Positions 1 through 64,000 of a stretch of 64,000 nucleotides of DNA are shown here, piece after piece (the first letter of the stretch is position 1; each line of letters opens with the position of its first letter). Location: assembly GCF_001421015.2 (NCBI RefSeq), contig NZ_CP013023.1:4395501-4459500 (forward strand), given 5' to 3'. The position numbers and the translations under genes were made by a program. The notes beneath the pieces are model-generated. The model did not search any database. It saw nothing but the letters and a program-made list of their open reading frames with translations, and was not told the DNA's origin. The DNA comes from Paenibacillus bovis. GTDB lineage: Bacteria > Bacillota > Bacilli > Paenibacillales > Paenibacillaceae.

Positions 1-46
1 TAGATTTACCCGAGCCACCTGAACCTATGATCGCTATTTTTTGCAT
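1..46 (-). CDS. P-loop NTPase/kinase, 5' end only
   Basis: Only the first 15 codons are in the window; the gene runs off the left edge. The start ATG at 46 follows a GGAGGG ribosome site at 52-57. The visible residues, MQKIAIIGSGGSGKS, are the first strand and Walker A loop (GSGGSGKS) of a P-loop nucleotide-binding protein. Adenylate-kinase-like 'topology modulation' proteins of Bacillota start this way, but the specific family cannot be fixed from 15 residues. Confidence 0.75.
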   Translation of the reverse strand, partial: MQKIAIIGSGGSGKS

Positions 47-238
47 AATAACCCTCCATTCTTTTATATCATTTGTAGTCTTGATCCCCGATAATTACTC
101 AGAAGAAAAGAACAGTTCTGCACCAAGCTTTTCTCCAACAGGAATAGACACTATCCACTATCTTTATCGCTCTCAGTACCAGAGGCACGTATGCAAAAAG
201 CCGCTCCGCAGAGCGACCTTTATTGTTTTCCGACTGCC

Positions 239-880
239 TTATTTGCCTGCTGCCAGTATAAATCTCTCCAGCGGAGCGGTATTGGTAATACTATGGTTAC
301 AAGCTTCATCATCGATACAAATATACTGCCCTGCCGAAGCAAAATTGTCAGGTCCGCTGCCTCGGGTTTTCACATTGAAAAATCCCAGTTCTCTGTGCCG
401 ATTGCAGAACATGCAGAAGCCGTTTTTGTTAGTAGAAGTAATCTGTCCCTCTATGCCGAGGAACTGCTCTCCATGTGGATATATAATATACAGCCGATTC
501 GTAGCCACATCCATCCATCTTAGATACGTTGTACGTTTGTAATCGAGAGATGCCAGATCCGGCATTTTTAGCTTTTTCGATTTGGGAAAAAGCTTTTGAA
601 TCTGTTTGACTGTCACCTCCGGAAAAGGAATCACATGCGACTCCAGCTCATCCAGATAGCTTTGCAGATCGTAGGCTGCTTCCTGCTTGGACATCTGCTC
701 CAGCAGATTTTTCTGCTCTGGCGTCAGTGAATCAAATGCATCGATAACATTCGTAACAGCTGTATCCTTGACGGTCTCCAGCACTTTGCGATCAGCCACT
801 GTCCGCATCGTTTTCAGCAGAAAATCTGCTTGTTTGTGAATAATATTTAATTGATGATTATGAATAAATGGTGTTTGCAT
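239..880 (-). CDS. FusB/FusC-like elongation factor G-binding protein
   Basis: A 213-residue protein matching the two-domain FusB/FusC family: an N-terminal helical bundle (about 1-80) and a C-terminal treble-clef zinc domain. The probable zinc ligands are C156 and C159 (CMFC) and C188 and C194 (YIC...EAC). Family members bind EF-G on the ribosome and release it, and some give fusidic acid resistance. Whether this chromosomal copy protects against the drug is not visible. It is transcribed alone, leftward, from a roughly 370-bp intergenic region that it shares with the rightward MerR gene. Family assignment is fairly sure; the resistance role is inference. Confidence 0.85.
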   Translation of the reverse strand: MQTPFIHNHQLNIIHKQADFLLKTMRTVADRKVLETVKDTAVTNVIDAFDSLTPEQKNLLEQMSKQEAAYDLQSYLDELESHVIPFPEVTVKQIQKLFPKSKKLKMPDLASLDYKRTTYLRWMDVATNRLYIIYPHGEQFLGIEGQITSTNKNGFCMFCNRHRELGFFNVKTRGSGPDNFASAGQYICIDDEACNHSITNTAPLERFILAAGK

Positions 881-955
881 AGCTAACCGCCCCTTATTTG
901 TATTGGATAATCTATAAGGTGCAAAGCCTGCACATGGTAACGAATAAAATAAACC

Positions 956-991
956 GGGCGATATCCTTTATCGAAATACGAAATCGCGCCC
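956..991 (-). promoter_or_regulatory. possible leader hairpin upstream of the FusB-like gene
   Basis: In the untranslated leader of the gene at 239-880, an imperfect stem pairs GGGCGCGAT with ATATCGCCC. On the minus strand it is followed by a T-rich stretch. It could be an attenuator or an upstream terminator. Several ribosome-protection genes are attenuated this way, but nothing here proves it. The rest of 881-1177 shows no gene. Confidence 0.3.
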
Positions 992-1177
992 TGCACAAAG
1001 ACTCGCCCCTACTCAGGCTCTGCGCAAGGCCTCTCTAGTGAACGAGCAACACAGCACTGCTGCCAACATTGCCAACGGTATGACCCCCAATTCAGTAGTA
1101 TAGGAAAAGTATAGCAGTATCGAATACACCGAATCAATTACGGATTCCATATATTCCCGTTTCTCTATGAATTAATG

Positions 1178-1208
1178 TTGACATGAACTATGGTTTAAGT
1201 TCTATCAT
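1178..1208 (+). promoter_or_regulatory. MerR-type promoter with 19-bp spacer and dyad
   Basis: TTGACA at 1178-1183 and TATCAT at 1203-1208 are separated by 19 bp, the over-long spacing typical of MerR-activated promoters. The spacer holds the dyad GAACTATGGTTTAAGTTC, a likely operator. It lies 42 bp before the MerR gene at 1250, which suggests autoregulation of the merR-SDR pair. Confidence 0.75.
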
Positions 1209-1249
1209 GAACTTGTCGACGTTCTACATTCACCCTTGGAGGCCTTCAT

Positions 1250-1624
1250 ATGAAATATTATTCTATTGGCGAAGCAGCCGCTTATTTTGACATACCGGAA
1301 TCTACACTTCGATATTACGAGAAACAAGGATTACTTCCGCTCATGGAGCGAGATGCTGCCGGAAGACGGTTGTTCTCGGAAGAGCAGATGACCCTGCTCA
1401 AAATCGTTATCCATCTTAAACACACACATATGCCTATTCGTACGATTAGACAGTATGTGGATTGGGTTATTGAAGGAGACCACACTACCGGATTGCGGCT
1501 TGAGATGATGCAACAACACAAGCAGTCCGTGCTGGATGAAATCTCTGTGATGCATACTGCTCTCAATGGTATCGACTCCAAAATCGCCCGCTATCTGAAT
1601 CGTATGGAACATCAAAACACCTAG
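1250..1624 (+). CDS. MerR family transcriptional regulator
   Basis: A 124-residue MerR-type regulator. Residues 1-70 form the winged helix-turn-helix with the family signature YSIGEAAAYFDIPESTLRYY followed by EKQGLLP. Residues 75-120 are a dimerising coiled coil. The C-terminus has no metal-binding cysteines, so it belongs to the small-molecule or stress-type MerR proteins. The start follows a GGAGG site. The downstream SDR gene begins 15 bp after the stop, so the two form an operon read from a MerR-type promoter with an internal dyad. The effector is unknown. Confidence 0.9.
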   Translation: MKYYSIGEAAAYFDIPESTLRYYEKQGLLPLMERDAAGRRLFSEEQMTLLKIVIHLKHTHMPIRTIRQYVDWVIEGDHTTGLRLEMMQQHKQSVLDEISVMHTALNGIDSKIARYLNRMEHQNT

Positions 1625-1639
1625 AAAAGAGGAATCTGC

Positions 1640-2401
1640 ATGCAGCTTACTGGAAATACCATATTGATTACCGGCGGCAGTGCCGGTATTGGACTGGCGT
1701 TTGCCGAACGTTTTTTACAACTTGGGAATAAAGTAATCATCTGCGGACGGCGTGAAGAAGCGCTTAATAGCGCTCAGGCCAAATATCCGGATCTGATTAC
1801 CCGAGTGAGCAATCTGGACAGTGAATCCGAACGTATTGCTTTGTTTGACTGGGTCACAACCGAGTACCCGGATGTAAATGTACTGGTCAACAATGCCGGG
1901 ATTCAGCAGCGGTTTAATGTACTGACCACAGATGCACGGAATCACTGGAGCGATTTCAGTAAAGAGATCACGACCAATATGGAAGCTCCAATCCATCTGG
2001 CGATGCTGTTTGCACCATTTCTGGCAGCCCAGCAACAGGCCGCGATTCTTAATGTTACTTCCGGTCTGGCGTTTACGCCTTTTGCGATTGCACCTATTTA
2101 TTCCGCTACCAAAGCGGCGATGCATTCCTTTACCATGAGCCTGAGACATCAGCTGGGGGATACAGCGGTAGAAGTCATCGAGATTGCACCACCAGCAGTC
2201 AATACCGACCTGGGTGGCGCGGGACTGCATACGCATGGCGAGCCTCTGGATGCTTTTGCAGATGGGATTTTTGCAGGACTAAAAGAAGGATTGTCCGAAA
2301 TTGGATACGGCACTTCGGTAGACCGACTGCGCATGTCGAGGGATGATATCGACAAGTACACCGAGCAGATGTACCATTCCACCAAGAATATGATTGAATA
2401 A
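1640..2401 (+). CDS. short-chain dehydrogenase/reductase (DltE-like)
   Basis: A 253-residue SDR oxidoreductase. The Rossmann cofactor loop TGGSAGIG lies at 11-18, the structural NNAG motif near residue 87, and the catalytic YxxxK as YSATK near residue 155. The arginines in CGRREE after strand two favour NADP(H). Overall it resembles the DltE-like SDR subgroup common in Bacillota. It sits 15 bp behind the MerR gene, with a GAGG site, and ends at a strong terminator, giving a closed two-gene operon. The substrate cannot be told from sequence. Confidence 0.9.
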   Translation: MQLTGNTILITGGSAGIGLAFAERFLQLGNKVIICGRREEALNSAQAKYPDLITRVSNLDSESERIALFDWVTTEYPDVNVLVNNAGIQQRFNVLTTDARNHWSDFSKEITTNMEAPIHLAMLFAPFLAAQQQAAILNVTSGLAFTPFAIAPIYSATKAAMHSFTMSLRHQLGDTAVEVIEIAPPAVNTDLGGAGLHTHGEPLDAFADGIFAGLKEGLSEIGYGTSVDRLRMSRDDIDKYTEQMYHSTKNMIE

Positions 2402-2420
2402 CAGGAAGCTTGTGATATGA

Positions 2421-2452
2421 AAAAAACTCGCCTGTATTCGGGCGAGTTTTTT
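2421..2452 (+). terminator. intrinsic terminator
   Basis: The stem AACTCGCC/GGCGAGTT with a 7-nt loop is flanked by A6 and T6. It ends the merR-SDR operon and can work in both directions. Confidence 0.9.
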
Positions 2453-2555
2453 CACTTCATCGATTGTTTGATCTTCTCTCTGTTTCCTGCATATCTTCCT
2501 CATCCTATATCTATCGCTTAGGTATTCCAGACATTTTCCGTGTATAGTGTGGGTT

Positions 2556-2798
2556 CTAGTATGTTTTACTGCTTTTGCCAACTGCTATCCATCTTCTGTC
2601 AATATCCTCAAACACAAACTCCTGATTATTATAATCTGTTCTGACCAGTGGTCTTACAATGGCCACTCCGCATTCTCTCAAACTTTTTCCCGTATCCGGA
2701 CTTGGGAACATTTGAAGACAATTTGTAAACACTACTATTCTTCCTTCTATTTCGAAATTGTACGAATACGTAACATTTTCAGAATATGATTCGTCCAT
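2556..2798 (-). CDS. small hypothetical protein (doubtful)
   Basis: An 80-residue reading frame in an otherwise empty 400-bp gap. The composition looks protein-like and includes EDIDRRWIAVGK. There is no clear ribosome site before the ATG at 2798, and no family is recognised. It could be a decayed fragment or a chance frame. If real, it is divergent from the MORN gene. Confidence 0.3.
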   Translation of the reverse strand: MDESYSENVTYSYNFEIEGRIVVFTNCLQMFPSPDTGKSLRECGVAIVRPLVRTDYNNQEFVFEDIDRRWIAVGKSSKTY

Positions 2799-2853
2799 CC
2801 ATTGTGCCGATCAAAGGCGGCCCAATTTTCGAAAGATAAAGGAGACTCTACTT

Positions 2854-3585
2854 ATGAAAAAACGTTCTGCTTTTCTTTGCACTTTAACCATCGCGCTAGC
2901 GCTCGGTGGAACAACAGCCTCCCCTATTGCTTCCACAACACATGCGGCTGCAGCCAAACAATCTCTGACTTTTGTAGGTGGTGGCTCCTATTACGGACAG
3001 GTCGAAAATGGGAAAGCCCATGGCAAGGGCACAGTCAAATGGCCCAATGGCAAAACCTATTCCGGCAGCTTTGTAAATGGGTTGCGCTCAGGGACAGGGA
3101 AATACATAAACGAGTACAGCGATTCTGATTACCGCTATAAAGTCGTATATAACGGTTCCTGGAATAATGATCGGATGAATGGTGATGGTACTTTAACGGA
3201 ACAACGTTTTCTGAAAAAAAATCATATGGTCTCGAACCAAATCCAGACTGGCACATTTAAGAACAATGCGCTGCTGTCCGGCTACAGTGTTACACGTGCC
3301 GAAGCCGATCCGGAATACAGCTTCACTTACCAGACTAATAACACGACGCTGAATGTATTGGAGAATCAGGGGAATCTGCTCCCACTCTGGAAAAAAGGCA
3401 GCCTGTTCAGTGTAACGTACAAAAGGGGGACTACATCACACAGCTATTCCCTATTCCCTGAAGAATCCGCCAAAAAAGAACGTGAACGTCAGGCATCGAT
3501 CAAATACCTGAAAGGCATCACTACACAGGTAACGCCGCATTTGCAACAGTTTGAGCAGCTGTCCAAACAGCTCTCTTTGAAATAA
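2854..3585 (+). CDS. exported MORN-repeat protein
   Basis: The start at 2854 is chosen because AAAGGAGA precedes it by 8 nt; an upstream in-frame ATG at 2758 has no ribosome site. The protein begins with a classical signal peptide (MKKR, a hydrophobic run, then THAAAA). At least two MORN motifs follow (YYGQVENGKAHGKGTVKW and YSGSFVNGLRSGTGKY), and a third, degenerate one is at NGSWNNDRMNGDGT. The C-terminal third is charged and helical. MORN repeats usually mediate membrane or protein contacts. It is probably secreted or wall-associated; the function is unknown. It stands alone and is followed by a terminator. Confidence 0.85.
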   Translation: MKKRSAFLCTLTIALALGGTTASPIASTTHAAAAKQSLTFVGGGSYYGQVENGKAHGKGTVKWPNGKTYSGSFVNGLRSGTGKYINEYSDSDYRYKVVYNGSWNNDRMNGDGTLTEQRFLKKNHMVSNQIQTGTFKNNALLSGYSVTRAEADPEYSFTYQTNNTTLNVLENQGNLLPLWKKGSLFSVTYKRGTTSHSYSLFPEESAKKERERQASIKYLKGITTQVTPHLQQFEQLSKQLSLK

Positions 3586-3652
3586 AGAGTCCGCCTTCGT
3601 AGTTGAAGCCGACTTTGCAAATATGGATGGCTATGATGCACTAGTTGGAAAA

Positions 3653-3687
3653 GGCAGCCGAATGTATTCGCATTCCGGCTGTTTTTT
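3653..3687 (+). terminator. intrinsic terminator
   Basis: The hairpin GCAGCCGAATG/CATTCCGGCTG, with one bulge, is followed by TTTTTT. It lies downstream of the MORN gene. Confidence 0.8.
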
Positions 3688-3742
3688 ATATTTCCATTTT
3701 TAGACTTCGTTGTACTTTATTCTGTTTATGATGAATATCCTA

Positions 3743-4243
3743 TTAGCGATCCTCATTATAAGTATCTTGCTTTATCAACTGTTGTAATGCTTTTTCATTG
3801 ATTCCTCGCTGAACGAATTGGAAGCTTCTACCTGTCATTCGCTGTGTACGATCTATGATCTGTCCCAGATGCTAGCCTGTATGCTCTACCAGATGATAAA
3901 TATCATACATATTCACAGTTGCCGTCTGATGAATGACTTGTTCGAACTCTCTGAATGTACTCTCCAGTAGAGCCAGCAGCTCACTTCTACTAATATTCAG
4001 ATCGGTAAACGTCGACTCGATACCAGTCTCATATCGGATCTCTGGGGTCAACATTCTCTGAGCATTACGCCTGATATGCTCTACGATATGTACCATAATT
4101 CCGCCTATGCTATTAGCTGCTCCGGCTTCTCGGCTCCATAGCTGGTCTTCCTCCAGGGAATTGAGAGCAGTACATAGTTTCGGATAATAGTGATTGACTA
4201 TCCGGTATTTGGAGATAATTTTAAATTCCAATAATGGGTTCAT
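3743..4243 (-). pseudogene. DinB-like (DUF1572-type) protein with in-frame TAG
   Basis: The frame opens at 4243 after GGAGCG and gives 123 residues with DinB four-helix features (GGIMVHIVEHI; LVEHTG). A TAG codon at 3872-3874 interrupts it. Beyond the TAG the same frame continues for 42 more codons (HLGQIIDRTQRM...), and HLGQI is the conserved metal-binding histidine region of DinB proteins (HTxxHLGQ). The stop therefore falls inside the conserved motif and removes a likely metal ligand. It is a nonsense pseudogene unless this is a sequencing error. Confidence 0.75.
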
Positions 4244-4313
4244 CTACAATCGCTCCATCCCAAGCTGTAAAATAATACATTTTTCTATGGAATTCCCAAC
4301 TCCCAATTGCCGA

Positions 4314-4970
4314 TTAATCGATCTTTATGGGCTGTAGCAGATGCTCTATATCATACTGCTCGAATAACTTCTGCAGCTCTTCGCTTGTTACTCTTACAAA
4401 CTCTTCTACTCTTTCCAACGTAAAATAAATCGGAACAATATATGGCTCATTCGCAGCATCATTCAACCACTCGATCTTCATATCACGATACTTGGTTACT
4501 TCGGAGACTGTTACCAGAGGCTCTACCGCATAACCCTCTGCTTGCAAAAGCATAGATACTGGGTCATCCCCCTGCTCCTGTGCTATCCGCTGCAGTTCAA
4601 ATTCAAGCTGTGCCGCCTCCTGATGGTAGGAGTGCCGTATGTCCTCACCGCGATACTGTTCTTTGTACTCTGCATACAGATGGTGCGTCCATTTCATATC
4701 GGTATAGATATGCGTAAAGTAACCTACAATATAGTCTTTCCATTCTACCTGAGGACGCTCATCAAGATAGGACTGCAGCGTCTGCATAATCAATGCTGGG
4801 CTGGCAAGTTGATCATTCTGTACCAGATGTGTTCGACCTTTCTCTTCTCGAGTGGTCTGTCCTCTTGCATGCAGTGAATCCGGCGCAATGCTGCCAAGCA
4901 GTAGATACGGTGTAGGCTTACCTGCATAGAGCTGATTAGATACGGCAAAATGAACCATGGGCCATGGCAT
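4314..4970 (-). CDS. zinc-dependent phospholipase C-like hydrolase
   Basis: A 218-residue protein with features of the bacterial zinc-dependent phospholipase C/S1-P1 nuclease-like family. These are an N-terminal tryptophan and histidine (MPWPMVHF), the SIAPD segment, and GYFTHIYTDMKWTHH with clustered metal-binding His and Asp. The ribosome site is GGGGG, 7 nt before ATG. There is no signal peptide, so it is probably cytoplasmic, unlike the secreted toxins. The substrate is unknown. Confidence 0.7.
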   Translation of the reverse strand: MPWPMVHFAVSNQLYAGKPTPYLLLGSIAPDSLHARGQTTREEKGRTHLVQNDQLASPALIMQTLQSYLDERPQVEWKDYIVGYFTHIYTDMKWTHHLYAEYKEQYRGEDIRHSYHQEAAQLEFELQRIAQEQGDDPVSMLLQAEGYAVEPLVTVSEVTKYRDMKIEWLNDAANEPYIVPIYFTLERVEEFVRVTSEELQKLFEQYDIEHLLQPIKID

Positions 4971-5022
4971 ATGTATTCCCCCTGTAATTGAGTAATGGAT
5001 ATAAACCGAATAATGCGATTCT

Positions 5023-5583
5023 CTATCCTTCTATCAGTTGGCTCCAGAATGTTATGTATTTTATTTTGGCGTCATCCAATTCGCTCTGCGCTTTAAGTCT
5101 ATATTCGATTTTAAAATACTCTTCCAAATTACTTCCGTAGTAGATAATATCCGTCTGATGCACAGATAATACCGGATTCCCCACTTCTGCCGGAGTCGAC
5201 GGAATATACCGATGTCCATAAACAGGGATCAATGGAGGAACTTTTAAATACTCTTGGCAGGCTATTTTTTTGGCTTCCTCCAGATGATTCGGTCTTGCTC
5301 CCCAGGAATGATGCCAAAACTGGTTATGCTCAATATCAAATAATATTCCTTCCAAAGGTGCATCCAATTGTCTGCGAATAGCAGCCATCGTAGATTTAGA
5401 AAAATCCCGCCAAATAGGAAATGAACGGCCTATAGGCAGCACATATTGCAGCAATTCCCGTAAATCTGGGGGAAATTGAATATTATAGATACTCTCTATC
5501 TGACTGACTTCTTTATCAGAAAGGCCAGGTGCCAGAGTGATTTGATGATCTCGAAGTAATTGGTATATGGCTTTTATATTCAT
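5023..5583 (-). CDS. SMI1/KNR4-like (SUKH) family protein
   Basis: The start at 5583 (MNIKAIYQ) is preferred because GGGAGG lies 5 nt upstream. A longer frame to 5655 would overlap the preceding gene. The protein carries the SUKH-type opening (GLSDKEVSQIESIYNIQFPPDLRELL as two adjacent segments) and the RSFPIWRDFS strand. It ends with the aromatic, acidic C-terminus usual in the family. SUKH proteins are often immunity proteins against polymorphic toxins; no partner toxin is adjacent. Confidence 0.7.
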   Translation of the reverse strand: MNIKAIYQLLRDHQITLAPGLSDKEVSQIESIYNIQFPPDLRELLQYVLPIGRSFPIWRDFSKSTMAAIRRQLDAPLEGILFDIEHNQFWHHSWGARPNHLEEAKKIACQEYLKVPPLIPVYGHRYIPSTPAEVGNPVLSVHQTDIIYYGSNLEEYFKIEYRLKAQSELDDAKIKYITFWSQLIEG

Positions 5584-5608
5584 ATTTCCTCCCGATCCCT
5601 TCCAAATG

Positions 5609-6118
5609 TCACTCTGAAACGTACTTATATGTATCGTCGATTCGGATGTATCCATTTATTTGTTCCCGTGTTCTTTGAAATATACCGGATCTGTTATAGT
5701 AATTGCCTTCCGCCGTAATAATATATTCTCTTTTTCTTCTTACTACAATTCCAATATAATCATTCGGTCCATTCTCTACAACATTGTCAAATACAATAAG
5801 ATCTCCTCGTTCCTGTACAAAAGAACTTTCGCTGATCGGATGATAGAACCCATATAGCTGTCCCCATTGCATCCATGCTTCTACCCAGGCAAAGTTACGC
5901 GTAACAGGTGCTGCATATCGGACAGGCAGCTTAATATCAGCTTCTATACAGCAGTGATAGACAAACGCAGCACACCAATCAAAACCTATATGTGGATCTT
6001 CTCTGGGAAAGTACCTAAGAATCGGCTCCAGATCCGGCCCATATTTATGTTCGTTTCCTATTAAAGGCTTTGAAGCTAATTGTTCAGCAACGGCAGCCAA
6101 AGTCTCTCTTCTGCTCAT
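5609..6118 (-). CDS. CHAP/NlpC-like amidase-fold protein
   Basis: The start at 6118 (MSRRETLA) follows AAAGGGGA. Residues 40-60 hold GFDWCAAFVYHCC, with a candidate catalytic Cys. ERGDLIVFDN resembles the His/Asp strand of CHAP/NlpC-P60 folds, with YIGIVV and TAEGN following. There is no signal peptide, so a cytoplasmic role or a domesticated hydrolase is likely. It lies between a P-loop kinase gene and the SMI1 gene, all leftward and closely spaced. Confidence 0.65.
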   Translation of the reverse strand: MSRRETLAAVAEQLASKPLIGNEHKYGPDLEPILRYFPREDPHIGFDWCAAFVYHCCIEADIKLPVRYAAPVTRNFAWVEAWMQWGQLYGFYHPISESSFVQERGDLIVFDNVVENGPNDYIGIVVRRKREYIITAEGNYYNRSGIFQRTREQINGYIRIDDTYKYVSE

Positions 6119-6152
6119 CACATTCCCCTTTTCCGAATATAACACTCGTTTG

Positions 6153-6809
6153 TTATTCGTCTCTATTATGACTATGCGCCTGATTAGTTCGAAGCCAATC
6201 CACCATAAAGTCAAACAATTCCATCGAATACCGATGATCACTGCTACAACAAGGCAGTTCCTGTTGAATCTGCTCTACATTACTCTCAATATCCACTGAA
6301 TTCACAAAACATACCAGTCCTGGACAGAACGTATTCAAAGCCTGAAAATATCGTTTTTGTGGTTCGATAAATTTCAGGTTTAATTCAAAGCCTCTTCTTA
6401 ACCGCGTCGCATCATTAGCCTTTCTGTCCCGAAGATTCTGCTCCTCGGTATAAAGAATAAAATACTTGTCAGGAAATCCAATTTTCTGCCGGCTTATAAA
6501 CGGTCTATAAAATCGCTCTACAAAGTCGAGACTCTGTCCATCGAACAACGTAAAGTCAAATGACCAGTTATACCAAAAGGGCTGAAACAAATCGATATCG
6601 ATAATCACCTGTGTAGTCGCTTCTTGCCTGGTGGCCATATTCCACCGATCCACCTGTCGTTCGAAAAACCATTCGGGATAGATGGGCTCCGGCTTTTCCC
6701 AACAAGCAGCGATTTCGGGAATATGAAGAGCGTTGTTGCGAATCGCAAGCGCAGCTGAAGTAGTTGTTTTTCCTGCTGCACTTGCTCCTTCTATACTGAT
6801 AATGGTCAC
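6153..6809 (-). CDS. P-loop small-molecule kinase-like ATPase
   Basis: A 218-residue AAA_28/nucleoside-kinase-like protein. It starts at a GTG (6809) after AGGAGGAG. Walker A GASAAGKTT is at 8-16 and a lid-like arginine cluster (LRDRKANDATRLRR) lies about residues 125-140. It may phosphorylate a small metabolite or antibiotic; no substrate can be named. Its stop is 34 bp before the CHAP-like gene, so they are probably co-transcribed. Confidence 0.75.
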   Translation of the reverse strand: MTIISIEGASAAGKTTTSAALAIRNNALHIPEIAACWEKPEPIYPEWFFERQVDRWNMATRQEATTQVIIDIDLFQPFWYNWSFDFTLFDGQSLDFVERFYRPFISRQKIGFPDKYFILYTEEQNLRDRKANDATRLRRGFELNLKFIEPQKRYFQALNTFCPGLVCFVNSVDIESNVEQIQQELPCCSSDHRYSMELFDFMVDWLRTNQAHSHNRDE

Positions 6810-6886
6810 TTCCTGCTCCTCCTTTCCTATGTAGTATTGTGCTGCTTTGTCACAAGATTAGACTCTATGAATGACAGCAAATCATC

Positions 6887-7243
6887 TTACTCAGCAGCTA
6901 TTCGATCGCCTTGTGTATTGGGCTGAGAGATCACAAGAAACTCCAGACCGCTGTCCGAATGGTTAAATACCTGATGCAGTAACAATGCTGGTACTTCGAT
7001 CCCTTCATGTGCACTCAACTGATACTTTGCACCATCTAATTCAATCGTCATTATGCCAGACAGAACAAAGAAAAATTGCTCGGCTTTATTATGGAAATGT
7101 CTTGCCTCACAAGTACCTGCAGGCATATGTTCATGGATAATACTTTTATTCGCTTTATCCACTAATCGCCATCCATCACAATTTTCGCCCCATTTGTAAT
7201 GAGGTGCGTTATGTTTGCTAATCATCTGCTCGCCTGCTTTCAT
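6887..7243 (-). CDS. cupin domain protein
   Basis: A single small cupin. The two conserved metal-binding boxes are visible: GTCEARHFHNKAEQFFFVL and a second strand around HEGIEVPALLLHQVFNH. His and Glu in the first box and His in the second fit a metal site. ATG at 7243 or at 7225 (MISKHN) are both possible starts. Role unknown; cupins of this size often bind sugars or small acids. Confidence 0.85.
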   Translation of the reverse strand: MKAGEQMISKHNAPHYKWGENCDGWRLVDKANKSIIHEHMPAGTCEARHFHNKAEQFFFVLSGIMTIELDGAKYQLSAHEGIEVPALLLHQVFNHSDSGLEFLVISQPNTQGDRIAAE

Positions 7244-7523
7244 CTGATATGTATTTGGATCATGATTATTTAAAAAGCTTCACTCTATTTCCTCTCCTTT
7301 TAGTATTTCCTTTGCATTCTGGTTTACCACAAACCAGGTTGTCACCTCGCCCTTTATATTAGAATTCTAGGCTTTGCTTTATTAAATCACATCCATTATG
7401 CTTGTTATCTGTTTTCAATTTAAAAGTCGTCATTCAGTAAATCTTAGATATGTGAATTACAGATCTTAAAATCGGGTTCATCTATGATGTTAAAACAGAA
7501 GATAATATAGATGATTTTATAAA

Positions 7524-7913
7524 TTATTCAACGTAAAATTCTTCTCTAACCATTCTCATAATATCTTCCTGAGTCAACTCAAAACCATGCCAATAATTAT
7601 TTTGAAAAAGGATTCCTTCGATCTGTGCATTATAAAATTCTACTGAACAAACTCCGTTACCTATAAACTCAGCATTTGTTAAATCGGTGTTTTTAAAGCT
7701 GCAGGTCTTGATATTACAATCAATAAATTTGGCATTTCTAAAACTTGATCCGGAAAAATCTACCGCCATGCCACATTCTTTAAATACGATATCATCGCAT
7801 ACTTCACCTTTTACTTCTCCAATATCCAACACCTCGATCCGACAAAAGTTCTTCTGTCCTGATCGAATGTATCCAAGAAGTTCATTCACTGTTATTTCTT
7901 TATCTTGAAGCAT
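7524..7913 (-). CDS. pentapeptide-repeat protein
   Basis: A 129-residue protein with A(D/N)LxX-type repeats between about residues 45 and 110 (VDFSGSSFRNAKFIDC, CSFKNTDLTNAEFIG, VEFYNAQIEGILFQN). The C-terminus is helical and acidic. Some pentapeptide proteins shield gyrase from quinolones, but the number of coils here is small and no such role can be claimed. The 280-bp gap before it (7244-7523) shows no gene. Confidence 0.75.
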   Translation of the reverse strand: MLQDKEITVNELLGYIRSGQKNFCRIEVLDIGEVKGEVCDDIVFKECGMAVDFSGSSFRNAKFIDCNIKTCSFKNTDLTNAEFIGNGVCSVEFYNAQIEGILFQNNYWHGFELTQEDIMRMVREEFYVE

Positions 7914-7965
7914 CTTTACCTACCACCATTCCATCGTTTTTCTCATTCATTTAATCAGTCTTATT

Positions 7966-8805
7966 TTAAATACTTTTAAGGATTTTTGTTATATCTTCTT
8001 TGCATGTTTTAATATTATACTCAGAATTATCTATCTTTGCCTTGCTTATATTGAGTAAATCAAAAATCTCCAGTTCGATATTCTTCCGCTCTTCGAGAAC
8101 CTGTATCGTTCCACCCAATCCATAATACCCTTTCGCTTTGCCTAATCCCTGCTGGGTATAATAATCAATAAACCCATCAGACCATGTTTTCGGTCTTTCC
8201 CGTACTGCTTTTTCAAACACAGATCGAATATCCGGTTGATCAATATAGATGATCAACGGATGTAGTGGTTTCATAAGCTCTCCCAATTGCATCACATAAT
8301 CAATAACTTCCTGCTTCTGCACATTGTATTTCACTGTACCTGCGGTAAGCGGGTTCTGTATAAAGCAGCATTCGAAGACAAATATAGAGTCACTAATCAA
8401 TGCTTCTCGTTGAAAGCGATCCCATTTATCTGTAATAATTCTCCTATTCTGCTCAAAAGGCAGCTCGTAAATATCTTTTTGGGATAATTCATTCCACAGC
8501 TTATCCAGCTCATCCAATCCCAACTCATTCTTTATTTTTTGGTAAGGAATCAAGCAATCATTGCCATTCTGAATCACTCTACTTTTCAATAATTCCGCGT
8601 ATTCCTCATATGTAGATAACAGCTGATCTAGTTCCTTCTCTGTATAACAAGCAACACTCTCGTAATCCGCAGGATGCTCCAGGTGTCCCTCCTGGAATAG
8701 TTGAACGTTCATTCCCTGTTCCCCAAGCATGTCTGTTATAAGCTGTGAAATGGTGGATTTCCCCGAGCCGGGCAGTCCTTCGACCATAATCAATTTGGTG
8801 TTCAT
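7966..8805 (-). CDS. P-loop kinase-like protein (thymidylate-kinase-like fold)
   Basis: A 279-residue protein. Walker A GLPGSGKST lies at 10-18 and a lid or second substrate region near 125-160 (RRIITDKWDRFQREAL, FVFECCFIQNPL). YIDQPD follows. This resembles uncharacterised Bacillota ATPases related to thymidylate kinase or sugar/antibiotic kinases. It has a good AAAGGGA site and is monocistronic. Substrate unknown. Confidence 0.75.
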   Translation of the reverse strand: MNTKLIMVEGLPGSGKSTISQLITDMLGEQGMNVQLFQEGHLEHPADYESVACYTEKELDQLLSTYEEYAELLKSRVIQNGNDCLIPYQKIKNELGLDELDKLWNELSQKDIYELPFEQNRRIITDKWDRFQREALISDSIFVFECCFIQNPLTAGTVKYNVQKQEVIDYVMQLGELMKPLHPLIIYIDQPDIRSVFEKAVRERPKTWSDGFIDYYTQQGLGKAKGYYGLGGTIQVLEERKNIELEIFDLLNISKAKIDNSEYNIKTCKEDITKILKSI

Positions 8806-8919
8806 TTATTGTCCCTTTCCCGTTGGGTGCATCTTCATTATTTGCCCAATAATTAGTAATAAAAAAATGCATTAAAATTCGATCAGACACGACCGTCACA
8901 TCCGGAAGGCTCCTGTCTT

Positions 8920-9411
8920 TTATTGATCTACCATATACTTGATGACCGGATAGGAAATCAGGTTTCGGTCTCTGTACGTGGAAGTGATAATATCACTATG
9001 CGTACTCAGAATTCCATTTTGCAGTAACACCGGTCGAAATCCTCTTTCTGTCGCTCCATTATACGTGAACAATACGCAGTGCTCTGCTGCAAGACCTGCA
9101 ATAATAATCAATTCAACATGATGATCCAACAGAATTTGTTCCAGATCGGTTTGCCAAAAAGCGTTGGAATACTCTTTGGTTACGGTCAGATCACTCTCTT
9201 CCATGCGAATACCCGGAATAAATTCATATTCTTCCTGATTGGATTCCTCACGCCCTTCTATGTCCTGGATGTGTACGACAAGATGGTTATGAGAACGAAG
9301 CAGATCTGCAACATAATTGATATATTCACAAGCATGATCTACCAGTCGCTGCTCCACTTGGTTATGCAAATGAATCTTTTGCATATCAACAATCAGAAAT
9401 GCCAGGCTCAT
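8920..9411 (-). CDS. isochorismatase-family cysteine hydrolase
   Basis: The start at 9411 (MSLAFLIVDMQ) follows GAGGAG; the longer frame to 9519 has no ribosome site. Catalytic features of the family are FLIVDMQ (Asp), the K in TVTKEYSNAFWQTDL, and the nucleophile Cys in GLAAEHCVL. The family hydrolyses amide or ester bonds in nicotinamide, isochorismate and related compounds. The substrate cannot be assigned. Confidence 0.85.
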   Translation of the reverse strand: MSLAFLIVDMQKIHLHNQVEQRLVDHACEYINYVADLLRSHNHLVVHIQDIEGREESNQEEYEFIPGIRMEESDLTVTKEYSNAFWQTDLEQILLDHHVELIIIAGLAAEHCVLFTYNGATERGFRPVLLQNGILSTHSDIITSTYRDRNLISYPVIKYMVDQ

Positions 9412-9496
9412 TTCATCCACTCCTCTAGAATAAGATATATCTCGCTTGGTCCAATTATACATACTATTTACCGCAAATTTCCAAATGTTTTTTGAA

Positions 9497-10014
9497 TTAT
9501 GATCGATTTTGGGTAGCATACCACTTCAGCGCCCGCATCTCCATGTCCTGTACAAAAGGCTTTTTGGCTTGGCTGTAGCCGCTCGTATCCTCATAACGCT
9601 GTGCCAGCTCTTCTTTCATTGCGTTGTAACATTTTACTTCTTCGGGATGCATCCGAAGATAATCCCGTACAATCAGATGTCTGGATATATGCGGGTTATT
9701 CCACTGGTATATGTGAATATGATGCGTCCGCTGCTCTCCACCTTTGCGAAACAGACGTCTTCCTGGTATTCCCCATTCTCCTGCTGCATCGTATCCGAGT
9801 GATACCATTCGGGTACTGAACCTATCGATCGTCTCAATGTCCCGAACCATAATCATCATATCAATAACCGGCTTTGCTTTCATTCCCGACACTGCTGTAC
9901 TGCCAAAATGCTCAAAGCAAATGATTTCCTACCCAATATGGCTTTCAGTAGTCGGATCTCATCCTCATACATCTTCACCCAGCGAGTATCGTATTCCATA
10001 AGACGCACCTTCAT
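9497..10014 (-). pseudogene. GrpB family nucleotidyltransferase-like gene, frameshifted
   Basis: The gene opens at 10014 after AGGAGG with MKVRLMEYDTRWVKMYEDE, the usual GrpB opening. It then shifts frame near 9927-9940. The second frame supplies IICFEHFGSTAVSGMKAKPVID and MIMV, the conserved GrpB core, and runs to the stop at 9497. Joining the two gives a normal GrpB length of about 170. A single-base indel in or beside a T/C run is the simplest explanation. Confidence 0.8.
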
Positions 10015-10107
10015 AAATGCTCCTCCTTCTATCGGTTATCGAACAAAACGACGACATGTAGCAAATAGTTAGTCATATGTAGTACAAGTACATGTCTCTA
10101 TTAAAAA

Positions 10108-10150
10108 ATATCCCTTTCTCTGGGCTGAATAGGCTTCGAAAAAGGGATAT
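10108..10150 (-). terminator. intrinsic terminator
   Basis: The stem ATATCCCTTT/AAAGGGATAT with a long loop is followed on the minus strand by TTTTTT. It lies downstream of the ankyrin gene. Confidence 0.75.
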
Positions 10151-10208
10151 AACACAATCATTATCTTTTATAGGAATAAAGCAATCATATGAATAAGGCA
10201 AACTTCTA

Positions 10209-11264
10209 TTATCGCTTGTAGTCAGGCTCTTCCATCGGTATCGGATTCGGATTACGGAGCACCCATTGTACAGCTAGCTCACACAATATTTCAGCTTCAA
10301 TATCGTTGTCTCCGTTACGCAGATGTTGAACTAACTCTTCTGCTTCCTGGATGACAGTAGCGTCCAATGGCTTCCCCAAATTAAAGTAACGAATCAAGCT
10401 GCTAAGCATTTTGCGAAATTGATTATCCCAGTTACCGCCTCCGTTATCCCTAATTTCATAAAGGACTTTACCGGTAATCCGGATCACTTCACCCTGAACC
10501 GTCTGCGCATGTCCCTTGGATGGAATCAGCCATTTCCACAGTTCATCATGCTGCTCCCGCCAAGTCTGTGTAGAGACGGTGATCGGGGAGACACCATCAT
10601 GCATTTTCCGCTTCCCAATCGGTGCAACATCGAACCGCTCATACAGATGCTGCAGTGCCTTATCCGTTTGTTCTACAGAATCTTTGTTAAATCCTTCCCG
10701 ATGGAATTCGAATTCTTTACCGATATTTTGAACAGAATCTTTCATTGTTGGGGTGACGGCTGCTCCCGCAGCAAGCAGCAGATCCGCTATTTCTGCCATA
10801 TCGGAAATATTATTATTTCTGCAGTATGCCAATCCTTTTTCAAGTGGAGTCTGCCCCATGCCATTTTTGGCATTCACATTTGATCCACGAGCGAGCAGTA
10901 CACGAACCGCCTCGGGTTTGTAAGAGGATACTGCAGCAAACAACGGCGTCTCGCCGCGGTAATCCAATGCTTCCAGATCTGCACCCAACTCCAACAGCAA
11001 CTCGGTATGCCCACACCAGCTCATGGCATGACTGTGCAGAGGCGTTTTTTTGTAATTATCGACCGCATTGATATCAGCACCCTGTTCGACAAGCCAGCGA
11101 ACCAACTCGGCCGGCACATTGTAGAAGCTCAGCGCTGTTGATTTGCTGTAACCGCCTCGGGCATCCAGTTCACATAAGGTAAATACCTCTTTCAAAGCCG
11201 ATAGATCGCCAGCTTCAATAAGCTCCTCAAAGTTTTTGGGCAATGTTTTTTTCTTCCGTGGCAT
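10209..11264 (-). CDS. ankyrin-repeat protein
   Basis: A 351-residue protein. Ankyrin repeats fill roughly residues 15-170 (ALSFYNVPAELVRWLVEQG; KTPLHSHAMSWCGHTELL; ETPLFAAVSSYKPEAVRVLL; QTPLEKGLAYCRNNNI). A non-repetitive C-terminal domain of about 150 residues is rich in W and charged residues (TVSTQTWREQHDELWKWL). AAAGGAGA precedes ATG. Intracellular; the repeats mediate protein contacts. Such proteins often accompany immunity genes in Bacillota. Confidence 0.85.
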   Translation of the reverse strand: MPRKKKTLPKNFEELIEAGDLSALKEVFTLCELDARGGYSKSTALSFYNVPAELVRWLVEQGADINAVDNYKKTPLHSHAMSWCGHTELLLELGADLEALDYRGETPLFAAVSSYKPEAVRVLLARGSNVNAKNGMGQTPLEKGLAYCRNNNISDMAEIADLLLAAGAAVTPTMKDSVQNIGKEFEFHREGFNKDSVEQTDKALQHLYERFDVAPIGKRKMHDGVSPITVSTQTWREQHDELWKWLIPSKGHAQTVQGEVIRITGKVLYEIRDNGGGNWDNQFRKMLSSLIRYFNLGKPLDATVIQEAEELVQHLRNGDNDIEAEILCELAVQWVLRNPNPIPMEEPDYKR

Positions 11265-11407
11265 ATGTAATGCTCTCCTTTATCGGAATTTATACTCAAG
11301 TATGATTTGTGGCGATTGCTTGCCGAGTAAATCCTGTTCAAGTATTTGTGACTGTTTGACACCCAAAATATGTGCATAGTCGATTGAATTCAATGTCTGG
11401 ATCGTTA

Positions 11408-11865
11408 TTATACATATTTTTCTTCCTTTAACCAGCGTTCATTCGATCGGTGTCTTCCCAGCTGCACGGTATCGAATTCGTCTCGGTCATCTGTTCTGGT
11501 TACGCACAGTTGCTGCAGTGATTTATTTATAGCATTCCTACTCAAAGTTTCTTCAAAAATAATATCGGATGCCTCCCATACTATTGCATTCTGTGTACCT
11601 ACACCCCCGAAATATTCTGCCTCAATATAGGCTGTTCTAGCAATCTTGGAGAAATCAGAACACAACTGTTTGAGTGCATCAGTCAGATATTCATAATCCT
11701 GTACCTTGGTTATTTGCTCTTTATTGTTTCATCGTAAAAATCATCACTTATCGGTATAGCGATTATATTTGGATACAGCTCGATCGCGCAAATATTATAA
11801 TATTTCCCTTTATAGGCATCCCAAGCTTCGATCGAAGTCAGAATTCCATTAAAATAATATCCCAT
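11408..11865 (-). pseudogene. hypothetical gene with frameshift
   Basis: A reading frame starts at 11865 behind GAAAGGTG (MGYYFNGILTSIEAWDAYKG). It reaches a stop after about 50 codons, while the -1/+2 frame continues the coding pattern with EQITKVQDYEYLTDALKQL and runs to 11408. The joined product would be about 150 residues. No family is recognised. The breakpoint is near 11730 in AATAAAGAGC. Either a one-base indel or an assembly error. Confidence 0.55.
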
Positions 11866-11915
11866 GTTTGAATGCACCTTTCGTTATGCCAAATTGGCTT
11901 TTACAGCCTTTCAGC

Positions 11916-12479
11916 CTATTCTTCTGCATCTTCTATTCCATCGAATCGCTCTGCAAACTGCTGATATACTTCCTCGGGATTCAGCCGTTTCGCGGAGTAA
12001 TCTTCTACTTGCTCTGCCTCATCATCGTCTGTAACCGATACGAACAAAGTTAAGCTGCTGCGTGGTATGCTCGCAAATACACCTTCCTCATCCAGCTTCT
12101 GTAGTGCCTGGGTAGCCGCCTCATAAAACGCTGCACGGGATTCGTCACTATAGTCTTCCCTGTTCAGTAACATATTACTGACTTCAACAAGGCGCGAACG
12201 TCCCAGATCGCTGTCACTATATCCCCATTCGTCCGGCATCCAGCGCAATGTTGGATGATCCGATGAATAACCTCCGTCCATTTCCCGATTATAGTATTCC
12301 ACTCGTCGCTGCAGGGATTCCTCGGTATTCATGCCCAGATATACGGTACCCGCATCGCTGTCTGTGACCAACGCAACCGCATACAGTCTCTCTGCGCCTA
12401 TATGTTTAATCAATTCCGTACAGTCTGCACGTAACGCGTCTACCATTTGTTTTTGAAATATCTCGAAAAAGTGTTCCAT
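11916..12479 (-). CDS. DUF4303 domain protein
   Basis: A 187-residue acidic protein preceded by AGGAGG. It has the DUF4303 features: an N-terminal helix (EIFQKQMVDALRADCTELI), LYAVALVTDSDAGTVYLGMNTEE, and the RWMPDEWGY motif near residue 95. DUF4303 proteins occur next to SUKH and other putative immunity proteins. Its function is otherwise unknown. Confidence 0.8.
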   Translation of the reverse strand: MEHFFEIFQKQMVDALRADCTELIKHIGAERLYAVALVTDSDAGTVYLGMNTEESLQRRVEYYNREMDGGYSSDHPTLRWMPDEWGYSDSDLGRSRLVEVSNMLLNREDYSDESRAAFYEAATQALQKLDEEGVFASIPRSSLTLFVSVTDDDEAEQVEDYSAKRLNPEEVYQQFAERFDGIEDAEE

Positions 12480-12671
12480 TTTATTATTCCTCCTGTTTAT
12501 CCGATTAGTTTTCTTTGATCGTTATCTATCATGCATATCCGGTAGCAATATATCCATCCGGTAAATGTAGCTGTCGAATCATCTCTAGCTCTTTAAGAAC
12601 ATGTTCGTTCATTTTATATTGTGTTTAATATTTGGATAAAATAAAGATGTTCCTTCTCAATTCTCAGCGAC

Positions 12672-13148
12672 CTAAAGCTGCAGCATAGTAATTAATTCAT
12701 CATGGCAAATCTCGCCATTATCCCGAAAGCCAAAACTTTCATATAATTTTCGGGCTGAAGTATTGTCAGGGCTGTATGGAATCCAGCAGTATTCCGCAGG
12801 TCCGGCTGGATATGTACGAATAAATTCAATTATTCTCTCCATAGCTTTCCGTCCATATCCTTTATTTTGGTATTGTTGATCGATCATTAATCGTAATATA
12901 CAGTAATTTCCTTCTGCTATCCGGGGAAGATCGTATCCGGTAATTCCATAGGTAATCATCACAAAACCAACTGGCTGTTCTTCTGCATAGATCGCCAGCG
13001 GAAATGGATTCCCTCCATTGATCGAAAGCACATAACACGAAGCTACACTCGACAAATTGGATGCCACATACTTCTTCTGCTCCTCCAAGACTTCCAGATT
13101 AAAGATATCACGTCTATTTTCCAATGTAATCTTTCGTAATGTGATCAT
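12672..13148 (-). CDS. GNAT acetyltransferase (diamine/spermidine type)
   Basis: A 158-residue GNAT protein. The acetyl-CoA-binding motif A is LMIDQQYQNKGYGRKAMERII (residues about 93-113, in two pieces), and motif B is NTSARKLYESFGF. The opening ITLRKITLENRRDIFNLEV and the YAEEQPVGFVMI strand resemble spermidine/diamine N-acetyltransferases of Bacillus (BltD/PaiA-like). The substrate is inferred only. Confidence 0.8.
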   Translation of the reverse strand: MITLRKITLENRRDIFNLEVLEEQKKYVASNLSSVASCYVLSINGGNPFPLAIYAEEQPVGFVMITYGITGYDLPRIAEGNYCILRLMIDQQYQNKGYGRKAMERIIEFIRTYPAGPAEYCWIPYSPDNTSARKLYESFGFRDNGEICHDELITMLQL

Positions 13149-13245
13149 GCGGATATGTACCTCATTTCTGGATTAACAATCATCTGCTGAAGTCCTAGTA
13201 TCTTGAACGACAATGACAAATAGCTTTGGCCAAATTCATATATAA

Positions 13246-13650
13246 CTATAGTTTTTTGGACATGATCAATTCCAAAGGTTCATTGTCCTGCAGTAAACAT
13301 CCAGCATCCTGATAGCCCAGCTTTCTATAAAAGTGCTGTGCCTCTTCATTGGATTGGGTAGATGTCATGACTACTGTAAATCCCTGTTCTCGCATGAGGT
13401 CTTCCCAATACTTCACCACTTGAGCGCCATATCCCCTGCCCCGATATTCTTCATCAATCCACATCATATTCATAAATGGAGTATTGTCCCAAAAATAATT
13501 AAAGCGCATCCATCCGATTTCTCGATCCGCCTCTCGCAAAATATAAATCTCATTTCTATGGATCTTAGCTTCGACTAGCTCTTTGGCAATATGGTGATCT
13601 CTAGTCACAATAAAATCATAGTCAGTATCGACAGCGATATCTATTTTCAC
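13246..13650 (-). CDS. GNAT acetyltransferase
   Basis: A 134-residue GNAT. It starts at GTG 13650 after GAGGAG, 16 bp from the stop of the upstream DUF3885-like gene, so probably an operon. Motif A is WIDEEYRGRGYGAQVVKYW, and the later Asn/Tyr region is SNEEAQHFYRKLGYQ. The EIGWMRFNYFWDNTPFMNMMW strand suggests a small-molecule substrate. Not further assignable. Confidence 0.85.
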   Translation of the reverse strand: MKIDIAVDTDYDFIVTRDHHIAKELVEAKIHRNEIYILREADREIGWMRFNYFWDNTPFMNMMWIDEEYRGRGYGAQVVKYWEDLMREQGFTVVMTSTQSNEEAQHFYRKLGYQDAGCLLQDNEPLELIMSKKL

Positions 13651-13666
13651 GGTGGGTCTCCTCGCT

Positions 13667-14308
13667 TCACATCATAAGATAGTCTATTCTCTCCCGGTCG
13701 TAATCCAGGATCCAATCATTAAATGTGGTATATAACGATTTCAACTCGCTCTTATTATTCGCGATCACATCAAGCCCTCTATCATCATACATGTGCCAGA
13801 TTGTATGACGTTTGGGATTTAGCAAAAATATATCATCACGGATAAATGGCTGTATAGCAAAATCCTGATTGCCAATGGCCCTTATCAAATGGGAATTATT
13901 CACTTCGGACCATAGGCACTGTATGCAGAATGTCTGGGAATAGCCAACAAGAGTTCCATCATCTTCGTCATACTGCGGGGATTCATCATACAACTGCACT
14001 CTTCCCTCGAGATCACCTTTAATATACGAAGCGGAAAATACGGAATCACCGACTTGAAAATCTACAAACGGTTCTACATATTTAAAAGTCTGGACCAGTA
14101 TGATCACTTCATCTTTTTCATCAAATAAAGCTTCTACAATCAAATTGGCGCGCAGATGAACCGTCATGAAGTATTTGGGGTCATCCACCCCACGATAAGG
14201 TACTCCCAGTTCAAATCGAATGCCTACCGGTGCGTTATAAAACAAAGGACACTTTATTTGTATATTTTTAAAATAGGTTGCTAAATAGGTTTTTATATCA
14301 AAACTCAT
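13667..14308 (-). CDS. DUF3885-like protein
   Basis: A 213-residue protein whose C-terminus MYDDRGLDVIANNKSEL, then LYTTFNDWILDYDRERID, matches the pattern of DUF3885 proteins. So does the RFELGVPYRG...HLRANLIVEALF strand pair. AGAGGCTG lies before ATG. It is probably the first gene of a two-gene unit with the GNAT at 13246. Function unknown. The 337 bp upstream (14309-14645) contain no recognisable gene. Confidence 0.6.
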   Translation of the reverse strand: MSFDIKTYLATYFKNIQIKCPLFYNAPVGIRFELGVPYRGVDDPKYFMTVHLRANLIVEALFDEKDEVIILVQTFKYVEPFVDFQVGDSVFSASYIKGDLEGRVQLYDESPQYDEDDGTLVGYSQTFCIQCLWSEVNNSHLIRAIGNQDFAIQPFIRDDIFLLNPKRHTIWHMYDDRGLDVIANNKSELKSLYTTFNDWILDYDRERIDYLMM

Positions 14309-14645
14309 CGAATCAGCCTCTTATCTTTCCTATTCATCAGCATGAGCTACCGAATCTTTCTTTATTACGAATGTTATAAAATGAAAAAAATCCTCGTCTA
14401 CATCATGTTGGTTGTTTCTTGAATGTCTTTAACAGGAGAGCCGGGATGTCTCTGCTTAATTATTTACTTCGTGTAAATGCGTTCAACAATTTAATAACTA
14501 CTTCTCTCGGACATCTTATCTTTTATTCTATACCAACAGATCACTTGATGACATCGCAACGTATTGGCGAGGTATTTCAATAACTTAAATACATCCAGCA
14601 ATATCATATAAGAACACACAAATTCATTTTCAAAAGGAGATCAGG

Positions 14646-16148
14646 ATGAGACTGTTTGAACTGCTGCTTTTTGTTTCCATTATCGGATTGTTTACTTTGA
14701 GCATTGTGTTGAGAAAAGATCGCCGCAGAGTACCGCTCTTCATTGCAAGCGGCATTACTGCACTGGTTTTAGCCATTCAGTGGATAATAGAAGGATACAG
14801 AATTCAGCTGCTTTTCCTGTATAGCATCACGATCATTTGTTTAGCAATTTCGGCATATGCCTATTTCCGGAAAGCAGTTCCTTGGAAAATCCCGCGAATC
14901 TTGCGGGGTATAGCTTATAGCGCTATGGCAGTCAGCCTGGTTATCACGGCAGGACTGCTGTACGCTTTCCCTCTATTTCAATTACCACCGCCTACTGGTT
15001 CATTCAAGGTAGGCACACAGGCTTTTCACTTCGTGGATACGAATAGAAACGAGACTTTTGGCGAAACCGGAGACAGCAAGCGGGAATTGATGGTTCAGGT
15101 ATGGTACCCGGCTCAAGCAGGTGCCGGTGATTATGCTCCCTGGATTCCGGACACCCGGATTTTGGATTATATGGTAGCAGACTATGGTCTTCCTGATTTT
15201 ACTTTTCAGCATCTGAAGTATGTATCCAGTCATTCGTACACAGGCGCCGTTATCTCTCCAGAGCAGGATGCCTATCCTCTGATCCTGGTAAATCCCGGTA
15301 ATGGTTCTTCCAGGTTCCTCCACACCTCGCAGGCCGAGGAGCTTGCCAGTAACGGCTATATCGTAGCAGTCATCGACCATACCTATAATACATTTGCAAC
15401 CGAATTTCCGGATGGAGAAATCACGACCAGTACTACTAATCAATTATTCTCACCTGACCATGACTACCCGACCGAACGAAGCAATCGCGATAAATTGGGA
15501 AAAGTGCTGACGGATGATGTATCTTTTACACTGGATCAATTGGAGTTGATCCAATCCGGACAGATCACAAGTAAGCTTCAGGGGAAAATAGATCTCGATC
15601 ATATCGGCGTATTCGGTCATTCGATTGGTGGTGCAACCGCTTATGATGCTTCTTTTGATCCACGGATTACGGCCGGAATCGACTTGGATGGCGGACTCTA
15701 TCGACTCCACGATCGACAGCAGCTGCACAAGCCCTTTTTATTTATCACCTCACAAAGCGAATTCACAAAATTAAAAAGAGTGCGTGAAAACAAGCCTTAT
15801 ACGGATGTAGAGATTGAGCAAATGGGTTCAACCAGAGAGTGGGAAGATCAGGTGGCAGCAGATAAAAAGTTGGAACTGCAACGAATGCGCGAGACTATTA
15901 GTGAAGGAGGACAGGTTCTCTATATCGAGCATACCGAACATTTGAATTTCACCGATGTTCAGTTCATTTCTCCACTATTCCGCATGGTAGGCATTACCGG
16001 GCACATTGCACCGGAGAGAGCGAATATGGTGATTAATGCCTATATGCTGGATTTATTTGATCTGTATCTGAAAGGGCGGGAGGGGAACTTGATGCAAGGT
16101 CCTGATCAACGCTTCCCGGAGGTCAAGTTTGGAACTGCGCTTCTATAA
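14646..16148 (+). CDS. membrane-anchored alpha/beta hydrolase (PAF-acetylhydrolase-like)
   Basis: A 500-residue protein with a good AAAAGGAG site. The first about 115 residues hold three to four hydrophobic segments. The rest is an alpha/beta hydrolase: oxyanion region VNPGNGSSRF, nucleophile elbow GVFGHSIGGAT (Ser near 315), and acidic and His regions downstream (ITAGIDLDGGLYRL; EHTEHLNF). This matches the platelet-activating-factor acetylhydrolase/dienelactone-hydrolase type found in Bacillota membranes. The active site probably faces outward. Substrate unknown. Confidence 0.8.
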   Translation: MRLFELLLFVSIIGLFTLSIVLRKDRRRVPLFIASGITALVLAIQWIIEGYRIQLLFLYSITIICLAISAYAYFRKAVPWKIPRILRGIAYSAMAVSLVITAGLLYAFPLFQLPPPTGSFKVGTQAFHFVDTNRNETFGETGDSKRELMVQVWYPAQAGAGDYAPWIPDTRILDYMVADYGLPDFTFQHLKYVSSHSYTGAVISPEQDAYPLILVNPGNGSSRFLHTSQAEELASNGYIVAVIDHTYNTFATEFPDGEITTSTTNQLFSPDHDYPTERSNRDKLGKVLTDDVSFTLDQLELIQSGQITSKLQGKIDLDHIGVFGHSIGGATAYDASFDPRITAGIDLDGGLYRLHDRQQLHKPFLFITSQSEFTKLKRVRENKPYTDVEIEQMGSTREWEDQVAADKKLELQRMRETISEGGQVLYIEHTEHLNFTDVQFISPLFRMVGITGHIAPERANMVINAYMLDLFDLYLKGREGNLMQGPDQRFPEVKFGTALL

Positions 16149-16192
16149 CAATTCTGCATTCCTGACCCTGTTGAATGCTGGAATCTTTGGTT

Positions 16193-16251
16193 CTGTCAGA
16201 GCAGAAGTATATGTTTTATGTATCCCCCTGCTCTGATAGGGTCCGTTTTTT
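16193..16251 (+). terminator. probable terminator
   Basis: CTGTCAGAGCAG pairs with CTGCTCTGATAG (one mismatch) across a 23-nt loop. A T6 tract lies shortly after the stem. It follows the hydrolase gene. Confidence 0.55.
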
Positions 16252-16295
16252 GCATCTCTTTTACATCCTTTTATGTATCCGGTAATTCTTCACAG

Positions 16296-16799
16296 TTAGC
16301 TTTCCTCTATACTTCTTGGATTTCCGTCTTCTTTTAGTACGTTAACCTTGGCATCTCTAACCGGACTAATTGCATACCAGAATCTCTTTCCTTCTTCAAC
16401 TTCAATAATTGCTGCTTGTTCATCACCTACATATATTTGGGCAATGGAAGGATCACTGATTGTGCCTGAATATATAAAAGGAACTTGATTCATTGAAGAC
16501 CATTTGATTGGAGAATCCCACCTGGCGCCTCTTGTCTGTCTCCATTTCCAATCATGATTTTCTTTTTCAAAATAAGCTATGAATATTTGTTCACCATACT
16601 CATGGGTCTCTTCAAAAATTACCAGTGCATCTTCTTTATGTACTACATTAAATTCTTTGTGAACCAGATGGTACGAGTAATTCTTCTCTCCAATATGCAT
16701 ATCCCGCATCTCTTTACGAAAAAAATCCTCAACTGTTTGCTGCTGGGAGCAGCCCACGATCAACAAAAGCAAACATGCCGCTGCATATAACGTTCTCAT
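16296..16799 (-). CDS. hypothetical lipoprotein
   Basis: The signal peptide carries a lipobox: hydrophobic run LYAAACLLLLIVGC, with the lipidated Cys at residue 17, then a QQQ linker. The mature part (about 150 residues) is a beta-rich acidic domain with no recognised family (FNVVHKEDALVIFEE; HDWKWRQTRG). It should be anchored on the outer face of the membrane. Monocistronic. Confidence 0.75.
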   Translation of the reverse strand: MRTLYAAACLLLLIVGCSQQQTVEDFFRKEMRDMHIGEKNYSYHLVHKEFNVVHKEDALVIFEETHEYGEQIFIAYFEKENHDWKWRQTRGARWDSPIKWSSMNQVPFIYSGTISDPSIAQIYVGDEQAAIIEVEEGKRFWYAISPVRDAKVNVLKEDGNPRSIEES

Positions 16800-16893
16800 T
16801 GTATGCGTTCTCCTCTAAATCATTGATGGTAGTACGCCGGCGGATGATAACTTGTCATGCCTTTTGGTATCGAACGGTACTGCTTTTAAAAGA

Positions 16894-17505
16894 TTACTCA
16901 TTTAGAAATGTCATATATATGTGTACAAGTTGATTTAAAATCTCAACACTTTCTTTAACGTCATCGGTTTCCAGGGAATGCTTGGCATGAAGTATTTCAA
17001 ACACTTTAATCTCTGTATCCATCTGGCTTACCCAATCAGCATTAAACATTTGGTCTTCGGTTCCGTATACAACCACTCCGCTCCACTTGTTAATATAATG
17101 AATCGTATCTTTTAAAGGTGTCAAAAATAAATGTTTGACTGAAATTCCAAGTCTCTGATGGACTTCTCCTGCAATCACTGTACCTAGACTCTTACTGATA
17201 AAGACAACTTGATCGTATTTGCCAATCACTTGTTTTACGGACTCATAGCTATCGTCTACTAATCTTTGCAGATCGTTCATGTCCAATTCGGTTCTTGCTG
17301 CCTGATACCCATATTCCAATGCCATCAAGTCAAAACCACTCTGCATAGCAGAAGTTCCTGCAAAATGTAAAACAGACTTGTTACATGGATAATTCATCCC
17401 GGGGAACAGTACAACCAACTTTTTGTTTCCTTCATAAAGCTGATAATATTTTTGTTGCAGATCTATTTCCCAAAAGGATGGTACCGTTAAAATCTCCAAT
17501 TTCAT
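16894..17505 (-). CDS. small alpha/beta hydrolase
   Basis: A 203-residue hydrolase-fold protein. The first strand and oxyanion loop are VVLFPGMNYPCNKSVL, the nucleophile elbow is VFISKSLGTVIAG (Ser near 107), an acidic region is VVYGTEDQMFNADW, and the final catalytic His is in LHAKHSLE. AAAGGGTG precedes ATG. The substrate is unknown. The SKSLG elbow is used by many uncharacterised cytosolic esterases of Bacillota. Confidence 0.8.
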   Translation of the reverse strand: MKLEILTVPSFWEIDLQQKYYQLYEGNKKLVVLFPGMNYPCNKSVLHFAGTSAMQSGFDLMALEYGYQAARTELDMNDLQRLVDDSYESVKQVIGKYDQVVFISKSLGTVIAGEVHQRLGISVKHLFLTPLKDTIHYINKWSGVVVYGTEDQMFNADWVSQMDTEIKVFEILHAKHSLETDDVKESVEILNQLVHIYMTFLNE

Positions 17506-17607
17506 CGCATTTCACCCTTTCTTCTCAATTAAGAAAAGTTGTCTTTAGATTCATGGTGTAGCTTGTACAAATGTAATGTGTTCCTTGAAAAAAAGCCCAA
17601 ACGATCT

Positions 17608-18084
17608 TCAGCGTAGATTCACGAAGTGCTGGATATGATTGCTGTTTGTTAATTGGAGTAGTTCACTCCGCAGTACTTCCGGATAGACTTCTAGGTCTTG
17701 CAATTCATCCACAGGGAACCATTTGAAAATAAGTCTTCCCTCATCTTCTATTCCAGAAAATTCGTCTTCATACGTTGTGATCTCATGTCCTTCCGGGAAG
17801 GAAACGAGGTAGTAAAAGCCTATTTCATGAAACTGCATGCTGTCATATTCAAAGAAATCTTCATTGATAAAAAGCAGCTTTGGACTTCCCACTTCAACAT
17901 CCAGCTCCTCTTTGATTTCTCTAAGGATCGCCTGCTCTGTCGACTCGTTGAATTCAACACGTCCTCCTGGAAGATTCCAGAAGTCGTCCTTTACTGTAGT
18001 ATGTAATAAAACCCGATTGTCCTGTATAGCAATGCCGGCGACTCTGAAATTAAATTTATTATTTCCTTTTTTGAATGTAATCAT
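17608..18084 (-). CDS. Nudix hydrolase
   Basis: The start ATG at 18084 follows AAAGGTGG; an in-frame GTG lies 9 nt earlier. The Nudix box is complete: GGRVEFNESTEQAILREIKEELDV in two pieces, with the metal-binding REIKEEL helix. The remaining strands (FRVAGIAIQDNRVLLH; FEYDSMQFHEIGFYYLV) follow the usual MutT fold. It hydrolyses a nucleoside-diphosphate-linked compound that cannot be named. Confidence 0.9.
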   Translation of the reverse strand: MITFKKGNNKFNFRVAGIAIQDNRVLLHTTVKDDFWNLPGGRVEFNESTEQAILREIKEELDVEVGSPKLLFINEDFFEYDSMQFHEIGFYYLVSFPEGHEITTYEDEFSGIEDEGRLIFKWFPVDELQDLEVYPEVLRSELLQLTNSNHIQHFVNLR

Positions 18085-18212
18085 ACGAACCACCTTTCAG
18101 TATGGGATATCCATCATTTTGAATGTATATTTACCCTATATTAAATTCTCATCTCAGGTTACATCTCTACAGCATAAATCTCATAGGATGACTAGAGTTT
18201 CATTAAAGATAC

Positions 18213-18775
18213 TTAAAAATCTTTAAATTCATCTATAAAATATCCATCAGATTCCCAATAATGCTCGCATTGTATATATATTTCTTCAATACTGTTTTTT
18301 GGTAGTCCACAGTGATTTAAAAGCCAGTTTTTCATAAATAAAATATCTCTGTTTTCGTCATCCCAAAGAAAATCCATTATCGCTGACTCTCTAGCAGCGT
18401 TATCTGGAACATAAATTACAAATGACGATTTCATCGTCTGCATTAATTCGTAACAGACTTTTCTTAATGCATATTGGATATCTTTATCTAACAAAAAGTT
18501 CCTCCATCTAATATAACTGGAGAAATAACATACCTTCTCAGAAAATTTTAATGTAATCCCGCATGGTCCTATAACTTCATTTGTCCCACCTATGGAATTC
18601 AGATTAAGTTCCATTGCATTTCTTTATCTTCTGGATTGTATTTCAATAGATCTTTAATGAATTCATTTATAAATGGAAATTGTTTTTCGGAAATCTCATT
18701 CAATTCTTCAACAAGGTTAATCTGGTTCTTTTCTTGAAATCCATGAGCAAAATACGCTGTAAAATCCATCCCCAT
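18213..18775 (-). pseudogene. hypothetical gene, probably frameshifted
   Basis: A frame starts at 18775 behind GGAGG (MGMDFTAYFAHGFQEK) and ends at WNLI stop near 18595. The overlapping next frame starts in almost the same place (MELNLNSIGGTNEV) and runs to 18213. The repeated NLI/NLN overlap suggests one original protein of about 187 residues broken by one base. Translational coupling of two proteins is the alternative. No family recognised. Confidence 0.5.
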
Positions 18776-19011
18776 TAAAACGCCTCCTTTTGTGCTACCT
18801 TCAAACCTTTTGAAACGTTCTTGTATTAATAAATTCTTATAGGCTTAAATAAGAATTCATTTGAGTGTGTAAAAATCATCTGCTGGAAAGGTCTCTCTTG
18901 CTATATAATCTTACTATATTCACTACACCGGCTCATACTAGTATCTAGAAAATACCAACCAAAGGATATATGAGCACAGCATGAATATATTGTTTTCTAA
19001 AAATATGTCTT

Positions 19012-19599
19012 CTATGGAGCACTAACATCTCTTCTACTCAACTTTTTAAATGCCGAATAATTCTTACCCGACTGTATAAAGCTTAGAATCTTCTCCGCAC
19101 ACTCTGCTGGATTCAACTCTTTCGTATTGACTTCAAGATCATACTCATCCGCACGATAGATCTGATCAAACTGAGAAACTACCAGTCCGATATTCCGATC
19201 CCCTCTTTGTTTTTCTTCTTTGGAACATCTTACACCTACAAACAATACAGGCTGATCAGTAAATACATCAAGACACTCGTTAAAGCGCGTGTCACTGTCC
19301 AGGGCAGTATCTGCTATTACATTCAAGTCCATTTCCGAAAACAGTTTAACTGTCGAATGGTACACGGAGAATATGGAGTCATCCACGATTTGCGAGACCG
19401 CTTGGTGCCCTATTTCTTTTGGGGACGCCTATACCAATTTATTGTTAACAAAATGATTATAATTATCGAAAAAATCATCCAATGATAAATGGTGAAACAT
19501 AATTTCTTTTTGACTGGTCATTTCAGCCGAAATGCTCGTCTTTCCTGAGCTGGAAGTTCCGTTCAGCAGCACAGTGAGCCCTTTCTTTAAATGGATCAC
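19012..19599 (-). pseudogene. broken copy of chloramphenicol-phosphotransferase-like kinase
   Basis: The sequence is closely related to the intact gene at 24149-24754 (shared segments VFSVYHSTVKLFSEM, NVIADT, RFNECLD, QRGDRNIGL). It carries an in-frame TAG after FVNNKLV and lacks the short LARRE segment that the intact copy has next to KEE. The Walker A loop is still present upstream of the stop. It is a non-functional duplicate on the other side of the siderophore gene group. Confidence 0.85.
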
Positions 19600-19662
19600 C
19601 TTCCTCTATGCGATTGACTCGTCTATCGACCAACGTTTCGATTCCTGAGATCTTTTCACCTT

Positions 19663-21396
19663 TTACAACCCAGTCAACAAAGCCTGCTCAATCTGATCCA
19701 CGATGCTATTAATCCCAATCGGTCCGTAACAGCCGATCCAGGTTACCGCATCGACGCAGTGGATATGCTGATCCGCATGATGATCGAGCATGTCCAGTAC
19801 CTGCTGCTCGGTCGCCGATATAACGCCCTGCATTGTCCGATTGCTAAGCAGAAAATAGTGGCTGGCTTGCACAGCCGGAAGTCTATCTACGGAAATATGA
19901 TACGCCGTATCCGAAGTATCCTCCACAAATAACGGAATAGGCAAACCCAGATCCCTGTACAGCACAGCACCCGTACGATGAGCAGCCGAATGAACGCGAA
20001 TGAGCGAATCAAGCGGACGGATCAGAGCGACACTTTGCCCTGCCAATACGGGAGCCAATTCTTCGGACAACAGCGCAGTGCGTCGATAATAATCCGCCAG
20101 GATGATTTTGGCTTCTGCTCTTTTGCCAGTCAGCTCCCCGAAAACTCCCAGAATCGTCTGCCAGCTCTCGTTGCGCTTGAACATAAGAACAGGAGCAATC
20201 CGGCTTAACCTTTCAAAATGACGATCATGAACCTCGGTGCAAATGATCAGATCCGGCGACAGCTGCTCTACAGCCGCCAGATCCGGGTACTCATACGTTC
20301 CGAGCAGTTCGGTGTTCCGAAGTCTGTCCCGAATCGATGACGGAAAATGGATCGACACACTGCCGGATCCGACGCTTCCTGCCGGAGACAGCCCAAACGC
20401 GAGCAAATGGTCAGCATACTGCATATCGAGTACAGCGATACGCTGTGGCGGTCTCTTCACTTGATATTCTCCCCGCATATGGCAAATTACCGTTCCTTGA
20501 GGCGATTCGTACGACGAAGCTGTTCGATTGCGCAGCAAAGTCTTCGTGTATTCTTCATCCGTTTTGGAAGCATGATCAAGCCGGTAACGCAGCGGGGAAA
20601 CGCCGTACTGCTTTTTGAATACTCTGCTGAAATAATACATATCACGATAACCGATTCGATCAGCGATTTCTCCGATGGAAGCGTCTGTATATTGCAGCAT
20701 CCGCGACGCATTCTCCAGCCGCAGCTTGCTTATATACTCCATCGGTCCCAACCGCTTCTCCTGCTTAAATTGCCTTTGAAGCTGCCGGATGCTGCATCCC
20801 GCGAGGTCTGCCAACTCCTGCAGTTCCAGATTCCGGCGATAATGCGAGGCGATATAGGAGGCGACCACATCCACTCTGTCCGACTCTGCGCCACCTTGAC
20901 CGCGTTCGTACTCTATGATCAGTTCATAGATGATATTTTGCAGCAGCGCATTAGCATGAAAAATTTCCAGCCCTTCGCCGCGGCGCCATTTGGCGATGAT
21001 TTTCTCGGCTTGCTGCACCCACTGTGTATGAATGACTGTATTTTGAATAAAAGAGATTTGCAGCGGATGTTTACGATACGAAGGCATGGGATGGAGCGCT
21101 TCATCCAGGGCAAAAGCCTCGTACGTGATAACCATATAATAAAGTTCGTCTGATCCGCATGTCAGTGTAAAAGGAGTGCCTTTTGCGATATGACAAGCCA
21201 AAGAAGCTCCAATGCGGCAAACTTCGCCATTCATTGCAAGCTCCCCTTCCCCGCCTACTGCCAGCAGCAGCAAATTCGAGGTGAATTCAGTTTGGTTAAC
21301 GCTAAGAACACCGCCTGCCTGCAAAGTACCACTGTACCCGTCAAGCATTTTGATCGTCATTTCACTCCATGGACTTGTTTGCTGCTGCAGCGGCAT
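19663..21396 (-). CDS. AraC-type regulator fused to siderophore-binding domain (Btr-like)
   Basis: A protein of about 577 residues in three parts: an N-terminal cupin-like domain (1-130), an AraC double helix-turn-helix (about 185-285; GCSIRQLQRQFKQEKRLGPM and IGEIADRIGYRDMYYFSRVF), and a C-terminal periplasmic-binding-like domain (about 315-580). The last domain is homologous to the neighbouring iron-siderophore binding protein (RIAVLDMQYADHLLAFG; PDLIICTE; YGPIGINSIVDQIE). This is the layout of Bacillus Btr, which senses ferric bacillibactin and activates uptake genes. The ATG at 21396 is preferred because AGGAG is 8 nt away; 21405 is possible. It probably controls the two genes upstream. 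Confidence 0.85.
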   Translation of the reverse strand: MPLQQQTSPWSEMTIKMLDGYSGTLQAGGVLSVNQTEFTSNLLLLAVGGEGELAMNGEVCRIGASLACHIAKGTPFTLTCGSDELYYMVITYEAFALDEALHPMPSYRKHPLQISFIQNTVIHTQWVQQAEKIIAKWRRGEGLEIFHANALLQNIIYELIIEYERGQGGAESDRVDVVASYIASHYRRNLELQELADLAGCSIRQLQRQFKQEKRLGPMEYISKLRLENASRMLQYTDASIGEIADRIGYRDMYYFSRVFKKQYGVSPLRYRLDHASKTDEEYTKTLLRNRTASSYESPQGTVICHMRGEYQVKRPPQRIAVLDMQYADHLLAFGLSPAGSVGSGSVSIHFPSSIRDRLRNTELLGTYEYPDLAAVEQLSPDLIICTEVHDRHFERLSRIAPVLMFKRNESWQTILGVFGELTGKRAEAKIILADYYRRTALLSEELAPVLAGQSVALIRPLDSLIRVHSAAHRTGAVLYRDLGLPIPLFVEDTSDTAYHISVDRLPAVQASHYFLLSNRTMQGVISATEQQVLDMLDHHADQHIHCVDAVTWIGCYGPIGINSIVDQIEQALLTGL

Positions 21397-21442
21397 TTCT
21401 CTCATCTCCTGACAATTAGCAAAAGTAACATGCTTGCTGTTG

Positions 21443-22216
21443 TCATTTTAATTGAGATTTATTCTCAGTGTCAATTTTCGGGCATTTTCTGCAATATTCC
21501 CCGGACATCTGATAATAGAAGCAGCAGGTGATTCGTTCGTTTTTGGCAATCGGAACCTGATCCTGGCATGTTGTAAATCGGGTGAACGGATTCCGTCTTT
21601 GATCAAATAAAGCTCCGGGCGCTTCCTGCGTTAAGTAGGAAAAATCCGCCTGGATGTGCTGAAGGTCTTTTCCATCTTCAACTGCTTCCAATTTATACAA
21701 AGGGCCGATCCGCACCATAATATTCTCCCAGAGAATACTCATCGGAAGCGGCGCGATTGCAGCAAGCGTCTTGAGCAGCGGAGTCAGCTGCAGCGCAAAT
21801 ATCTCCTCGATTGCCTTTTCCCGCTGGACTTTCCGGTTTGCCGTGAGCACTTCTGCCCGAAGACCACTGACTGCAAGAAAAGGAAACCGCGTCCCGCCTT
21901 CCTCGTTGAGCGCCGGGTGATACAGAAAGCTGTCTTTCAACGATAAAGAAACATGCTGATCATGAAAAGTCAGAGCCGTCATCAGCGGAGCGGTCCATAG
22001 ATAGCCGATACGCTTGGCTAACATCGAAGCAGCAACCTTCAGATCGGGCGCGCCAATATACATCTGAAACCAGCGGATATAATCCTGACATGCCGCTTCT
22101 TCGTACAGATCACTCAAAGCAACGATACGGATACTGTCTTCAGGCGGCTCACCCAACAACATCGAATGTTTGGCTGCCGTCTGTTTCCACAATTCGTTCG
22201 AGAGATAATAGTCCAT
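21443..22216 (-). CDS. FhuF-like ferric siderophore reductase
   Basis: A 257-residue protein ending in the cysteine motif of FhuF-type (2Fe-2S) siderophore-iron reductases: TCCFYY...YCRKCP (residues about 228-245). The N-terminal three quarters resemble the IucA/IucC-FhuF helical domain (MLAKRIGYLWTAPLMTALT; PMSILWENIMVRIG). It starts 1 bp after the stop of the binding-protein gene, so the two are translationally coupled. It would release iron from the imported siderophore in the cytoplasm. Confidence 0.85.
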   Translation of the reverse strand: MDYYLSNELWKQTAAKHSMLLGEPPEDSIRIVALSDLYEEAACQDYIRWFQMYIGAPDLKVAASMLAKRIGYLWTAPLMTALTFHDQHVSLSLKDSFLYHPALNEEGGTRFPFLAVSGLRAEVLTANRKVQREKAIEEIFALQLTPLLKTLAAIAPLPMSILWENIMVRIGPLYKLEAVEDGKDLQHIQADFSYLTQEAPGALFDQRRNPFTRFTTCQDQVPIAKNERITCCFYYQMSGEYCRKCPKIDTENKSQLK

Positions 22217-22217
22217 T

Positions 22218-23252
22218 TCAGTTCAATCCAAGCAGGGCTTCCGCCGCCTGATCTACGATTAAATTGATGGCAAGCGGACCATAATAGGCAATCCATAAGG
22301 TGGAATTTACGTCGTAAGCGCGGTTATTTTTGACCGCATCCAGCGATTTCCAGACTGGGTTATTCGCCATCGCTTCGGCCTCTGTGGCAAACAGCTCGTC
22401 CGAAAGTACAAAATAACGATCAGCATCGATCGATGGAACTTCTTCCATCGAGATTTCAAGCGAACCTTCTTCGCCAACCTTCTGCACCATCGGCGGCATA
22501 TTCAAACCCAAATCCCGATACAGAATTTCGCCAGTCCGATGTTCAATCCCGTGAATCCGAATACCTTCTTTTCTCGGACGAATCAGAGCTACTGTTTCGT
22601 CGCCCAGCTTCTCAGCCAGCTTTGCTTTCAGTCCGCTGACTTTATCCTCATAAGCTTGGCGCACTTTCTCGGCTTCAGCCGGCTTGTCCGTCACTTTGGC
22701 AATCGTGGACAGTGTATCGCGCCAGTCTTCATAGAAGTCCAATACGAGGGTAGGTGCAATTTTGCTAACATTCTCATACTGTTTATCCTGAAAATCGGTC
22801 ATGATGATCAGATCCGGTTCCAAAGAAGCAATAGCTTCCAGATTAGGCTCATCCCGGGTACCGAGAATCTGTACGCCATTCGGCTGATCGCCCAAGTATT
22901 CCGGGAAACCAGTATTGCCTCCGGCGATCACGCTGCCAGCCGGCTTCTCACCAACCGCCAACATTTGATCCAAAAACTTCACATCAAGCACGGCAATTTT
23001 CTTCGGCTTTTCGTTCAGCACCAGCTCACCCTTCATATGCTTGAGCGTAACGGGAAAAGCTTCGGTATTCGTGTCTGTTTGCGCAGTCGTCTTTGCGACT
23101 GCCGCAGACGGCTGGCTATTATCCGTTCCGGTTCCAGCTCCGCAACCAGTCAATATAAGTATAAGGACCAGCAGTAAGCCTATCCCTAATCGTGATTTGT
23201 AGGCAGCATTTCTCCAGCTTTCGGACGCTCGCCCTTTCATTTCTCTATTCAT
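22218..23252 (-). CDS. ferric siderophore ABC transporter substrate-binding lipoprotein
   Basis: A 344-residue lipoprotein. The signal peptide ends in LILILTGC, the lipobox, with Cys near residue 37. A class III siderophore-binding fold follows (KKIAVLDVKFLDQMLAVGEKP; LEPDLIIMTDF; GLNMPP; YGPLAINLIVDQAAEALLG). AAGGGGG precedes ATG. A Fur box lies 21 bp upstream of the start, so the operon is iron-repressed. No permease or ATPase gene is adjacent, so it must share a transporter encoded elsewhere. Confidence 0.9.
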   Translation of the reverse strand: MNREMKGRASESWRNAAYKSRLGIGLLLVLILILTGCGAGTGTDNSQPSAAVAKTTAQTDTNTEAFPVTLKHMKGELVLNEKPKKIAVLDVKFLDQMLAVGEKPAGSVIAGGNTGFPEYLGDQPNGVQILGTRDEPNLEAIASLEPDLIIMTDFQDKQYENVSKIAPTLVLDFYEDWRDTLSTIAKVTDKPAEAEKVRQAYEDKVSGLKAKLAEKLGDETVALIRPRKEGIRIHGIEHRTGEILYRDLGLNMPPMVQKVGEEGSLEISMEEVPSIDADRYFVLSDELFATEAEAMANNPVWKSLDAVKNNRAYDVNSTLWIAYYGPLAINLIVDQAAEALLGLN

Positions 23253-23272
23253 GGTGAATCCCCCTTATGTAT

Positions 23273-23291
23273 GATAATGATTTTCATTATC
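23273..23291 (-). promoter_or_regulatory. Fur box
   Basis: GATAATGATTTTCATTATC is a near-perfect 19-bp Fur operator, just before the siderophore-binding protein start. It predicts iron-dependent repression of the three-gene unit. The following stretch to 23554 holds no supported gene. Confidence 0.93.
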
Positions 23292-23554
23292 GACTATAAA
23301 GGGAGTATAAACGATCTGCACTTGGCGTTACCATGTACTTTTGCGACATATTAGTGGGACTAATGCGACGTGATCCTGCTAATTTGGGCTGAAGACGAAC
23401 GTCCGAGAGATGAATACAGTGTTATACAATCTTTTGATCCTTCATCTTCATTCGCATAATTCGAAGATGAAATCTTCCAATACGACAAACAGCCTGTCAA
23501 ACAGTCATTAAATAACACATACTCGCAACTTATATAGTAAAGTGTCTGTCTCAA

Positions 23555-24031
23555 TTAGCTGGTAAACGTTTGTATTCTTTTACAATTCTCGATCCGTTCC
23601 TCAAATTGGCCTTTTGTGTATTCATTAATTACGCTATTCCAAAATATTTGGGCTGGCCGATTACTCTCAATCTGATGTACTTGCCATAATCCCTTATGTA
23701 TATTGAATATATGAGCTGCTGCGGACCTACCGATTCCTTCTCGTCTATACTTCTTTAATATAAAAAATTCGGCAATGGAATAATAGCGTAGTTCTGCAGA
23801 GTCAATGAAATGAATCAACACAAACCCTACATATTTCTCTTCTTTTTTTATAATATAAGCAAATCGTTGATTGCCTTCTTGAAAATACTCTTCTAAAGGA
23901 TACGGACTATATTGTCCATCTTCTTCTACATCAAATTGGAGAAACTCCGAGAAATCATAAATATAAAATTGCATGAGATTTTCCAATACTTCTTTATGCT
24001 TCTGATTAACTTGTATGATATCAAAATCCAT
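23555..24031 (-). CDS. GNAT acetyltransferase
   Basis: The start at 24031 (MDFDIIQVNQKH) follows GTGGAGG. GNAT motif A is EFFILKKYRREGIGRSAAAHIF and the end strand is ESNRPAQIFWNSVINEY. The FYIYDFSEF opening is typical of a Bacillota GNAT subgroup of unknown substrate. Confidence 0.85.
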   Translation of the reverse strand: MDFDIIQVNQKHKEVLENLMQFYIYDFSEFLQFDVEEDGQYSPYPLEEYFQEGNQRFAYIIKKEEKYVGFVLIHFIDSAELRYYSIAEFFILKKYRREGIGRSAAAHIFNIHKGLWQVHQIESNRPAQIFWNSVINEYTKGQFEERIENCKRIQTFTS

Positions 24032-24148
24032 TTTTAGATCCTCCACATTTTGTTTAACATCCAGAACGGCTCCTATATCATTCACTAAAATAGTAAAAGA
24101 CAACTTTTTTTAAACTATTTAGTTTCTTGTCGTCTTTTACATTACATC

Positions 24149-24754
24149 TTATTCGTATTTGTTAACATTTCTCTTATTCAGCTTGTTGAATACTGAGTAA
24201 TCCTGACCAGATTGTATAAAGTTTAAAATTTCTTTCGCACATTCTGCTGGGTTCAATGCCTCCGTATTTACTTTAAGATCATATTCGTCAAAACGATAAA
24301 TCTGATCGAACTGAAAATCTGCCAGTCCAATATTTCGGTCTCCTCTTTTTTGTTCTCTTCGTGCAAGTTCTTCTTTGGAGCATTGTACACCTACGAACAA
24401 TACAGACTGATCAGCAAACATATCGAGGCATTCATTAAACCGCTTGTCACTATCCATCACAGTATCTGCTATTACATTCAAACCCATCTCCGAAAAGAGC
24501 TTAACTGTCGAATGATACACTGAAAATACCGAATCATCTACAATTTGTGAGACAACTTGATGGTCTATTTCTTTTGGAGATGTACCTATCAACTTATTAT
24601 TAACAAAGTCATTATAATTATCAAAAAACTCATCCAGTGATAAATGGTGGAATAAAATCTCTTTCTGATTAATCAGTTCATTGGAAATACTTGTCTTTCC
24701 TGAACTTGACGTTCCGTTAAGCAGTACAATGAGTCCTTGTCTCAAATGGATCAC
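24149..24754 (-). CDS. chloramphenicol phosphotransferase-like kinase
   Basis: A 201-residue P-loop kinase of the CPT family. It starts at GTG 24754 with the characteristic Walker A (IVLLNGTSSSGKTS, residues about 9-22). SLDEFFDNYN follows, then the arginine-rich lid (KEELARREQKRGDRNIGL). CPT enzymes phosphorylate chloramphenicol in the producer, but most homologues have unknown substrates. A broken paralogue lies at 19012-19599 with the siderophore genes in between. Confidence 0.8.
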   Translation of the reverse strand: MIHLRQGLIVLLNGTSSSGKTSISNELINQKEILFHHLSLDEFFDNYNDFVNNKLIGTSPKEIDHQVVSQIVDDSVFSVYHSTVKLFSEMGLNVIADTVMDSDKRFNECLDMFADQSVLFVGVQCSKEELARREQKRGDRNIGLADFQFDQIYRFDEYDLKVNTEALNPAECAKEILNFIQSGQDYSVFNKLNKRNVNKYE

Positions 24755-24884
24755 CCTTATCTATAAGAATTGCGTATCTCTCAGGTAAGATTTCTTCATT
24801 CTCGCCACAGTATAAAATGCTCTGTCTAGACCTAGGTATGCCGCATGAATAGTATGCTTTAATCATGTTTATATACAGTTTTCA

Positions 24885-25298
24885 CTACTCTATCAATGCT
24901 TTTAAAATCCGTTCTCTGGTTTGGCTTAGTCGGTTCTCAGCTCCGTCCGGATGCAGAGGTTCACCCCAAGTAAATCCATCGCCCTGGTATCTTGGAATGA
25001 GATGCATATGATAATGGGTCAGATCATTAAATACTCCTCCATCTTGGCAAATCCTTATTCCATCGGGTTTAAATACTTTCTTCAAAACAATTGAGAGCAT
25101 TTGTGAGGCCTCCATGATTGCATATGCAGTCTGTGGATCAACCTCATCAACATCGAGGTAATGTCGTTTGGGAAGGATTAGAGTATGCCCTTCATTAAAA
25201 GGAGCAATATCCAGTACACACGTAATCCATTCATTTTCATAAATGATGTTTAGATTAGGTTCAATATTGTTAGCGATTCTGCATCCCAAGCATTCCAT
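24885..25298 (-). CDS. HIT family protein
   Basis: The start at 25298 (MECLGCRI) follows GGAGTG. The histidine triad appears as THYHMHLIPRY, catalytic near residue 100, and the N-terminal CLGC and the PFNEGHTLILPKRHY strand are typical. HIT proteins hydrolyse or transfer nucleotides from phosphoramidate or dinucleotide substrates. The role in the cell is unspecified. Confidence 0.9.
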   Translation of the reverse strand: MECLGCRIANNIEPNLNIIYENEWITCVLDIAPFNEGHTLILPKRHYLDVDEVDPQTAYAIMEASQMLSIVLKKVFKPDGIRICQDGGVFNDLTHYHMHLIPRYQGDGFTWGEPLHPDGAENRLSQTRERILKALIE

Positions 25299-25303
25299 AT
25301 GTA

Positions 25304-25610
25304 TCACACTCCATTCCAAACAGGTTCCTCATTGTGTGCCAAGTGTCCTTCATCAACTATCTTCTGAAAAGCAGGGTTCCCATTTGCAGCACCCGTACTT
25401 AAAGTATCGTATAACATAGTCAATCTTTCAGTAATCCGATGTTTAAGTTTATTAGGAACAGGAATTACATACGCTTCAAAAAACAAATGGATTTGCCTTC
25501 TGCGCTCTTCTGTATGTAAGTTTGATTGGTACGGTACTATTATCCCTGCACAGTAATCAGTTGCGAATCGTGCAAGCGGAACAGATGTATAGAATTTTAT
25601 TTTTCACCTT
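25304..25610 (-). pseudogene. 5'-truncated remnant of unknown gene
   Basis: An open frame without a credible start runs for about 100 codons (SVPLARFATDYCAGIIVPYQ; VPNKLKHRITERL; GHLAHNEEPVWNGV). It stops 6 bp before the HIT start. The composition is protein-like, but the 5' end is missing. A TTG at 25486 could start a 60-residue product. No family recognised. Confidence 0.35.
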
Positions 25611-26247
25611 GGTATACAAACTCAACTTTACCATCCAGCAAATATCGATATTCAAATAATTGCATCGTTCTTTCCCTGATTCTCTCTCGTATACTTGTGC
25701 CCAGGCTTACAGATCCTTGTGAACCAAGGTAACTATTATTAATAAATGCCTTCTCTACAAATTCTGTTTCTTTTAAGTGATACTGTAACCATTCTTTCTG
25801 TGATTCAATTAGTGCTTTTCTTGGTTCTTTATCTAACTTAGCAAGAAGCTTTTTATATGTTTGATTCAATTCTTTATCCCAAATCTCTGTATATTTGCTC
25901 TCCAACACTCTCCATTCCAATGTCGAGAACTCTTTGGAATTTTGTAATTTATTAAATTCCACTTCATAATCCTGATCTATAGGATTTCGAAGCATTTCAT
26001 CATAAAATTCTCCTTTTAAATCATAGTTTCCGATGCTCAAAGGTAAAACTTCATTATTGGAAGAATTGGAATGAACTTCAGTTGTTTTGTTCGATTCTGT
26101 TATGTCAGCTGTACTCACTTCATCACGAGAAAGTTCAGAATTCACTATTGATTTAGTTTCGCTATTCGACATATTCGATTGACTACTATTTTGACAAGAT
26201 GAGCATACTATCGTAATAAAAAACAATAAAAGTATCTTAACCTTCAT
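25597..26247 (-). CDS. LprI-like lipoprotein
   Basis: The signal peptide has lipobox VCSSC and is followed by a Ser/Thr/Asn-rich linker (about 20-80). The C-terminal domain has the LprI/lysozyme-inhibitor-like pattern WDKELNQTYKKLLAKL and SQKEWLQYHLKETEF. GGAG precedes ATG. It is an outer-face lipoprotein; some homologues protect against lysozyme, which is only a possibility here. Confidence 0.75.
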   Translation of the reverse strand: MKVKILLLFFITIVCSSCQNSSQSNMSNSETKSIVNSELSRDEVSTADITESNKTTEVHSNSSNNEVLPLSIGNYDLKGEFYDEMLRNPIDQDYEVEFNKLQNSKEFSTLEWRVLESKYTEIWDKELNQTYKKLLAKLDKEPRKALIESQKEWLQYHLKETEFVEKAFINNSYLGSQGSVSLGTSIRERIRERTMQLFEYRYLLDGKVEFVYQGEK

Positions 26248-26265
26248 ACATTATCTCCTTCATTA

Positions 26266-26595
26266 TCATAGGGTATGTTGTCCCTTTTTTTCTTTTCCAG
26301 ATAATTGTTGTAAATTCATTACTGCTACATTGACTGATGTTTCAATATATCCTTCGATCTGCATAAAATGAAAGACATTCAGCGGTTCATTGATTACTTG
26401 CTTTTCATATTCCATATCCCCTAACACATGGGGAACAAATTCTAATACATCACTGGACTTGACTTCATCCAGATCAATAACTTTATTCGTTTTATTATTG
26501 ATTTCTTCCCTCATTTGATTAGTAAAATCATAGTGTTCTAGCAGCTTTCCATTCAGTAATTGAAAATCACTCCATGATAATTTGTTTATCTGCAT
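26266..26595 (-). CDS. hypothetical protein
   Basis: A 109-residue acidic protein (LLNGKLLEHYDFTNQMREEI; DVLEFVPHVLGDMEYEKQ; IEGYIETSVNVAVMNL). It begins 18 bp upstream of the LprI-like gene and may be co-transcribed. No family is recognised. Confidence 0.6.
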   Translation of the reverse strand: MQINKLSWSDFQLLNGKLLEHYDFTNQMREEINNKTNKVIDLDEVKSSDVLEFVPHVLGDMEYEKQVINEPLNVFHFMQIEGYIETSVNVAVMNLQQLSGKEKKGQHTL

Positions 26596-26645
26596 ACATT
26601 AATTCCTTACTAAATAAAGTCCACTTGGTTTATTCTCATCATCTA

Positions 26646-27056
26646 TTAATCCCACCATACAGAGTAAACCTTCATTCCGGCTTCCAATAATGGGGCTGCT
26701 TTCGGCTCACCAAATTGATATCCTTCTTCTATATCACTTGGTTCCAGAACCCTTAATCGATCCATTAATTCATCTTGATGTAAAGTGGATAATATATATA
26801 TTCTTTCAGAGAATGGCCAGCCGTTTTCTTCAACCTCATAGATTTCTACAAATATATCTTGGACTTCAATTAATTGTTTGGTACGCTTCAATGTCTCATA
26901 GAATACATCAATACCCGGATGATTTAGCAAATTACAGCCAATGGATGATTCTTCCTCATTACCATCAAAAAACAACTCAAGAGAAACGATAGGAGCTGCT
27001 CCAGAATCACCCTCGAGTTCGAATTGATTATTGATTTCATGTAATAGTTTTTGCAT
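26646..27056 (-). CDS. small hypothetical (immunity-like) protein
   Basis: A 136-residue acidic protein with a plausible alpha/beta fold (IVSLELFFDGNEEESSIG; IDVFYETLKRTKQLIEVQ; GWPFSERIYILSTL). It ends in MKVYSVWWD. Size, acidity and the W-rich end resemble putative immunity proteins, but the family is not recognised. The downstream 226 bp toward 27282 have no gene. Confidence 0.6.
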   Translation of the reverse strand: MQKLLHEINNQFELEGDSGAAPIVSLELFFDGNEEESSIGCNLLNHPGIDVFYETLKRTKQLIEVQDIFVEIYEVEENGWPFSERIYILSTLHQDELMDRLRVLEPSDIEEGYQFGEPKAAPLLEAGMKVYSVWWD

Positions 27057-27282
27057 AAATATGTCGTACCTCTTCCATTTTTATTTCTACTATACTTTCT
27101 GAATCCCGGAGTGGGAAATTAAATATACAGGTCCCAATATTTCCATTCTGCATTTCTAACGAAAACCTATTATATACGCTAGCAAATGAAGAATTCTTCT
27201 ACCATTTCACCTACACTTTGTTGGTAACTGAATATATCTTCTCGTTTTCAAGAGTCATCCAAAGCGTAAATTAAATATAGTT

Positions 27283-28050
27283 TTAATCCAACGAAGCTCG
27301 AGAAGCAGCCATTACACGTAGAGCGTTCTCGAAATAACGATATGCTTCATCTGCAATTTCCAGAAACTCTTCAACACTTACATTACTATCGAGGTAACAA
27401 GCGTACAGATCATCAACTAAAGTAGGATCAATTTCACAATGGTCTAATATGACATTCTTCATCGTAACCATATCATCTTCCCATACACCTGTATCCTCCA
27501 AAACTAAAGAGTATAAAGCACGAAGTAATCGCTTAGAGTAGCCTTTTATATATCGGACTTGCATTGTGTGATCACTAGCAGTAGATAGTAAACGGTGTAT
27601 ATGATCTACTTCTTCCTTGGTGTCTGTATTCAAGTCCAAAATAAACTCTGGAGAAATCCGGATCGGTGATATTTGTTCACCAACGTCATGACCATATACG
27701 CAGACACAAATGACCTTTACCCAGAACCCCCACTCATTGGGCTTACTTAATACATCCTCCATCGAGCAGATAACTGTATCGATCTTAGTGAGTATTGGAT
27801 ATTCTTGCAAAAGTTTGTCTTTAATCTTTGACAATCTTTCATAATCAAACTCTTTGGGATCCTCACATACAATCGTAAAGTCTGCATCTGACTTAAACGG
27901 TGTAGCCGTTCCTTTGGGAATGGAACCGCACATATAGATGCTATGAATCTTGCCTTTGAATTCAGTAAGGAGGTTATCGATATACGTATCAACAAAATCC
28001 TTGTATTCGCTTTGTATTTCAATTTTATTTATGACTTTTTCTAAGATCAT
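27283..28050 (-). CDS. nucleotidyltransferase-domain protein
   Basis: The start at 28050 (MILEKVINK) follows GGAGGAG. The pol-beta nucleotidyltransferase signature is complete: MCGSIPKGTATPFKSDADF with catalytic Asp-x-Asp, and IDTVICS supplies the third acidic residue. The C-terminal helical domain (about 150-255) resembles those of antibiotic adenylyltransferases or kanamycin-type nucleotidyltransferases. The substrate is unknown. Confidence 0.85.
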   Translation of the reverse strand: MILEKVINKIEIQSEYKDFVDTYIDNLLTEFKGKIHSIYMCGSIPKGTATPFKSDADFTIVCEDPKEFDYERLSKIKDKLLQEYPILTKIDTVICSMEDVLSKPNEWGFWVKVICVCVYGHDVGEQISPIRISPEFILDLNTDTKEEVDHIHRLLSTASDHTMQVRYIKGYSKRLLRALYSLVLEDTGVWEDDMVTMKNVILDHCEIDPTLVDDLYACYLDSNVSVEEFLEIADEAYRYFENALRVMAASRASLD

Positions 28051-28265
28051 ACAAGCTCCTCCTGGACCAAGAATTTCTTTGGCTAATGCATATACATTCC
28101 TGACGTTCAAAGGGCTTATTTGACTGCAGGAAATATGCCTTCAGACTTGGCCGATTAAATATATAGCTTGAATTCGCACTTCCAGTATTTCTTTTCTTTG
28201 ATGGCTCAGGATCACATACAAAGATACATGAATATTGTAGCAGCAGAAGCGTTGATTTATTTGTA

Positions 28266-29204
28266 TTATCGCAAAAGTTCTGTAATCGCTCTTAATGGTT
28301 TGAAGGTATCGCTGTATGTATCACTTGTTAATGAGACAACTATATTTCGGGAATGATCTACGTAAATGTACTGACCGCCCATTCCCATAGCGAAATAAAA
28401 AGGCTGCTCCACTGAGCTACCGGCTACCCACCAATGATGGCCGTAATAACCGATACCATCATATGTTAAATACTTGGGTTGGGTTGAAGTGGATATCCAC
28501 TCCTCACTCAGTAATTGCCTTTTCCCACAGCGCCCGTTATTTAAATAGAAGCTGCCAAATTTATGCATATCTTGTATCGACATATGTATCCCAAAACCAC
28601 CAATATTAATTCCTTGGGGATCTGCATGCCATATGAAATCTTTGATCTTCAAACTGGAGAAGAGAACCTTTATTGCGAAATCTTTTGCACTCATGCCTGA
28701 CACCTGTTGAAGTATGGCTAATAACAGATGGCTGCAGCCCGAATTATAGTTCATTCTTTCACCAGGTTCGGCGTTTAATGGGCGCTCTAATATATAATCA
28801 ACCCAGTTAGGACTATGTATCATGGCTGGCCAGCCGTTCCATTCTTCCAGCTCTGGCCAATCAAAACCTGCACTCATACTCAATAAGTGTTCAATGGTAA
28901 TGCTTTGTTTGCGGATGTCTTGATCCTGCTGAAGCGACGGGAAGTAATGAACAATCGGCGTATGAATATCCGAAATCAATCCCTGCTCTACAGCCATTCC
29001 AATCAAGCATGAAGTAATACTCTTGGTGCATGAGTTGATTTTGTGGAGCTTGTCTTTTGATTTATTATTTCTAAAATAGTGAAGCACAATGTCTGTCCCC
29101 ACACTTATCAAACAACTTTCAACTTTTTCTTTTTTCAAATAATGAACAAATGATTTAACTTTTTCATCGCTTATTTGAGACTGATGCATAGATTCAATGA
29201 TCAT
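28266..29204 (-). CDS. serine hydrolase (class C beta-lactamase family)
   Basis: A 312-residue penicillin-binding-protein-like hydrolase. The nucleophile motif SxxK is in NSCTKSITSCLIG (near residue 82), and YxN is seen as MNYNSGCSHLL. The KTG-equivalent box is replaced by GMGGQYIYVD, with HHWW nearby. There is no signal peptide, suggesting cytosolic esterase activity rather than beta-lactam resistance. TAGGAGC precedes ATG. Confidence 0.8.
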   Translation of the reverse strand: MIIESMHQSQISDEKVKSFVHYLKKEKVESCLISVGTDIVLHYFRNNKSKDKLHKINSCTKSITSCLIGMAVEQGLISDIHTPIVHYFPSLQQDQDIRKQSITIEHLLSMSAGFDWPELEEWNGWPAMIHSPNWVDYILERPLNAEPGERMNYNSGCSHLLLAILQQVSGMSAKDFAIKVLFSSLKIKDFIWHADPQGINIGGFGIHMSIQDMHKFGSFYLNNGRCGKRQLLSEEWISTSTQPKYLTYDGIGYYGHHWWVAGSSVEQPFYFAMGMGGQYIYVDHSRNIVVSLTSDTYSDTFKPLRAITELLR

Positions 29205-29283
29205 TGGTTTGCTCCTATTTGTTATTCTGGAGATCGTTTGAACGGTTTACAATTTATATCGACGAATAGAATGATGCATACAA

Positions 29284-30264
29284 TCAAATAATCACATTCC
29301 TGAAATACTCCATCTTGCTATCAATAAATCCATCATCGAAGTCCGCTCCACCTATCAACTCTGATTCACTAAAACATAAGCCAAAGAGCCACAACTGTCG
29401 GAGTACAACGAATATAGAGACTGCTTTAACATCATTTCTACTTAGATCTCTTACTTGTCTGTAACCGTTTAGAAATGCTTGCCATAGTCTTTCTACTTCA
29501 TCCTTATCATGGCCACTGTGAATTTCTCTTGCCAATCTGAACTCTGCGATATCATAAGCTCTCCACCCATAACCACAAATATCGAAATCATAATGTGCTA
29601 ATTGCCCATCGTCTGTAAAGGCTGCATTGGTGTTGCCATGCAAGTCTCCATGACAAATCCCCCAATCCAAACCTTCTTCGATCTTGTTCGCCAACTGTTC
29701 CTTTAATTCTGAGATCCGTTTATGAATAAAATAGTACTCCTCCAGACGATGCCCCATATGTAATTTGATGATATCAAGCGGTCTATCTATTAGATATTCC
29801 AAATCCAGATTATCTCTCGCATGCTCACTTCTAAAATGCTCAGTAACTTTATGAATATGAGCAACGGATTTTCCAAATAAATAGCTATCTTCTACGGTAT
29901 GAATCGGCTTTTCATGACCTTCTGCAAAACTAAACATGACCCCATGTTTTACACCTTCAGTGACCAAAAAATCGTTTATGAAGGTGCCATCTTTTCGAGC
30001 GATCGGTATGGATACGTTTACATTATTCTCATTGACATAATTCAATACATCCAGTTCAAAAGCAATCTCGGATCGATTTCTTCGATCCGCACGATACACT
30101 CTAAAGATATATTTTCCTGAACCCGTTTCTACAATATAGGTATCGTTCATGCCTCTAAGGAAGTATTTTAAATGGATAGTTTCTTGAAAGTCATAATAGT
30201 CTTTGATATGCGCTAGTAAAGCTTGCCTGGACAAGAGCGAGTAGGTAACAGGAAATAAACTCAA
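29284..30264 (-). CDS. APH-type phosphotransferase
   Basis: A 326-residue aminoglycoside/choline-kinase-fold protein. It starts at TTG 30264 with GAGGATG upstream. The catalytic loop HGDLHGNTNAAF (about 215-226), the metal-binding DFDICGYGWRAYD and the N-lobe strand YIFRVYRADRRNRSE are all present. It resembles the homoserine-kinase/spectinomycin-type phosphotransferases widespread in Paenibacillus. Substrate not assignable. It lies next to the distal end of the cassette array but has no attC-like site of its own. Confidence 0.85.
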   Translation of the reverse strand: MSLFPVTYSLLSRQALLAHIKDYYDFQETIHLKYFLRGMNDTYIVETGSGKYIFRVYRADRRNRSEIAFELDVLNYVNENNVNVSIPIARKDGTFINDFLVTEGVKHGVMFSFAEGHEKPIHTVEDSYLFGKSVAHIHKVTEHFRSEHARDNLDLEYLIDRPLDIIKLHMGHRLEEYYFIHKRISELKEQLANKIEEGLDWGICHGDLHGNTNAAFTDDGQLAHYDFDICGYGWRAYDIAEFRLAREIHSGHDKDEVERLWQAFLNGYRQVRDLSRNDVKAVSIFVVLRQLWLFGLCFSESELIGGADFDDGFIDSKMEYFRNVII

Positions 30265-30446
30265 ATCTACACCATCCTCTTCACTTCTAATTCACCTATA
30301 AATATACCATATGTTGGTAAGGAGTTGTTTTTATTTACTTGTAAATGATTCAATGTAAGCAATCAATTTGTGCCATGACTTGCCCGTTAGTCACTAGCTT
30401 CCAGGCATTAGATCATCAGCGGAATTTTATGCTGTGAGCTGATTTC

Positions 30447-30542
30447 CTATGATGTTCCTGTATTCATGACTCGATGCATGTCGATCTTAACACGAACGCC
30501 AGAATAAGACCTATACTTGCAGCATGATTATTATGTTAGGTA
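30447..30542 (-). repeat. attC-like site 1 (distal end of array)
   Basis: GTTCCTGTATTCATGA on the right pairs with GCATGATTATTATGTTA on the left. The right end (TATGATG) has lost the TAAC core and the inner arms are altered, so it is degenerate. It marks the last recognisable cassette boundary. Confidence 0.65.
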
Positions 30543-30554
30543 ATATATGACCTT

Positions 30555-31388
30555 TCAATGAATAACCTTCATAATCTTCTTTGATATATGATTATTCTCA
30601 TCTGGATATCCTAAAGAAGCATTTATTAGCCTGCATCCTTCATTAAAGTAATCTTCTCTTCGATGAACATGCCCAAAACACCAGATTTTTTGATTTAAAT
30701 TAGATAATAAATCTCTGCCATTGAAATAATAAAAGCTATTGCTAACATCATTAATATGATCCAATGGAACTTTAGACCAATCGGGCGAAATATGAGTGAT
30801 GATCACATCTGAACGGTCAAGCACCTTCTTAAGTTTTGTTAATTCTTCTGTATACATGGCTTCAACTAATCGAGGTAAGCCTTCGATTAAGACGGAATCA
30901 TTAGAAATTAATTTCCAACTTTCATATACTTTATTAGCGTCTATATTCAACTGATTAATTCCATATTGAAAGTCGTACCACATTCCAGTCCCACCGAAAG
31001 AAACTCCACTAATTTCAACAGTATCCCCATCCAGAAAAAATACTCCCGGTATTTGCTCGGCAATTATTTTCATTTCTTGGAATCTGCGCATTGAGTTATA
31101 TCTGTATTTATTTTTTATTGAATTACTAACTAAGTAGTAGTCATGATTCCCTGCAACTAGAAGAATATGCATATAATATTCTTTAAGCTTTTCAAGAAAA
31201 ATAAAATTCTGTTTGTTATAGTGGCCTAGATCACCGGCGATCACTAATACTTCCGAAGGCTCATTAGGAAGAATTGAATTCACAAACTTCTCTACGATTT
31301 GATTATGTTTTGTGTGATTACTGGAATATTTCACCCAAAAATCTAAATGAATATCAGATATGAGATCAAACTGTATTATGGTCTTCAC
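30555..31388 (-). CDS. cassette 13: metallophosphoesterase
   Basis: A 277-residue calcineurin-like phosphoesterase with every metal motif: SDIHLD (DxH, residue 11), AGDLGHYN, LVAGNHDYY (GNHD), IITHISPDWS, and the final GHVHRR. It starts at GTG 31388, 21 bp from attC-like site 2, and stops next to site 1, so it fills one cassette. It may cleave nucleic acid, nucleotide or phosphoester substrates. Phosphoesterases of this size also occur in defence and effector loci, but no specific role can be given. Confidence 0.85.
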   Translation of the reverse strand: MKTIIQFDLISDIHLDFWVKYSSNHTKHNQIVEKFVNSILPNEPSEVLVIAGDLGHYNKQNFIFLEKLKEYYMHILLVAGNHDYYLVSNSIKNKYRYNSMRRFQEMKIIAEQIPGVFFLDGDTVEISGVSFGGTGMWYDFQYGINQLNIDANKVYESWKLISNDSVLIEGLPRLVEAMYTEELTKLKKVLDRSDVIITHISPDWSKVPLDHINDVSNSFYYFNGRDLLSNLNQKIWCFGHVHRREDYFNEGCRLINASLGYPDENNHISKKIMKVIH

Positions 31389-31408
31389 CCCCGCTCTTAT
31401 TATACTTC

Positions 31409-31483
31409 ATCTAAAGTTCCTATATTCACGATCCAACGCATATCGGGTATCCGGCGTATGCCCGTAGCGTGAATATTGTGTGA
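31409..31483 (-). repeat. attC-like site 2
   Basis: The inner arms TATTCACG and CGTGAATATT are intact. The outer ends are worn: CTAAAG instead of CTAACG on the right and GTGTGAG instead of TGTTAT on the left. One internal mini-hairpin, TCCGGCGTATGCCCG, is visible. Confidence 0.75.
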
Positions 31484-31506
31484 GGCAACACATAACTACG
31501 TTACTT

Positions 31507-32031
31507 TCAAAGTTTTTTTAACATATGTATATCATTAGGTTCTAAATCAAATAATTCTTGATCTATTTCATCCGTCAATTCACTTCCACAGTTTTGGTGG
31601 AAATTCACAGCTGACTCTGTCTCTGTTGAGGAAATATACAAGAATGTAGCACCTCTGTTTTTGGCTTATTTGCTTAACTCATTCATTAATTGTTTTCCTA
31701 TTCCTTTCCTTCTAAAACTTCTTGTTACGTACATGAGATCTATTTGCAGCCGATCTTTATTCTTTCCTCTTAATTTGTGACCCAAAACATCAAAACCGAT
31801 AAGGCAGTCGTTCTCAAATGCTCCATAAGCTATCCCACCCGCTGTTATTTCAATCCTGAACCTTTCTAACAATTGATCTAACTCCCTAGTATCCCATGTT
31901 GGGAATTCATGATCGGTGCTAACTTCCTTAAGTCCTGCATCACCGTTCTCATAGATTAGATTAATTTTTTCTGATCGATCAATTTCTTTGATTTTCTCTG
32001 CCTCTTCGAGCTTCATTTCTCTAATAATCAT
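31507..32031 (-). pseudogene. cassette 12: GNAT acetyltransferase with in-frame TAA
   Basis: The frame starts at 32031 after GAGGAG with MIIREMKLEEAEKIKEIDR. GNAT motif A (LMYVTRSFRRKGIGKQLMNEL) is present, then TAA occurs at 31666-31668. The same frame continues for 52 codons (AKNRGATFLYISSTETESAV, NFHQNCGSEL) and completes the GNAT fold, with its second stop at 31507. A single base change would restore a normal 174-residue protein. The truncated product lacks motif B, so it is likely inactive. Confidence 0.85.
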
Positions 32032-32072
32032 CTATATCCAGCTCCTCATCTAATTATCTCTGGTAAGTTTCG

Positions 32073-32100
32073 CCTCACATTTCTGTATTCACGAACCCAA
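32073..32100 (-). repeat. attC-like half site 3
   Basis: Only the right half, CATTTCTGTATTCACGAACCC, is recognisable. The partner arm is missing in the 150 bp to the left, which instead contain a CTTAACGCCCG element that reads GTTAAGC on the minus strand, a perfect GTTRRRY core. It is a rearranged or hybrid boundary between cassettes 11 and 12. No gene is seen in 32101-32259. Confidence 0.55.
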
Positions 32101-32259
32101 GAGGCTTAACGCCCGTCAGGGTCGGTAGCTCCGCTTTTTAGCAACGCAGGATTGTCTGCTGACTTCACTCCCTCGAAAGCCTATTGCAAACTATGAGATG
32201 CCAGGATCGTCTCGCGAGTGCATTTTCAGCTAATGCCAATATCTCCTTGAATAAACAAA

Positions 32260-32622
32260 TTACGATCTTTCAATTGAAAAGGTTTGAATATATTCTTCTA
32301 TAGGCATTATTAGACCATGGTCATCATCAATATAAATGCCTCTAACAAAGTTATCTTGACTTAATACTTTCTTCATTAGATCCTTAGACTTATAAATCAT
32401 CATTATAAAATGGGGATTCTGGAAAGGAATCTTTTGTAATTCTTCGTGTTCATAATCATTTATAATGCTCTGATCAAAATCATAAATAATATGTTCTTGT
32501 CCAAAATCAACGACGAATCTATTATCTTCAATGCTTGAAACTGTATTATTACCAAAGTGTTGAATTCCATGTATCAAATTGATGTTGAAAGAGTCATCAC
32601 CAATTAGGATAATCCATTGCAT
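32260..32622 (-). CDS. cassette 11: small hypothetical protein
   Basis: A 120-residue protein. The ATG at 32622 (MQWIILIGDDSFN) is preferred because AAGGAAG is 8 nt upstream. It is an acidic alpha/beta protein with strand-rich segments (NRFVVDFGQEHIIYDFDQS; NPHFIMMIYKSKDLMKK; GIYIDDDHGLIMP). It is immunity-like in size and charge, but no family is recognised. It lies between attC-like sites 3 and 4. Confidence 0.7.
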   Translation of the reverse strand: MQWIILIGDDSFNINLIHGIQHFGNNTVSSIEDNRFVVDFGQEHIIYDFDQSIINDYEHEELQKIPFQNPHFIMMIYKSKDLMKKVLSQDNFVRGIYIDDDHGLIMPIEEYIQTFSIERS

Positions 32623-32700
32623 TAGATACACTTCCTTATTACAGGATATTAGTCGTTGGATATACTTAGGGTCTTAACTAACTGTACTTGCACCAGTCTC

Positions 32701-32796
32701 ACCTAACGTTTCTGTATTCACAACCCGACGTATTTCGAGGGTCCGGCGAATTCAGGTCCAAAGGCGTATGCCCGCAGCGTGAATATTAAGTTAGAT
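32701..32796 (-). repeat. attC-like site 4 (best match to the classical cores)
   Basis: On the minus strand it begins ATCTAAC and ends GTTAGGT, exact matches to RYYYAAC and GTTRRRY. Inner arms are AATATTCACG and GTGAATACAG. Two mini-hairpins built on CCGACGTATTTCGAGG and GGCGTATGCCC lie between. This copy is the strongest evidence that the repeats are attC sites. Confidence 0.85.
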
Positions 32797-32821
32797 GATG
32801 AGTATTTCTTCTACATCTCAC

Positions 32822-33361
32822 TCATAAAGATGTATTTTTCTCCTTAATAACAAACTGTCTAAAGGAGTCTTTAAATATCTCGTATACTACCTGCATTTCT
32901 TTAATTTCGTCAAGGAATTTACTTTGTATCTCCCTTTTTTGTTTATGTTCAAGCTCTATATTGAATTCAGAATCTTCGTACTTATTCAATAGATCATAGA
33001 AGTATTCACATGGTTCTTTCACTGCTTCATAATTGTCGGCATATTCTCCAGAAACTGATAGAAAACTAGCCCACGATATCTCTCTTCTATCATATTTCAA
33101 ATATAAGCACGCAATGTATTGGTTAAAAAGTTTACTGCTATAACGATCTACAAATGGGTCTGAATTAATATATTTATTAACTATTTCAATAGCGCTTCCT
33201 TGAAAACATATATCTGCTAATTCAATAATCCAATAGGGCGGTTTTGTATATTCATCAATGATCTCATCACAAAACAACTTGAAGTGCTTATACCAGATCA
33301 ATCGGCTCTCAAGCATAATACTTAATTTACAAGCAAATTCTTTATTTAATTCTACGTTCAT
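32822..33361 (-). CDS. cassette 10: hypothetical protein
   Basis: A 179-residue protein preceded by AGGAGG. It is helical with many aromatic residues (ESRLIWYKHFKLFCDEII; PPYWIIELADICFQG; WASFLSVSGEYADNYEAV) and ends in a charged helix. No family is recognised; its make-up resembles bacterial immunity proteins. It fills the unit between sites 4 and 5. Confidence 0.75.
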   Translation of the reverse strand: MNVELNKEFACKLSIMLESRLIWYKHFKLFCDEIIDEYTKPPYWIIELADICFQGSAIEIVNKYINSDPFVDRYSSKLFNQYIACLYLKYDRREISWASFLSVSGEYADNYEAVKEPCEYFYDLLNKYEDSEFNIELEHKQKREIQSKFLDEIKEMQVVYEIFKDSFRQFVIKEKNTSL

Positions 33362-33389
33362 CGAAAACCTCCTGTTTTAAAGTCTTTGA

Positions 33390-33484
33390 ACTAACGTTCC
33401 TCTATTCACGAATCTAGACACGTCTAGTGTCTGGCAAATACCAAATAAAGAATGAATGTCTGTAGTGTGAATACTATGTTATCT
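33390..33484 (-). repeat. attC-like site 5
   Basis: The right end CTAACGTTCC with the arm TATTCACGAA pairs with GTGTGAATA and ATGTTATCT on the left. The central part carries the mini-hairpin TCTAGACACGTCTAGTG. The left inner arm has one change (GTGTGAATA). Confidence 0.8.
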
Positions 33485-33523
33485 AATGAATGCGTCCTCT
33501 CCGATTATTCTTGCTCCTTATGC

Positions 33524-33859
33524 TTATGTATTTAAATAGGTTTTCCAATCGTTTTTCTTTAAACGGATATAGCTTTCAAATTCTATCTTCGCAATGCCTC
33601 TTAATTGGTTATAAATCTCGTTATCAAATCGATCATTGTTTACTAAGATCATGGCTAAGGATTCCCCGCAACTTGCTTTAATCATATCATCTGTCGAATC
33701 ATGATTGGAAATTGTCAGTAAAGCCTTTACTACATTTTTATGACTGTACTCACTAAGATCCATGGCTGCATCATCTTGTTCAGCATCTGAAGCCCTTTCA
33801 TCTAGTAATATTTCAACAAGCTTTTCCCACTGTTCTATAGGATTCCCCTCCACATTCAT
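33524..33859 (-). CDS. cassette 9: small hypothetical protein
   Basis: A 111-residue helical acidic protein (VEILLDERASDAEQDDAAMDL; KNVVKALLTISNHD; KASCGESLAMILVNND). It looks like two HEAT-like helical hairpins. The ATG at 33859 lacks a ribosome site. A strong GGAGGGG lies inside the frame, 8 nt before ATA (IEQWEKLV), which may be a mutated or unusual start. No family recognised. Confidence 0.6.
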   Translation of the reverse strand: MNVEGNPIEQWEKLVEILLDERASDAEQDDAAMDLSEYSHKNVVKALLTISNHDSTDDMIKASCGESLAMILVNNDRFDNEIYNQLRGIAKIEFESYIRLKKNDWKTYLNT

Positions 33860-33903
33860 GTCTCAGTTTGATCAGGTTAATGGAAAGCTTTAAGCATCTT
33901 TCA

Positions 33904-33979
33904 AATAATATTCCTGTATTTACGAGTCAATGTATATCAGGCTAGGATGAATGCTCGCAGCGTGAATATTAAGTTAAGT
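33904..33979 (-). repeat. attC-like site 6 (short)
   Basis: TATTCCTGTATTTACGAG pairs with GCGTGAATATTAAGTTAAGT. The central part is short and has only one mini-hairpin. The left core reads ACTTAAC on the minus strand, a match to RYYYAAC; the right core has drifted to ATTATTT. Confidence 0.75.
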
Positions 33980-33993
33980 GATGTTCATCCGAA

Positions 33994-34524
33994 TTACCTA
34001 TCAAATACGTCTTGAAAATATTGATCCATTAATCCTTTGTTTTTAAATCTAGTTTTAATATATCCTTTAGCTCTTAAACAAACATTTCTATAACCTTCAC
34101 TTCTCATATTGTCCGCAAGATAAACCATTTCAATTATTGGATCACTGGGTTCCACCTCATATGCTTTTGATAGCATGTTTTTCCCGATACTTTTCCAATG
34201 CTCATAGTCTCCGAAATGATTAGGAAACAAAGTGATCATATAACCAAAAATCAATAAAAACTGCATCTCTGCCGAAAAATTACGTATCCCTTCTTCTGTA
34301 ACTTCGGTTAATGTCAATTCAATCATTTCATAATCGGTATCATTAAGCCCTTGAGTAATAAACGTATTTCCAGATTCGACGCTCAAATACCAGGATATAA
34401 AACCTAAATTCAAGCATACACTCAAATCACGATTCCCTTTACCCCACTCCCTTTTCATTGACAAAAAGGCTTCTTGATATTTTTTTGCAGTCTCGAATTT
34501 ATTTACTTCATCTCCATTAATCAT
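33994..34524 (-). CDS. cassette 8: helical-repeat hypothetical protein
   Basis: A 176-residue protein with AAAGGAAG before ATG. It consists of amphipathic helices with a TPR-like rhythm (AKKYQEAFLSMKREWGKGN; MQFLLIFGYMITLFPNHFGD; GKNMLSKAYEVEPSDPIIEM; GYIKTRFKNKGLMDQYF). No family is named. TPR-like single proteins of this size are common as immunity or regulatory factors. It lies between sites 6 and 7. Confidence 0.75.
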   Translation of the reverse strand: MINGDEVNKFETAKKYQEAFLSMKREWGKGNRDLSVCLNLGFISWYLSVESGNTFITQGLNDTDYEMIELTLTEVTEEGIRNFSAEMQFLLIFGYMITLFPNHFGDYEHWKSIGKNMLSKAYEVEPSDPIIEMVYLADNMRSEGYRNVCLRAKGYIKTRFKNKGLMDQYFQDVFDR

Positions 34525-34559
34525 CCTGCAGCTTCCTTTCGATTTCCCCTCGGAATTTT

Positions 34560-34655
34560 ACTTGACGTTCCTCAATTCACGACTCCGCACCTTCTGAGTG
34601 TCCGGCAAATGCTGGATGCAGGACGAATGTCCGCAACTTGAATATTATGTTATTT
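34560..34655 (-). repeat. attC-like site 7
   Basis: ACTTGACGTTCCTCAATTCACG pairs with ACTTGAATATTATGTTATTT. Two mini-hairpins lie between (GTCCGGCAAATGCTGGA and GGACGAATGTCC). The right core is GTCAAGT on the minus strand, one base from GTTRRRY. Confidence 0.8.
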
Positions 34656-35073
34656 GATGTATTGGGCTTCTTAAATTGACTTGCAAATTGCTTCTGTATT
34701 TACTTATTTGCTCTTCTAATATGTTTCTCGCTTCTTCATAGGTTCTAATCACTTCATCCAATTCGTTCTTTAATTCTTTATGTTCGTTCCAATATTCTTT
34801 CTCTACTTGTAGTACCGAACAAAATAAATCTCCAACGTACATATTTCCTGATCCTAAGGGGTTCTGTATTAATTTTTCTAAGGCTAAAGGCAAAATCAAA
34901 TTTAGATTTATTTGTTGTCCGATTAAAAGTCTTAAATCTTCATTATTCAATTCGCAAAGAGGTTTCTTCCTTAATTGATGTACTTGGATTACTAATGAGG
35001 AAGCAAAATTAAGTTCATCCCAATATTCGCCTTCAAGCTCTTCAAGGGTTTTGGCCAAGTCGACTTGCTGCAT
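34645..35073 (-). CDS. cassette 7: CdiI-like immunity protein
   Basis: A 142-residue protein resembling the immunity proteins annotated with contact-dependent growth inhibition systems. Shared features are LEELEGEYWDELNFASSLV, VHQLRKKPLCELNNEDLRL, the LIGQQINLNLILPLALEKL helix, and the DLFCSVL strand. AGAAGGTGA precedes ATG. Such proteins neutralise CDI or polymorphic toxin C-termini in the cytoplasm. No toxin gene is adjacent, so it would be an orphan immunity gene. The family match is from memory of the pattern. Confidence 0.65.
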   Translation of the reverse strand: MQQVDLAKTLEELEGEYWDELNFASSLVIQVHQLRKKPLCELNNEDLRLLIGQQINLNLILPLALEKLIQNPLGSGNMYVGDLFCSVLQVEKEYWNEHKELKNELDEVIRTYEEARNILEEQISKYRSNLQVNLRSPIHQIT

Positions 35074-35110
35074 AGGTTCACCTTCTTAAATAAATGGTTT
35101 CCAGTATGTC

Positions 35111-35224
35111 ATATAACCTTCTTATATTCACGACCCAGCGAATGCTGGGTGTTCGATGCTTGTCGAACCAAGGCTTATGCCGGGCCAAAGACAAATGTCC
35201 GCAGCGTGAATATTATATTATGTG
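35111..35224 (-). repeat. attC-like site 8 (longest)
   Basis: ATATAACCTTCTTATATTCACG on the right is paired with GCGTGAATATTATATTATGTG on the left. Four mini-hairpins lie between (ACCCAGCGAATGCTGGGT, GTTCGATGCTTGTCGAAC, GGCTTATGCC, GACAAATGTC), one more than in most copies. This suggests that the centre grows by adding hairpins. Confidence 0.85.
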
Positions 35225-35247
35225 ATACGTCACACTTCTTGAATTCT

Positions 35248-35772
35248 CTACAATGCATTCTCTATCTTCTTTATGAATTCTTTAGTCATTACTCTGTATT
35301 CAGCAACCAAATCTATAAGTAGTGGATCTTCTAAAACATCTGGACTTATAAAATCTCTTATCCATTCATCATAAACAAGCGCAAGATCATATGCTTTATC
35401 CAGATGAGGAACAGGTTCCAAATAGTTCAGATCCCTATGTGCAGAATAACTATTACGAAATTTAGTTACCTTCTGCCAATATTCTTTCCATGCAGTTGAA
35501 TTCATTTTTGCTTTGTTAATAATTTCATTTCTATCATCATTATTTAATCCAATGTGTTTCCAATGTGTTGGATTACTCGTATCACTGCCAAAAACCATAC
35601 ACCAATAATTTAAGGATTGAAGATAATGGGCATTGATTGTGTAGTCAACAAACGATTGATATGTACCTGCCTTGCTACTTAATGAATGAAGTTCTTTATA
35701 GCTGACGTAGTAATAAAGAAAGTCCCTTATAACTGGCATTTGTCTTGAAAAAACATCGATGTTATAAGACAT
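35248..35772 (-). CDS. cassette 6: HEPN-like (AbiU2-type) protein
   Basis: The start at 35772 (MSYNIDVF) is chosen because GAGGAGAGG precedes it; the longer frame to 35808 enters the attC-like site. A protein of about 174 residues, all helical, with an RNSYSAH segment near residue 120. It fits the R-x4-6-H motif of HEPN ribonucleases, within TKFRNSYSAHRDLNYL. AbiU2-like HEPN proteins are phage-resistance or toxin components. Activity is inferred from motif and fold only. Confidence 0.65.
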   Translation of the reverse strand: MSYNIDVFSRQMPVIRDFLYYYVSYKELHSLSSKAGTYQSFVDYTINAHYLQSLNYWCMVFGSDTSNPTHWKHIGLNNDDRNEIINKAKMNSTAWKEYWQKVTKFRNSYSAHRDLNYLEPVPHLDKAYDLALVYDEWIRDFISPDVLEDPLLIDLVAEYRVMTKEFIKKIENAL

Positions 35773-35806
35773 TCTGAACCTCTCCTCATTTGTATTGGGG
35801 AATTTC

Positions 35807-35880
35807 ACATAACATAATATTCACGATCCGGCGTATACTGGACCCAGGACGAATGTCCGCAGCGTGAATATTTTGTTATC
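35807..35880 (-). repeat. attC-like site 9 (short, most symmetrical)
   Basis: ACATAACATAATATTCACG and GCGTGAATATTTTGTTATC are almost exact inverted repeats, without the asymmetric spacer (GTTCCTG) of other copies. The centre has GATCCGGCGTATACTGGA and GGACGAATGTCC. The symmetric form may affect which strand or end could recombine. Confidence 0.85.
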
Positions 35881-35946
35881 GGATGTCAATGCCATCTTCG
35901 AATAAACCTTGACGATATTCTTCTGATGTATGATTCAGAGTATCAT

Positions 35947-36897
35947 TCAAAAATATCCAGGAAGCGATGCTAAATCCATTAATCTCCGGATTTGCTCATC
36001 ATTTTGCCTTCTAAGAACCATTTGTGAAACTTTTAAAATAAATTGCTTTAGGCTCTTAAATGCTTCATCACTATACTTATCATCGCCCTGTTGTATTCTG
36101 TTTAACACAGCCATATTCCAAGCTAGATATTTTCCGGGAATTAAAATATCAGAAATGTCCTCCCATCCTGCATCAGCATACCCTATAGCACGGTACTTCC
36201 TTTTTAAGTCTTAGTCGCATTTCCTCTTACAGCACCAGAGAAAAGCAACATAAATATTAGTTTTAGGGTCTTCTTTAAAAACGATTATCCCATCTCCTTG
36301 AGGTAACAAATCCTTACCACAATTTTGACAGTATAAGGGCTCATACTCGGAGAAAATATTAGCCGGCTTTGGATGATCTTCTTCTCATTTTGAAAATGAA
36401 ACTGGAAAATACCTTTTAGCAATAGTTTTTCCCTTCGGATTTTCGAGAATCATTTTTTCAATAATTTCACGATCAAACACTTTTACATCGAAATGTCGTT
36501 TCAGACCTTCCAAATTTCTACCCAGTGGAGAACTAATTATCGTTGAATAAAAACCTATGAAACCCTGCGCACCGAAGGTTTCAACCCTTCCTTTAATATC
36601 TATTTCATCATTACTTTGAACCGCACTTCCAGAATGAGCTTTGTGTTTGCAACTCACGAGCCAATCAATTTCAGTATCACCAATAATCCCTTCCCTCTTC
36701 TCGCTTATTATTAAATCTCTCCCACCATCTTGACCTCTATCAGGGCCATCTTTAATTTCGAAGCCCAACATCATAAAAAAGTCTCGAGCAAACATTTCAA
36801 AAGTATCTTGTAATCCATTAGTAAGATTGGCCTGTGCAATCTCTTTGAAATCTAAAATTGGCATAATTTCATCCCTATCATTATTATTTAATAGCAT
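35947..36897 (-). pseudogene. cassette 5: Mrr-like restriction endonuclease with two in-frame stops
   Basis: One frame of 317 codons is broken by TGA at 36385-36387 and TAA at 36211-36213. The first part holds the PD-(D/E)xK nuclease core: GPDRGQDGGRDLII (catalytic Asp) and WLVSCKHKAHSGSAVQ (the xxK lysine). It continues to FDREIIEKMILENPKG. After TGA the same frame gives a cysteine-bearing domain (YCQNCGKDLLPQGDGIIVF; WCCKRKCD). After TAA it gives a helical tail ending RLMDLASLPGYF. ATG 36897 or 36864 (MPILDF) could start it. All three parts look coding, so these are recent nonsense changes or errors. Stop read-through cannot be excluded but is less likely. Confidence 0.8.
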
Positions 36898-36903
36898 TGA
36901 TTT

Positions 36904-36999
36904 CCGATAATGTTCCTGTATTCACGACCCGACGCATGTCGGGTGTCTGGCGAATGCCGGACCCAGGACGTATGCCCGCATCGTGAATATTATGTTATC
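36904..36999 (-). repeat. attC-like site 10
   Basis: GATAATGTTCCTGTATTCACG pairs with TCGTGAATATTATGTTATC. Central mini-hairpins are CCCGACGCATGTCGGG, TCTGGCGAATGCCGGA and GGACGTATGCCC. It is a typical full-length copy. Confidence 0.9.
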
Positions 37000-37013
37000 A
37001 GAAGTAATATGCT

Positions 37014-37565
37014 CTATAGATTATTTAATTCAGTAGCTATGTCCTCACTTATTAATCTATAGCCAATAAGAGCTACCCATAAAGAAAATAAAACTTGCTT
37101 TAAACTCTTCAATAAAGAATAATCATTCAAACCATTTCTATAAATGTCTACGCTTCTATCAAATCCTATTGCAAAAGTGTCTACAAATTTTTCAAATGTC
37201 TCCTCATCAAATTGAAAATCTAGCTCGTGAGCATATTTATTCCTTATCCTATTCAAAAAATTAATAGGCGCTTTTAAGTCGAGAGGAATCGCACCAATTG
37301 CTAATAAAATTTTTAGTGCGACATTAAAAGCTAATTTATCCCCTAGCTCTTGAGGATGTGTTAGCTTAGAATTTAATATTTCTGCCATTTCAAATTCAAT
37401 ATATAAATGCGATCTTAAAATAATTTGAAAATAATTTTCTCCTTCCGTTTCCAACATGAACTTCTCATATTGTTCTTCAAACTTATTAGCTATTACTTCT
37501 AGCTGATCTCCATATCTTTCATCAAGCTTTTTAGCTCTGATCATTAGTTCTTCTCTTCTATCCAT
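37014..37565 (-). CDS. cassette 4: HEPN-like helical protein
   Basis: A 183-residue all-helical protein with GAGGAGG before ATG. The RIRNKYAHEL segment (near residue 108) is the R-x4-H motif seen in HEPN and DUF4145/MAE-type proteins. The preceding region (YIEFEMAEILNSKL; LAFNVALKILLAIG) fits their helical bundle. HEPN proteins are commonly RNases in toxin-antitoxin and antiphage systems. Here it would be a one-gene unit without a visible antitoxin. Confidence 0.65.
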   Translation of the reverse strand: MDRREELMIRAKKLDERYGDQLEVIANKFEEQYEKFMLETEGENYFQIILRSHLYIEFEMAEILNSKLTHPQELGDKLAFNVALKILLAIGAIPLDLKAPINFLNRIRNKYAHELDFQFDEETFEKFVDTFAIGFDRSVDIYRNGLNDYSLLKSLKQVLFSLWVALIGYRLISEDIATELNNL

Positions 37566-37643
37566 TCTTTCCTCCTCATTTACTTTTAGAGTTTTATACT
37601 GCTGTTGATAATTTCTTAAAGTTCAATTAGTCCTGTATGATTT

Positions 37644-37740
37644 CTCATAACGTTGCTGTATTCACTACTCGACGTATGTCGAGTATCCGGCGTATGCCGG
37701 ATCAAGAGCGTATGTCTGCAGCATGAATATTATGTTATAC
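37644..37740 (-). repeat. attC-like site 11
   Basis: CTCATAACGTTGCTGTATTCAC pairs with GCATGAATATTATGTTATAC. Central hairpins are CTCGACGTATGTCGAG, TCCGGCGTATGCCGGA and GCGTATGTCTGC. A full-length copy. Confidence 0.9.
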
Positions 37741-37797
37741 GATGGAATCTCTTCTTTGAATGACTGTCATATTTTCTTCTTGAAATTTATTTTCATG

Positions 37798-39201
37798 TTA
37801 TTTAATATCTTTGTCTACAGAATTGTGCAATTTCAATCGCTCTTGAATACTACTTTCGACATATTTAAAAAATTCCTTATTGATTTCCCTTATTCTCTTC
37901 ATCAAGCTTTCTCTATCATTGTATTTTCTGTAAAAGTGTTTCCAAACACTTCTATCACCGTAATCGTATACTTCCCATCCCGTTTCATGAAATGTAATGA
38001 ATTTATAAAATACAGTAACTTTATACCGTGAAATAAGAAATACTACGTTGCATTGGTAAGGAGCTAATGCCTGATGAATTGGATTCAATTTGACCTTTAA
38101 AGAATCGAAAGTAGTGTTTAGTCTTGTAGAAATTCCTACAAATTCGATTTTGGGATTTATAAACGGCAGCGTAATACCATAGACATTATTATTATTAATC
38201 TTTTCTGTCTCTATTTCCAGAAAATAATCGTTAGAATTTTTATCGACCCATTTAGCAATAGCATCTATATCTAAAATATCTACATAATTAGATACCTCTA
38301 TTACTTCTAAAGAAAATATTTCTTTGAAAAATTCAATATTTATTAATTCATTAAATTCTTCTTTTATTTCACTTAAAATTTGATCTATCTCTTCCTTAGA
38401 TACATATGATTGGGATAATCTTTTAATCGATTCAACCAGTGAAACTTCTTCTTTCTCCACATCCACAATTTGTTTTTCATATTTTGTTATGTCTATATTC
38501 TTAATGGTTTCTGTAATACTACAAAACACATCACTCATGGCCCCCTGAGTAACAAAGTAAGGAGTTTGCTTACTTGACTGCGCGAACTTATCTTTTACAT
38601 ACTCTATAATGCTTGAATAGCTAATTTCATTTCCTCTGTAGGTTAGAATAGCTTCGGCAAAACTCTTTGTAAAATCACTAATTGTGTTCACATAAGAGAA
38701 CTGATCGCTATGAGACGAAAACATAAAATACAAATTATTAATTGCTTTTTTTTGCTCGAAAATTTGAGATACTTCTAAATCTCCTTTGATATAAGGTATT
38801 CCAGAGTTACATGCGTCTACTACTTTTACAGTTAATTTTGGATTAATATTTCTTATTTGTTGATCAATAAAATTATTCGAGAGTGTTGTGGTATTATAAT
38901 GCTGACTCGAATAATCTGTTAAAGCAAATTTAAGGTCTTCTTCATCCATATCATAAGCCCCATGTCCAGTATAATAAAAGAAAAGTTCTCCAATTTCTTC
39001 TCCTTTTATTCTAGAAAAAAAGGTTGTTAAATTTTCTTTTACACTTAAAGAATCAGTATTCTCATGAATCTGTAGGATCTCTGTATATTTATTTGTAGAC
39101 CTTAGGATCTCTGCTATAAGTTTATAATCATTCTCACAACCTGGTAACGACGTAATATTGTTGTACTCTGACACGGCTATTACTATAGCTAGGTTTTTCA
39201 T
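37798..39201 (-). CDS. cassette 3: caspase-like (C14) peptidase
   Basis: A 467-residue protein starting after GAGGAGG. The N-terminal half is a caspase/metacaspase-like peptidase. It has the opening LAIVIAVSEYNNITSLPGC, the catalytic His in FFYYTGHGAYD (His80), and the catalytic Cys in VVDACNSG (Cys131), followed by the MFSSHSDQFSYV segment. The C-terminal half (about 230-467) is a charged, helical region of unknown kind with a short beta domain. Caspase-like proteases are effectors in several bacterial defence and cell-death systems; a target or sensor is not visible here. It is the longest cassette and the best candidate effector. Confidence 0.85.
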   Translation of the reverse strand: MKNLAIVIAVSEYNNITSLPGCENDYKLIAEILRSTNKYTEILQIHENTDSLSVKENLTTFFSRIKGEEIGELFFYYTGHGAYDMDEEDLKFALTDYSSQHYNTTTLSNNFIDQQIRNINPKLTVKVVDACNSGIPYIKGDLEVSQIFEQKKAINNLYFMFSSHSDQFSYVNTISDFTKSFAEAILTYRGNEISYSSIIEYVKDKFAQSSKQTPYFVTQGAMSDVFCSITETIKNIDITKYEKQIVDVEKEEVSLVESIKRLSQSYVSKEEIDQILSEIKEEFNELINIEFFKEIFSLEVIEVSNYVDILDIDAIAKWVDKNSNDYFLEIETEKINNNNVYGITLPFINPKIEFVGISTRLNTTFDSLKVKLNPIHQALAPYQCNVVFLISRYKVTVFYKFITFHETGWEVYDYGDRSVWKHFYRKYNDRESLMKRIREINKEFFKYVESSIQERLKLHNSVDKDIK

Positions 39202-39235
39202 TTTAAAATCCTCCTCTATTTAAGTTTGATTCTGT

Positions 39236-39332
39236 CGTATAACGTTCCTATATTCACGACCGGACGTATGTCGGGTATCCAGCGAATGCCGGATTAAGGA
39301 CGTATGTCCGTAGCGTGAATATTATGTTATGT
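39236..39332 (-). repeat. attC-like site 12
   Basis: GTATAACGTTCCTATATTCACG pairs with GCGTGAATATTATGTTATG. Central hairpins are CCGGACGTATGTCGGG, TCCAGCGAATGCCGGA and GGACGTATGTCC. A full-length copy. Confidence 0.9.
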
Positions 39333-39343
39333 GATGGTTAATT

Positions 39344-40066
39344 TCAGTCATTAAAAACACTTTCAATCACTTCAATAATTACCTTGTCTAACCAAGTCGT
39401 AGCTTGTTTATAATCCTCCGCTACTCTCCTCAATAGAACTGATGGATGTGATTTTAAATTTATATCAAAATTAGACAGTGTGGTTTCATCAGGTGAATTA
39501 CGATGGGTCATCTTATTTCTATAAATATTTACTTCCTTATGATTCCCAATCCATCTTTTATCATTTTCATATTTACCATCAGAAATTTCATTAAAATAGT
39601 CCACTAACCTCTGGGCACTTTCTTTAATATTCATATCATCTGATTTTGAAAGATTTTCAAAAAACTTATAGTAATTAATTTTATTGTTTTTTATTTCACA
39701 CTTATATAATAAATTATATATCTGTGCCAATAGATCCCATAAAGTCGCTATTCTAAATATTCCATTTTCTATATAATAATATGCTTTAACTTCATCTTTC
39801 GAACTAGGTTTAAACAAATCAAATTTATCGTAGATATCTGTGTTATAAGTCAAATCAATTGCCTTATCCAATGAGTAATTTATCTTGTCACACAAATTCA
39901 AAAAAGTTGCTATTAGCGCTTTATACTCAAAAATAATGCTATAATGGTTGTCTCCTGTCATGCCAAAAATAACTTTATTTTCTCCGAACGTTATACCAAG
40001 CTCATATTTATCAGGATTAATTTCGACTAGCTGACTTTTTAAATACTTAATTTCATTCTCTCTCAT
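39344..40066 (-). CDS. cassette 2: HEPN-like (Cthe_2314-type) protein
   Basis: The start at 40066 (MRENEIKYLKSQL) is taken because GGAGG lies 8 nt upstream; a further in-frame ATG at 40093 exists. About 240 residues, very AT-rich, almost entirely helical. Near residue 195 it carries YRNKMTHRNSP, the R-x4-H motif of Cthe_2314-like HEPN proteins. YYIENGIFRIATLWDLLAQIYN in two pieces fits the same family. Likely an RNase or a regulator in conflict systems. No partner is adjacent. Confidence 0.65.
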   Translation of the reverse strand: MRENEIKYLKSQLVEINPDKYELGITFGENKVIFGMTGDNHYSIIFEYKALIATFLNLCDKINYSLDKAIDLTYNTDIYDKFDLFKPSSKDEVKAYYYIENGIFRIATLWDLLAQIYNLLYKCEIKNNKINYYKFFENLSKSDDMNIKESAQRLVDYFNEISDGKYENDKRWIGNHKEVNIYRNKMTHRNSPDETTLSNFDINLKSHPSVLLRRVAEDYKQATTWLDKVIIEVIESVFND

Positions 40067-40107
40067 TGAATATTCCTCCAACTCTTTAGTCATTGAAATT
40101 AACTGTC

Positions 40108-40203
40108 ACATAACATTCCTGTATTCACGATCCGACGACTGTCGGGTATCCGGCGAATGCCGAATCAAAGGCGTATGCCCGCAGCGTAAATATTATGTTA
40201 TAC
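40108..40203 (-). repeat. attC-like site 13
   Basis: ACATAACATTCCTGTATTCACG pairs with GCGTAAATATTATGTTATAC. Central hairpins are CCGACGACTGTCGGG, TCCGGCGAATGCCGA and GGCGTATGCCC. The left inner arm has one mismatch (GTAAATA). It is the first site downstream of cassette 1. Confidence 0.9.
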
Positions 40204-40290
40204 AGAGTTAATATCTTATTTGAACTACCATTTACTTTTAAATTTTTAATACACAATTAAATTTACGTAATATTCTCTTTGAGCAATGAC

Positions 40291-41067
40291 TTATTGAGTA
40301 TCTTTCCTTCTTACAAGAAACTCTATCATTTGCTTCATCACTTCAACTCTTATTGATTCATCACTCGTGTCTTCAACGAGTTTAAAACACAATAATATAT
40401 TTTGAACATCTAAAAGGCTGTCATGATAATCTTTCAATTGAAGAACGGTTCTATTGTAAAGATAAAACATCAAAGCAGAGATAACTTCTACCAATACTCC
40501 TGAACCAGTAACTAAGTAAGATATATTACCCAAGTCATCAAATAAATAGGAAAAAATCAAACCTCCTGAAATTAAAAGGACCCCAAAAATGCTCATAATC
40601 AGAGAAGAATTAAAAGATTTCCTATTACTATTTTTTACTAGATCATAATAATCTTCTAAATTCCGAAGATTGATTGCTACCAAATCATCAAAATATCTTG
40701 TTGCTTTTTGGGCTCCTGCCATTTTATCTTTTTCTTCTAACTGTTTCTCTAGCATCCTAATTTCAGCCTCATAATTACTTTGCTTTGTACTAGAAAAGCT
40801 AGCAGCAAACATGAGTCCTGAAAATACAGCTAGTGAACTGCTTAGATATACATTCATAGGTATTAACTTGAAAATTCCTAAACAACTTACTACTGTTAAC
40901 ACCGCAAAAAATACTCTCAATCCTACTGTTAAATTTCTATCGTTGGATTTTTCAATAGTTAATTTTATTAACCTAGCCTCCAAAAAGTTAGCTGCCACCG
41001 GATTGTTGACCGTAATAGTGGCTCCAATTGAAGCATTACTATTTTCCTCTTGATTATTTGAACTCAC
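40291..41067 (-). CDS. cassette 1: membrane protein, TRADD-N-associated/SLATT-like
   Basis: A 258-residue protein with two pairs of membrane segments: about 47-90 (GLRVFFAVLTVVSCLGIF; LAVFSGLMFAASF) and 150-205 (SLIMSIFGVLLISGGLIF; VTGSGVLVEVISALMFYLY). A coiled coil lies between them (YEAEIRMLEKQLEEKDKM). The RNLEDYYDLVKNSNRKSF stretch before the second pair resembles membrane domains found with TRADD-N or SLATT proteins, which act as pore-forming effectors in bacterial conflict systems. This family reading is tentative. It is the first cassette after the attI-like site. Confidence 0.6.
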   Translation of the reverse strand: MSSNNQEENSNASIGATITVNNPVAANFLEARLIKLTIEKSNDRNLTVGLRVFFAVLTVVSCLGIFKLIPMNVYLSSSLAVFSGLMFAASFSSTKQSNYEAEIRMLEKQLEEKDKMAGAQKATRYFDDLVAINLRNLEDYYDLVKNSNRKSFNSSLIMSIFGVLLISGGLIFSYLFDDLGNISYLVTGSGVLVEVISALMFYLYNRTVLQLKDYHDSLLDVQNILLCFKLVEDTSDESIRVEVMKQMIEFLVRRKDTQ

Positions 41068-41091
41068 TTTATTCTCCTTTATAGTAATTTT

Positions 41092-41150
41092 GTGTAACGT
41101 AATATTTACGAACTTCTGTAATAACTCTCATATCGTTATATTCACGAACT
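41092..41150 (-). other. attI-like site
   Basis: TGTAACGTAATATTTACGAAC at 41093-41113 copies the right-hand half of the cassette sites (compare ATAACATAATATTCACG in site 9). A second half, CGTTATATTCACGAAC, lies at 41134-41149. No matching left halves follow. A simple site with core GTTACAC on the minus strand, directly upstream of cassette 1 and next to the recombinase, is where an attI would be expected. The assignment is inference from position and sequence. Confidence 0.5.
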
Positions 41151-41208
41151 CCATAAATCCCCAACCTATCGCAGTATTCTCGAATCTCTTACACAGTCTT
41201 TAGAAGCC

Positions 41209-41872
41209 TTACATCCGATCAAGCGGACTTTGAATATTCCCAATATTACGCTTGCTCACATGCGTGTAACGTTCGTTGTTCGTATACTCTGATGTTCCAG
41301 CAGCTCCTGAATATAGCGAAGATCTGTTCCATTTTCTAGCAAATGGGTAGCAAAAGAATGTCTTAACGAGTGGATACTCACCTGATTGCGAATTCCGCCT
41401 TGAATAAGCGCCTTCTCAAATACTTTCTGTGCAGATCATTCGGTGAGATGACGTCCTGTTCGCTGCCCCGGAAATAGCCAGACGATTGGCTTTTCCAGTT
41501 CTATGTATTGCTTTAAGACAGAAGCCGCTACTTCAGATAATAGTGTCTGACGATCTTTTCTACTCTTCCCCTGACGGAAACGAATCACATTTCGTTCATG
41601 ATCTCAATCTTCTATACGAATATGCACAACCTCGCTTACTCGGAGACCTGCCGTATACGTTAGATACAGAATAGCCTGATGTTTGATATTAACGACACTT
41701 TTTAACAAACGCACTACTTCTTCCAGCAATAGCACACCTGGCAGCTTACTTTCCTTTTGGGATGAACATCCGCTCACTTTTGAGCATCATATTGTTCTAG
41801 TGGTACTCCGATTCGTTGATTATTTAAATAAGTCAGATAAATATTTATTATAGCCTCCTCATATTATCATCT
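41209..41872 (-). pseudogene. decayed tyrosine recombinase at the array head
   Basis: Minus-strand fragments spell a XerC/D-type catalytic domain. They are LPGVLLLEEVVRLLKSV, then the box I arginine region LYLTYTAGLRVSEVV, RQGKSRKDRQTLL, PIVWLFPGQRTGRHLTE, the box [27 protein letters not shown], and [19 protein letters not shown]. Two in-frame TGA codons follow RIED and HLTE. A one-base loss separates the Tyr-containing end, and the N-terminal core-binding domain is shifted or missing. The spacing from WLFPG to SIHSLRH is short, so the segment that marks classical IntI is not present. The SPLD end is shared with IntI and related recombinases. It reads the same way as the cassettes. Confidence 0.85.
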
Positions 41873-41902
41873 ATTCCAATATTTTGGAATTAATTTTTCA
41901 AT

Positions 41903-41942
41903 AAAAAAAAGGACTTATAGATGATATACATCTAAAAATCCT
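41903..41942 (-). terminator. intrinsic terminator
   Basis: On the minus strand AGGA...TAGATG pairs with CATCTA...TCCT and runs into T8. It ends the transcript of the hypothetical gene at 42083-42538 and isolates the recombinase remnant from it. Confidence 0.7.
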
Positions 41943-42082
41943 GATTCTTTAAGCACTTAATATCATATTTGTAAAACACACTATATTACCTATCTGCTTG
42001 GTTCTAAAGACCGGTAAATATTCCGTTTTTATTTATGTTCCAATGTATAATCGTTCCTCTAAGAGAAGCGAACCGGTAGATT

Positions 42083-42538
42083 TCATTTCGTATGATTTAT
42101 AATATTTTGAAGCTCATCAAGCTTTTGTCTGAGTTCTTCCGCAACTTCTAACATGTGATTCCGAGAAAAAACAAATTCTTTGTCAGTCGAAACATTCTGA
42201 TCTTTGAAGGGAATTTGTTCCGTTAACCAAGTGATATTCTCCTCTTTATGAATAACTTCGACATAATAACTTCCGCAGCCAAATATGCCACAAGTAAATG
42301 TGAATAAAGGATATTTTCCAGGACGAAGCAAGGAATTGAAAAATTCTTCTATTACCAAAATTTCTTCCTGTGCCAGTTTATTACCGTTAATTTAAAGGAA
42401 GAGCTCCCAATCGATAACAGATATCATACGGACTTTGACTTTGCTTATATTTTTGTATACTTTTTTGACATCGACTTTCATTTCAATAGATAGCTTATCG
42501 TATTCAAAATCATCATTTCTGTTTGAGGAGACCGACAT
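42083..42538 (-). pseudogene. hypothetical gene with in-frame TAA
   Basis: The frame opens at 42538 after GAGG (MSVSSNRNDDFEYDKLSIEM) and reaches TAA near 42395. It then continues in the same frame with INGNKLAQEEILVIEEFF and FTFTCGIFGCGSYYVEVIH to 42083. The joined protein is 151 residues. The run GIFGCGSYYVEV and the acidic helix at the end recall small immunity proteins; no family is named. An AAA-to-TAA change would explain the stop. Confidence 0.65.
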
Positions 42539-42585
42539 ACTTTACCTCATAATCTGCGTATCAAACAACTATGTTTTGAGAAAAT

Positions 42586-43221
42586 TTATTTTTTCAGATC
42601 CCAAGGCGCTTCTTTCCAAACGGCTTTGTCAGCGATATACAAATGATCACTAGTTTGCGTATGCATAAATTCTTCTTCTTCCAGATCTTTGTATACTGTC
42701 TGCAACCATTTGGGAATGATAGCTGCATCAAATACATACAAGTTCTCATACTGATTCGTTACGATAGCTTCCCACGGTAAGCCATCCGTCACTTCATTTG
42801 TAAAATAAACGTCGGTTTGAGTGAACTCTTCTGCCAAAGCGCACATCATCTGCCATAGCAGCGATCTGTAAGTTTCTTTTATTTCGCCTGTTACATTATC
42901 CATTTCATCAATCTCTTCTGTCCATAATAGAATAGAAATCTCCATCCAATTCGTAGTAAGCTCCGGTATAACTTCCGGAGTCCAACCCATAATATATGGG
43001 CGTACATGTATAGTATGCTCTTGATATTCGTACTCCTGGGTAGCCGTGCTGCTACCTTTGTACATAAAGTCCTTATTCGTAACCCCTCCTTCCAAAAGGT
43101 CGAGGAAGTATGCAGGATCAATATTGAGCTTGAGGAGCACAGATATAAAGGAGCGTAATATATCTTTATAACTTTTTTCATCACACGGTATGTAGGTTTG
43201 AATATGAGAGTATTCGGGCAT
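42586..43221 (-). CDS. hypothetical protein
   Basis: About 211 residues. The ATG at 43221 (MPEYSHIQ) is preferred because GGGAGG is 6 nt away. It is an acidic alpha/beta protein (YKDILRSFISVLLKL; WMEISILLWTEEIDEM; WQMMCALAEEFTQTDVYFTNEV; LPWEAIVTNQYENLYVFDA). It reminds of suppressor-of-fused or immunity-type folds, but no family is recognised. It is the last gene of a leftward set. Confidence 0.65.
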   Translation of the reverse strand: MPEYSHIQTYIPCDEKSYKDILRSFISVLLKLNIDPAYFLDLLEGGVTNKDFMYKGSSTATQEYEYQEHTIHVRPYIMGWTPEVIPELTTNWMEISILLWTEEIDEMDNVTGEIKETYRSLLWQMMCALAEEFTQTDVYFTNEVTDGLPWEAIVTNQYENLYVFDAAIIPKWLQTVYKDLEEEEFMHTQTSDHLYIADKAVWKEAPWDLKK

Positions 43222-43292
43222 TTGCATCCTCCCTTTCGCTGGCTTTGCTTATGATTTATGGATTACATATTCCAATCTATTCACTAATGATC

Positions 43293-43673
43293 TTAAACCG
43301 CGAAGGTCACTACTTCTTTTACAGAAAAACACCAGACAATAATTCTTGCTACTATGTCTGGTGTAATAACGGTATCATCCTCCCATACAGGAGTCAGTAT
43401 TCTTTTATAACATCCATTCTCCATCACAATTCCTTCAAACTGTTTACCTTGAATGACAATAAAGGGGGAACTATCCAGTTGGCAGGATTGACCCATATTA
43501 TATGCAGCTATGAATTGCTTGTCTTCGGAGATAATATGCAGCTTAACCTGACCTGCATCTTCCCAATCCGGCGTAACATACCAATAAAAGTCTCTATTCA
43601 GACAAACAATTCTTCTTTTGCCTTTTTTACTGACTCCCATCCTGATCCGCTCCTTATCCTCATCGTCATTCAT
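43293..43673 (-). CDS. hypothetical protein
   Basis: A 126-residue basic-then-hydrophobic protein (SKKGKRRIVCLNRDFYWYVTPD; VKLHIISEDKQFIAAYNMGQ). It is beta-rich. No family is recognised. The ribosome site is weak. It lies 32 bp downstream of the AAC(6')-like gene on the same strand. Confidence 0.6.
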   Translation of the reverse strand: MNDDEDKERIRMGVSKKGKRRIVCLNRDFYWYVTPDWEDAGQVKLHIISEDKQFIAAYNMGQSCQLDSSPFIVIQGKQFEGIVMENGCYKRILTPVWEDDTVITPDIVARIIVWCFSVKEVVTFAV

Positions 43674-43705
43674 CAGCTTATGCTACTCGTTCCAGTTCCC
43701 AGTAA

Positions 43706-44146
43706 TCAGCTCAAGTTTTTGATAAAAGCTACTATTCTATTGGCTTCCTCAAATCCCAGCTTCTTGTGGAACTCCTGACTGCCATGATTATCCAGCTCAG
43801 TATCCGAAGCAATCTGACTACAGCCCATTGATCTCGACCATTCTTCACCTGCTTCCAGTAGCCTGGTGGATATTCCTCTATGACGGAAAGCTGGATCTAC
43901 GTAGATGCCTTCGACATAGCCGACTGGACTGGAATCGGAGCCTTCCACATAGTCGTGTCGGAGGGACATATGAATAAACCCCACACCCATGTCCTCTGCA
44001 TTTGCCAGATATAAAATATCCGTCGAAGAATCCAGTATTTCTGCAAAGTCTGCACGAAGTTCTGACTCTATATTGTCCGGCCACAGCTGCATAGCCAAGC
44101 TGGTTACTTGATGGAGATGGGATTGCTTTGCTTTTACAATAATCAA
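43706..44146 (-). CDS. AAC(6')-like aminoglycoside acetyltransferase
   Basis: A 146-residue GNAT starting at TTG 44146 with AAAGGATG upstream. The sequence follows the AAC(6')-I subgroup closely: MQLWPDNIESELRADFAEI, GFIHMSLRHDYVEGSDSSPV, GYVEGIYVDPAFRHRGIS, GCSQIASDTELDNHGSQEFH, and LGFEEANRIVAFIKNL. The family acetylates the 6'-amino group of aminoglycosides. Chromosomal copies often give low or no resistance, so the phenotype is uncertain. Confidence 0.85.
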   Translation of the reverse strand: MIIVKAKQSHLHQVTSLAMQLWPDNIESELRADFAEILDSSTDILYLANAEDMGVGFIHMSLRHDYVEGSDSSPVGYVEGIYVDPAFRHRGISTRLLEAGEEWSRSMGCSQIASDTELDNHGSQEFHKKLGFEEANRIVAFIKNLS

Positions 44147-44194
44147 TAGAAGTCATCCTTTCGGGCTAATTGGGCTCTATTTGATATTGAACGT

Positions 44195-44755
44195 TTACAA
44201 TGCAAATCTGGTTACAATCATCTCTGCTGCGGCTTCTGCGTCAAGATCGGTGTTGTTGATTCTCAGGTAATTTGTCTTCTGTAGCTCACCAGGTAATGAA
44301 TTTAATCGATATTGCTCATGGGTCTCGATCAGATCCTTTTCCGACCACTGGATATCGCGCTTAGTAGGTTTATGCTGAAGCCGGTTTTCCGTCTTATTAC
44401 GCTGGATTCTCTGCTCCATGTCTGCTTCGAGCTCAACGTAATAGACTGTCCCGCCTCTACTTTCAAATAATGCAGCTACCTGTTCTATGTAATCCCAGTC
44501 ACTCTGCAGATCGAACGCCCATACATAGGTGAAAATCAGACCTTCCAGATCGCTCTGAGAGACTTCTTCGAAAATCTCGCGCCGGATCAGGTTCACGAGC
44601 CGTTTGCCAGCAGGGGTGCTGTAATCGAAAAAGGAGGACACCAGATCGATAGACATGTGGTTGTGGAACAGCTTCATTTTCGTCTTAGCAGCCAGATGCT
44701 GACCTACGGTCATTTTGCCTACTGCCTGCGGGCCGAACAGGATGACGAGTTTCAT
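44195..44755 (-). CDS. P-loop AAA family kinase-like protein
   Basis: A 186-residue protein. Walker A is FGPQAVGKMT (residues 7-16). FHNHMSIDLVSSFFDY follows, and a lid-like region lies at RIQRNKTENRLQHKPTKRD. This arrangement occurs in small shikimate-kinase-like or nucleoside-kinase-like proteins of Bacillota with unknown substrate. AAGGAGC precedes ATG. Confidence 0.8.
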   Translation of the reverse strand: MKLVILFGPQAVGKMTVGQHLAAKTKMKLFHNHMSIDLVSSFFDYSTPAGKRLVNLIRREIFEEVSQSDLEGLIFTYVWAFDLQSDWDYIEQVAALFESRGGTVYYVELEADMEQRIQRNKTENRLQHKPTKRDIQWSEKDLIETHEQYRLNSLPGELQKTNYLRINNTDLDAEAAAEMIVTRFAL

Positions 44756-44793
44756 GAGAATGCTCCTTCTTTCCGGGTAAGTGAGTAATTATT

Positions 44794-45126
44794 TCAGTAT
44801 TCTTCGTTCTCTTCCCCCTGAACTTTTGCTTGCAGTCTGGATGCAATATGCTTCATTTTCTCAATCACATCATCTTCGGGACCTTTCACGACGATATTGC
44901 CTTCCTGATAATCGAACAGCACTTCTTCTTCTTCGCTTACCCACATTGCCATTCCTTCACTGGCGTAGCTCATCATGCTGCCATTCGGCAAGCTAACAGC
45001 AATCTCTTCCATCATCTCAAATTCCGGATCGCTCTCAACATAGTCTTTCCATTCCTGTAGGCTGATAGGAGTATCCTCATTCTCATACCACTTGGCTGCT
45101 CTTGTAATATATACATTGTATCCCAT
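44794..45126 (-). CDS. small hypothetical protein, paralogue of the next gene's N-terminus
   Basis: The start at 45126 (MGYNVYITRAAKWYENED) follows AAGGAGA. 110 residues. It shares the opening (YNV-I/V-TR/K...W...ED/EQ-P-I) and the closing AKVQGEENE/ARVQGDEGEVY strand with the protein at 45153, so the two are diverged duplicates. Acidic. The fold resembles uncharacterised proteins near polymorphic-toxin loci. Function unknown. Confidence 0.7.
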   Translation of the reverse strand: MGYNVYITRAAKWYENEDTPISLQEWKDYVESDPEFEMMEEIAVSLPNGSMMSYASEGMAMWVSEEEEVLFDYQEGNIVVKGPEDDVIEKMKHIASRLQAKVQGEENEEY

Positions 45127-45152
45127 TGTTTTATTTCTCCTTATCAATCATT

Positions 45153-45653
45153 TTATTTGTTTGGCATATTAAGCTTAGCATAGTATGCCAAGATCTGTTT
45201 GGTTGCGCCTATGGATGGGAAGAACACAATCAGTTCTTTATCCGTTTGTTCATTAATAATCTCCATCACTGTTCCTGGTCCATACTTGGGATGTAGCAGC
45301 TCCGAGCCTATAATGATTGATTCGATGTATTCATTGGTTGCTGGCAGCTCTGGACTGACATAGATGGATTTGCTCCGTTCAAGCTCGGCTAGCATTTGGG
45401 GGTCAATAGGATAATCTCCTTCATATACTTCACCTTCATCTCCCTGAACACGAGCTCCGATCTGCTCAGCAATAGCAATTAATATTCCCATCACTTCATT
45501 ATTAGCTCCTTCCAGAGTAAGACGTCCTTTTGTATAGGTGATAGGCAATAGATCGATCCAGGACTTCACCTGTTCAAGGTCAGCTTCCGTAATGGGATGT
45601 TGCTCACTATGCCACCAATTCAAGGATTTTGTAACATGGACATTATAGGACAT
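45153..45653 (-). CDS. hypothetical protein with UvrD-C-like tail
   Basis: A 166-residue protein in two parts. Residues 1-95 are homologous to the neighbouring 110-residue protein (GRLTLEGANNEVMGILIAIAEQIGARVQGDEGEVYEG). Residues 115-166 (ELLHPKYGPGTVMEIINEQ, then ELIVFFPSIGATKQILAYY) match the small SH3-like domain at the C-terminus of UvrD/PcrA helicases, which contacts RNA polymerase. It is an unusual standalone pairing. AAAGGAG precedes ATG. Confidence 0.7.
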   Translation of the reverse strand: MSYNVHVTKSLNWWHSEQHPITEADLEQVKSWIDLLPITYTKGRLTLEGANNEVMGILIAIAEQIGARVQGDEGEVYEGDYPIDPQMLAELERSKSIYVSPELPATNEYIESIIIGSELLHPKYGPGTVMEIINEQTDKELIVFFPSIGATKQILAYYAKLNMPNK

Positions 45654-45707
45654 TATTTAGCTCCTTTTATAATTAAATGAGCTTGCACTTTGTCTTCTTG
45701 AATGATT

Positions 45708-46358
45708 TTAGAGAAGTTCTTCATATTCTTTGGATTCGAGAACCCGATCATATCTAACAAACAACATTTCCGGAATGCCTATAATCGATTTGAACTCTTC
45801 TGCCAAGCTCATGTTCTTTTCTATACCATTGTTAATATAATCAACATTGAGAATACGGTTCAGCTGGTTTATTTGCTTATCGTTGCATCCAAACAATCGA
45901 AACGCCTCTGTATTACATTCATCAAATACCCGTTTAAATTCCTCTTCGAAAGTATTATTTTCTTTTAATTCTGTATACAAATCTTCCAGCTTTCCGCTGA
46001 ATAATAAATCCTCAAAACTTGATTGCGGATAGCGCTTTTTGGCTATCTTATATACCAGTTCATCCTCGTATTCAAAAGAAAAGTGCAGCTTCGCTATTTC
46101 TTGACCCCGATCAAACACCTGGTACCCCCAACAGTGATCTTCAGCGTTATAAAAATAAAGTACAGGTATTCTATTCGAGACACGATATATATATGCTGGG
46201 GCCTTGTGATTATGGTCGGCTATATGACCGTCATCCTTGGTTAGCCAGGTGATCCACTTATCATTCAACCGATAAATAGCCGATCCTGATGGCAGCTGAT
46301 CTTTGACCATTTCTTTGTGTGCAGCCAGTATGATATTCCCGGCAGTAAACTCGCTCAT
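45708..46358 (-). CDS. hypothetical protein
   Basis: About 216 residues, starting at ATG 46358 (MSEFTAGNIILA) after AGAGGTG. Beta-rich first half (SAIYRLNDKWITWLTKDDG; AYIYRVSNRIPVLYFYNAED) and helical second half. No family recognised; the general appearance is that of an immunity-type or knot-like domain. Probably co-transcribed with the membrane gene upstream. Confidence 0.65.
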   Translation of the reverse strand: MSEFTAGNIILAAHKEMVKDQLPSGSAIYRLNDKWITWLTKDDGHIADHNHKAPAYIYRVSNRIPVLYFYNAEDHCWGYQVFDRGQEIAKLHFSFEYEDELVYKIAKKRYPQSSFEDLLFSGKLEDLYTELKENNTFEEEFKRVFDECNTEAFRLFGCNDKQINQLNRILNVDYINNGIEKNMSLAEEFKSIIGIPEMLFVRYDRVLESKEYEELL

Positions 46359-46376
46359 TTCCAGCACCTCTTATCT

Positions 46377-46733
46377 TTAGGATTTGAAAAACTGGTTGGC
46401 CGATTTGTTGAATAACGCCAGGAAAATAACAACCAGATACACCACCCTCGGGATGATGGAATCCGCATACAGCAGCAGAGAAAGAATGCACCAGATTACA
46501 ATCATCAGCCTGCCCACATGCATTCCTCTAAAAGCCAGAATTCCACCTATGAATAACAGCGCACCGCCCGCATAGGCCAATATCACAGCGATCAGCTCAG
46601 GAGTATCTGCGAAAATAATTCCTTTGACAGGTACATTGCGGCTGATCATTATAGAGGTCAGGATTAAATTGAGGAAACCGATAGCCATAATAAGTATGGA
46701 AATGATAGCGACAAATAAAGGCCTTTTGCTCAC
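46377..46733 (-). CDS. four-segment membrane protein
   Basis: A 118-residue very hydrophobic protein starting at GTG 46733 behind AAGGAGC. Four membrane segments are seen (LFVAIISILIMAIGFLNLIL; LIAVILAYAGGALLFIGGIL; LMIVIWCILSLLLYA; RVVYLVVIFLALF). No family is assigned. Its stop is 19 bp from the start of the gene at 46358. Confidence 0.75.
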   Translation of the reverse strand: MSKRPLFVAIISILIMAIGFLNLILTSIMISRNVPVKGIIFADTPELIAVILAYAGGALLFIGGILAFRGMHVGRLMIVIWCILSLLLYADSIIPRVVYLVVIFLALFNKSANQFFKS

Positions 46734-47004
46734 AATATTGCTCCTTCAATTGGATTTTATGTATGCTGCTGCATCAAAGTGATTCGTATCGCTCTCCCTC
46801 CTATTCATTTGCGATACATTATATAGGATATTATAATCGTTATACAGGAATACATATATTCAAATTCAAATGCAAAAATAAAAATACAAATCATGTCTAA
46901 ACCCAATCATTACACAGGTTTCTTAAAATTTATCCTCTATAAATATACAAGCATTCTCACCCTGAACTATATCGCTTTTCTCCGCAAAAATATTTACCTA
47001 TTCC

Positions 47005-47763
47005 TTACTCGTTATTGCCAAACAACTCATTCATCATCTTGTCTTTATTATTAAGAAACTGCTTCATAATCAGATAATGATCCGTTTCTTCCAAAGTTCT
47101 CACCTCTACTCCATTCTCGCCCAAATAGTAAATGATCGAATTAGGGTACGCCATCAGAATAGGCGAATGGGTAGAAATAATAAACTGGGAATTCTGCTCT
47201 ACCAGTTCATGCAGACGAGCCAGCATCGACAGCTGTCGCAAAGGAGAAAGAGCTGCTTCAGGCTCATCCAGAATATACAGCCCATTCCCGGAAAATCGGT
47301 GCAGAAAAGTCGCGAAAAAAGCTTCTCCGTGAGACTGTTCATGCAGGGATTTGCCACCATATGAATCTCTGATCTGTGGGCTAGCAATATTCTGCTGATC
47401 CAGTTCGTCGATATTGGTCGCCAGATTGTAGTAGCTCTCTGCCCGGAAAAAGAAACCATCCCGCGGCTTCCTGACACTGCGTATGAGGCAGATATACTGA
47501 TGAAGCTCTGAATGCGTAGATTGTGTAGCAAAGTTAAAATGACGCGTGCCACCTTCCGCATTGAATCCGCATGCTATAGCCATCGCTTCCATCAGTGTGG
47601 ATTTGCCTGCACCATTCTCACCGACAATAAAAGTAACCTGAGGATGGAAATCAAGCTGATCCAGATGACGGATCGCCTGGATATTGAATGGGTAACTATC
47701 CGGATTCGGGAAATCTGTTCTAGCAATCTTGATAGATCGTAGAAAAGATTCATAAGAAATCAT
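47005..47763 (-). CDS. AAA family ATPase (ABC/SMC-like)
   Basis: A 252-residue ATPase. Walker A GENGAGKST is near 47-55, a signature-like SHGEAFFATFLHRF sits near 144, and Walker B is GLYILDEPEAALSP. The switch His is in FIISTHSPILMAYP. The arrangement is that of single-gene AAA_23-type ATPases. The role is unknown; it has no OLD nuclease domain. Monocistronic, GGAGGG before ATG. Confidence 0.85.
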   Translation of the reverse strand: MISYESFLRSIKIARTDFPNPDSYPFNIQAIRHLDQLDFHPQVTFIVGENGAGKSTLMEAMAIACGFNAEGGTRHFNFATQSTHSELHQYICLIRSVRKPRDGFFFRAESYYNLATNIDELDQQNIASPQIRDSYGGKSLHEQSHGEAFFATFLHRFSGNGLYILDEPEAALSPLRQLSMLARLHELVEQNSQFIISTHSPILMAYPNSIIYYLGENGVEVRTLEETDHYLIMKQFLNNKDKMMNELFGNNE

Positions 47764-47850
47764 CTTTATCCCTCCATTTTTAATATAGTAGACAATACTG
47801 CCTGTTTGTAACCTCTGATTTGCATTGTAGGCTGATGATTGGGCTTATAG

Positions 47851-48267
47851 TTATAAGTACTTTCTGAGCACAGCGATCACCTTCTCTGATTTATAGGCCT
47901 GCGCGATATCGAGTGCGCTCTCTCCTTGTGAATCTACAGCTCCAATGTCTGCACCGTGGTCCAGCAAATACAAAATAATATCTACAGGTTCATCTCCTGG
48001 TTCTCCGCCTCCCTGAATCGTGCCATCGATCGCAATATCCACAGCTTGATGCAGTGCTGTCCAACCGCCATTAGGCTGCTGGTTAATGTCACTTCCGCGA
48101 TTCAACAGCAGCTCTACAATCATCAACTGCTCATGTTCTACCGCTAATTTTAAAAGCGTCCACCCATTCTCGTATACTTTGTTGGGATCAATGCCTGCAG
48201 TTAGTTCATCTGCGATCTTTTGTACTTCTCCATTTGCAATCCACTTAAAAATTTGGTTTTCATCCAT
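47851..48267 (-). CDS. ankyrin-repeat protein
   Basis: Starts at 48267 (MDENQIFKWIANG). 138 residues with three to four ankyrin repeats (GWTLLKLAVEHEQLMIVELL; GWTALHQAVDIAIDG; DIILYLLDHGADIGAVDSQG; ALDIAQAYKSEKVIAVLRKY). Intracellular, protein-binding. It may be an immunity or adaptor protein. A hairpin with a U-rich end lies in its leader. Confidence 0.85.
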   Translation of the reverse strand: MDENQIFKWIANGEVQKIADELTAGIDPNKVYENGWTLLKLAVEHEQLMIVELLLNRGSDINQQPNGGWTALHQAVDIAIDGTIQGGGEPGDEPVDIILYLLDHGADIGAVDSQGESALDIAQAYKSEKVIAVLRKYL

Positions 48268-48307
48268 CTTTATGATTCTCCATCCCTTCTGGTTTACCAA
48301 TGTTATT

Positions 48308-48350
48308 TACAAAAAAAGGTTATCATCCTCATGTATCAGATGATAACAGG
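48308..48350 (-). terminator. terminator-like hairpin in the ankyrin gene leader
   Basis: GTTATCATC pairs perfectly with GATGATAAC across an 11-nt loop. On the minus strand it is followed by seven T residues. It stands before the ankyrin gene rather than after a gene, so it could be an attenuator or end a short leader RNA. The rest of 48351-48812 shows no gene. Confidence 0.55.
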
Positions 48351-48812
48351 AATAGCATTCATAACCAAAACTTACATTTAATCGATCTATACAACAGATC
48401 ACATGCATGTACACAATCTGTATAAAAATTAATTTCATCATATACAGAGCGAATTTCCAGACAATATAGTACATATAATAGAGTAGTCTTCCGAATAGCT
48501 AGAAAATAGAATTACGCTGTTTTAACAAGATCGCATACATAACTGGAAAGGGTAAGTAAAAAAAATAACATTTTGTAAGTCTCTGGTAGCAAAAGCGAGT
48601 ATATAGCAGCACTTTTCCGAATACATCTACTGACTTTGCTTCTTCCCTGCTGAAGCTCTCTCACCCGGACAGAGCCGAACACATGCTAATTGGGAACCCG
48701 GCAGCTTTGCCGTATAATGGTAAATGTTACGTCGGATGTAACTTCCATATCGGGATCATACTACATACCATGATCATCATCCGACAGCATAAACCGGAGA
48801 GGATGAATACAC

Positions 48813-49067
48813 TTGAATTATACCGAAGCACTGGAACGCAAAAGTGAAATGTTGAAGAAGAATGTGGAGAACTGGATTTTGAAAGAGAACCGCAGCGGCT
48901 TATCCCAGCAGGAAGCTTTTATTTATCGGAATATGATCAAGGAACTTCACCAGAACAAACACGAACTTCATACCATACGCGAAGAAGAATGGCACAGTGA
49001 AATCTCGGAACCAGCACATTCTGAACCTGCTACTCTAACAGCTGCCAAACCATATAGCATGTCCTAA
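48813..49067 (+). CDS. small coiled-coil hypothetical protein
   Basis: An 84-residue protein starting at TTG 48813, 10 nt after GGAGAGG; the ATG just upstream is in another frame. The first 60 residues are a charged amphipathic helix (ALERKSEMLKKNVENWILKE; SQQEAFIYRNMIKELHQNKH). The tail is low-complexity. Followed by a good terminator. Function unknown. Confidence 0.7.
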   Translation: MNYTEALERKSEMLKKNVENWILKENRSGLSQQEAFIYRNMIKELHQNKHELHTIREEEWHSEISEPAHSEPATLTAAKPYSMS

Positions 49068-49084
49068 GGATAAATTGACTCCAA

Positions 49085-49124
49085 CCGCTACAACTTTGTT
49101 TACACAAAGTTTGGCGGTTTTTTG
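49085..49124 (+). terminator. intrinsic terminator
   Basis: CCG-AACTTTG pairs with CAAAGTT-CGG and is followed by TTTTTT. It ends the small gene at 48813. The next 256 bp hold only a promoter region. Confidence 0.9.
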
Positions 49125-49380
49125 ACGTTTGGGATACAGGCTATGAGATAGAAAATGAGCGATTATACGCTACCACTTTATCTGCTTGCTGCTTGTTCAT
49201 ATTTATGAATTGATCGCCGATATCCGATATAGACGAGTAGTAAAAGTAATTGTAGTCTTTCCTATCGTTTGATATGATTAGCTCTGCTCTAAACCTAAAC
49301 CAGCTTTGATCCATTACATAACGTCTATGTATCTGTAGTACTGCTACTCTATTTATTTTATAACAATAAGGATGTGTATC

Positions 49381-50220
49381 ATGACACTGTTCAAAAAGCT
49401 GATTTTACCGGCTGCTCTAATTGTTGTTCTTGCTGGCTGTGGAAATATGCAAGATGCGCCCACAGAGCATGCGGAGACTTCCTCTTCCTCGTCCACATGG
49501 GATACTGACACGACCGGAAATACCGTAAACGGCACCACAGATGATTATGCCGAGAATGAAGACGATCTGCCCAGCACCGAGAATGCTGGCAGCAATAACT
49601 TTAATGATAATAGCAGCACTTCTCCCGTCCAGGAGACCTCGCCGGATTCGAATAGTATCTCTACTACCGTGAAGACAACGACCTCTGTAGAGACAAGTGT
49701 TTCTGCAGGCAGTAGTACTTCGGTAGAGACCAGCACATCTGTTGAGATGAATCATTCTCCCAGCCCGTCGCAGCCAACTACCTCTGCATCCGGATTATCT
49801 ACGCAAGCAAGTGATAACCTTTTGCAATATTTAGAAGAATGTACACAAATGCTGCATTATATGGGTCAGGAAATGAAACAAGCAGCTGACTTCTCCACGA
49901 TGCAGGAACCAACAATTGAGAAAGTGGTGGCACAAATAGCGTCTCACCGCAAGAATATAGATAGTCGCCTACAAAGACTTGAATCCCTGACAATCCCTCA
50001 AATTGATAATCCGAGTATACGTGAAAAAGTAGTTTCTATTCGGAATCACACGCTGGATATGGGAAATACAGCGAGCGATATGATGCAGTTAATGAGCAAG
50101 TATATGCAAACCGACGATGAGGGTTATTATGAAAAGTATCAGAAAATGAGTGACCAAGTAAATGCCAGTTATCTAGCACTTATTGAACAGGCAGCCCAAT
50201 TGGCAATCGAGGTAGAATAA
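49381..50220 (+). CDS. lipoprotein with Ser/Thr-rich stalk
   Basis: The ATG at 49381 (MTLFKKLILPAAL) follows AAGGATG. The signal peptide ends in the lipobox VVLAGC. Residues 20-140 are a Ser/Thr/Glu low-complexity stalk with imperfect TTSVETSVSA / TSVETSTSVE repeats. Residues 145-279 form a helical domain (LLQYLEECTQMLHYMGQEMK; RKNIDSRLQRLESL; NHTLDMGNTASDMMQLMSKY). It is a surface lipoprotein holding a helical bundle away from the membrane. No family named. Confidence 0.8.
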   Translation: MTLFKKLILPAALIVVLAGCGNMQDAPTEHAETSSSSSTWDTDTTGNTVNGTTDDYAENEDDLPSTENAGSNNFNDNSSTSPVQETSPDSNSISTTVKTTTSVETSVSAGSSTSVETSTSVEMNHSPSPSQPTTSASGLSTQASDNLLQYLEECTQMLHYMGQEMKQAADFSTMQEPTIEKVVAQIASHRKNIDSRLQRLESLTIPQIDNPSIREKVVSIRNHTLDMGNTASDMMQLMSKYMQTDDEGYYEKYQKMSDQVNASYLALIEQAAQLAIEVE

Positions 50221-50233
50221 AATGAATATAAGA

Positions 50234-50262
50234 GCCTGCAGACCTGATTCTGCAGGCTTTTT
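50234..50262 (+). terminator. intrinsic terminator
   Basis: GCCTGCAG pairs with CTGCAGGC over an 8-nt loop and is followed by TTTTT. It ends the lipoprotein gene. Confidence 0.95.
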
Positions 50263-50552
50263 CTATATTTATAATAATCAGGTCATATATCGTCTACTGT
50301 ATTCGATGTATCGTTAGCCCATTTATGCTGCGCTCTCTACTGCCAATACCTGCTTTCTTATGCGCCGGTATCATTTTGGTAATAGGATTGTCACTTTTTG
50401 CATATTAAATACCATACCTTTTTGTTCTAAAATAAACAGGGTCTTCTAACCGGTAGGCAGTGCTCCTTCATGGATAGGCTGAAGCAGTTTATCATGTTTA
50501 CAGTAGCTCTACTTACCTGTTCGGCAATTCAATACATAAAGGTGGAATTGAT

Positions 50553-51953
50553 ATGCTTCAAACATTATTTACACGTATGAGTATGACCTCATGTCTGCTG
50601 ACAGCCGGCCTGCTCGGCAGTATGTGGCTGACTCCCTCTACTGCTGTGCATGCTGCTGCTCTTCCCGCATCTTATGGATCTACTACTGCTAAAAATGGCA
50701 TTGCTGAATCCTCTATTACAGGAACGAATGCAGCACCATTACCAGCAGCCTCCTCTCCAAAATCGCTTATAGCTATGAATGCACTGCACAAATCCTGGAC
50801 ATCGCCCAATCTGAGAACTCCCTCTGTCCTGATACGACATCCTTCCAATTCGTTTGTGAGCAATATTCATGCGGTTCCTGCCAAAAAGCTTGTCTATGCC
50901 TATATTACACAGTTGGTCGACAATATTCCCAAGGCCGGTATATCGTACGATTGGAAATTGGACAGTCTGAAGGCATTGGACGAGAATACAGGCAAAGTGA
51001 AATGGACGTATGATTTCCACAAATCCGGTGGCCCTTTTACTATATATGGCGAGACTGCTTTTGCAGCTAATGGTACTACCTATGCTTTTCAGAATTTTAC
51101 GGATGGCACCTATAAATTGTATTCGATCAACAGCTCCGGTAAATTAAACTGGATTCGCTCTCTTCCACATCAGAATGGGCTGGATATTGTGCAGCTGTCT
51201 GTGATGAAAGATAACTCTATTCTGGCTGCTGTACAGTACAGCTACGACAATAAAGGGATATATCATACAAAATTGCTACATTTCCAGACCAGCGGCAAAC
51301 TGATCCATCGCAGTCAGATCGCCGGTCGGTTAATCGGTATCCAAAATGATCATATCCTCATGGATCTCTCGCCCATGGTTAGACGCGGCGGCATCTGGGA
51401 TACCGCTTATGGTTCCAAGCTGGCCGTATACAACCAGAACGGTCAGCAGCAGTACACCTACCAAATGCCCAAAACTACTATTTTGTATGAAGATATGGAC
51501 GAACAGCAAACCCTCCTGTCTGACGGTTCCATAATTATTCGCGAAGCCGGCTTTACGCAAGATAAACTGTATGGATTCTCGCCGAAGGGTAAGCTTATAT
51601 GGAAACGTCTTATTCCAATTGATGCGCAGATTGCAGCATCCGGTACAGGGTATGCCGTATATCAACCTGCTCCCCATACGATCAGCCTGTATACCATGAA
51701 CAGTCAGATCGCACAGCAAAATGTGGTTGGCCCGCCGGAGGAAGGGATCTCCTTGATCCAGACGATCGATGGTAATCTGCTGCTCACTTTACAAAAAAGC
51801 GCCTACGTTTTGAATCCGCAGAATTTGCAAACTATTTTCGCCTCTTCCAGCGGTAATATTTTGCTGAATGCGGATATTAGAGCTTATGGCAACGGTGCAA
51901 TCTATACAGCTGATGCTCGAGGATCGGTCGTGAAATGGAATATGCATCCATAA
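50553..51953 (+). CDS. secreted PQQ-like beta-propeller protein
   Basis: A 466-residue exported protein. The signal peptide is near 12-38 (CLLTAGLLGSMWL then AVHAAA). PQQ/quinoprotein-like propeller blades follow (LDENTGKVKWTYDFHKSGG; INSSGKLNWIRSLPHQNG; FSPKGKLIWKRLIPIDA; and a final DARGSVVKWNM). No catalytic residues for a dehydrogenase are seen, so it is probably a binding or scaffold propeller of the wall. Ends at a strong terminator. Confidence 0.8.
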   Translation: MLQTLFTRMSMTSCLLTAGLLGSMWLTPSTAVHAAALPASYGSTTAKNGIAESSITGTNAAPLPAASSPKSLIAMNALHKSWTSPNLRTPSVLIRHPSNSFVSNIHAVPAKKLVYAYITQLVDNIPKAGISYDWKLDSLKALDENTGKVKWTYDFHKSGGPFTIYGETAFAANGTTYAFQNFTDGTYKLYSINSSGKLNWIRSLPHQNGLDIVQLSVMKDNSILAAVQYSYDNKGIYHTKLLHFQTSGKLIHRSQIAGRLIGIQNDHILMDLSPMVRRGGIWDTAYGSKLAVYNQNGQQQYTYQMPKTTILYEDMDEQQTLLSDGSIIIREAGFTQDKLYGFSPKGKLIWKRLIPIDAQIAASGTGYAVYQPAPHTISLYTMNSQIAQQNVVGPPEEGISLIQTIDGNLLLTLQKSAYVLNPQNLQTIFASSSGNILLNADIRAYGNGAIYTADARGSVVKWNMHP

Positions 51954-52039
51954 TCCAGATGGTACGTTTATTGATTAAAATATACGTGTGTTCATTAAAA
52001 TATCTGTGATGCATTCGTGCATCTATCTGAAATACGAAA

Positions 52040-52074
52040 AACCCTGCAGATTGAAGTCTGCAGGGTTTTCTCCT
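52040..52074 (+). terminator. intrinsic terminator (bidirectional)
   Basis: AACCCTGCAG pairs with CTGCAGGGTT over an 8-nt loop, with A and T runs on both sides. It lies between the convergent propeller and iron-binding protein genes. Confidence 0.95.
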
Positions 52075-52263
52075 ATCATCATTAATCCGAGCATCATTAT
52101 GATAAATGCCGCTCTTATGAACATCATTATGGCGAGTTATTGCAAATGTCGTTATCAATATGATGAGCCGGTACTTCATTGGATCATCACCACTTCAATA
52201 ACAATAGCTATCACCTCGCCTGCATTATTCACCGGCAAAGCTGTATCATAATCCGTGTATTTC

Positions 52264-53259
52264 TTACTTCGTCAGTACGCCAACCACCTGATCGACCAGT
52301 GCTTTGGAGGATACAGGCCCACCGAATGTCCAAGTAGTTCCAGACAGTGGATACGTACGTTTTTCTTTAACAAAGTTCAGTCCGTTCCAGACCGAATTGC
52401 CTTTCATTGCCGCTCCGAATACATCATCATCCGGCTGGGTGATATAGATAAAGTTGCTGTCCTGTACTTTGGACAGTGCCTCGATACCTACGGTCGAGAA
52501 ACCATAATTTTCGACTTTATCCGATTTCCAGTCATTGATCATTCCGATCTTCGCCAGGGTACCTGCTACAACCGAATTGTCCAGGAACATGCGCAGACTT
52601 GCTGCATTCTGGGAAGTGAACGCCTGAGTGATCACATAGTGCAGATCCGCTTTGTCGGCAGCAGCCAGTTTTTCTTTGGCTTCGGCATAGTGCTGATCCA
52701 GATCAGCCAGTACTTTTTTCGCCTGATCCTGTTTGCCTACCGCCGTCGCAATACTGTTGAACACTTCAACCATCTTGTCATAGTCATAACCATTGCCGTC
52801 ATTCAGATTGTACTCAATCGTTGGTGCAATCGTATTAAGCTGGTCATAAATATCTTTATTGCTGTCAAAGTTGGAGATGATCAGGTCCGGCTTCAGTGCC
52901 GCAATCGCTTCCAGATTCGGTTCATTACGCAGACCTACATCGGCTACACTGCTGTCCAGAGCAGCTTCCGGGCTTACATAGATCTTGTACTGCTTATTGT
53001 CCGCACTACCTACTGGCTGTACACCCAGAGCCACCAGATCTTCGGTAAATGTCCATTCCAGAACGACTACACGCTGCGCCGGCTTGTCGAGTTTCGTCTC
53101 GCCATGGTTATGCTTGATCGTTATCGGACCGGATGCTGCTGCTCCACCAGCAGCTGGTGTAGTTTCTCCCTCGGTTTTTGTATTTCCAGCTGTTCCGCAG
53201 CCTGCGAGTGCAAGCATCAGAACGAGCATAAGTGTAATTCCGATGAACCCCTTTTTCAT
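52264..53259 (-). CDS. iron-siderophore ABC transporter substrate-binding lipoprotein
   Basis: The start at 53259 (MKKGFIGITLMLVL) follows GAGGAG; the longer frame crosses the Fur box. Lipobox LALAGC. The mature domain is a class III siderophore-binding fold (RVVVLEWTFTEDLVALG; LKPDLIISNFDSN; YDKMVEVFNSIATAVG; FVKEKRTYPLSGTTWTFGGP). The WTFTEDL opening is typical of Fe(III)-citrate or hydroxamate binding proteins. No permease or ATPase is adjacent. Iron-regulated. Confidence 0.9.
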   Translation of the reverse strand: MKKGFIGITLMLVLMLALAGCGTAGNTKTEGETTPAAGGAAASGPITIKHNHGETKLDKPAQRVVVLEWTFTEDLVALGVQPVGSADNKQYKIYVSPEAALDSSVADVGLRNEPNLEAIAALKPDLIISNFDSNKDIYDQLNTIAPTIEYNLNDGNGYDYDKMVEVFNSIATAVGKQDQAKKVLADLDQHYAEAKEKLAAADKADLHYVITQAFTSQNAASLRMFLDNSVVAGTLAKIGMINDWKSDKVENYGFSTVGIEALSKVQDSNFIYITQPDDDVFGAAMKGNSVWNGLNFVKEKRTYPLSGTTWTFGGPVSSKALVDQVVGVLTK

Positions 53260-53292
53260 GTTCGAATTCTCCTCTATATGTATGTATTTGCG

Positions 53293-53311
53293 GATAATGA
53301 TAATCATTATC
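53293..53311 (-). promoter_or_regulatory. Fur box
   Basis: GATAATGATAATCATTATC is a perfect 19-bp Fur operator, 33 bp upstream of the binding-protein start. It predicts repression by iron. Confidence 0.97.
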
Positions 53312-53468
53312 ATCTATGGATTATGAAGCAGTACAACCGGATTGTCAACGATAAATCGGAATATCGGCTGTACTTTTTATCAGGCTTGTATGTACCCCTA
53401 TTTAAAGGAAGCTCCAGCTCTGTTCACCCGTTGCAGGCAGAAGGTCCTGTCTGTTTATTGACAGCCCT

Positions 53469-53855
53469 TTATAAAGGATATTTGTCTACATGAGCCGAAT
53501 CGGTAAAATCATCAATATCCAGATCATAATGACTCAAATACTCCTGAATCTCCTGCCAGCTGGCAAACTGTCTATATTCGCCCACTCTGTCGTACGAAGG
53601 CTTCAGCTCCTGTTCAATATCCGCTCTGTTAAATGAAGAAATCCTCACTTGAAAACGAGCTTTTTCTATGGGAACGCTGGATCGGTAAGGTGAAAAGCCG
53701 ATCATTGCACCAGGCTCGATACGCAGCGGATATGCAGGCAGGCAGTCCCGCGGCAGCCCAATCTCCATCCAGGTGATCGAGTGGGCATCGACAGGGACTA
53801 ATTCCTTGAGCAATATTTTTCCTTGTAAAAGCAGCTGCAGAGAATAAGCACTCAT
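53469..53855 (-). CDS. hypothetical protein
   Basis: A 128-residue protein with GGAGG before ATG, 37 bp behind the LacI gene, so probably in its operon. Beta-strand-rich start (YSLQLLLQGKILLKELVPVD; GAMIGFSPYRSSVPIEKARF) and acidic helical end (WQEIQEYLSHYDLDIDDF). No family recognised. Confidence 0.65.
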   Translation of the reverse strand: MSAYSLQLLLQGKILLKELVPVDAHSITWMEIGLPRDCLPAYPLRIEPGAMIGFSPYRSSVPIEKARFQVRISSFNRADIEQELKPSYDRVGEYRQFASWQEIQEYLSHYDLDIDDFTDSAHVDKYPL

Positions 53856-53891
53856 CTACTGTTCCTCCAGTTGTCTGGCATGCGGTTCGCT

Positions 53892-54926
53892 CTACTCGCG
53901 ATCCTGACGCGAATAATGTCTGGCTGCCAGACTCGATTCGCGGACAATCAATCTTGGTTCGAATTCTACACGTTCATATTCAGCAGGCTCCGGTGACTGG
54001 ATACGTTTGAGCAGCAGCTCTGCTGCCAACCTGCCCACTTCATTGCCCATAATCGATACCGAGCTGATCTGTGGTGTGGTCACTGTAGTCCATAGATTGT
54101 TATCGATGCCGACGATGGCAACATCCTCTGGCACTTTGACGCCCAGCTCTTTGAATCGGTTCACGATGCCGATCGCAACCATATCGTTGACTGCATAGAT
54201 GGCATCAGGCATATTTTTGAGATTATAAAAGTAATCTGCTGCCTGTCGTCCTGTATCAAAAGTGAAGTCCTCGCCAAAATACACAAGCGAAGCATCTACA
54301 TGACGAAGCGACTGTTCATAGGCCAGATAACGCTCTTCGATCTTGTCCTTGGGTGCACCTGCATAAGCGATACGGGTACGGCCGATCTGCAGCAGATGCT
54401 CCATAACGAGACGCCCTTCCTGGCGGGCCATGCCGACAATATCCGCTTTGAGATCGGAACTGAGCTTTTTGCTGTAATTAATAACGGATATCGGGATAGC
54501 CGACTGATTGATCAGACTTTCCAACGTTTTCGGATAGGCCAGCGGCATAATCACCAGACCATCCACGTGCAGCTTTTTCACTTCGCGCAGCGTCTCCAGC
54601 TCCAGCCGTGCATTACCTAGCGTATTGATCTGTACTACACGATAACCATGCTGCTTGGCAGCCTGCTCCACCGACCACGCGATATCGGGAATGATCGCAT
54701 TGCGAATATCCGGTACTGCGAGTGCGATCTGCCGGGTCTGGCGAATTTTCAGACTCTGGGCAGAGGTATTCGGAATAAAGCCCATCTCCTCGACAATCTC
54801 CAGAATACGGGCTTTGGTCTTGGCACTGATGCCTTCGCTATCATTCAGAGCGCGCGATACCGTAGCAATACCAACGCCCGCTTTTTTGGCTACATCTTCT
54901 ATCGTTACTTTTTTCCTGTTGGCCAT
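53892..54926 (-). CDS. LacI family transcriptional regulator
   Basis: A 344-residue regulator. The helix-turn-helix and hinge are at 5-60 (VTIEDVAKKAGVGIATVSRA, then SAQSLKIRQTRQIALAVPDI). The sugar-binding-like effector domain follows (IVGIDNNLWTTVTTPQISSV near 275-295). AGAGGAG precedes ATG. A GGAATCGTTTCC element just upstream and GGAAACGTTTCC before the divergent dehydrogenase suggest that it represses both itself and that gene. The effector is unknown. Confidence 0.9.
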   Translation of the reverse strand: MANRKKVTIEDVAKKAGVGIATVSRALNDSEGISAKTKARILEIVEEMGFIPNTSAQSLKIRQTRQIALAVPDIRNAIIPDIAWSVEQAAKQHGYRVVQINTLGNARLELETLREVKKLHVDGLVIMPLAYPKTLESLINQSAIPISVINYSKKLSSDLKADIVGMARQEGRLVMEHLLQIGRTRIAYAGAPKDKIEERYLAYEQSLRHVDASLVYFGEDFTFDTGRQAADYFYNLKNMPDAIYAVNDMVAIGIVNRFKELGVKVPEDVAIVGIDNNLWTTVTTPQISSVSIMGNEVGRLAAELLLKRIQSPEPAEYERVEFEPRLIVRESSLAARHYSRQDRE

Positions 54927-54948
54927 GCCGGTTTATTCTCCTCTTATC

Positions 54949-54960
54949 GGAATCGTTTCC
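54949..54960 (-). promoter_or_regulatory. LacI-type operator (lacI upstream copy)
   Basis: GGAATCGTTTCC, a palindrome with one mismatch and a central CG, lies 23 bp before the LacI start. The pattern fits LacI/CcpA operators. It is the same element as at 55241. Confidence 0.7.
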
Positions 54961-55240
54961 ATTCATCCTTGTAATTTTTCGCTTCTTTTCTTACATTATA
55001 TCATAGCCGTTTGCAAATCGGTCTGCCTGATTAAAAGGAAGGATCGGTGAAGGGCAACACTTCTATCATGGAAATAAACTATTTCAAATTTTATCTACTA
55101 ACTCCCTGTTCTAATAGCTCTGAGTCTTATTTTGAAAAATAGAAATGAACTGTATTTTTTTTGTTTTCTTATGTAGGTTCGCGTCAGTTCCTGCCGAAAT
55201 CCATTTGACAATATGTCCATAGTGTGACATCATTAATACC

Positions 55241-55252
55241 GGAAACGTTTCC
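55241..55252 (+). promoter_or_regulatory. LacI-type operator (dehydrogenase upstream copy)
   Basis: GGAAACGTTTCC is a perfect 12-bp palindrome 69 bp before the dehydrogenase start, beside a TATACT -10-like element at 55263-55268. Repression by the neighbouring LacI protein is the simplest reading; CcpA is the alternative. Confidence 0.75.
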
Positions 55253-55320
55253 TAAAATAGTGTATACTTATCGATAGCAACAAACTTATAATCTTATAAC
55301 CTCACAGGGAGATGACTTCG

Positions 55321-56373
55321 ATGCAAGCATTACGTTGGCATGGTGTAAAAGACTTGAGAGTAGATACAATTGAAGAACCAACCGTACAGGAAGGCAAAGT
55401 AAAAATCAAAGTGCAATGGTGCGGCATTTGCGGTAGTGATCTGCATGAATACGCGGCAGGTCCTATTTTCATTTCCAAAGACTCCCCTCACCCATTGACT
55501 AATGAAAAAGCACCTGTTGTGATGGGACATGAGTTTTCCGGACAAGTTGTCGAAGTAGGCGAAGGCGTAACCAAATTCAAAGAAGGCGACCGCGTTGTTG
55601 TGGAGCCTATTTTTGCATGCGGTAAATGTACTGCATGTCGTCAGGGCAAATATAATCTCTGCGAGAAAATGGGCTTCCTCGGTCTGGCCGGCGGTGGCGG
55701 CGGATTCTCTGAATATGTATCCGCAGATGAACACATGGTACACAAAATTCCGGACAGTGTTTCCTTTGAACAGGGCGCCCTGGTTGAACCGTCTGCAGTC
55801 GCACTGTATGCTGTTCGTCAAAGCCAGTTCAAAGTCGGTGACCGCGCTGTCGTATTTGGTGCAGGTCCGATCGGTCTGCTCGTGATCGAAGCACTGCGTG
55901 CATCCGGTGCAGCCGAGATCTATGCAGTCGAATTGTCCGAGGAACGCCGCAAAACAGCGGAATCACTCGGTGCTATCGGCCTGAACCCGGCTGATGTCGA
56001 TGTAGTCAAAGAAATTCACCGTCTGACTGAAGGCGGCGCGGACGTTGCCTACGAAGTTACCGGTGTACCGGTCGTACTGACTCAAGCAATTGAATCAACC
56101 AGGCTGAGCGGACAGATCATGATCGTCAGCATTTTTGAAAAAGAAGCTCCAATCCATCCGAACCTGATCGTTATGCAGGAACGCAATATCGCCGGTATTA
56201 TCGGCTACCGTGATGTATTCCCTGCTGTAATCAGCCTGATGAATCAAGGCTACTTCTCTCCGGAGAAACTGGTAACCAAACGAATCGGCCTGAGCGAGAT
56301 TGTTGAGCAAGGCTTTGAAGCACTGATGAAAGAGAAAAACCAGGTGAAAATCCTCGTTTCTCCAAACAAATAA
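55321..56373 (+). CDS. 2,3-butanediol dehydrogenase (zinc-dependent)
   Basis: The ATG at 55321 (MQALRWHGVKDLRVD) is preferred over 55312, with GGGAG upstream. A 350-residue medium-chain Zn alcohol dehydrogenase. The catalytic zinc site has the Cys in CGICGSDLHEY and the His in GHEFSGQVVEVG. The structural zinc has the four Cys of ACGKCTACRQGKYNLC. The Rossmann loop is VFGAGPIGLLV. The LRWHG opening and QGKYNLCEKMGFLGL stretch are those of Bacillus/Paenibacillus BdhA/ButB, which interconvert acetoin and butanediol with NAD(H). Likely regulated by the divergent LacI. Confidence 0.9.
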   Translation: MQALRWHGVKDLRVDTIEEPTVQEGKVKIKVQWCGICGSDLHEYAAGPIFISKDSPHPLTNEKAPVVMGHEFSGQVVEVGEGVTKFKEGDRVVVEPIFACGKCTACRQGKYNLCEKMGFLGLAGGGGGFSEYVSADEHMVHKIPDSVSFEQGALVEPSAVALYAVRQSQFKVGDRAVVFGAGPIGLLVIEALRASGAAEIYAVELSEERRKTAESLGAIGLNPADVDVVKEIHRLTEGGADVAYEVTGVPVVLTQAIESTRLSGQIMIVSIFEKEAPIHPNLIVMQERNIAGIIGYRDVFPAVISLMNQGYFSPEKLVTKRIGLSEIVEQGFEALMKEKNQVKILVSPNK

Positions 56374-56414
56374 TCCCCGAATAAAACAAGCTCTATGCAA
56401 CAATAACAAAATAT

Positions 56415-56452
56415 AAAAAAAGACTGCCGACATCTGATCGGCAGTCTTTTTG
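56415..56452 (+). terminator. intrinsic terminator (bidirectional)
   Basis: AAGACTGCCGA pairs with TCGGCAGTCTT, with A and T runs on both sides. It is shared by the convergent dehydrogenase and DUF4352-like genes. Confidence 0.95.
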
Positions 56453-56464
56453 TTGAAGCAGAAA

Positions 56465-57046
56465 TTATTTTTTGGCTAATTTGATCAATACTTGGTTATT
56501 ACGGGTAAAGCTGAATGGATCACTAACTTCCATGGAATAATTGGACATTTTCTGGCCTGTTGGCATATCAAATACAATATATCCATCTACTTGAACACCT
56601 GGATTGATGTTGTCCAGCAGCAATTTGTTTTGAGAATCCATGTACATTACGGCTGTAGCATCCGAATCATAGGATCTTCCATCCTTGGATACCAGCTTGA
56701 ACATAGCCATAGTAACCATACGCGCTTCTTTGTCATTGTTAATCACAGAAATCGGGACTGCCCAATATTCGCCATTGGCTTCCTGACGCAGGTATTGATT
56801 GCCTACACTGCTTTTGACTTCTGGTGTATGTACCATTACGGCAAATCCACCTACGCTAACGCCATCTCCAATATAAAATTCTTTCTTTTCCTGCTTGGGT
56901 GCTGTGCTGCCTTCTTTTTTGGCAGAAGCTGTATTGGAACTGCTTGTAGAACTACTGGTCGAACTAGGCTCATCGCTATTCATGCTTCCTGCTGCCAGTG
57001 TACCAAAAATGGCGCAGGCGATTAGTGTTGAAATTGCTTTTTTCAT
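56465..57046 (-). CDS. exported DUF4352-like protein
   Basis: The start at 57046 (MKKAISTLIACAIFG) follows AAAGGGGA. A signal peptide, a Ser/Thr-rich linker (SSTSSSTSSSNTASAKK), then an Ig-like DUF4352 domain (ISVINNDKEARMVTMAMFKL; DGRSYDSDATAVMYMD; GYIVFDMPTGQKMSNYSMEV). Residue 20 region (AGSMN) shows no clear lipobox. It is probably secreted or surface-bound. It overlaps the 3' end of the upstream membrane gene by about 70 bp, so translation is coupled. Confidence 0.8.
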   Translation of the reverse strand: MKKAISTLIACAIFGTLAAGSMNSDEPSSTSSSTSSSNTASAKKEGSTAPKQEKKEFYIGDGVSVGGFAVMVHTPEVKSSVGNQYLRQEANGEYWAVPISVINNDKEARMVTMAMFKLVSKDGRSYDSDATAVMYMDSQNKLLLDNINPGVQVDGYIVFDMPTGQKMSNYSMEVSDPFSFTRNNQVLIKLAKK

Positions 57047-57473
57047 ATCTGTGTCTATTCCCCTTTTGAATCGAAATAATATAAAGAATGATAGCTGCGA
57101 TACTATAGGCGATAACATCATTGAGATCGAATGTACCTTGTATGATATGCGGAATCTGCAAAAGCTCGCTGAATATTCCGGTACATGGTATTCCAAAAAT
57201 AATACTATACGTAACTACTTTACTGGATTCTCGCCAGATCTGATAAATGGTGTAGGCAAATGCATATGCCCATAATCCATCCGGCAGTGAATATTTAACA
57301 AAAGATGGCAGAGATAAAGAAGCCATTTCTCTAAGCTGCATTACAAAAGACAATAGACCTGCAAAGCTTAACCATTGAAATACAAGAAGTGTCGTATGCC
57401 GGTAAAGAATATAAATGATACTACCGACCAGGATAGGCAAAATAATATGCAGTCCGATTTGCCGTGTATTAAT
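56976..57473 (-). CDS. VanZ-like membrane protein with probable ATT start
   Basis: About 165 residues with four membrane segments (HIILPILVGSIIYILYR; LLVFQWLSFAGLLSFVM; VVTYSIIFGIPCTGIF; LNDVIAYSIAAIILYII). The TFDLNDVIAYS segment is VanZ-like. The frame has no ATG, GTG or TTG near its ribosome site. AAGGAGGTGA ends 4 nt before ATT at 57473, which fits a rare ATT start; a TTG at 57440 would lack any such site. Its 3' end overlaps the DUF4352-like gene. Confidence 0.7.
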   Translation of the reverse strand: MNTRQIGLHIILPILVGSIIYILYRHTTLLVFQWLSFAGLLSFVMQLREMASLSLPSFVKYSLPDGLWAYAFAYTIYQIWRESSKVVTYSIIFGIPCTGIFSELLQIPHIIQGTFDLNDVIAYSIAAIILYIISIQKGNRHRYEKSNFNTNRLRHFWYTGSRKHE

Positions 57474-57757
57474 CTTCTCACCTCCTTGATATCATCCCAT
57501 TGTAGAATCAGGGACTAGCCTTATCCTTTGACTGTTCTATAGCTATGTAAAACGAATAGATGCACAAACAATCTTCTATATATTTAAACGGATGATTCAT
57601 CATAAATTGTTATAGCTGATCAATAAATACATCCTTTTCCAATCACCAGCTACTATTTTATGATGAGCGTGTCTCGTCCAAAATATCGGCGTATACAAAA
57701 TGATATAATGAATAACAAATGATTTTACATATAAGCGGCTTACAGGAGGAATAGAAT

Positions 57758-59407
57758 ATGGACGCCAATATTGAATTATTACTGGAAGAAACCTGGGAGC
57801 AGCTGGAATCCCTCTCCGAGCGTGAGCAAAAGCGAATTAGCGAGTTCGGCCGACGCAGTACGCTTCAGGCAGGGATTCACGATTATATCCGTATCGGCTA
57901 CCGCAAAGGTAAAAACAACTGGACCAGTGGCCAAATGTTTATCGAGATTGAAAGACCTTTTTCCTGGAGCGATTCGGCGTATCCATGGGACACGGAAGTG
58001 GATATCGAAGCGATCACCGACGAGATGCTGCTTCAGGAATGGCTGCCGGCTTTGCGTAAGCGGCTGGAGCCGGTCTTTTATGAAGATCATCTGGGATCAC
58101 AGTATTATGATTACAAGCTGGAAGTTTCCTTATATATTGAACGCGCGCTCGTTGAGGATACGCTGCAGCATACCGAATACTGGACGAATGAGTCCAAGCA
58201 GCAAGCGCTGCATCTGGCAATGGAGACATTTATCCGGGATAAAGTAGAGAGTCCTCCGCCTCTGTATCCCAAAGAGCTGGACCTGTTCTTTTTCAGTGAA
58301 CTGCTGTTGAATGATGATATCTGGGAGCGCCGTACCGACCGGATCATCGAGCTGGCCACGCAGCTGGACCACAAACTAAAGCCTATCCTTAAACTGCGTG
58401 CCGAATGGGATCGCCATCTAATCTCTGCGCTCCGTACATGGGCCAATGAACAGTACCTCCCTCTTTACTTTGATGCAACAGGCAGCTATGCCGAGCCATT
58501 CCGTCTGAAAGTGGATGCCGATTCCCGTCCGGTCAATCCACAGGAACTGGAACTGCTCCTCTATGCTGCGCTGTGCGTAGGAAGACAAAGTGCTGACGAA
58601 CGGCAGCAGTATCTGGAATATGCTGCACAATTGGGCTCCGATAAAGCAGCCCGTTATCTCAAGGAAGGCAGCGGCCAGGTCGAGAGTTCCCGCAAAAATG
58701 ACCATATCCATGGTAAAGCCAATGATATTTTACAGCTGATCGAGATCAAGCTATTGAATGAAGGTTCAGCAGCTTACCAGGAAGCCATCACCTACATTTG
58801 TGATCTGCTGCGCCAGGGATTCCCGCGCGAATACAAACTCAAGCTTGGCAGCAAAACCAAACTGTTTTTGCCTGTAAAAGGACTGGCCAAATCGCCGCTG
58901 CACCGCCTATTTGCTGCAGCTATGCAGTATCCTGAGCTGTATCCGCTTATCGCTGATTATGCACAGCTTGCGATGCAGGAGTTTGCCTGGTACAACGATG
59001 TAGAACCCGGCGAGAAGTCTGTTATGCCGGGAACGTATGCGGTATTGGGACTGGGGCTGCACAGTGATGCTTATTTCCCACTGCTGATCGACTACATGAA
59101 AAGGGTAGATACCGAGCATCAGATGGCTCATAACAGCTATATCCAGACTTTTATCGAGACTCATGAAGTGGAACCACAGCTGGTACCTGTTCTGACTGCG
59201 ATCTTATTAGGTAGCGGTCAGTCCGCACGCCCGGTCAAAGCCCTCGCTGATCGCTGGAATACACCGGAGCTGATCCTTGCTTTGGATCAACAGCTCACTA
59301 TGCTGGAGGACTATCAGCAGGAACATCTGCTGTATCTGATCTTTGGCAGCACAAGCAAGCAAAAGAAATTCCTGCAGCATGCCAGTCAGCTGAGAGAACA
59401 AAGCTAG
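57758..59407 (+). CDS. large hypothetical protein (DUF6138-like)
   Basis: A 549-residue soluble, mostly helical protein with CAGGAGGA before ATG. The N-terminal part is beta-rich (GIHDYIRIGYRKGKNNW, QMFIEIERPFSW) and the rest consists of helical repeats (LELLLYAALCVGRQSADERQ; ATYICD-like helices; LPVKGLAKSPLHRLFAAAMQ). It resembles uncharacterised Paenibacillus proteins annotated DUF6138; this match is from memory. No catalytic motif seen. Confidence 0.65.
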   Translation: MDANIELLLEETWEQLESLSEREQKRISEFGRRSTLQAGIHDYIRIGYRKGKNNWTSGQMFIEIERPFSWSDSAYPWDTEVDIEAITDEMLLQEWLPALRKRLEPVFYEDHLGSQYYDYKLEVSLYIERALVEDTLQHTEYWTNESKQQALHLAMETFIRDKVESPPPLYPKELDLFFFSELLLNDDIWERRTDRIIELATQLDHKLKPILKLRAEWDRHLISALRTWANEQYLPLYFDATGSYAEPFRLKVDADSRPVNPQELELLLYAALCVGRQSADERQQYLEYAAQLGSDKAARYLKEGSGQVESSRKNDHIHGKANDILQLIEIKLLNEGSAAYQEAITYICDLLRQGFPREYKLKLGSKTKLFLPVKGLAKSPLHRLFAAAMQYPELYPLIADYAQLAMQEFAWYNDVEPGEKSVMPGTYAVLGLGLHSDAYFPLLIDYMKRVDTEHQMAHNSYIQTFIETHEVEPQLVPVLTAILLGSGQSARPVKALADRWNTPELILALDQQLTMLEDYQQEHLLYLIFGSTSKQKKFLQHASQLREQS

Positions 59408-59512
59408 TCTTTTATGATGGATAATCTATGGATCGGTTCGCTGATACAAATAGCTTGTCATGAATCTATTTCACAACCATTCATTCTTGATATGGAGAGA
59501 GAGGGAATTCTT

Positions 59513-59977
59513 ATGGAATATAAGACAGCTACTTTGGAACATTTGCCAGCAATAGTACGTTTACTAGCAGAAGATGAACTGGGAGCTTCGAGAGAGCGTT
59601 TTGAAGATCCGTTGCCGGAAGAATATCGGACAGCTTTTGCCAAAATCCAGCAACAGTCAGGCAACTCGATTGTCGTTGCTGTTCATGATGAGGATGTTAT
59701 CGGATGTCTTCAACTGACGATCATCCCCGGTCTCTCCAGACTCGGGATGACACGCGGTCAAATCGAAGGCGTTCGTGTGGACAGCCGCTATCGCAGCCAG
59801 GGAATCGGAGAAGCATTACTGCGCCATGCTATTGAAACCGCTCGGGAAATGGATTGCCAGCTGATTCAGCTGACAACCGATAAGAGCAGGAAGAGCGCAC
59901 ATCATTTTTATGAAAAGCTTGGATTTGTCGCCAGTCATGAAGGGATGAAGCTTGCGATCGACAATTATATAAGTTGA
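59513..59977 (+). CDS. GNAT acetyltransferase
   Basis: The ATG at 59513 (MEYKTATLEHLPAIV) follows GAGAGGG; an earlier in-frame ATG at 59414 lacks one. Motif A is VRVDSRYRSQGIGEALLRHA and the C-terminal strand is TTDKSRKSAHHFYEKLGFV. The EDELGASRERFEDPLPEEY helix and CLQLTIIPGLSRLGMTRGQ strand are typical of a widespread uncharacterised GNAT subgroup. Confidence 0.9.
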   Translation: MEYKTATLEHLPAIVRLLAEDELGASRERFEDPLPEEYRTAFAKIQQQSGNSIVVAVHDEDVIGCLQLTIIPGLSRLGMTRGQIEGVRVDSRYRSQGIGEALLRHAIETAREMDCQLIQLTTDKSRKSAHHFYEKLGFVASHEGMKLAIDNYIS

Positions 59978-60071
59978 GTACACGTATAGCATCCGACGAA
60001 TCGCTTTCTACTGCTGTAATCTACAGTGAATAGGTGCAAACGATATATATGGACCTGCAGAATCTCTATTG

Positions 60072-60716
60072 TCAGCTTTTCTCCAAAGCCAGCTGCCAGG
60101 CTTCTGTTACCAATACTGCCTGTTTGCTGCTGCTTTCTCCTCCGCCTTCGGTTGTCCAGAGCGGCGGGTAGTAGGCAAATATCTGTCCCACTTCCAGCTG
60201 CTCGGTCTGCTGCTTCCAGTTCTGCCAGCGGAATGTCTCGTAAAATTGCTGCAAATCACCGGCTGCCAGCCAGTTGATCCATTCCGAGTATGTCAGTTCA
60301 GTCGCTTCCCATTCCAGCGTATCCGGTGCAAAATAACAAATCTGTCCATCTGTCGTATCCAGCGCAAAAAATCCGCCTGCTGCATCATAGGCTACCAGCA
60401 GTTTGCCTGTCAGTGTCTTCACAGGCAGCTGATCCTCCAGTCCATTCCATGAACGAAGATTGCCGTATACTTGTGCATGTCCTGCACCCAACAGTGTAAT
60501 CCAGCCATGATCCAGGCACATACCGCCAGCTTCATAAGCGATTGCGCCCAGATAGGAACGTGTACTCACCTGAAGACAACGCAAGGTCTCTTCTCCTTCG
60601 CTGCGGTCGGCAGGCCATATGGTATATGTATTCGTGCCTTCGCCAAACAGCTGTACAATTTCTTCCCAGGCATGATTGTCCCGGTCAATTAATTCTTGTG
60701 CAGATAATACGGACAT
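60072..60716 (-). CDS. DUF2625 family protein
   Basis: The ATG at 60716 (MSVLSAQELIDRDNHAW) has AGGAG at the right distance. About 214 residues with the DUF2625 pattern: EETLRCLQVSTRSYLGAIAY, EAGGMCLDHGWITLLGAGH, and the FFALDTTDGQICYFAPDTLE strand pair. Cytoplasmic, function unknown. It is divergent from the gene at 60906. Confidence 0.85.
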   Translation of the reverse strand: MSVLSAQELIDRDNHAWEEIVQLFGEGTNTYTIWPADRSEGEETLRCLQVSTRSYLGAIAYEAGGMCLDHGWITLLGAGHAQVYGNLRSWNGLEDQLPVKTLTGKLLVAYDAAGGFFALDTTDGQICYFAPDTLEWEATELTYSEWINWLAAGDLQQFYETFRWQNWKQQTEQLEVGQIFAYYPPLWTTEGGGESSSKQAVLVTEAWQLALEKS

Positions 60717-60905
60717 ATCCATCTCTCCTTTGGGTTGAATTACTTTATAGTAGAGTATAACAGAATAGTAAAGTATAACAGACCTGCCAAATAGTAATCT
60801 ATTCGTCTTCAATACCTACGTTGGTCTGTACGCTGGATGGTATACTATAATGGTGTTACAGATACTTATTCATACGCATGAAGCCTATTGAAAGGAAGTG
60901 GTCCA

Positions 60906-61562
60906 ATGACGGATTTTAGTAAATTACATACCTCTATTCTTTCCTTTATTCAGCAGCAGGATCTGTACAATCAATCATACGGACTGTTTGACGATTCTTT
61001 TATTCGTGCCTATTCCGAGCCGATTCAACTAGAGATTGATGATCGTATTCCGCTGTCTCCCGAGCTTCACTACCTGTACAGTCATTTTGAAATGGTCGAT
61101 GAAAAAGCGGCTGGCTCAATAAAAAGTGCAGCAGTGCTGATTGGAAACGGTATTTTGCTAAACTTTGCAGCGCCAGAGTATCTGTACCGCCAGCAGCTCG
61201 GCTACCGCTGGATTGGAGCTTCAGATTCACCAGAGGAATCAACAAATTGGCCATCCCACCATGTGGTAATTGCCAATTATAATGATGATCCGCTGATTGT
61301 GGATACCAGCAGAGCGGACTCTCCGGTATATGCTGCTTTTGAAGGCAATGACCCTGAGCTTGTAGCCTCATCCCTGGCTAATTTTTTTGCGGCTCTGGTT
61401 ATTATGATTGAAGCGGCTGCTGTCCTGCAGGGAGAGATTACAGATGAAGAGACAGACGAGATCAAGACCGAATATACGGAAATGATCGAACCGCAACTGC
61501 TCGAACTTCTGGGCGAACAGCAAATGAATGATCTGTTTGTGTATCTGGGCTTAAACTGGTAA
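60906..61562 (+). CDS. SUKH/SMI1-like protein
   Basis: The ATG at 60906 (MTDFSKLHTSILSFI) follows AAAGGAAG. 218 residues. PLSPELHYLYSHFEM, the ILLNFAAPEYLYRQQLGYRW strand, and HHVVIANYNDDPLIVDTS, PVYAAFEG show the SUKH-like strand order (a 'cell-wall assembly/SMI1' fold). An alpha-helical C-terminus follows. An immunity or housekeeping role cannot be separated. Confidence 0.55.
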   Translation: MTDFSKLHTSILSFIQQQDLYNQSYGLFDDSFIRAYSEPIQLEIDDRIPLSPELHYLYSHFEMVDEKAAGSIKSAAVLIGNGILLNFAAPEYLYRQQLGYRWIGASDSPEESTNWPSHHVVIANYNDDPLIVDTSRADSPVYAAFEGNDPELVASSLANFFAALVIMIEAAAVLQGEITDEETDEIKTEYTEMIEPQLLELLGEQQMNDLFVYLGLNW

Positions 61563-61589
61563 TAGACTGGACAGCAAGGAGGGGTATAG

Positions 61590-62144
61590 ATGATTTATGC
61601 AGCTTTGCTTCGCGGCATTAATGTTGGCGGTAATAATAAAATCAATATGAAATTGCTCAAATCCACTTTTGAACAAGCCGGGATGACTCGGGTGACGACC
61701 TATATCAACTCGGGAAATATTATTTTCGCCAGTGAGCTGTCTGCGCCTGAATTGTCTGTACAGCTGGAGCAGGCGATAGCCGCCGATTTCCAGCGCGATA
61801 TTCCGGTAATGGTACGTTCGCTGCCAGAAATGGAAGCTGTTATAGCTGCTGTGCCGGAGAACTGGACGAATGATGAACAGATGAAAAGCGATGTACTGTT
61901 TCTGTGGGACGATATCAATAACAGCTCTGTGCTGGAGCAGATACCGCTAAAGCCGGAGATGGGCACATTATTGTATATTCCCGGCGCCTTACTGGTATCT
62001 GTTCCCCGGGAAAATGTCACGCGAAGTGGCATGAACAAACTGGCTGCTTCCAAACTGTACCGGTACATGACGATACGCAATGTGAATACAACACGCCAGA
62101 TTTACCGGCTGATGTTGGCAGCTGGTGAGCAGGAAGGGACTTGA
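61590..62144 (+). CDS. DUF1697 family protein
   Basis: A 184-residue protein with GGAGGGG before ATG. All DUF1697 hallmarks are present: YAALLRGINVGGNNKINM at the N-terminus, VTTYINSGNIIF, VPENWTNDEQMKSDVLFLW, and the MTIRNVNTTRQIYRLM end. A conserved cytoplasmic family of unknown biochemical role. It starts 27 bp after the upstream stop, so possibly an operon. Confidence 0.95.
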   Translation: MIYAALLRGINVGGNNKINMKLLKSTFEQAGMTRVTTYINSGNIIFASELSAPELSVQLEQAIAADFQRDIPVMVRSLPEMEAVIAAVPENWTNDEQMKSDVLFLWDDINNSSVLEQIPLKPEMGTLLYIPGALLVSVPRENVTRSGMNKLAASKLYRYMTIRNVNTTRQIYRLMLAAGEQEGT

Positions 62145-62350
62145 TTGGAGCATCTTCCTAAGTATCCTTTATGCTTGCCATAGCTACTCTGATGATTCCT
62201 TTGTCGGTCCTCTTTTGAGGATGTTTGTTCTAACTATTTGTATCGTACGGATCAATAGAAGGATCGTACATTTATTTCAATTGGATGAAGCGAAGTAAAA
62301 AAATATGGTGAATATTACAATATCTATTGTTAATTCAGGAGGTTAAGCGC

Positions 62351-63691
62351 ATGGCTGGAGAACCGATATTACTGAATCAGGGGCAAAATACCAACCTACC
62401 ACCCGGCAGTATGCTGGATGTAATTATTCAATGCAGTGCTGCACCTTCTGCGCTGGATATCAGCTGCTTTATGGTCAATGACGAAGGTAAGGTCCCTTCC
62501 GACGAGTATTTTATTTTTTATAATCAGAATGTAGATCCTCACCAATGTGTGCAGCTGGTAGAAGCGAACGAACAGCATTCCCGCTTTCAATTGGATCTGA
62601 ACAAACTGCTGCAGACTCCTGTCAGCAAATGCGTATTTACAGCTACCCTGGAGGGTACAGGTACATTCGCTCAGGTGAGCGGTTGCCAGGCAGTATTACA
62701 AATAGGCGGACAGCAAATTACATATACCCTATCCGAGGTGACCGCAGAAACGGCACTGATATTGATTGAAGTCTACAAGTATAAAGACAGCTTCAAGGTA
62801 CGGGCGATTGGCCGGGGATTTTTCGGTGGATTGCAGCCGCTCGCGGAGTCCTTTGGTGTAGAGATCGAGAGCAGCGATACTTCGCAACCGCAAGCCGAGG
62901 CTTCGACGACTGCACCTTCCGTTGCACCGGCAGCAGCTTCCCATCCTTCTGCCGGAATCCCCTCCTCTGCCGCTGCTCCTTCGTCGGCAGCAGAGCCCCC
63001 AGCACCCAAATTAACGACATCGCTAACCAAGATCGATTTGCTTAAAAAGAAAGTCACCCTGTCTCTTCAAAAGAAAAATGTATCGCCGATCCAGGCACGG
63101 GTAGCCGTGGTATTCGATGCTTCCGGTTCCATGTACTCCCTTTACAAAAAAGGGATTGTACAGGAAGCTTTTGAGCGTGTACTGGCGATTGCAGCCGCTT
63201 TTGACGATAATGGTGAACTGGATGTGTGGTTTTTTGCCAAGGACTTTTTGCGTGCACGGAGCGTACGGGCAGAGGATTACGAGAATTATGTAGAACGTGC
63301 CTACAAGCTGGGCAGCAAAGGCGGAACCAATAACGAGCCGCCGGTCATGGAGGATGTTATACGTAAATATACCAAAGAAGAACCCAATGTACGCATCCCT
63401 ACGTATATTATCTTTTTCAGTGACGGTGGTGTCAGCAGTAAGAGCAAAATCGCCAAGCTGATCATCGATAGTTCGCGCTATAATCTGTTCTGGCAGTTTG
63501 TCGGACTGGGTAATGCCAATTATGGTGTACTCCGGGAACTGGATGATCTGAAAGGCCGCTTTGTCGATAACGCGAATTTCTTTGAGCTGGACGATATTTC
63601 CAAAGTCAGCGACGAGGAACTATATGATCGACTGCTCAGCGAATTCCCGAGCTGGATCGAGGAAGCCAGACGCAAAAGTATTCTTGCCTGA
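62351..63691 (+). CDS. TerD-VWA domain tellurium-resistance-type protein
   Basis: Starts at 62351 (MAGEPILLNQGQNTNL) after AGGAGG. 446 residues: a TerD-like domain (about 5-165; LDVIIQCSAAPSALDISCFM, LILIEVYKYKDSFKVRAIG), a Pro/Ala/Ser linker (about 180-225), and a VWA/TerF domain (about 250-446). The VWA domain has a MIDAS motif VVFDASGSMY, the conserved YIIFFSDGGVSS, and FWQFVGLGN. Ter proteins bind Ca2+ and take part in tellurite, phage or envelope stress responses. The remaining ter genes may lie beyond the window. Confidence 0.9.
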   Translation: MAGEPILLNQGQNTNLPPGSMLDVIIQCSAAPSALDISCFMVNDEGKVPSDEYFIFYNQNVDPHQCVQLVEANEQHSRFQLDLNKLLQTPVSKCVFTATLEGTGTFAQVSGCQAVLQIGGQQITYTLSEVTAETALILIEVYKYKDSFKVRAIGRGFFGGLQPLAESFGVEIESSDTSQPQAEASTTAPSVAPAAASHPSAGIPSSAAAPSSAAEPPAPKLTTSLTKIDLLKKKVTLSLQKKNVSPIQARVAVVFDASGSMYSLYKKGIVQEAFERVLAIAAAFDDNGELDVWFFAKDFLRARSVRAEDYENYVERAYKLGSKGGTNNEPPVMEDVIRKYTKEEPNVRIPTYIIFFSDGGVSSKSKIAKLIIDSSRYNLFWQFVGLGNANYGVLRELDDLKGRFVDNANFFELDDISKVSDEELYDRLLSEFPSWIEEARRKSILA

Positions 63692-63816
63692 GTCTGCGAT
63701 CGATGAAACTGGGTTTTCTTTATCAAGCAATGATACAGCCTAATGTGCGTTTATGCTGCTTTTATGGATTACTGTCATATGAGCTTTCCTATGAGACATT
63801 ACTTGGTAATTTCAAT

Positions 63817-63857
63817 AAAAAGGACTCCCGATCATACACGACGGAGTCCTTTTTTAC
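63817..63857 (+). terminator. intrinsic terminator (bidirectional)
   Basis: AAAAGGACTCC pairs with GGAGTCCTTTT over a 12-nt loop. It serves the TerD-VWA gene and the convergent partial gene at the right edge. Confidence 0.93.
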
Positions 63858-63872
63858 TTTATACTGTCTATT

Positions 63873-64000
63873 TTATTGAAACGGAAAGTCATCCCACCAG
63901 TTGGTTCGTCCCTGCTCGCGTTCTTCCAGCACATCTTTTTTGTCGTACTGTATTAACAGCTGATGGAACTGCTTCATCATACGCGGAGTTTTCAGTTTGG
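63873..64000 (-). CDS. C-terminal end of an unidentified gene
   Basis: The last 42 codons of a leftward gene that continues beyond the window: MMKQFHQLLIQYDKKDVLEE, then REQGRTNWWDDFPFQ and a stop at 63873. The tail is acidic and helical. It sits beside a tellurium-type gene, but the family cannot be named from this piece. Confidence 0.6.
   Translation of the reverse strand, partial: KLKTPRMMKQFHQLLIQYDKKDVLEEREQGRTNWWDDFPFQ

Follow-up and report, generated by a model that had tools for sequence, protein, structure and literature searches.

A 64,000-nt stretch of the Paenibacillus bovis chromosome (the window) carries an array of gene cassettes that we interpret, with a probability of roughly 0.9, as a sedentary chromosomal cassette platform, integron-like in its working and served by a different recombinase. 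Arrays of this kind start at an attI-like site, are linked to a tyrosine recombinase gene, turn over between related genomes with breaks at GTTA, and consist of single cassettes whose two ends are complementary to one another. This platform falls outside the canonical integrons: its recombinase has no IntI insertion, the L stems of its sites have no extrahelical bases and the R boxes mostly depart from the strict consensus. We consider it likely that it represents a second class of integron, native to and widespread in Bacillota, whose recombinase either lacked the IntI insertion from the outset or lost it and whose attC-like sites are devoid of extrahelical bases. To our knowledge, integrons have been supposed to be nearly absent from Firmicutes. 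The first-pass annotation of this DNA had read the array as integron-like, inferred an integron and noted that a Gram-positive sedentary array would be unusual and possibly undescribed. Its cassette reading is supported, the system is not an ordinary integron, and no prior description was found in the open-access literature searched. That annotation had not picked up the attI-like site and the remains of the recombinase, which lie beyond its range, nor the other array of this genome and the spread through the family.

Organisation of the array

Thirteen single genes, all on the minus strand, alternate with 13 imperfect palindromes between 30445 and 41067, as had been noticed at first pass. With filters off, a covariance model trained on 11 sites (seven from the window and four from the second array, and thus not independent of the window) matched 12 of the 13 repeats at E ≤ 1.9e-8; the next-best match, opposite-strand shadows aside, scored 24.3 bits at 18901.

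Cassettes were numbered from the attI-like end. Products with recognisable domains are encoded in cassettes 1 (40291..41067, 258 aa, CyanoTRADDas_TM domain), 2 (39344..40093, 249 aa, Cthe_2314-like HEPN), 3 (37798..39201, 467 aa, caspase-like peptidase C14), 5 (36385..36897, Mrr-type nuclease domain; the entire cassette spans 35813-36910), 7 (34645..35073, 142 aa, CdiI_3 immunity protein, E 1.1e-25), 12 (31666..32031, GNAT acetyltransferase) and 13 (30555..31388, 277 aa, metallophosphoesterase). No Pfam match was obtained for the products of cassettes 4 (37014..37565, 183 aa), 6 (35248..35808, 186 aa), 8 (33994..34524, 176 aa), 9 (33524..33859, 111 aa), 10 (32822..33361, 179 aa) and 11 (32260..32631, 123 aa).

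The attC-like sites are given on the strand of the model (plus), opposite to the genes. Those following cassettes 1 to 4 lie at 40106..40204 (106 bits), 39235..39333 (113 bits), 37643..37741 (103 bits) and 36903..37001 (109 bits). They are followed by a short site at 35805..35882 (61-62 bits) after cassette 5, a long one with about one extra 18-nt hairpin unit at 35109..35224 (77 bits) after cassette 6, a site at 34558..34656 (91 bits) after cassette 7 and another short one, lacking one hairpin unit, at 33901..33980 (44 bits) after cassette 8. Cassettes 9 and 10 end in sites at 33387..33485 (75 bits) and 32699..32797 (93 bits); the latter reads ACCTAAC/GTTAGAT and is the copy rightly picked out in the first-pass annotation as the best fit to RYYYAAC/GTTRRRY. 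The site after cassette 11, third from the left (32071..32200), is irregular, with its left half alone recognisable, and was not matched by the covariance model. A short site (31407..31487, 50-51 bits) and a degenerate last one (30445..30542, 43 bits) complete the array.

Being palindromic and, for the most part, 60-82% alike, the repeats would also suit plain REP/bcr-type elements between which homologous recombination swaps genes, with no site-specific enzyme involved. We regard this explanation as extremely improbable. All 17 genome-wide matches to GCGTGAATATTATGTTA with up to two mismatches fall into two clusters, the window array and a second array, so that close copies are restricted to these arrays and the repeat is not a plain genome-wide one; at three mismatches 24 matches were found, mostly scattered over the genome, and the reversed pattern, used as a control, gave nine in total. 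The repeats of the window all have the same orientation, and an attI-like site and a recombinase adjoin them. The pairing of cassette ends, described below, likewise argues against such repeats.

Structure of the attC-like sites

The conserved core of the sites is TAAC/GTTA, with an exact TAAC in 247 and an exact GTTA in 256 of 276 family sites. Strict heptamers are less frequent: among 272 family sites, GTTRRRY occurs in 72 and RYYYAAC in 69. In 169 distinct 99-nt sites, pairing of the L stem is perfect over 8 bp in 112, over 7 bp in 44 and over 6 bp in 13, and just two of these sites would pair better with one bulge. The tip is a modular row of hairpins of about 18 nt, mostly with GNAT loops. 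RNAalifold drew the outer helix and the hairpins, leaving the L stem undrawn, and the folds of single sites were variable. The bottom strand would fold into a stem (TAAC/GTTA plus TATTCACG/CGTGAATA) bearing these GNAT-loop hairpins. This folded strand is probably the form that is recombined, in a putative single-strand step.

Cassette turnover and cassette ends

At the orthologous locus of a relative, G003, four of the 13 window cassettes are shared and a fifth occurs in its other array. Cassettes 9, 12 and 13 are common to the orthologous arrays, a homologue of cassette 5 (90-91%) is present in G003, and an 86% copy of cassette 8 is found in its other, non-orthologous array. Orthologous comparisons of the second array gave three of seven and two of seven shared cassettes, one of these in part. 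Gene content is not the same everywhere: orthologous loci with conserved flanks hold different cassettes, and their alignments break at GTTA junctions. Of 65 homologous cassette pairs from different genomes, 52 have the 3' end of their alignment no more than 20 bp from the junction, and 63 have it no more than 50 bp away.

If cassettes move as circles, the two ends of a single cassette are expected to be complementary, and this was found at 536 of 618 positions; inside the same linear site the count was 273, and within-locus shuffles gave 297±13 (maximum 349 in 10,000). This complementarity is indirect evidence that the palindrome would become complete only once a cassette closes into a circle. 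In 18 of 216 cassettes, pairing was better with the linear partner than with the cassette's own end. Homologous exchange would place breaks anywhere in the repeat of about 90 nt, but cassette ends pair with each other past GTTA and, for the most part, do not pair with the linear partner.

On the reading of the array as a cassette platform, a circular cassette made of one gene and one palindromic site would be joined into the attI-like site by the recombinase at the GTTA core; the same enzyme would also excise and reorder cassettes. Cassettes have a median length of 810 bp, and their longest ORF is co-oriented in 193 of 222; in 22 of 222 the opposite strand holds the longer ORF. Two inverted sites were seen in S. 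endophyticus.

The attI-like site and the linked recombinase

Next to cassette 1, on the minus strand, lies an attI-like site (41095..41190) with three direct boxes at 41188-41175, 41152-41139 and 41116-41103 (36-bp period), followed by GTTA at 41098-41095. Thus the direct repeats, GTT core and adjoining recombinase gene that mark an integron attI are present, the boxes being judged by eye. In relatives, two to four direct boxes past the recombinase stop, also read by eye, precede GTTA. Across five Paenibacillus-type loci, identity over the 260 bp leading to GTTA is 90-96%, and the best alignments of all ten pairs stop 0-18 bp past it.

Adjacent to this site is a broken tyrosine recombinase pseudogene (about 41209..41850, minus strand) with its C-terminus towards the array; much of its N-terminal half is gone and it has in-frame stops. 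The whole-genome search matched it at G000:C1:4436768-4437265 (E 2.1e-89, two internal TGA codons). As only this broken recombinase was found in the genome, both of its arrays are probably frozen. Of 21 genus loci scanned, four have an intact recombinase frame on the attI side of an array. Among 27 named relatives (Saccharibacillus, Paenibacillus and Cohnella), 16 have R1 sites downstream of the recombinase. The catalytic columns R, K, HxxR, H and Y are invariant across 17 relatives, the window copy itself being broken. We infer that the linked recombinase catalyses exchange at these sites, and likewise the route by which cassettes are expressed.

The arrangement resembles sedentary chromosomal integrons, such as those of Vibrio and Treponema, in having a tyrosine recombinase gene with an adjoining attI-like site carrying direct repeats, co-oriented single genes with a palindromic site after each, GTTA as the place of exchange and, as predicted here, a full palindrome in the circular cassette. 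Relatives transcribe the recombinase towards the attI-like site, the direction described for the Treponema integron (PMC3607928). Unlike those integrons, the present system has a recombinase that is extended by about 100 residues at its N-terminus and lacks the IntI insertion of about 41 residues, the gap being seen against VchIntIA (2a3v). The spacing from the K motif to HxLRH is 67-69 residues in 29 of 31 rows of the new family or its kin (motif unrecognised in two) and 108-110 in six of seven IntI rows (unrecognised in one). Its sites, with straight L stems, tips of 18-nt hairpins and rarely classical R boxes, differ as well, and no convincing LexA-type box was found upstream of the recombinase among 17 relatives; GAAC-N4-GTTC with up to one mismatch occurred in one of the 17, at -247, against a background of 0.10 per 270 bp. 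The recognition of attC is a step for which the IntI insertion and the extrahelical bases are both considered important. If the proposed mechanism holds, the two could be absent at the same time, and in a second integron class the choice of strand would be made through other signals, such as the unequal spacer and the modular, GNAT-capped hairpins.

The domain plan of the catalytic part is that of XerA, XerC and XerD, and profile scores are similar, at 210-219 bits against NF040815 (cut-off 220). Against TIGR02249, four of four linked recombinases scored 203-217 bits, below the cut-off of 265. They differ from Xer proteins in the N-terminal extension and the linkage to cassette arrays, and in the tree the three Xer-type rows from this genome fall separately from them, the branches being long. 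For three rows inside an unresolved recombinase group (L164, L165 and L156), no array was seen, L164 and L165 being represented by short stretches only.

Second array and distribution

A second array at G000:C1:286-292 kb consists of sites of the new type and an attI-like end; no recombinase motif was found within the 19 kb examined. In this it is like a CALIN, a cluster of attC sites that has no integrase, and a rival reading is a canonical integron remnant of that kind, in which an ordinary IntI moved the cassettes and has since been lost or acts from elsewhere. The identical attI/attC/cassette arrangement would agree with such an origin, as would the best fold match of the recombinase, VchIntIA, narrowly ahead of XerA. 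We nevertheless judge a canonical remnant very improbable. The TIGR02249 search of this genome gave eight matches, none above cut-off, and the linked recombinase, besides having no IntI insertion, falls outside the IntI clade (support 100/99). Its sites have no extrahelical base in the L stem, those of the second array are of the new type, and relatives hold intact new-type recombinases. Canonical IntI exceeded the TIGR02249 cut-off in two of 398 genomes of a phylum sample, neither of them from Paenibacillaceae, and the new recombinase family was detected in 32 of the 398, the two thresholds being different measures.

Among 245 sampled genomes of the family, sites were detected in 115, from 14 of 19 genera, and the recombinase in 84. 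Sites occurred in 70 of the 84 genomes with the recombinase versus 45 of the 161 without it; conversely, 14 of the 84 recombinase genomes had no site under this model and 45 of the 115 site genomes had no recombinase match. Arrays are thus common in a Gram-positive family in which integrons were thought to be almost absent. If the mechanism holds, a gene-capture system has gone unnoticed in this phylum. The apparent near-absence of integrons from Firmicutes would, if the second class is real, be an artefact of detection with IntI and attC models.

Cargo and relation to rAID clusters

Cassette cargo includes aspartyl protease, GNAT, NUDIX, APH-like, AbiTii, Mrr and kinase proteins along with unknowns. 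The rAID clusters of Bacteroidales are described (PMC12247911) as a tyrosine recombinase beside short co-oriented genes with conserved intergenic motifs, a layout that the present arrays share, and one window cassette, number 7, carries a CdiI_3 immunity gene. That the array is itself a cluster of this type seems to us a slim prospect: compared with the description, its cargo is broad and mixed and does not consist of orphan immunity genes, with CdiI_3 in one of 104 cassette proteins (25 commonest of 61 families listed, so that single immunity genes may be hidden), and attI-like sites, attC-like sites and turnover are resolved here. The two explanations overlap, since rAID clusters may use the same machinery. 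Their biogenesis is called unclear in that source, and the cassette platform may, if its mechanism holds, bear on how they arise. Speaking for the rAID reading, a Chryseobacterium recombinase with 39% identity to the one described here stands ahead of genes that for the most part share one orientation and of a 209-nt repeat present three times.

Cassette ends and organisation of the arrays

The array works like an integron, of which we infer the catalytic step. Part of the evidence lies in the ends of the cassettes, since an integron mechanism, unlike plain repeats or homologous exchange, predicts a palindrome that is completed by the closed cassette. Across 206 cassettes, the three variable bases outside TAAC/GTTA are complementary to those at the opposite end of their own cassette at 536 of 618 positions, as against 273 of 618 within one linear site; shuffling of partners within loci, which takes no account of homology between loci, gave 297±13 with a maximum of 349 in 10,000 shuffles. 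All three bases were paired in 154 of the 206 cassettes and in 19 of the 206 linear sites. Own-end pairing exceeds linear pairing in each of three groups, with fractions of 0.86 and 0.42 for the Saccharibacillus clade, 0.81 and 0.51 for Paenibacillus, and 0.97 and 0.52 for Cohnella. With six bases (216 cassettes), the own end was better in 167, equal in 31 and worse in 18, and in the window only (n=10) it was better in eight, equal in one and worse in one. Four of 276 sites with unclear ends were left out. Judged from these sequences, the palindrome is complete only once the cassette is closed, because the ends of the same cassette pair and those of the linear site mostly do not.

The alternation of thirteen co-oriented genes with thirteen imperfect palindromes, described in the first-pass annotation, was borne out at positions 30445–41067 of the window, with all genes on the minus strand. 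A covariance model of the attC-like site (R1), built on 11 sites, recovered 12 of the 13 repeats (E≤1.9e-8, search without filters); the one without a match is the third from the left, which is irregular. The P. bovis genome comprises 5.5 Mb in two contigs, and a scatter of the repeats throughout it, as expected of a plain repeat, was not seen: all 17 matches to the consensus of the right arm (two mismatches or fewer) lie inside the window array or a second array at 286–292 kb of the same contig. The latter (approximately 6150–12560 of its locus, L009) has the same orientation as the window array and an attI-like end, and no HxLRH-type recombinase motif was found near it within 19 kb of the locus. 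A known RNA family was ruled out for the repeats, an Rfam search of the window having returned zero matches.

Further attC-like sites among cassette-like genes left of the array were rejected, as R1 with filters off gave one weak match only (18901–18999, 24.3 bits). Six stretches on this side (13270–13526, 16283–16766, 19009–19600, 24163–24788, 24857–25316 and 26288–26483) are 73–80% identical to cassette genes of relatives; they include a chloramphenicol-phosphotransferase-like gene (24149–24754), another stretch that matches the cassette matched by this gene, and a HIT-domain gene, and in the window search with R1 they carry no recognisable site. One may read them as old cassettes whose sites were lost, or else as a chromosomal source of cassettes. 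Just past the distal array end, 28266–30264 holds one gene of the beta-lactamase family and one for an APH-like phosphotransferase, both named by family match only, which does not imply resistance; the latter shares 83% identity with part of locus L104 in another genome of the genus.

Structure of the attC-like sites

Across the alignment of 11 sites, the drawn structure pairs 86.5% of cells vs 27–39% when it is slid, a control that leans toward the drawn structure, which was derived from the same 11 sequences. In shuffle controls, the observed number was reached in 1 of 500 shuffles for cells changed on both sides, 4 of 500 for covariation, 88 of 500 for pairs in which both sides changed and 346 of 500 for further pair types; two of the five measures were without clear excess. 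RNAalifold drew the outer helix and three hairpins, with the L stem absent, and the folding of single sites was variable. The tip of the site is a row of mini-hairpins, because lengths step by about 18 nt (72–73, 90–91 and 108, with one site of 119 in the second array). On the strand opposite the genes, perfect hairpins with a 5-bp stem and a 4-nt loop have GNAT loops in 229 of 304 cases and ATNC in none. Folding energy was lower on this strand in 200 of 264 sites and on the other strand in 60. The L stem is without an extrahelical base: in 112 of 169 sites all 8 bp pair, and a bulge improves the pairing in two of 169.

Cassette turnover and junctions

Relatives with the same genes in the same order, which would speak against cassettes, were not seen. 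The flanks of the window locus are 86–94% identical in the congener G003, which has four of the 13 window cassettes in common (5, 9, 12 and 13); cassettes 12 and 13 hold their order there at the distal end, the four nearest attI are absent, and an 86% copy of cassette 8 lies within another array of the same genome. The second array shares three of its seven cassettes with G003 and two, one of them partly, with P. wulumuqiensis. For each array, these orthologous comparisons draw on one or two relatives.

Of the pairs that 222 distinct cassettes form across genomes, 65 are homologous (≥80% identity over ≥70% of both cassettes), with identities of up to 97% between genomes, of which one was taken per species. 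The pairs are correlated, one cassette recurring across many genomes. The 3′ end of the alignment lies ≤10 bp from the junction in 31 pairs, ≤20 bp in 52 and ≤50 bp in 63, and in two of the 65 the alignment continues into the next cassette. At the 5′ side it ends 70–130 bp upstream in 61 of the 65, owing to similarity of the preceding attC, which spans this distance. A cassette of about 840 bp recurs in many of the genus genomes with 81–93% identity (L103:8832–9670, L098:5245–6084, L104:15956–16795 and others) and is probably of the aspartyl-protease/PDC-M08B type seen in seven of 104 cassette proteins.

attI-like site and recombinase

The first-pass annotation saw the array and its repeats and overlooked its right end, where attI-like boxes and a ruined recombinase are located. 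On the right side of the first gene, GAGATTCGAGAATA, GGAGTTCGTGAATA and GAAGTTCGTAAATA form three direct boxes spaced by 36 bp, which end in GTTA at 41098–41095. In relatives (by eye), two to four GAAGTTCGTGAATA-type boxes 3′ of the recombinase stop are followed by GTTA and the first cassette, which varies between genomes. Five Paenibacillus-type loci, which we take to be of the P. polymyxa group, are 90–96% identical across 260 bp up to the GTTA end, and in all ten pairs of these the alignment, of which only the best per pair was requested, ends 0–18 bp beyond GTTA.

Right of the boxes and reading toward the array lies a tyrosine recombinase (approximately 41209–41850) ruined by in-frame stops, with much of its N-terminal half gone. 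As this broken copy is the sole match in the P. bovis genome to the family alignment (E≤1e-70), the window array is probably now immobile unless another enzyme helps. Intact frames of 384–392 residues occupy the attI end in four of 21 genus loci scanned. In relatives the enzyme has PF00589 and SAM-like domains, all catalytic residues and an N-terminal extension of approximately 100 residues; in L068–L078, residues 1–100 are conserved (..RSVPGRKWxPDEKVWTIPY..) without a Pfam match. In a predicted model (mean pLDDT 80.9, pTM 0.48, 17 sequences), the best PDB match among the best 50 of 314 is 2a3v, VchIntIA bound to attC (TM 0.40/0.48), with XerA a close second. Assignment of the N-terminal extension to a defined fold was rejected, as recombinases alone were among the best 50 of 314 structural matches, and no convincing box for LexA control was found.

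The recombinase scores below cut-off with both the integron integrase model (203–217 bits, cut-off 265) and NF040815 (210–219 bits, cut-off 220). The NCBI name of the latter, a neighbouring family, is 'site-specific tyrosine recombinase/integron integrase', so a naming tie to integrons exists already. The presence of a canonical IntI at another place in the genome was rejected (eight matches, zero over the cut-off). The catalytic-lysine motif precedes HxLRH by 67–69 residues in 29 of 31 rows, the motif being unrecognised in two, and by 108–110 residues in six of seven IntI rows. The IntI insertion itself contacts extrahelical bases. According to PMC8138268, it is not fully conserved in its subgroup, yet essential for integron function.

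In a tree of 42 rows, IntI forms a single clade (100/99) separate from the new group (95/97), which holds three rows without arrays seen and within which branching is poorly supported; the placement is unsure because of several long branches. L167 and L168 were left out of the tree and L090 of alignment A7, and no frame was obtained for L015. As both IntI and the new group sit on one side of the tree, opposite three distant Xer-type rows of P. bovis, the two systems may share an origin. By current definitions the array falls outside the integron family, since two defining features were looked for and not found, and it is most simply read as an integron-like platform that forms a separate class. 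We found no papers on integrons in Paenibacillus, Saccharibacillus or Cohnella among those listed from the open-access literature outside preprint servers, and Saccharibacillus combined with integron gave no match there. Two Paenibacillus papers mention 'integron' once (PMC10343464, PMC6965355).

Distribution

R1 sites occur in 15 of 16 genus genomes (E≤1e-3), with none in G006, one in G008 and four in G009. A scan of named genomes with four intact recombinases gave 30 loci, 27 of which (L068–L094) were treated as relatives. They belong to Saccharibacillus, Paenibacillus (wulumuqiensis, maysiensis, terrae, brasilensis, rigui, alkaliterrae, allorhizosphaerae, NFR01 and BJ-4), Cohnella, three MAGs of other Bacillota and one Chitinispirillaceae MAG. 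R1 sites follow the recombinase in 16 of the 27, and most others stop less than 1 kb from it. Repeats are present in L091 too, and in S. endophyticus (L070) two sites are inverted. In a family sample of 245 genomes, the site was detected in 115 (E≤1e-5) and the recombinase in 84 (E≤1e-70), each spanning 14 of 19 genera; 70 genomes have the two together. In a phylum sample of 398 genomes, the recombinase family was found in 32 (E≤1e-75) and canonical IntI over its cut-off in two.

Among 15 loci from other Bacillota families (L142–L156), clear repeats follow the recombinase in five (L147, L148, L150, L152 and L155), the first four with palindromic arrays that have TAAC/GTTA ends; the other ten have few or no repeats, several through the contig end. 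By eye, end complementarity in these four arrays was mixed, and at least one L152 site favoured the linear partner. Their sites are built differently (roughly 120–190 nt) beside the same recombinase family, and the L stems of L150 and L152 are again bulge-free by eye. A Chryseobacterium plasmid (L163:5968–12675) encodes a recombinase with 39% identity, followed by mostly co-oriented genes; a 209-nt repeat in three copies, 90–98% alike, ends near GTTA. The system may, on these similarities, reach Bacteroidota.

Cassette cargo

The longest ORF is co-oriented in 193 of 222 cassettes, opposite in 22 and neither in seven, and ten of the 222 lack any ORF of 60 codons. Window cargo includes a TRADD-associated membrane domain, HEPN, a caspase-like peptidase, Mrr nuclease, CdiI_3 immunity, GNAT and metallophosphoesterase, and six window cassette genes have no Pfam match. 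In a sample of 104 cassette proteins (14 from P. bovis and 90 random from the rest), aspartyl protease (7), GNAT (5), APH-like (3) and NUDIX (3) were followed by AbiTii, Fic, Mrr, HNH, DUF6210 and a few more with two each, among the 25 of 61 families listed. Matches to defence-family models, among the 25 of 118 listed, include AbiTii, Old, GajA, NucC and PD-T4-6, as similarity only.
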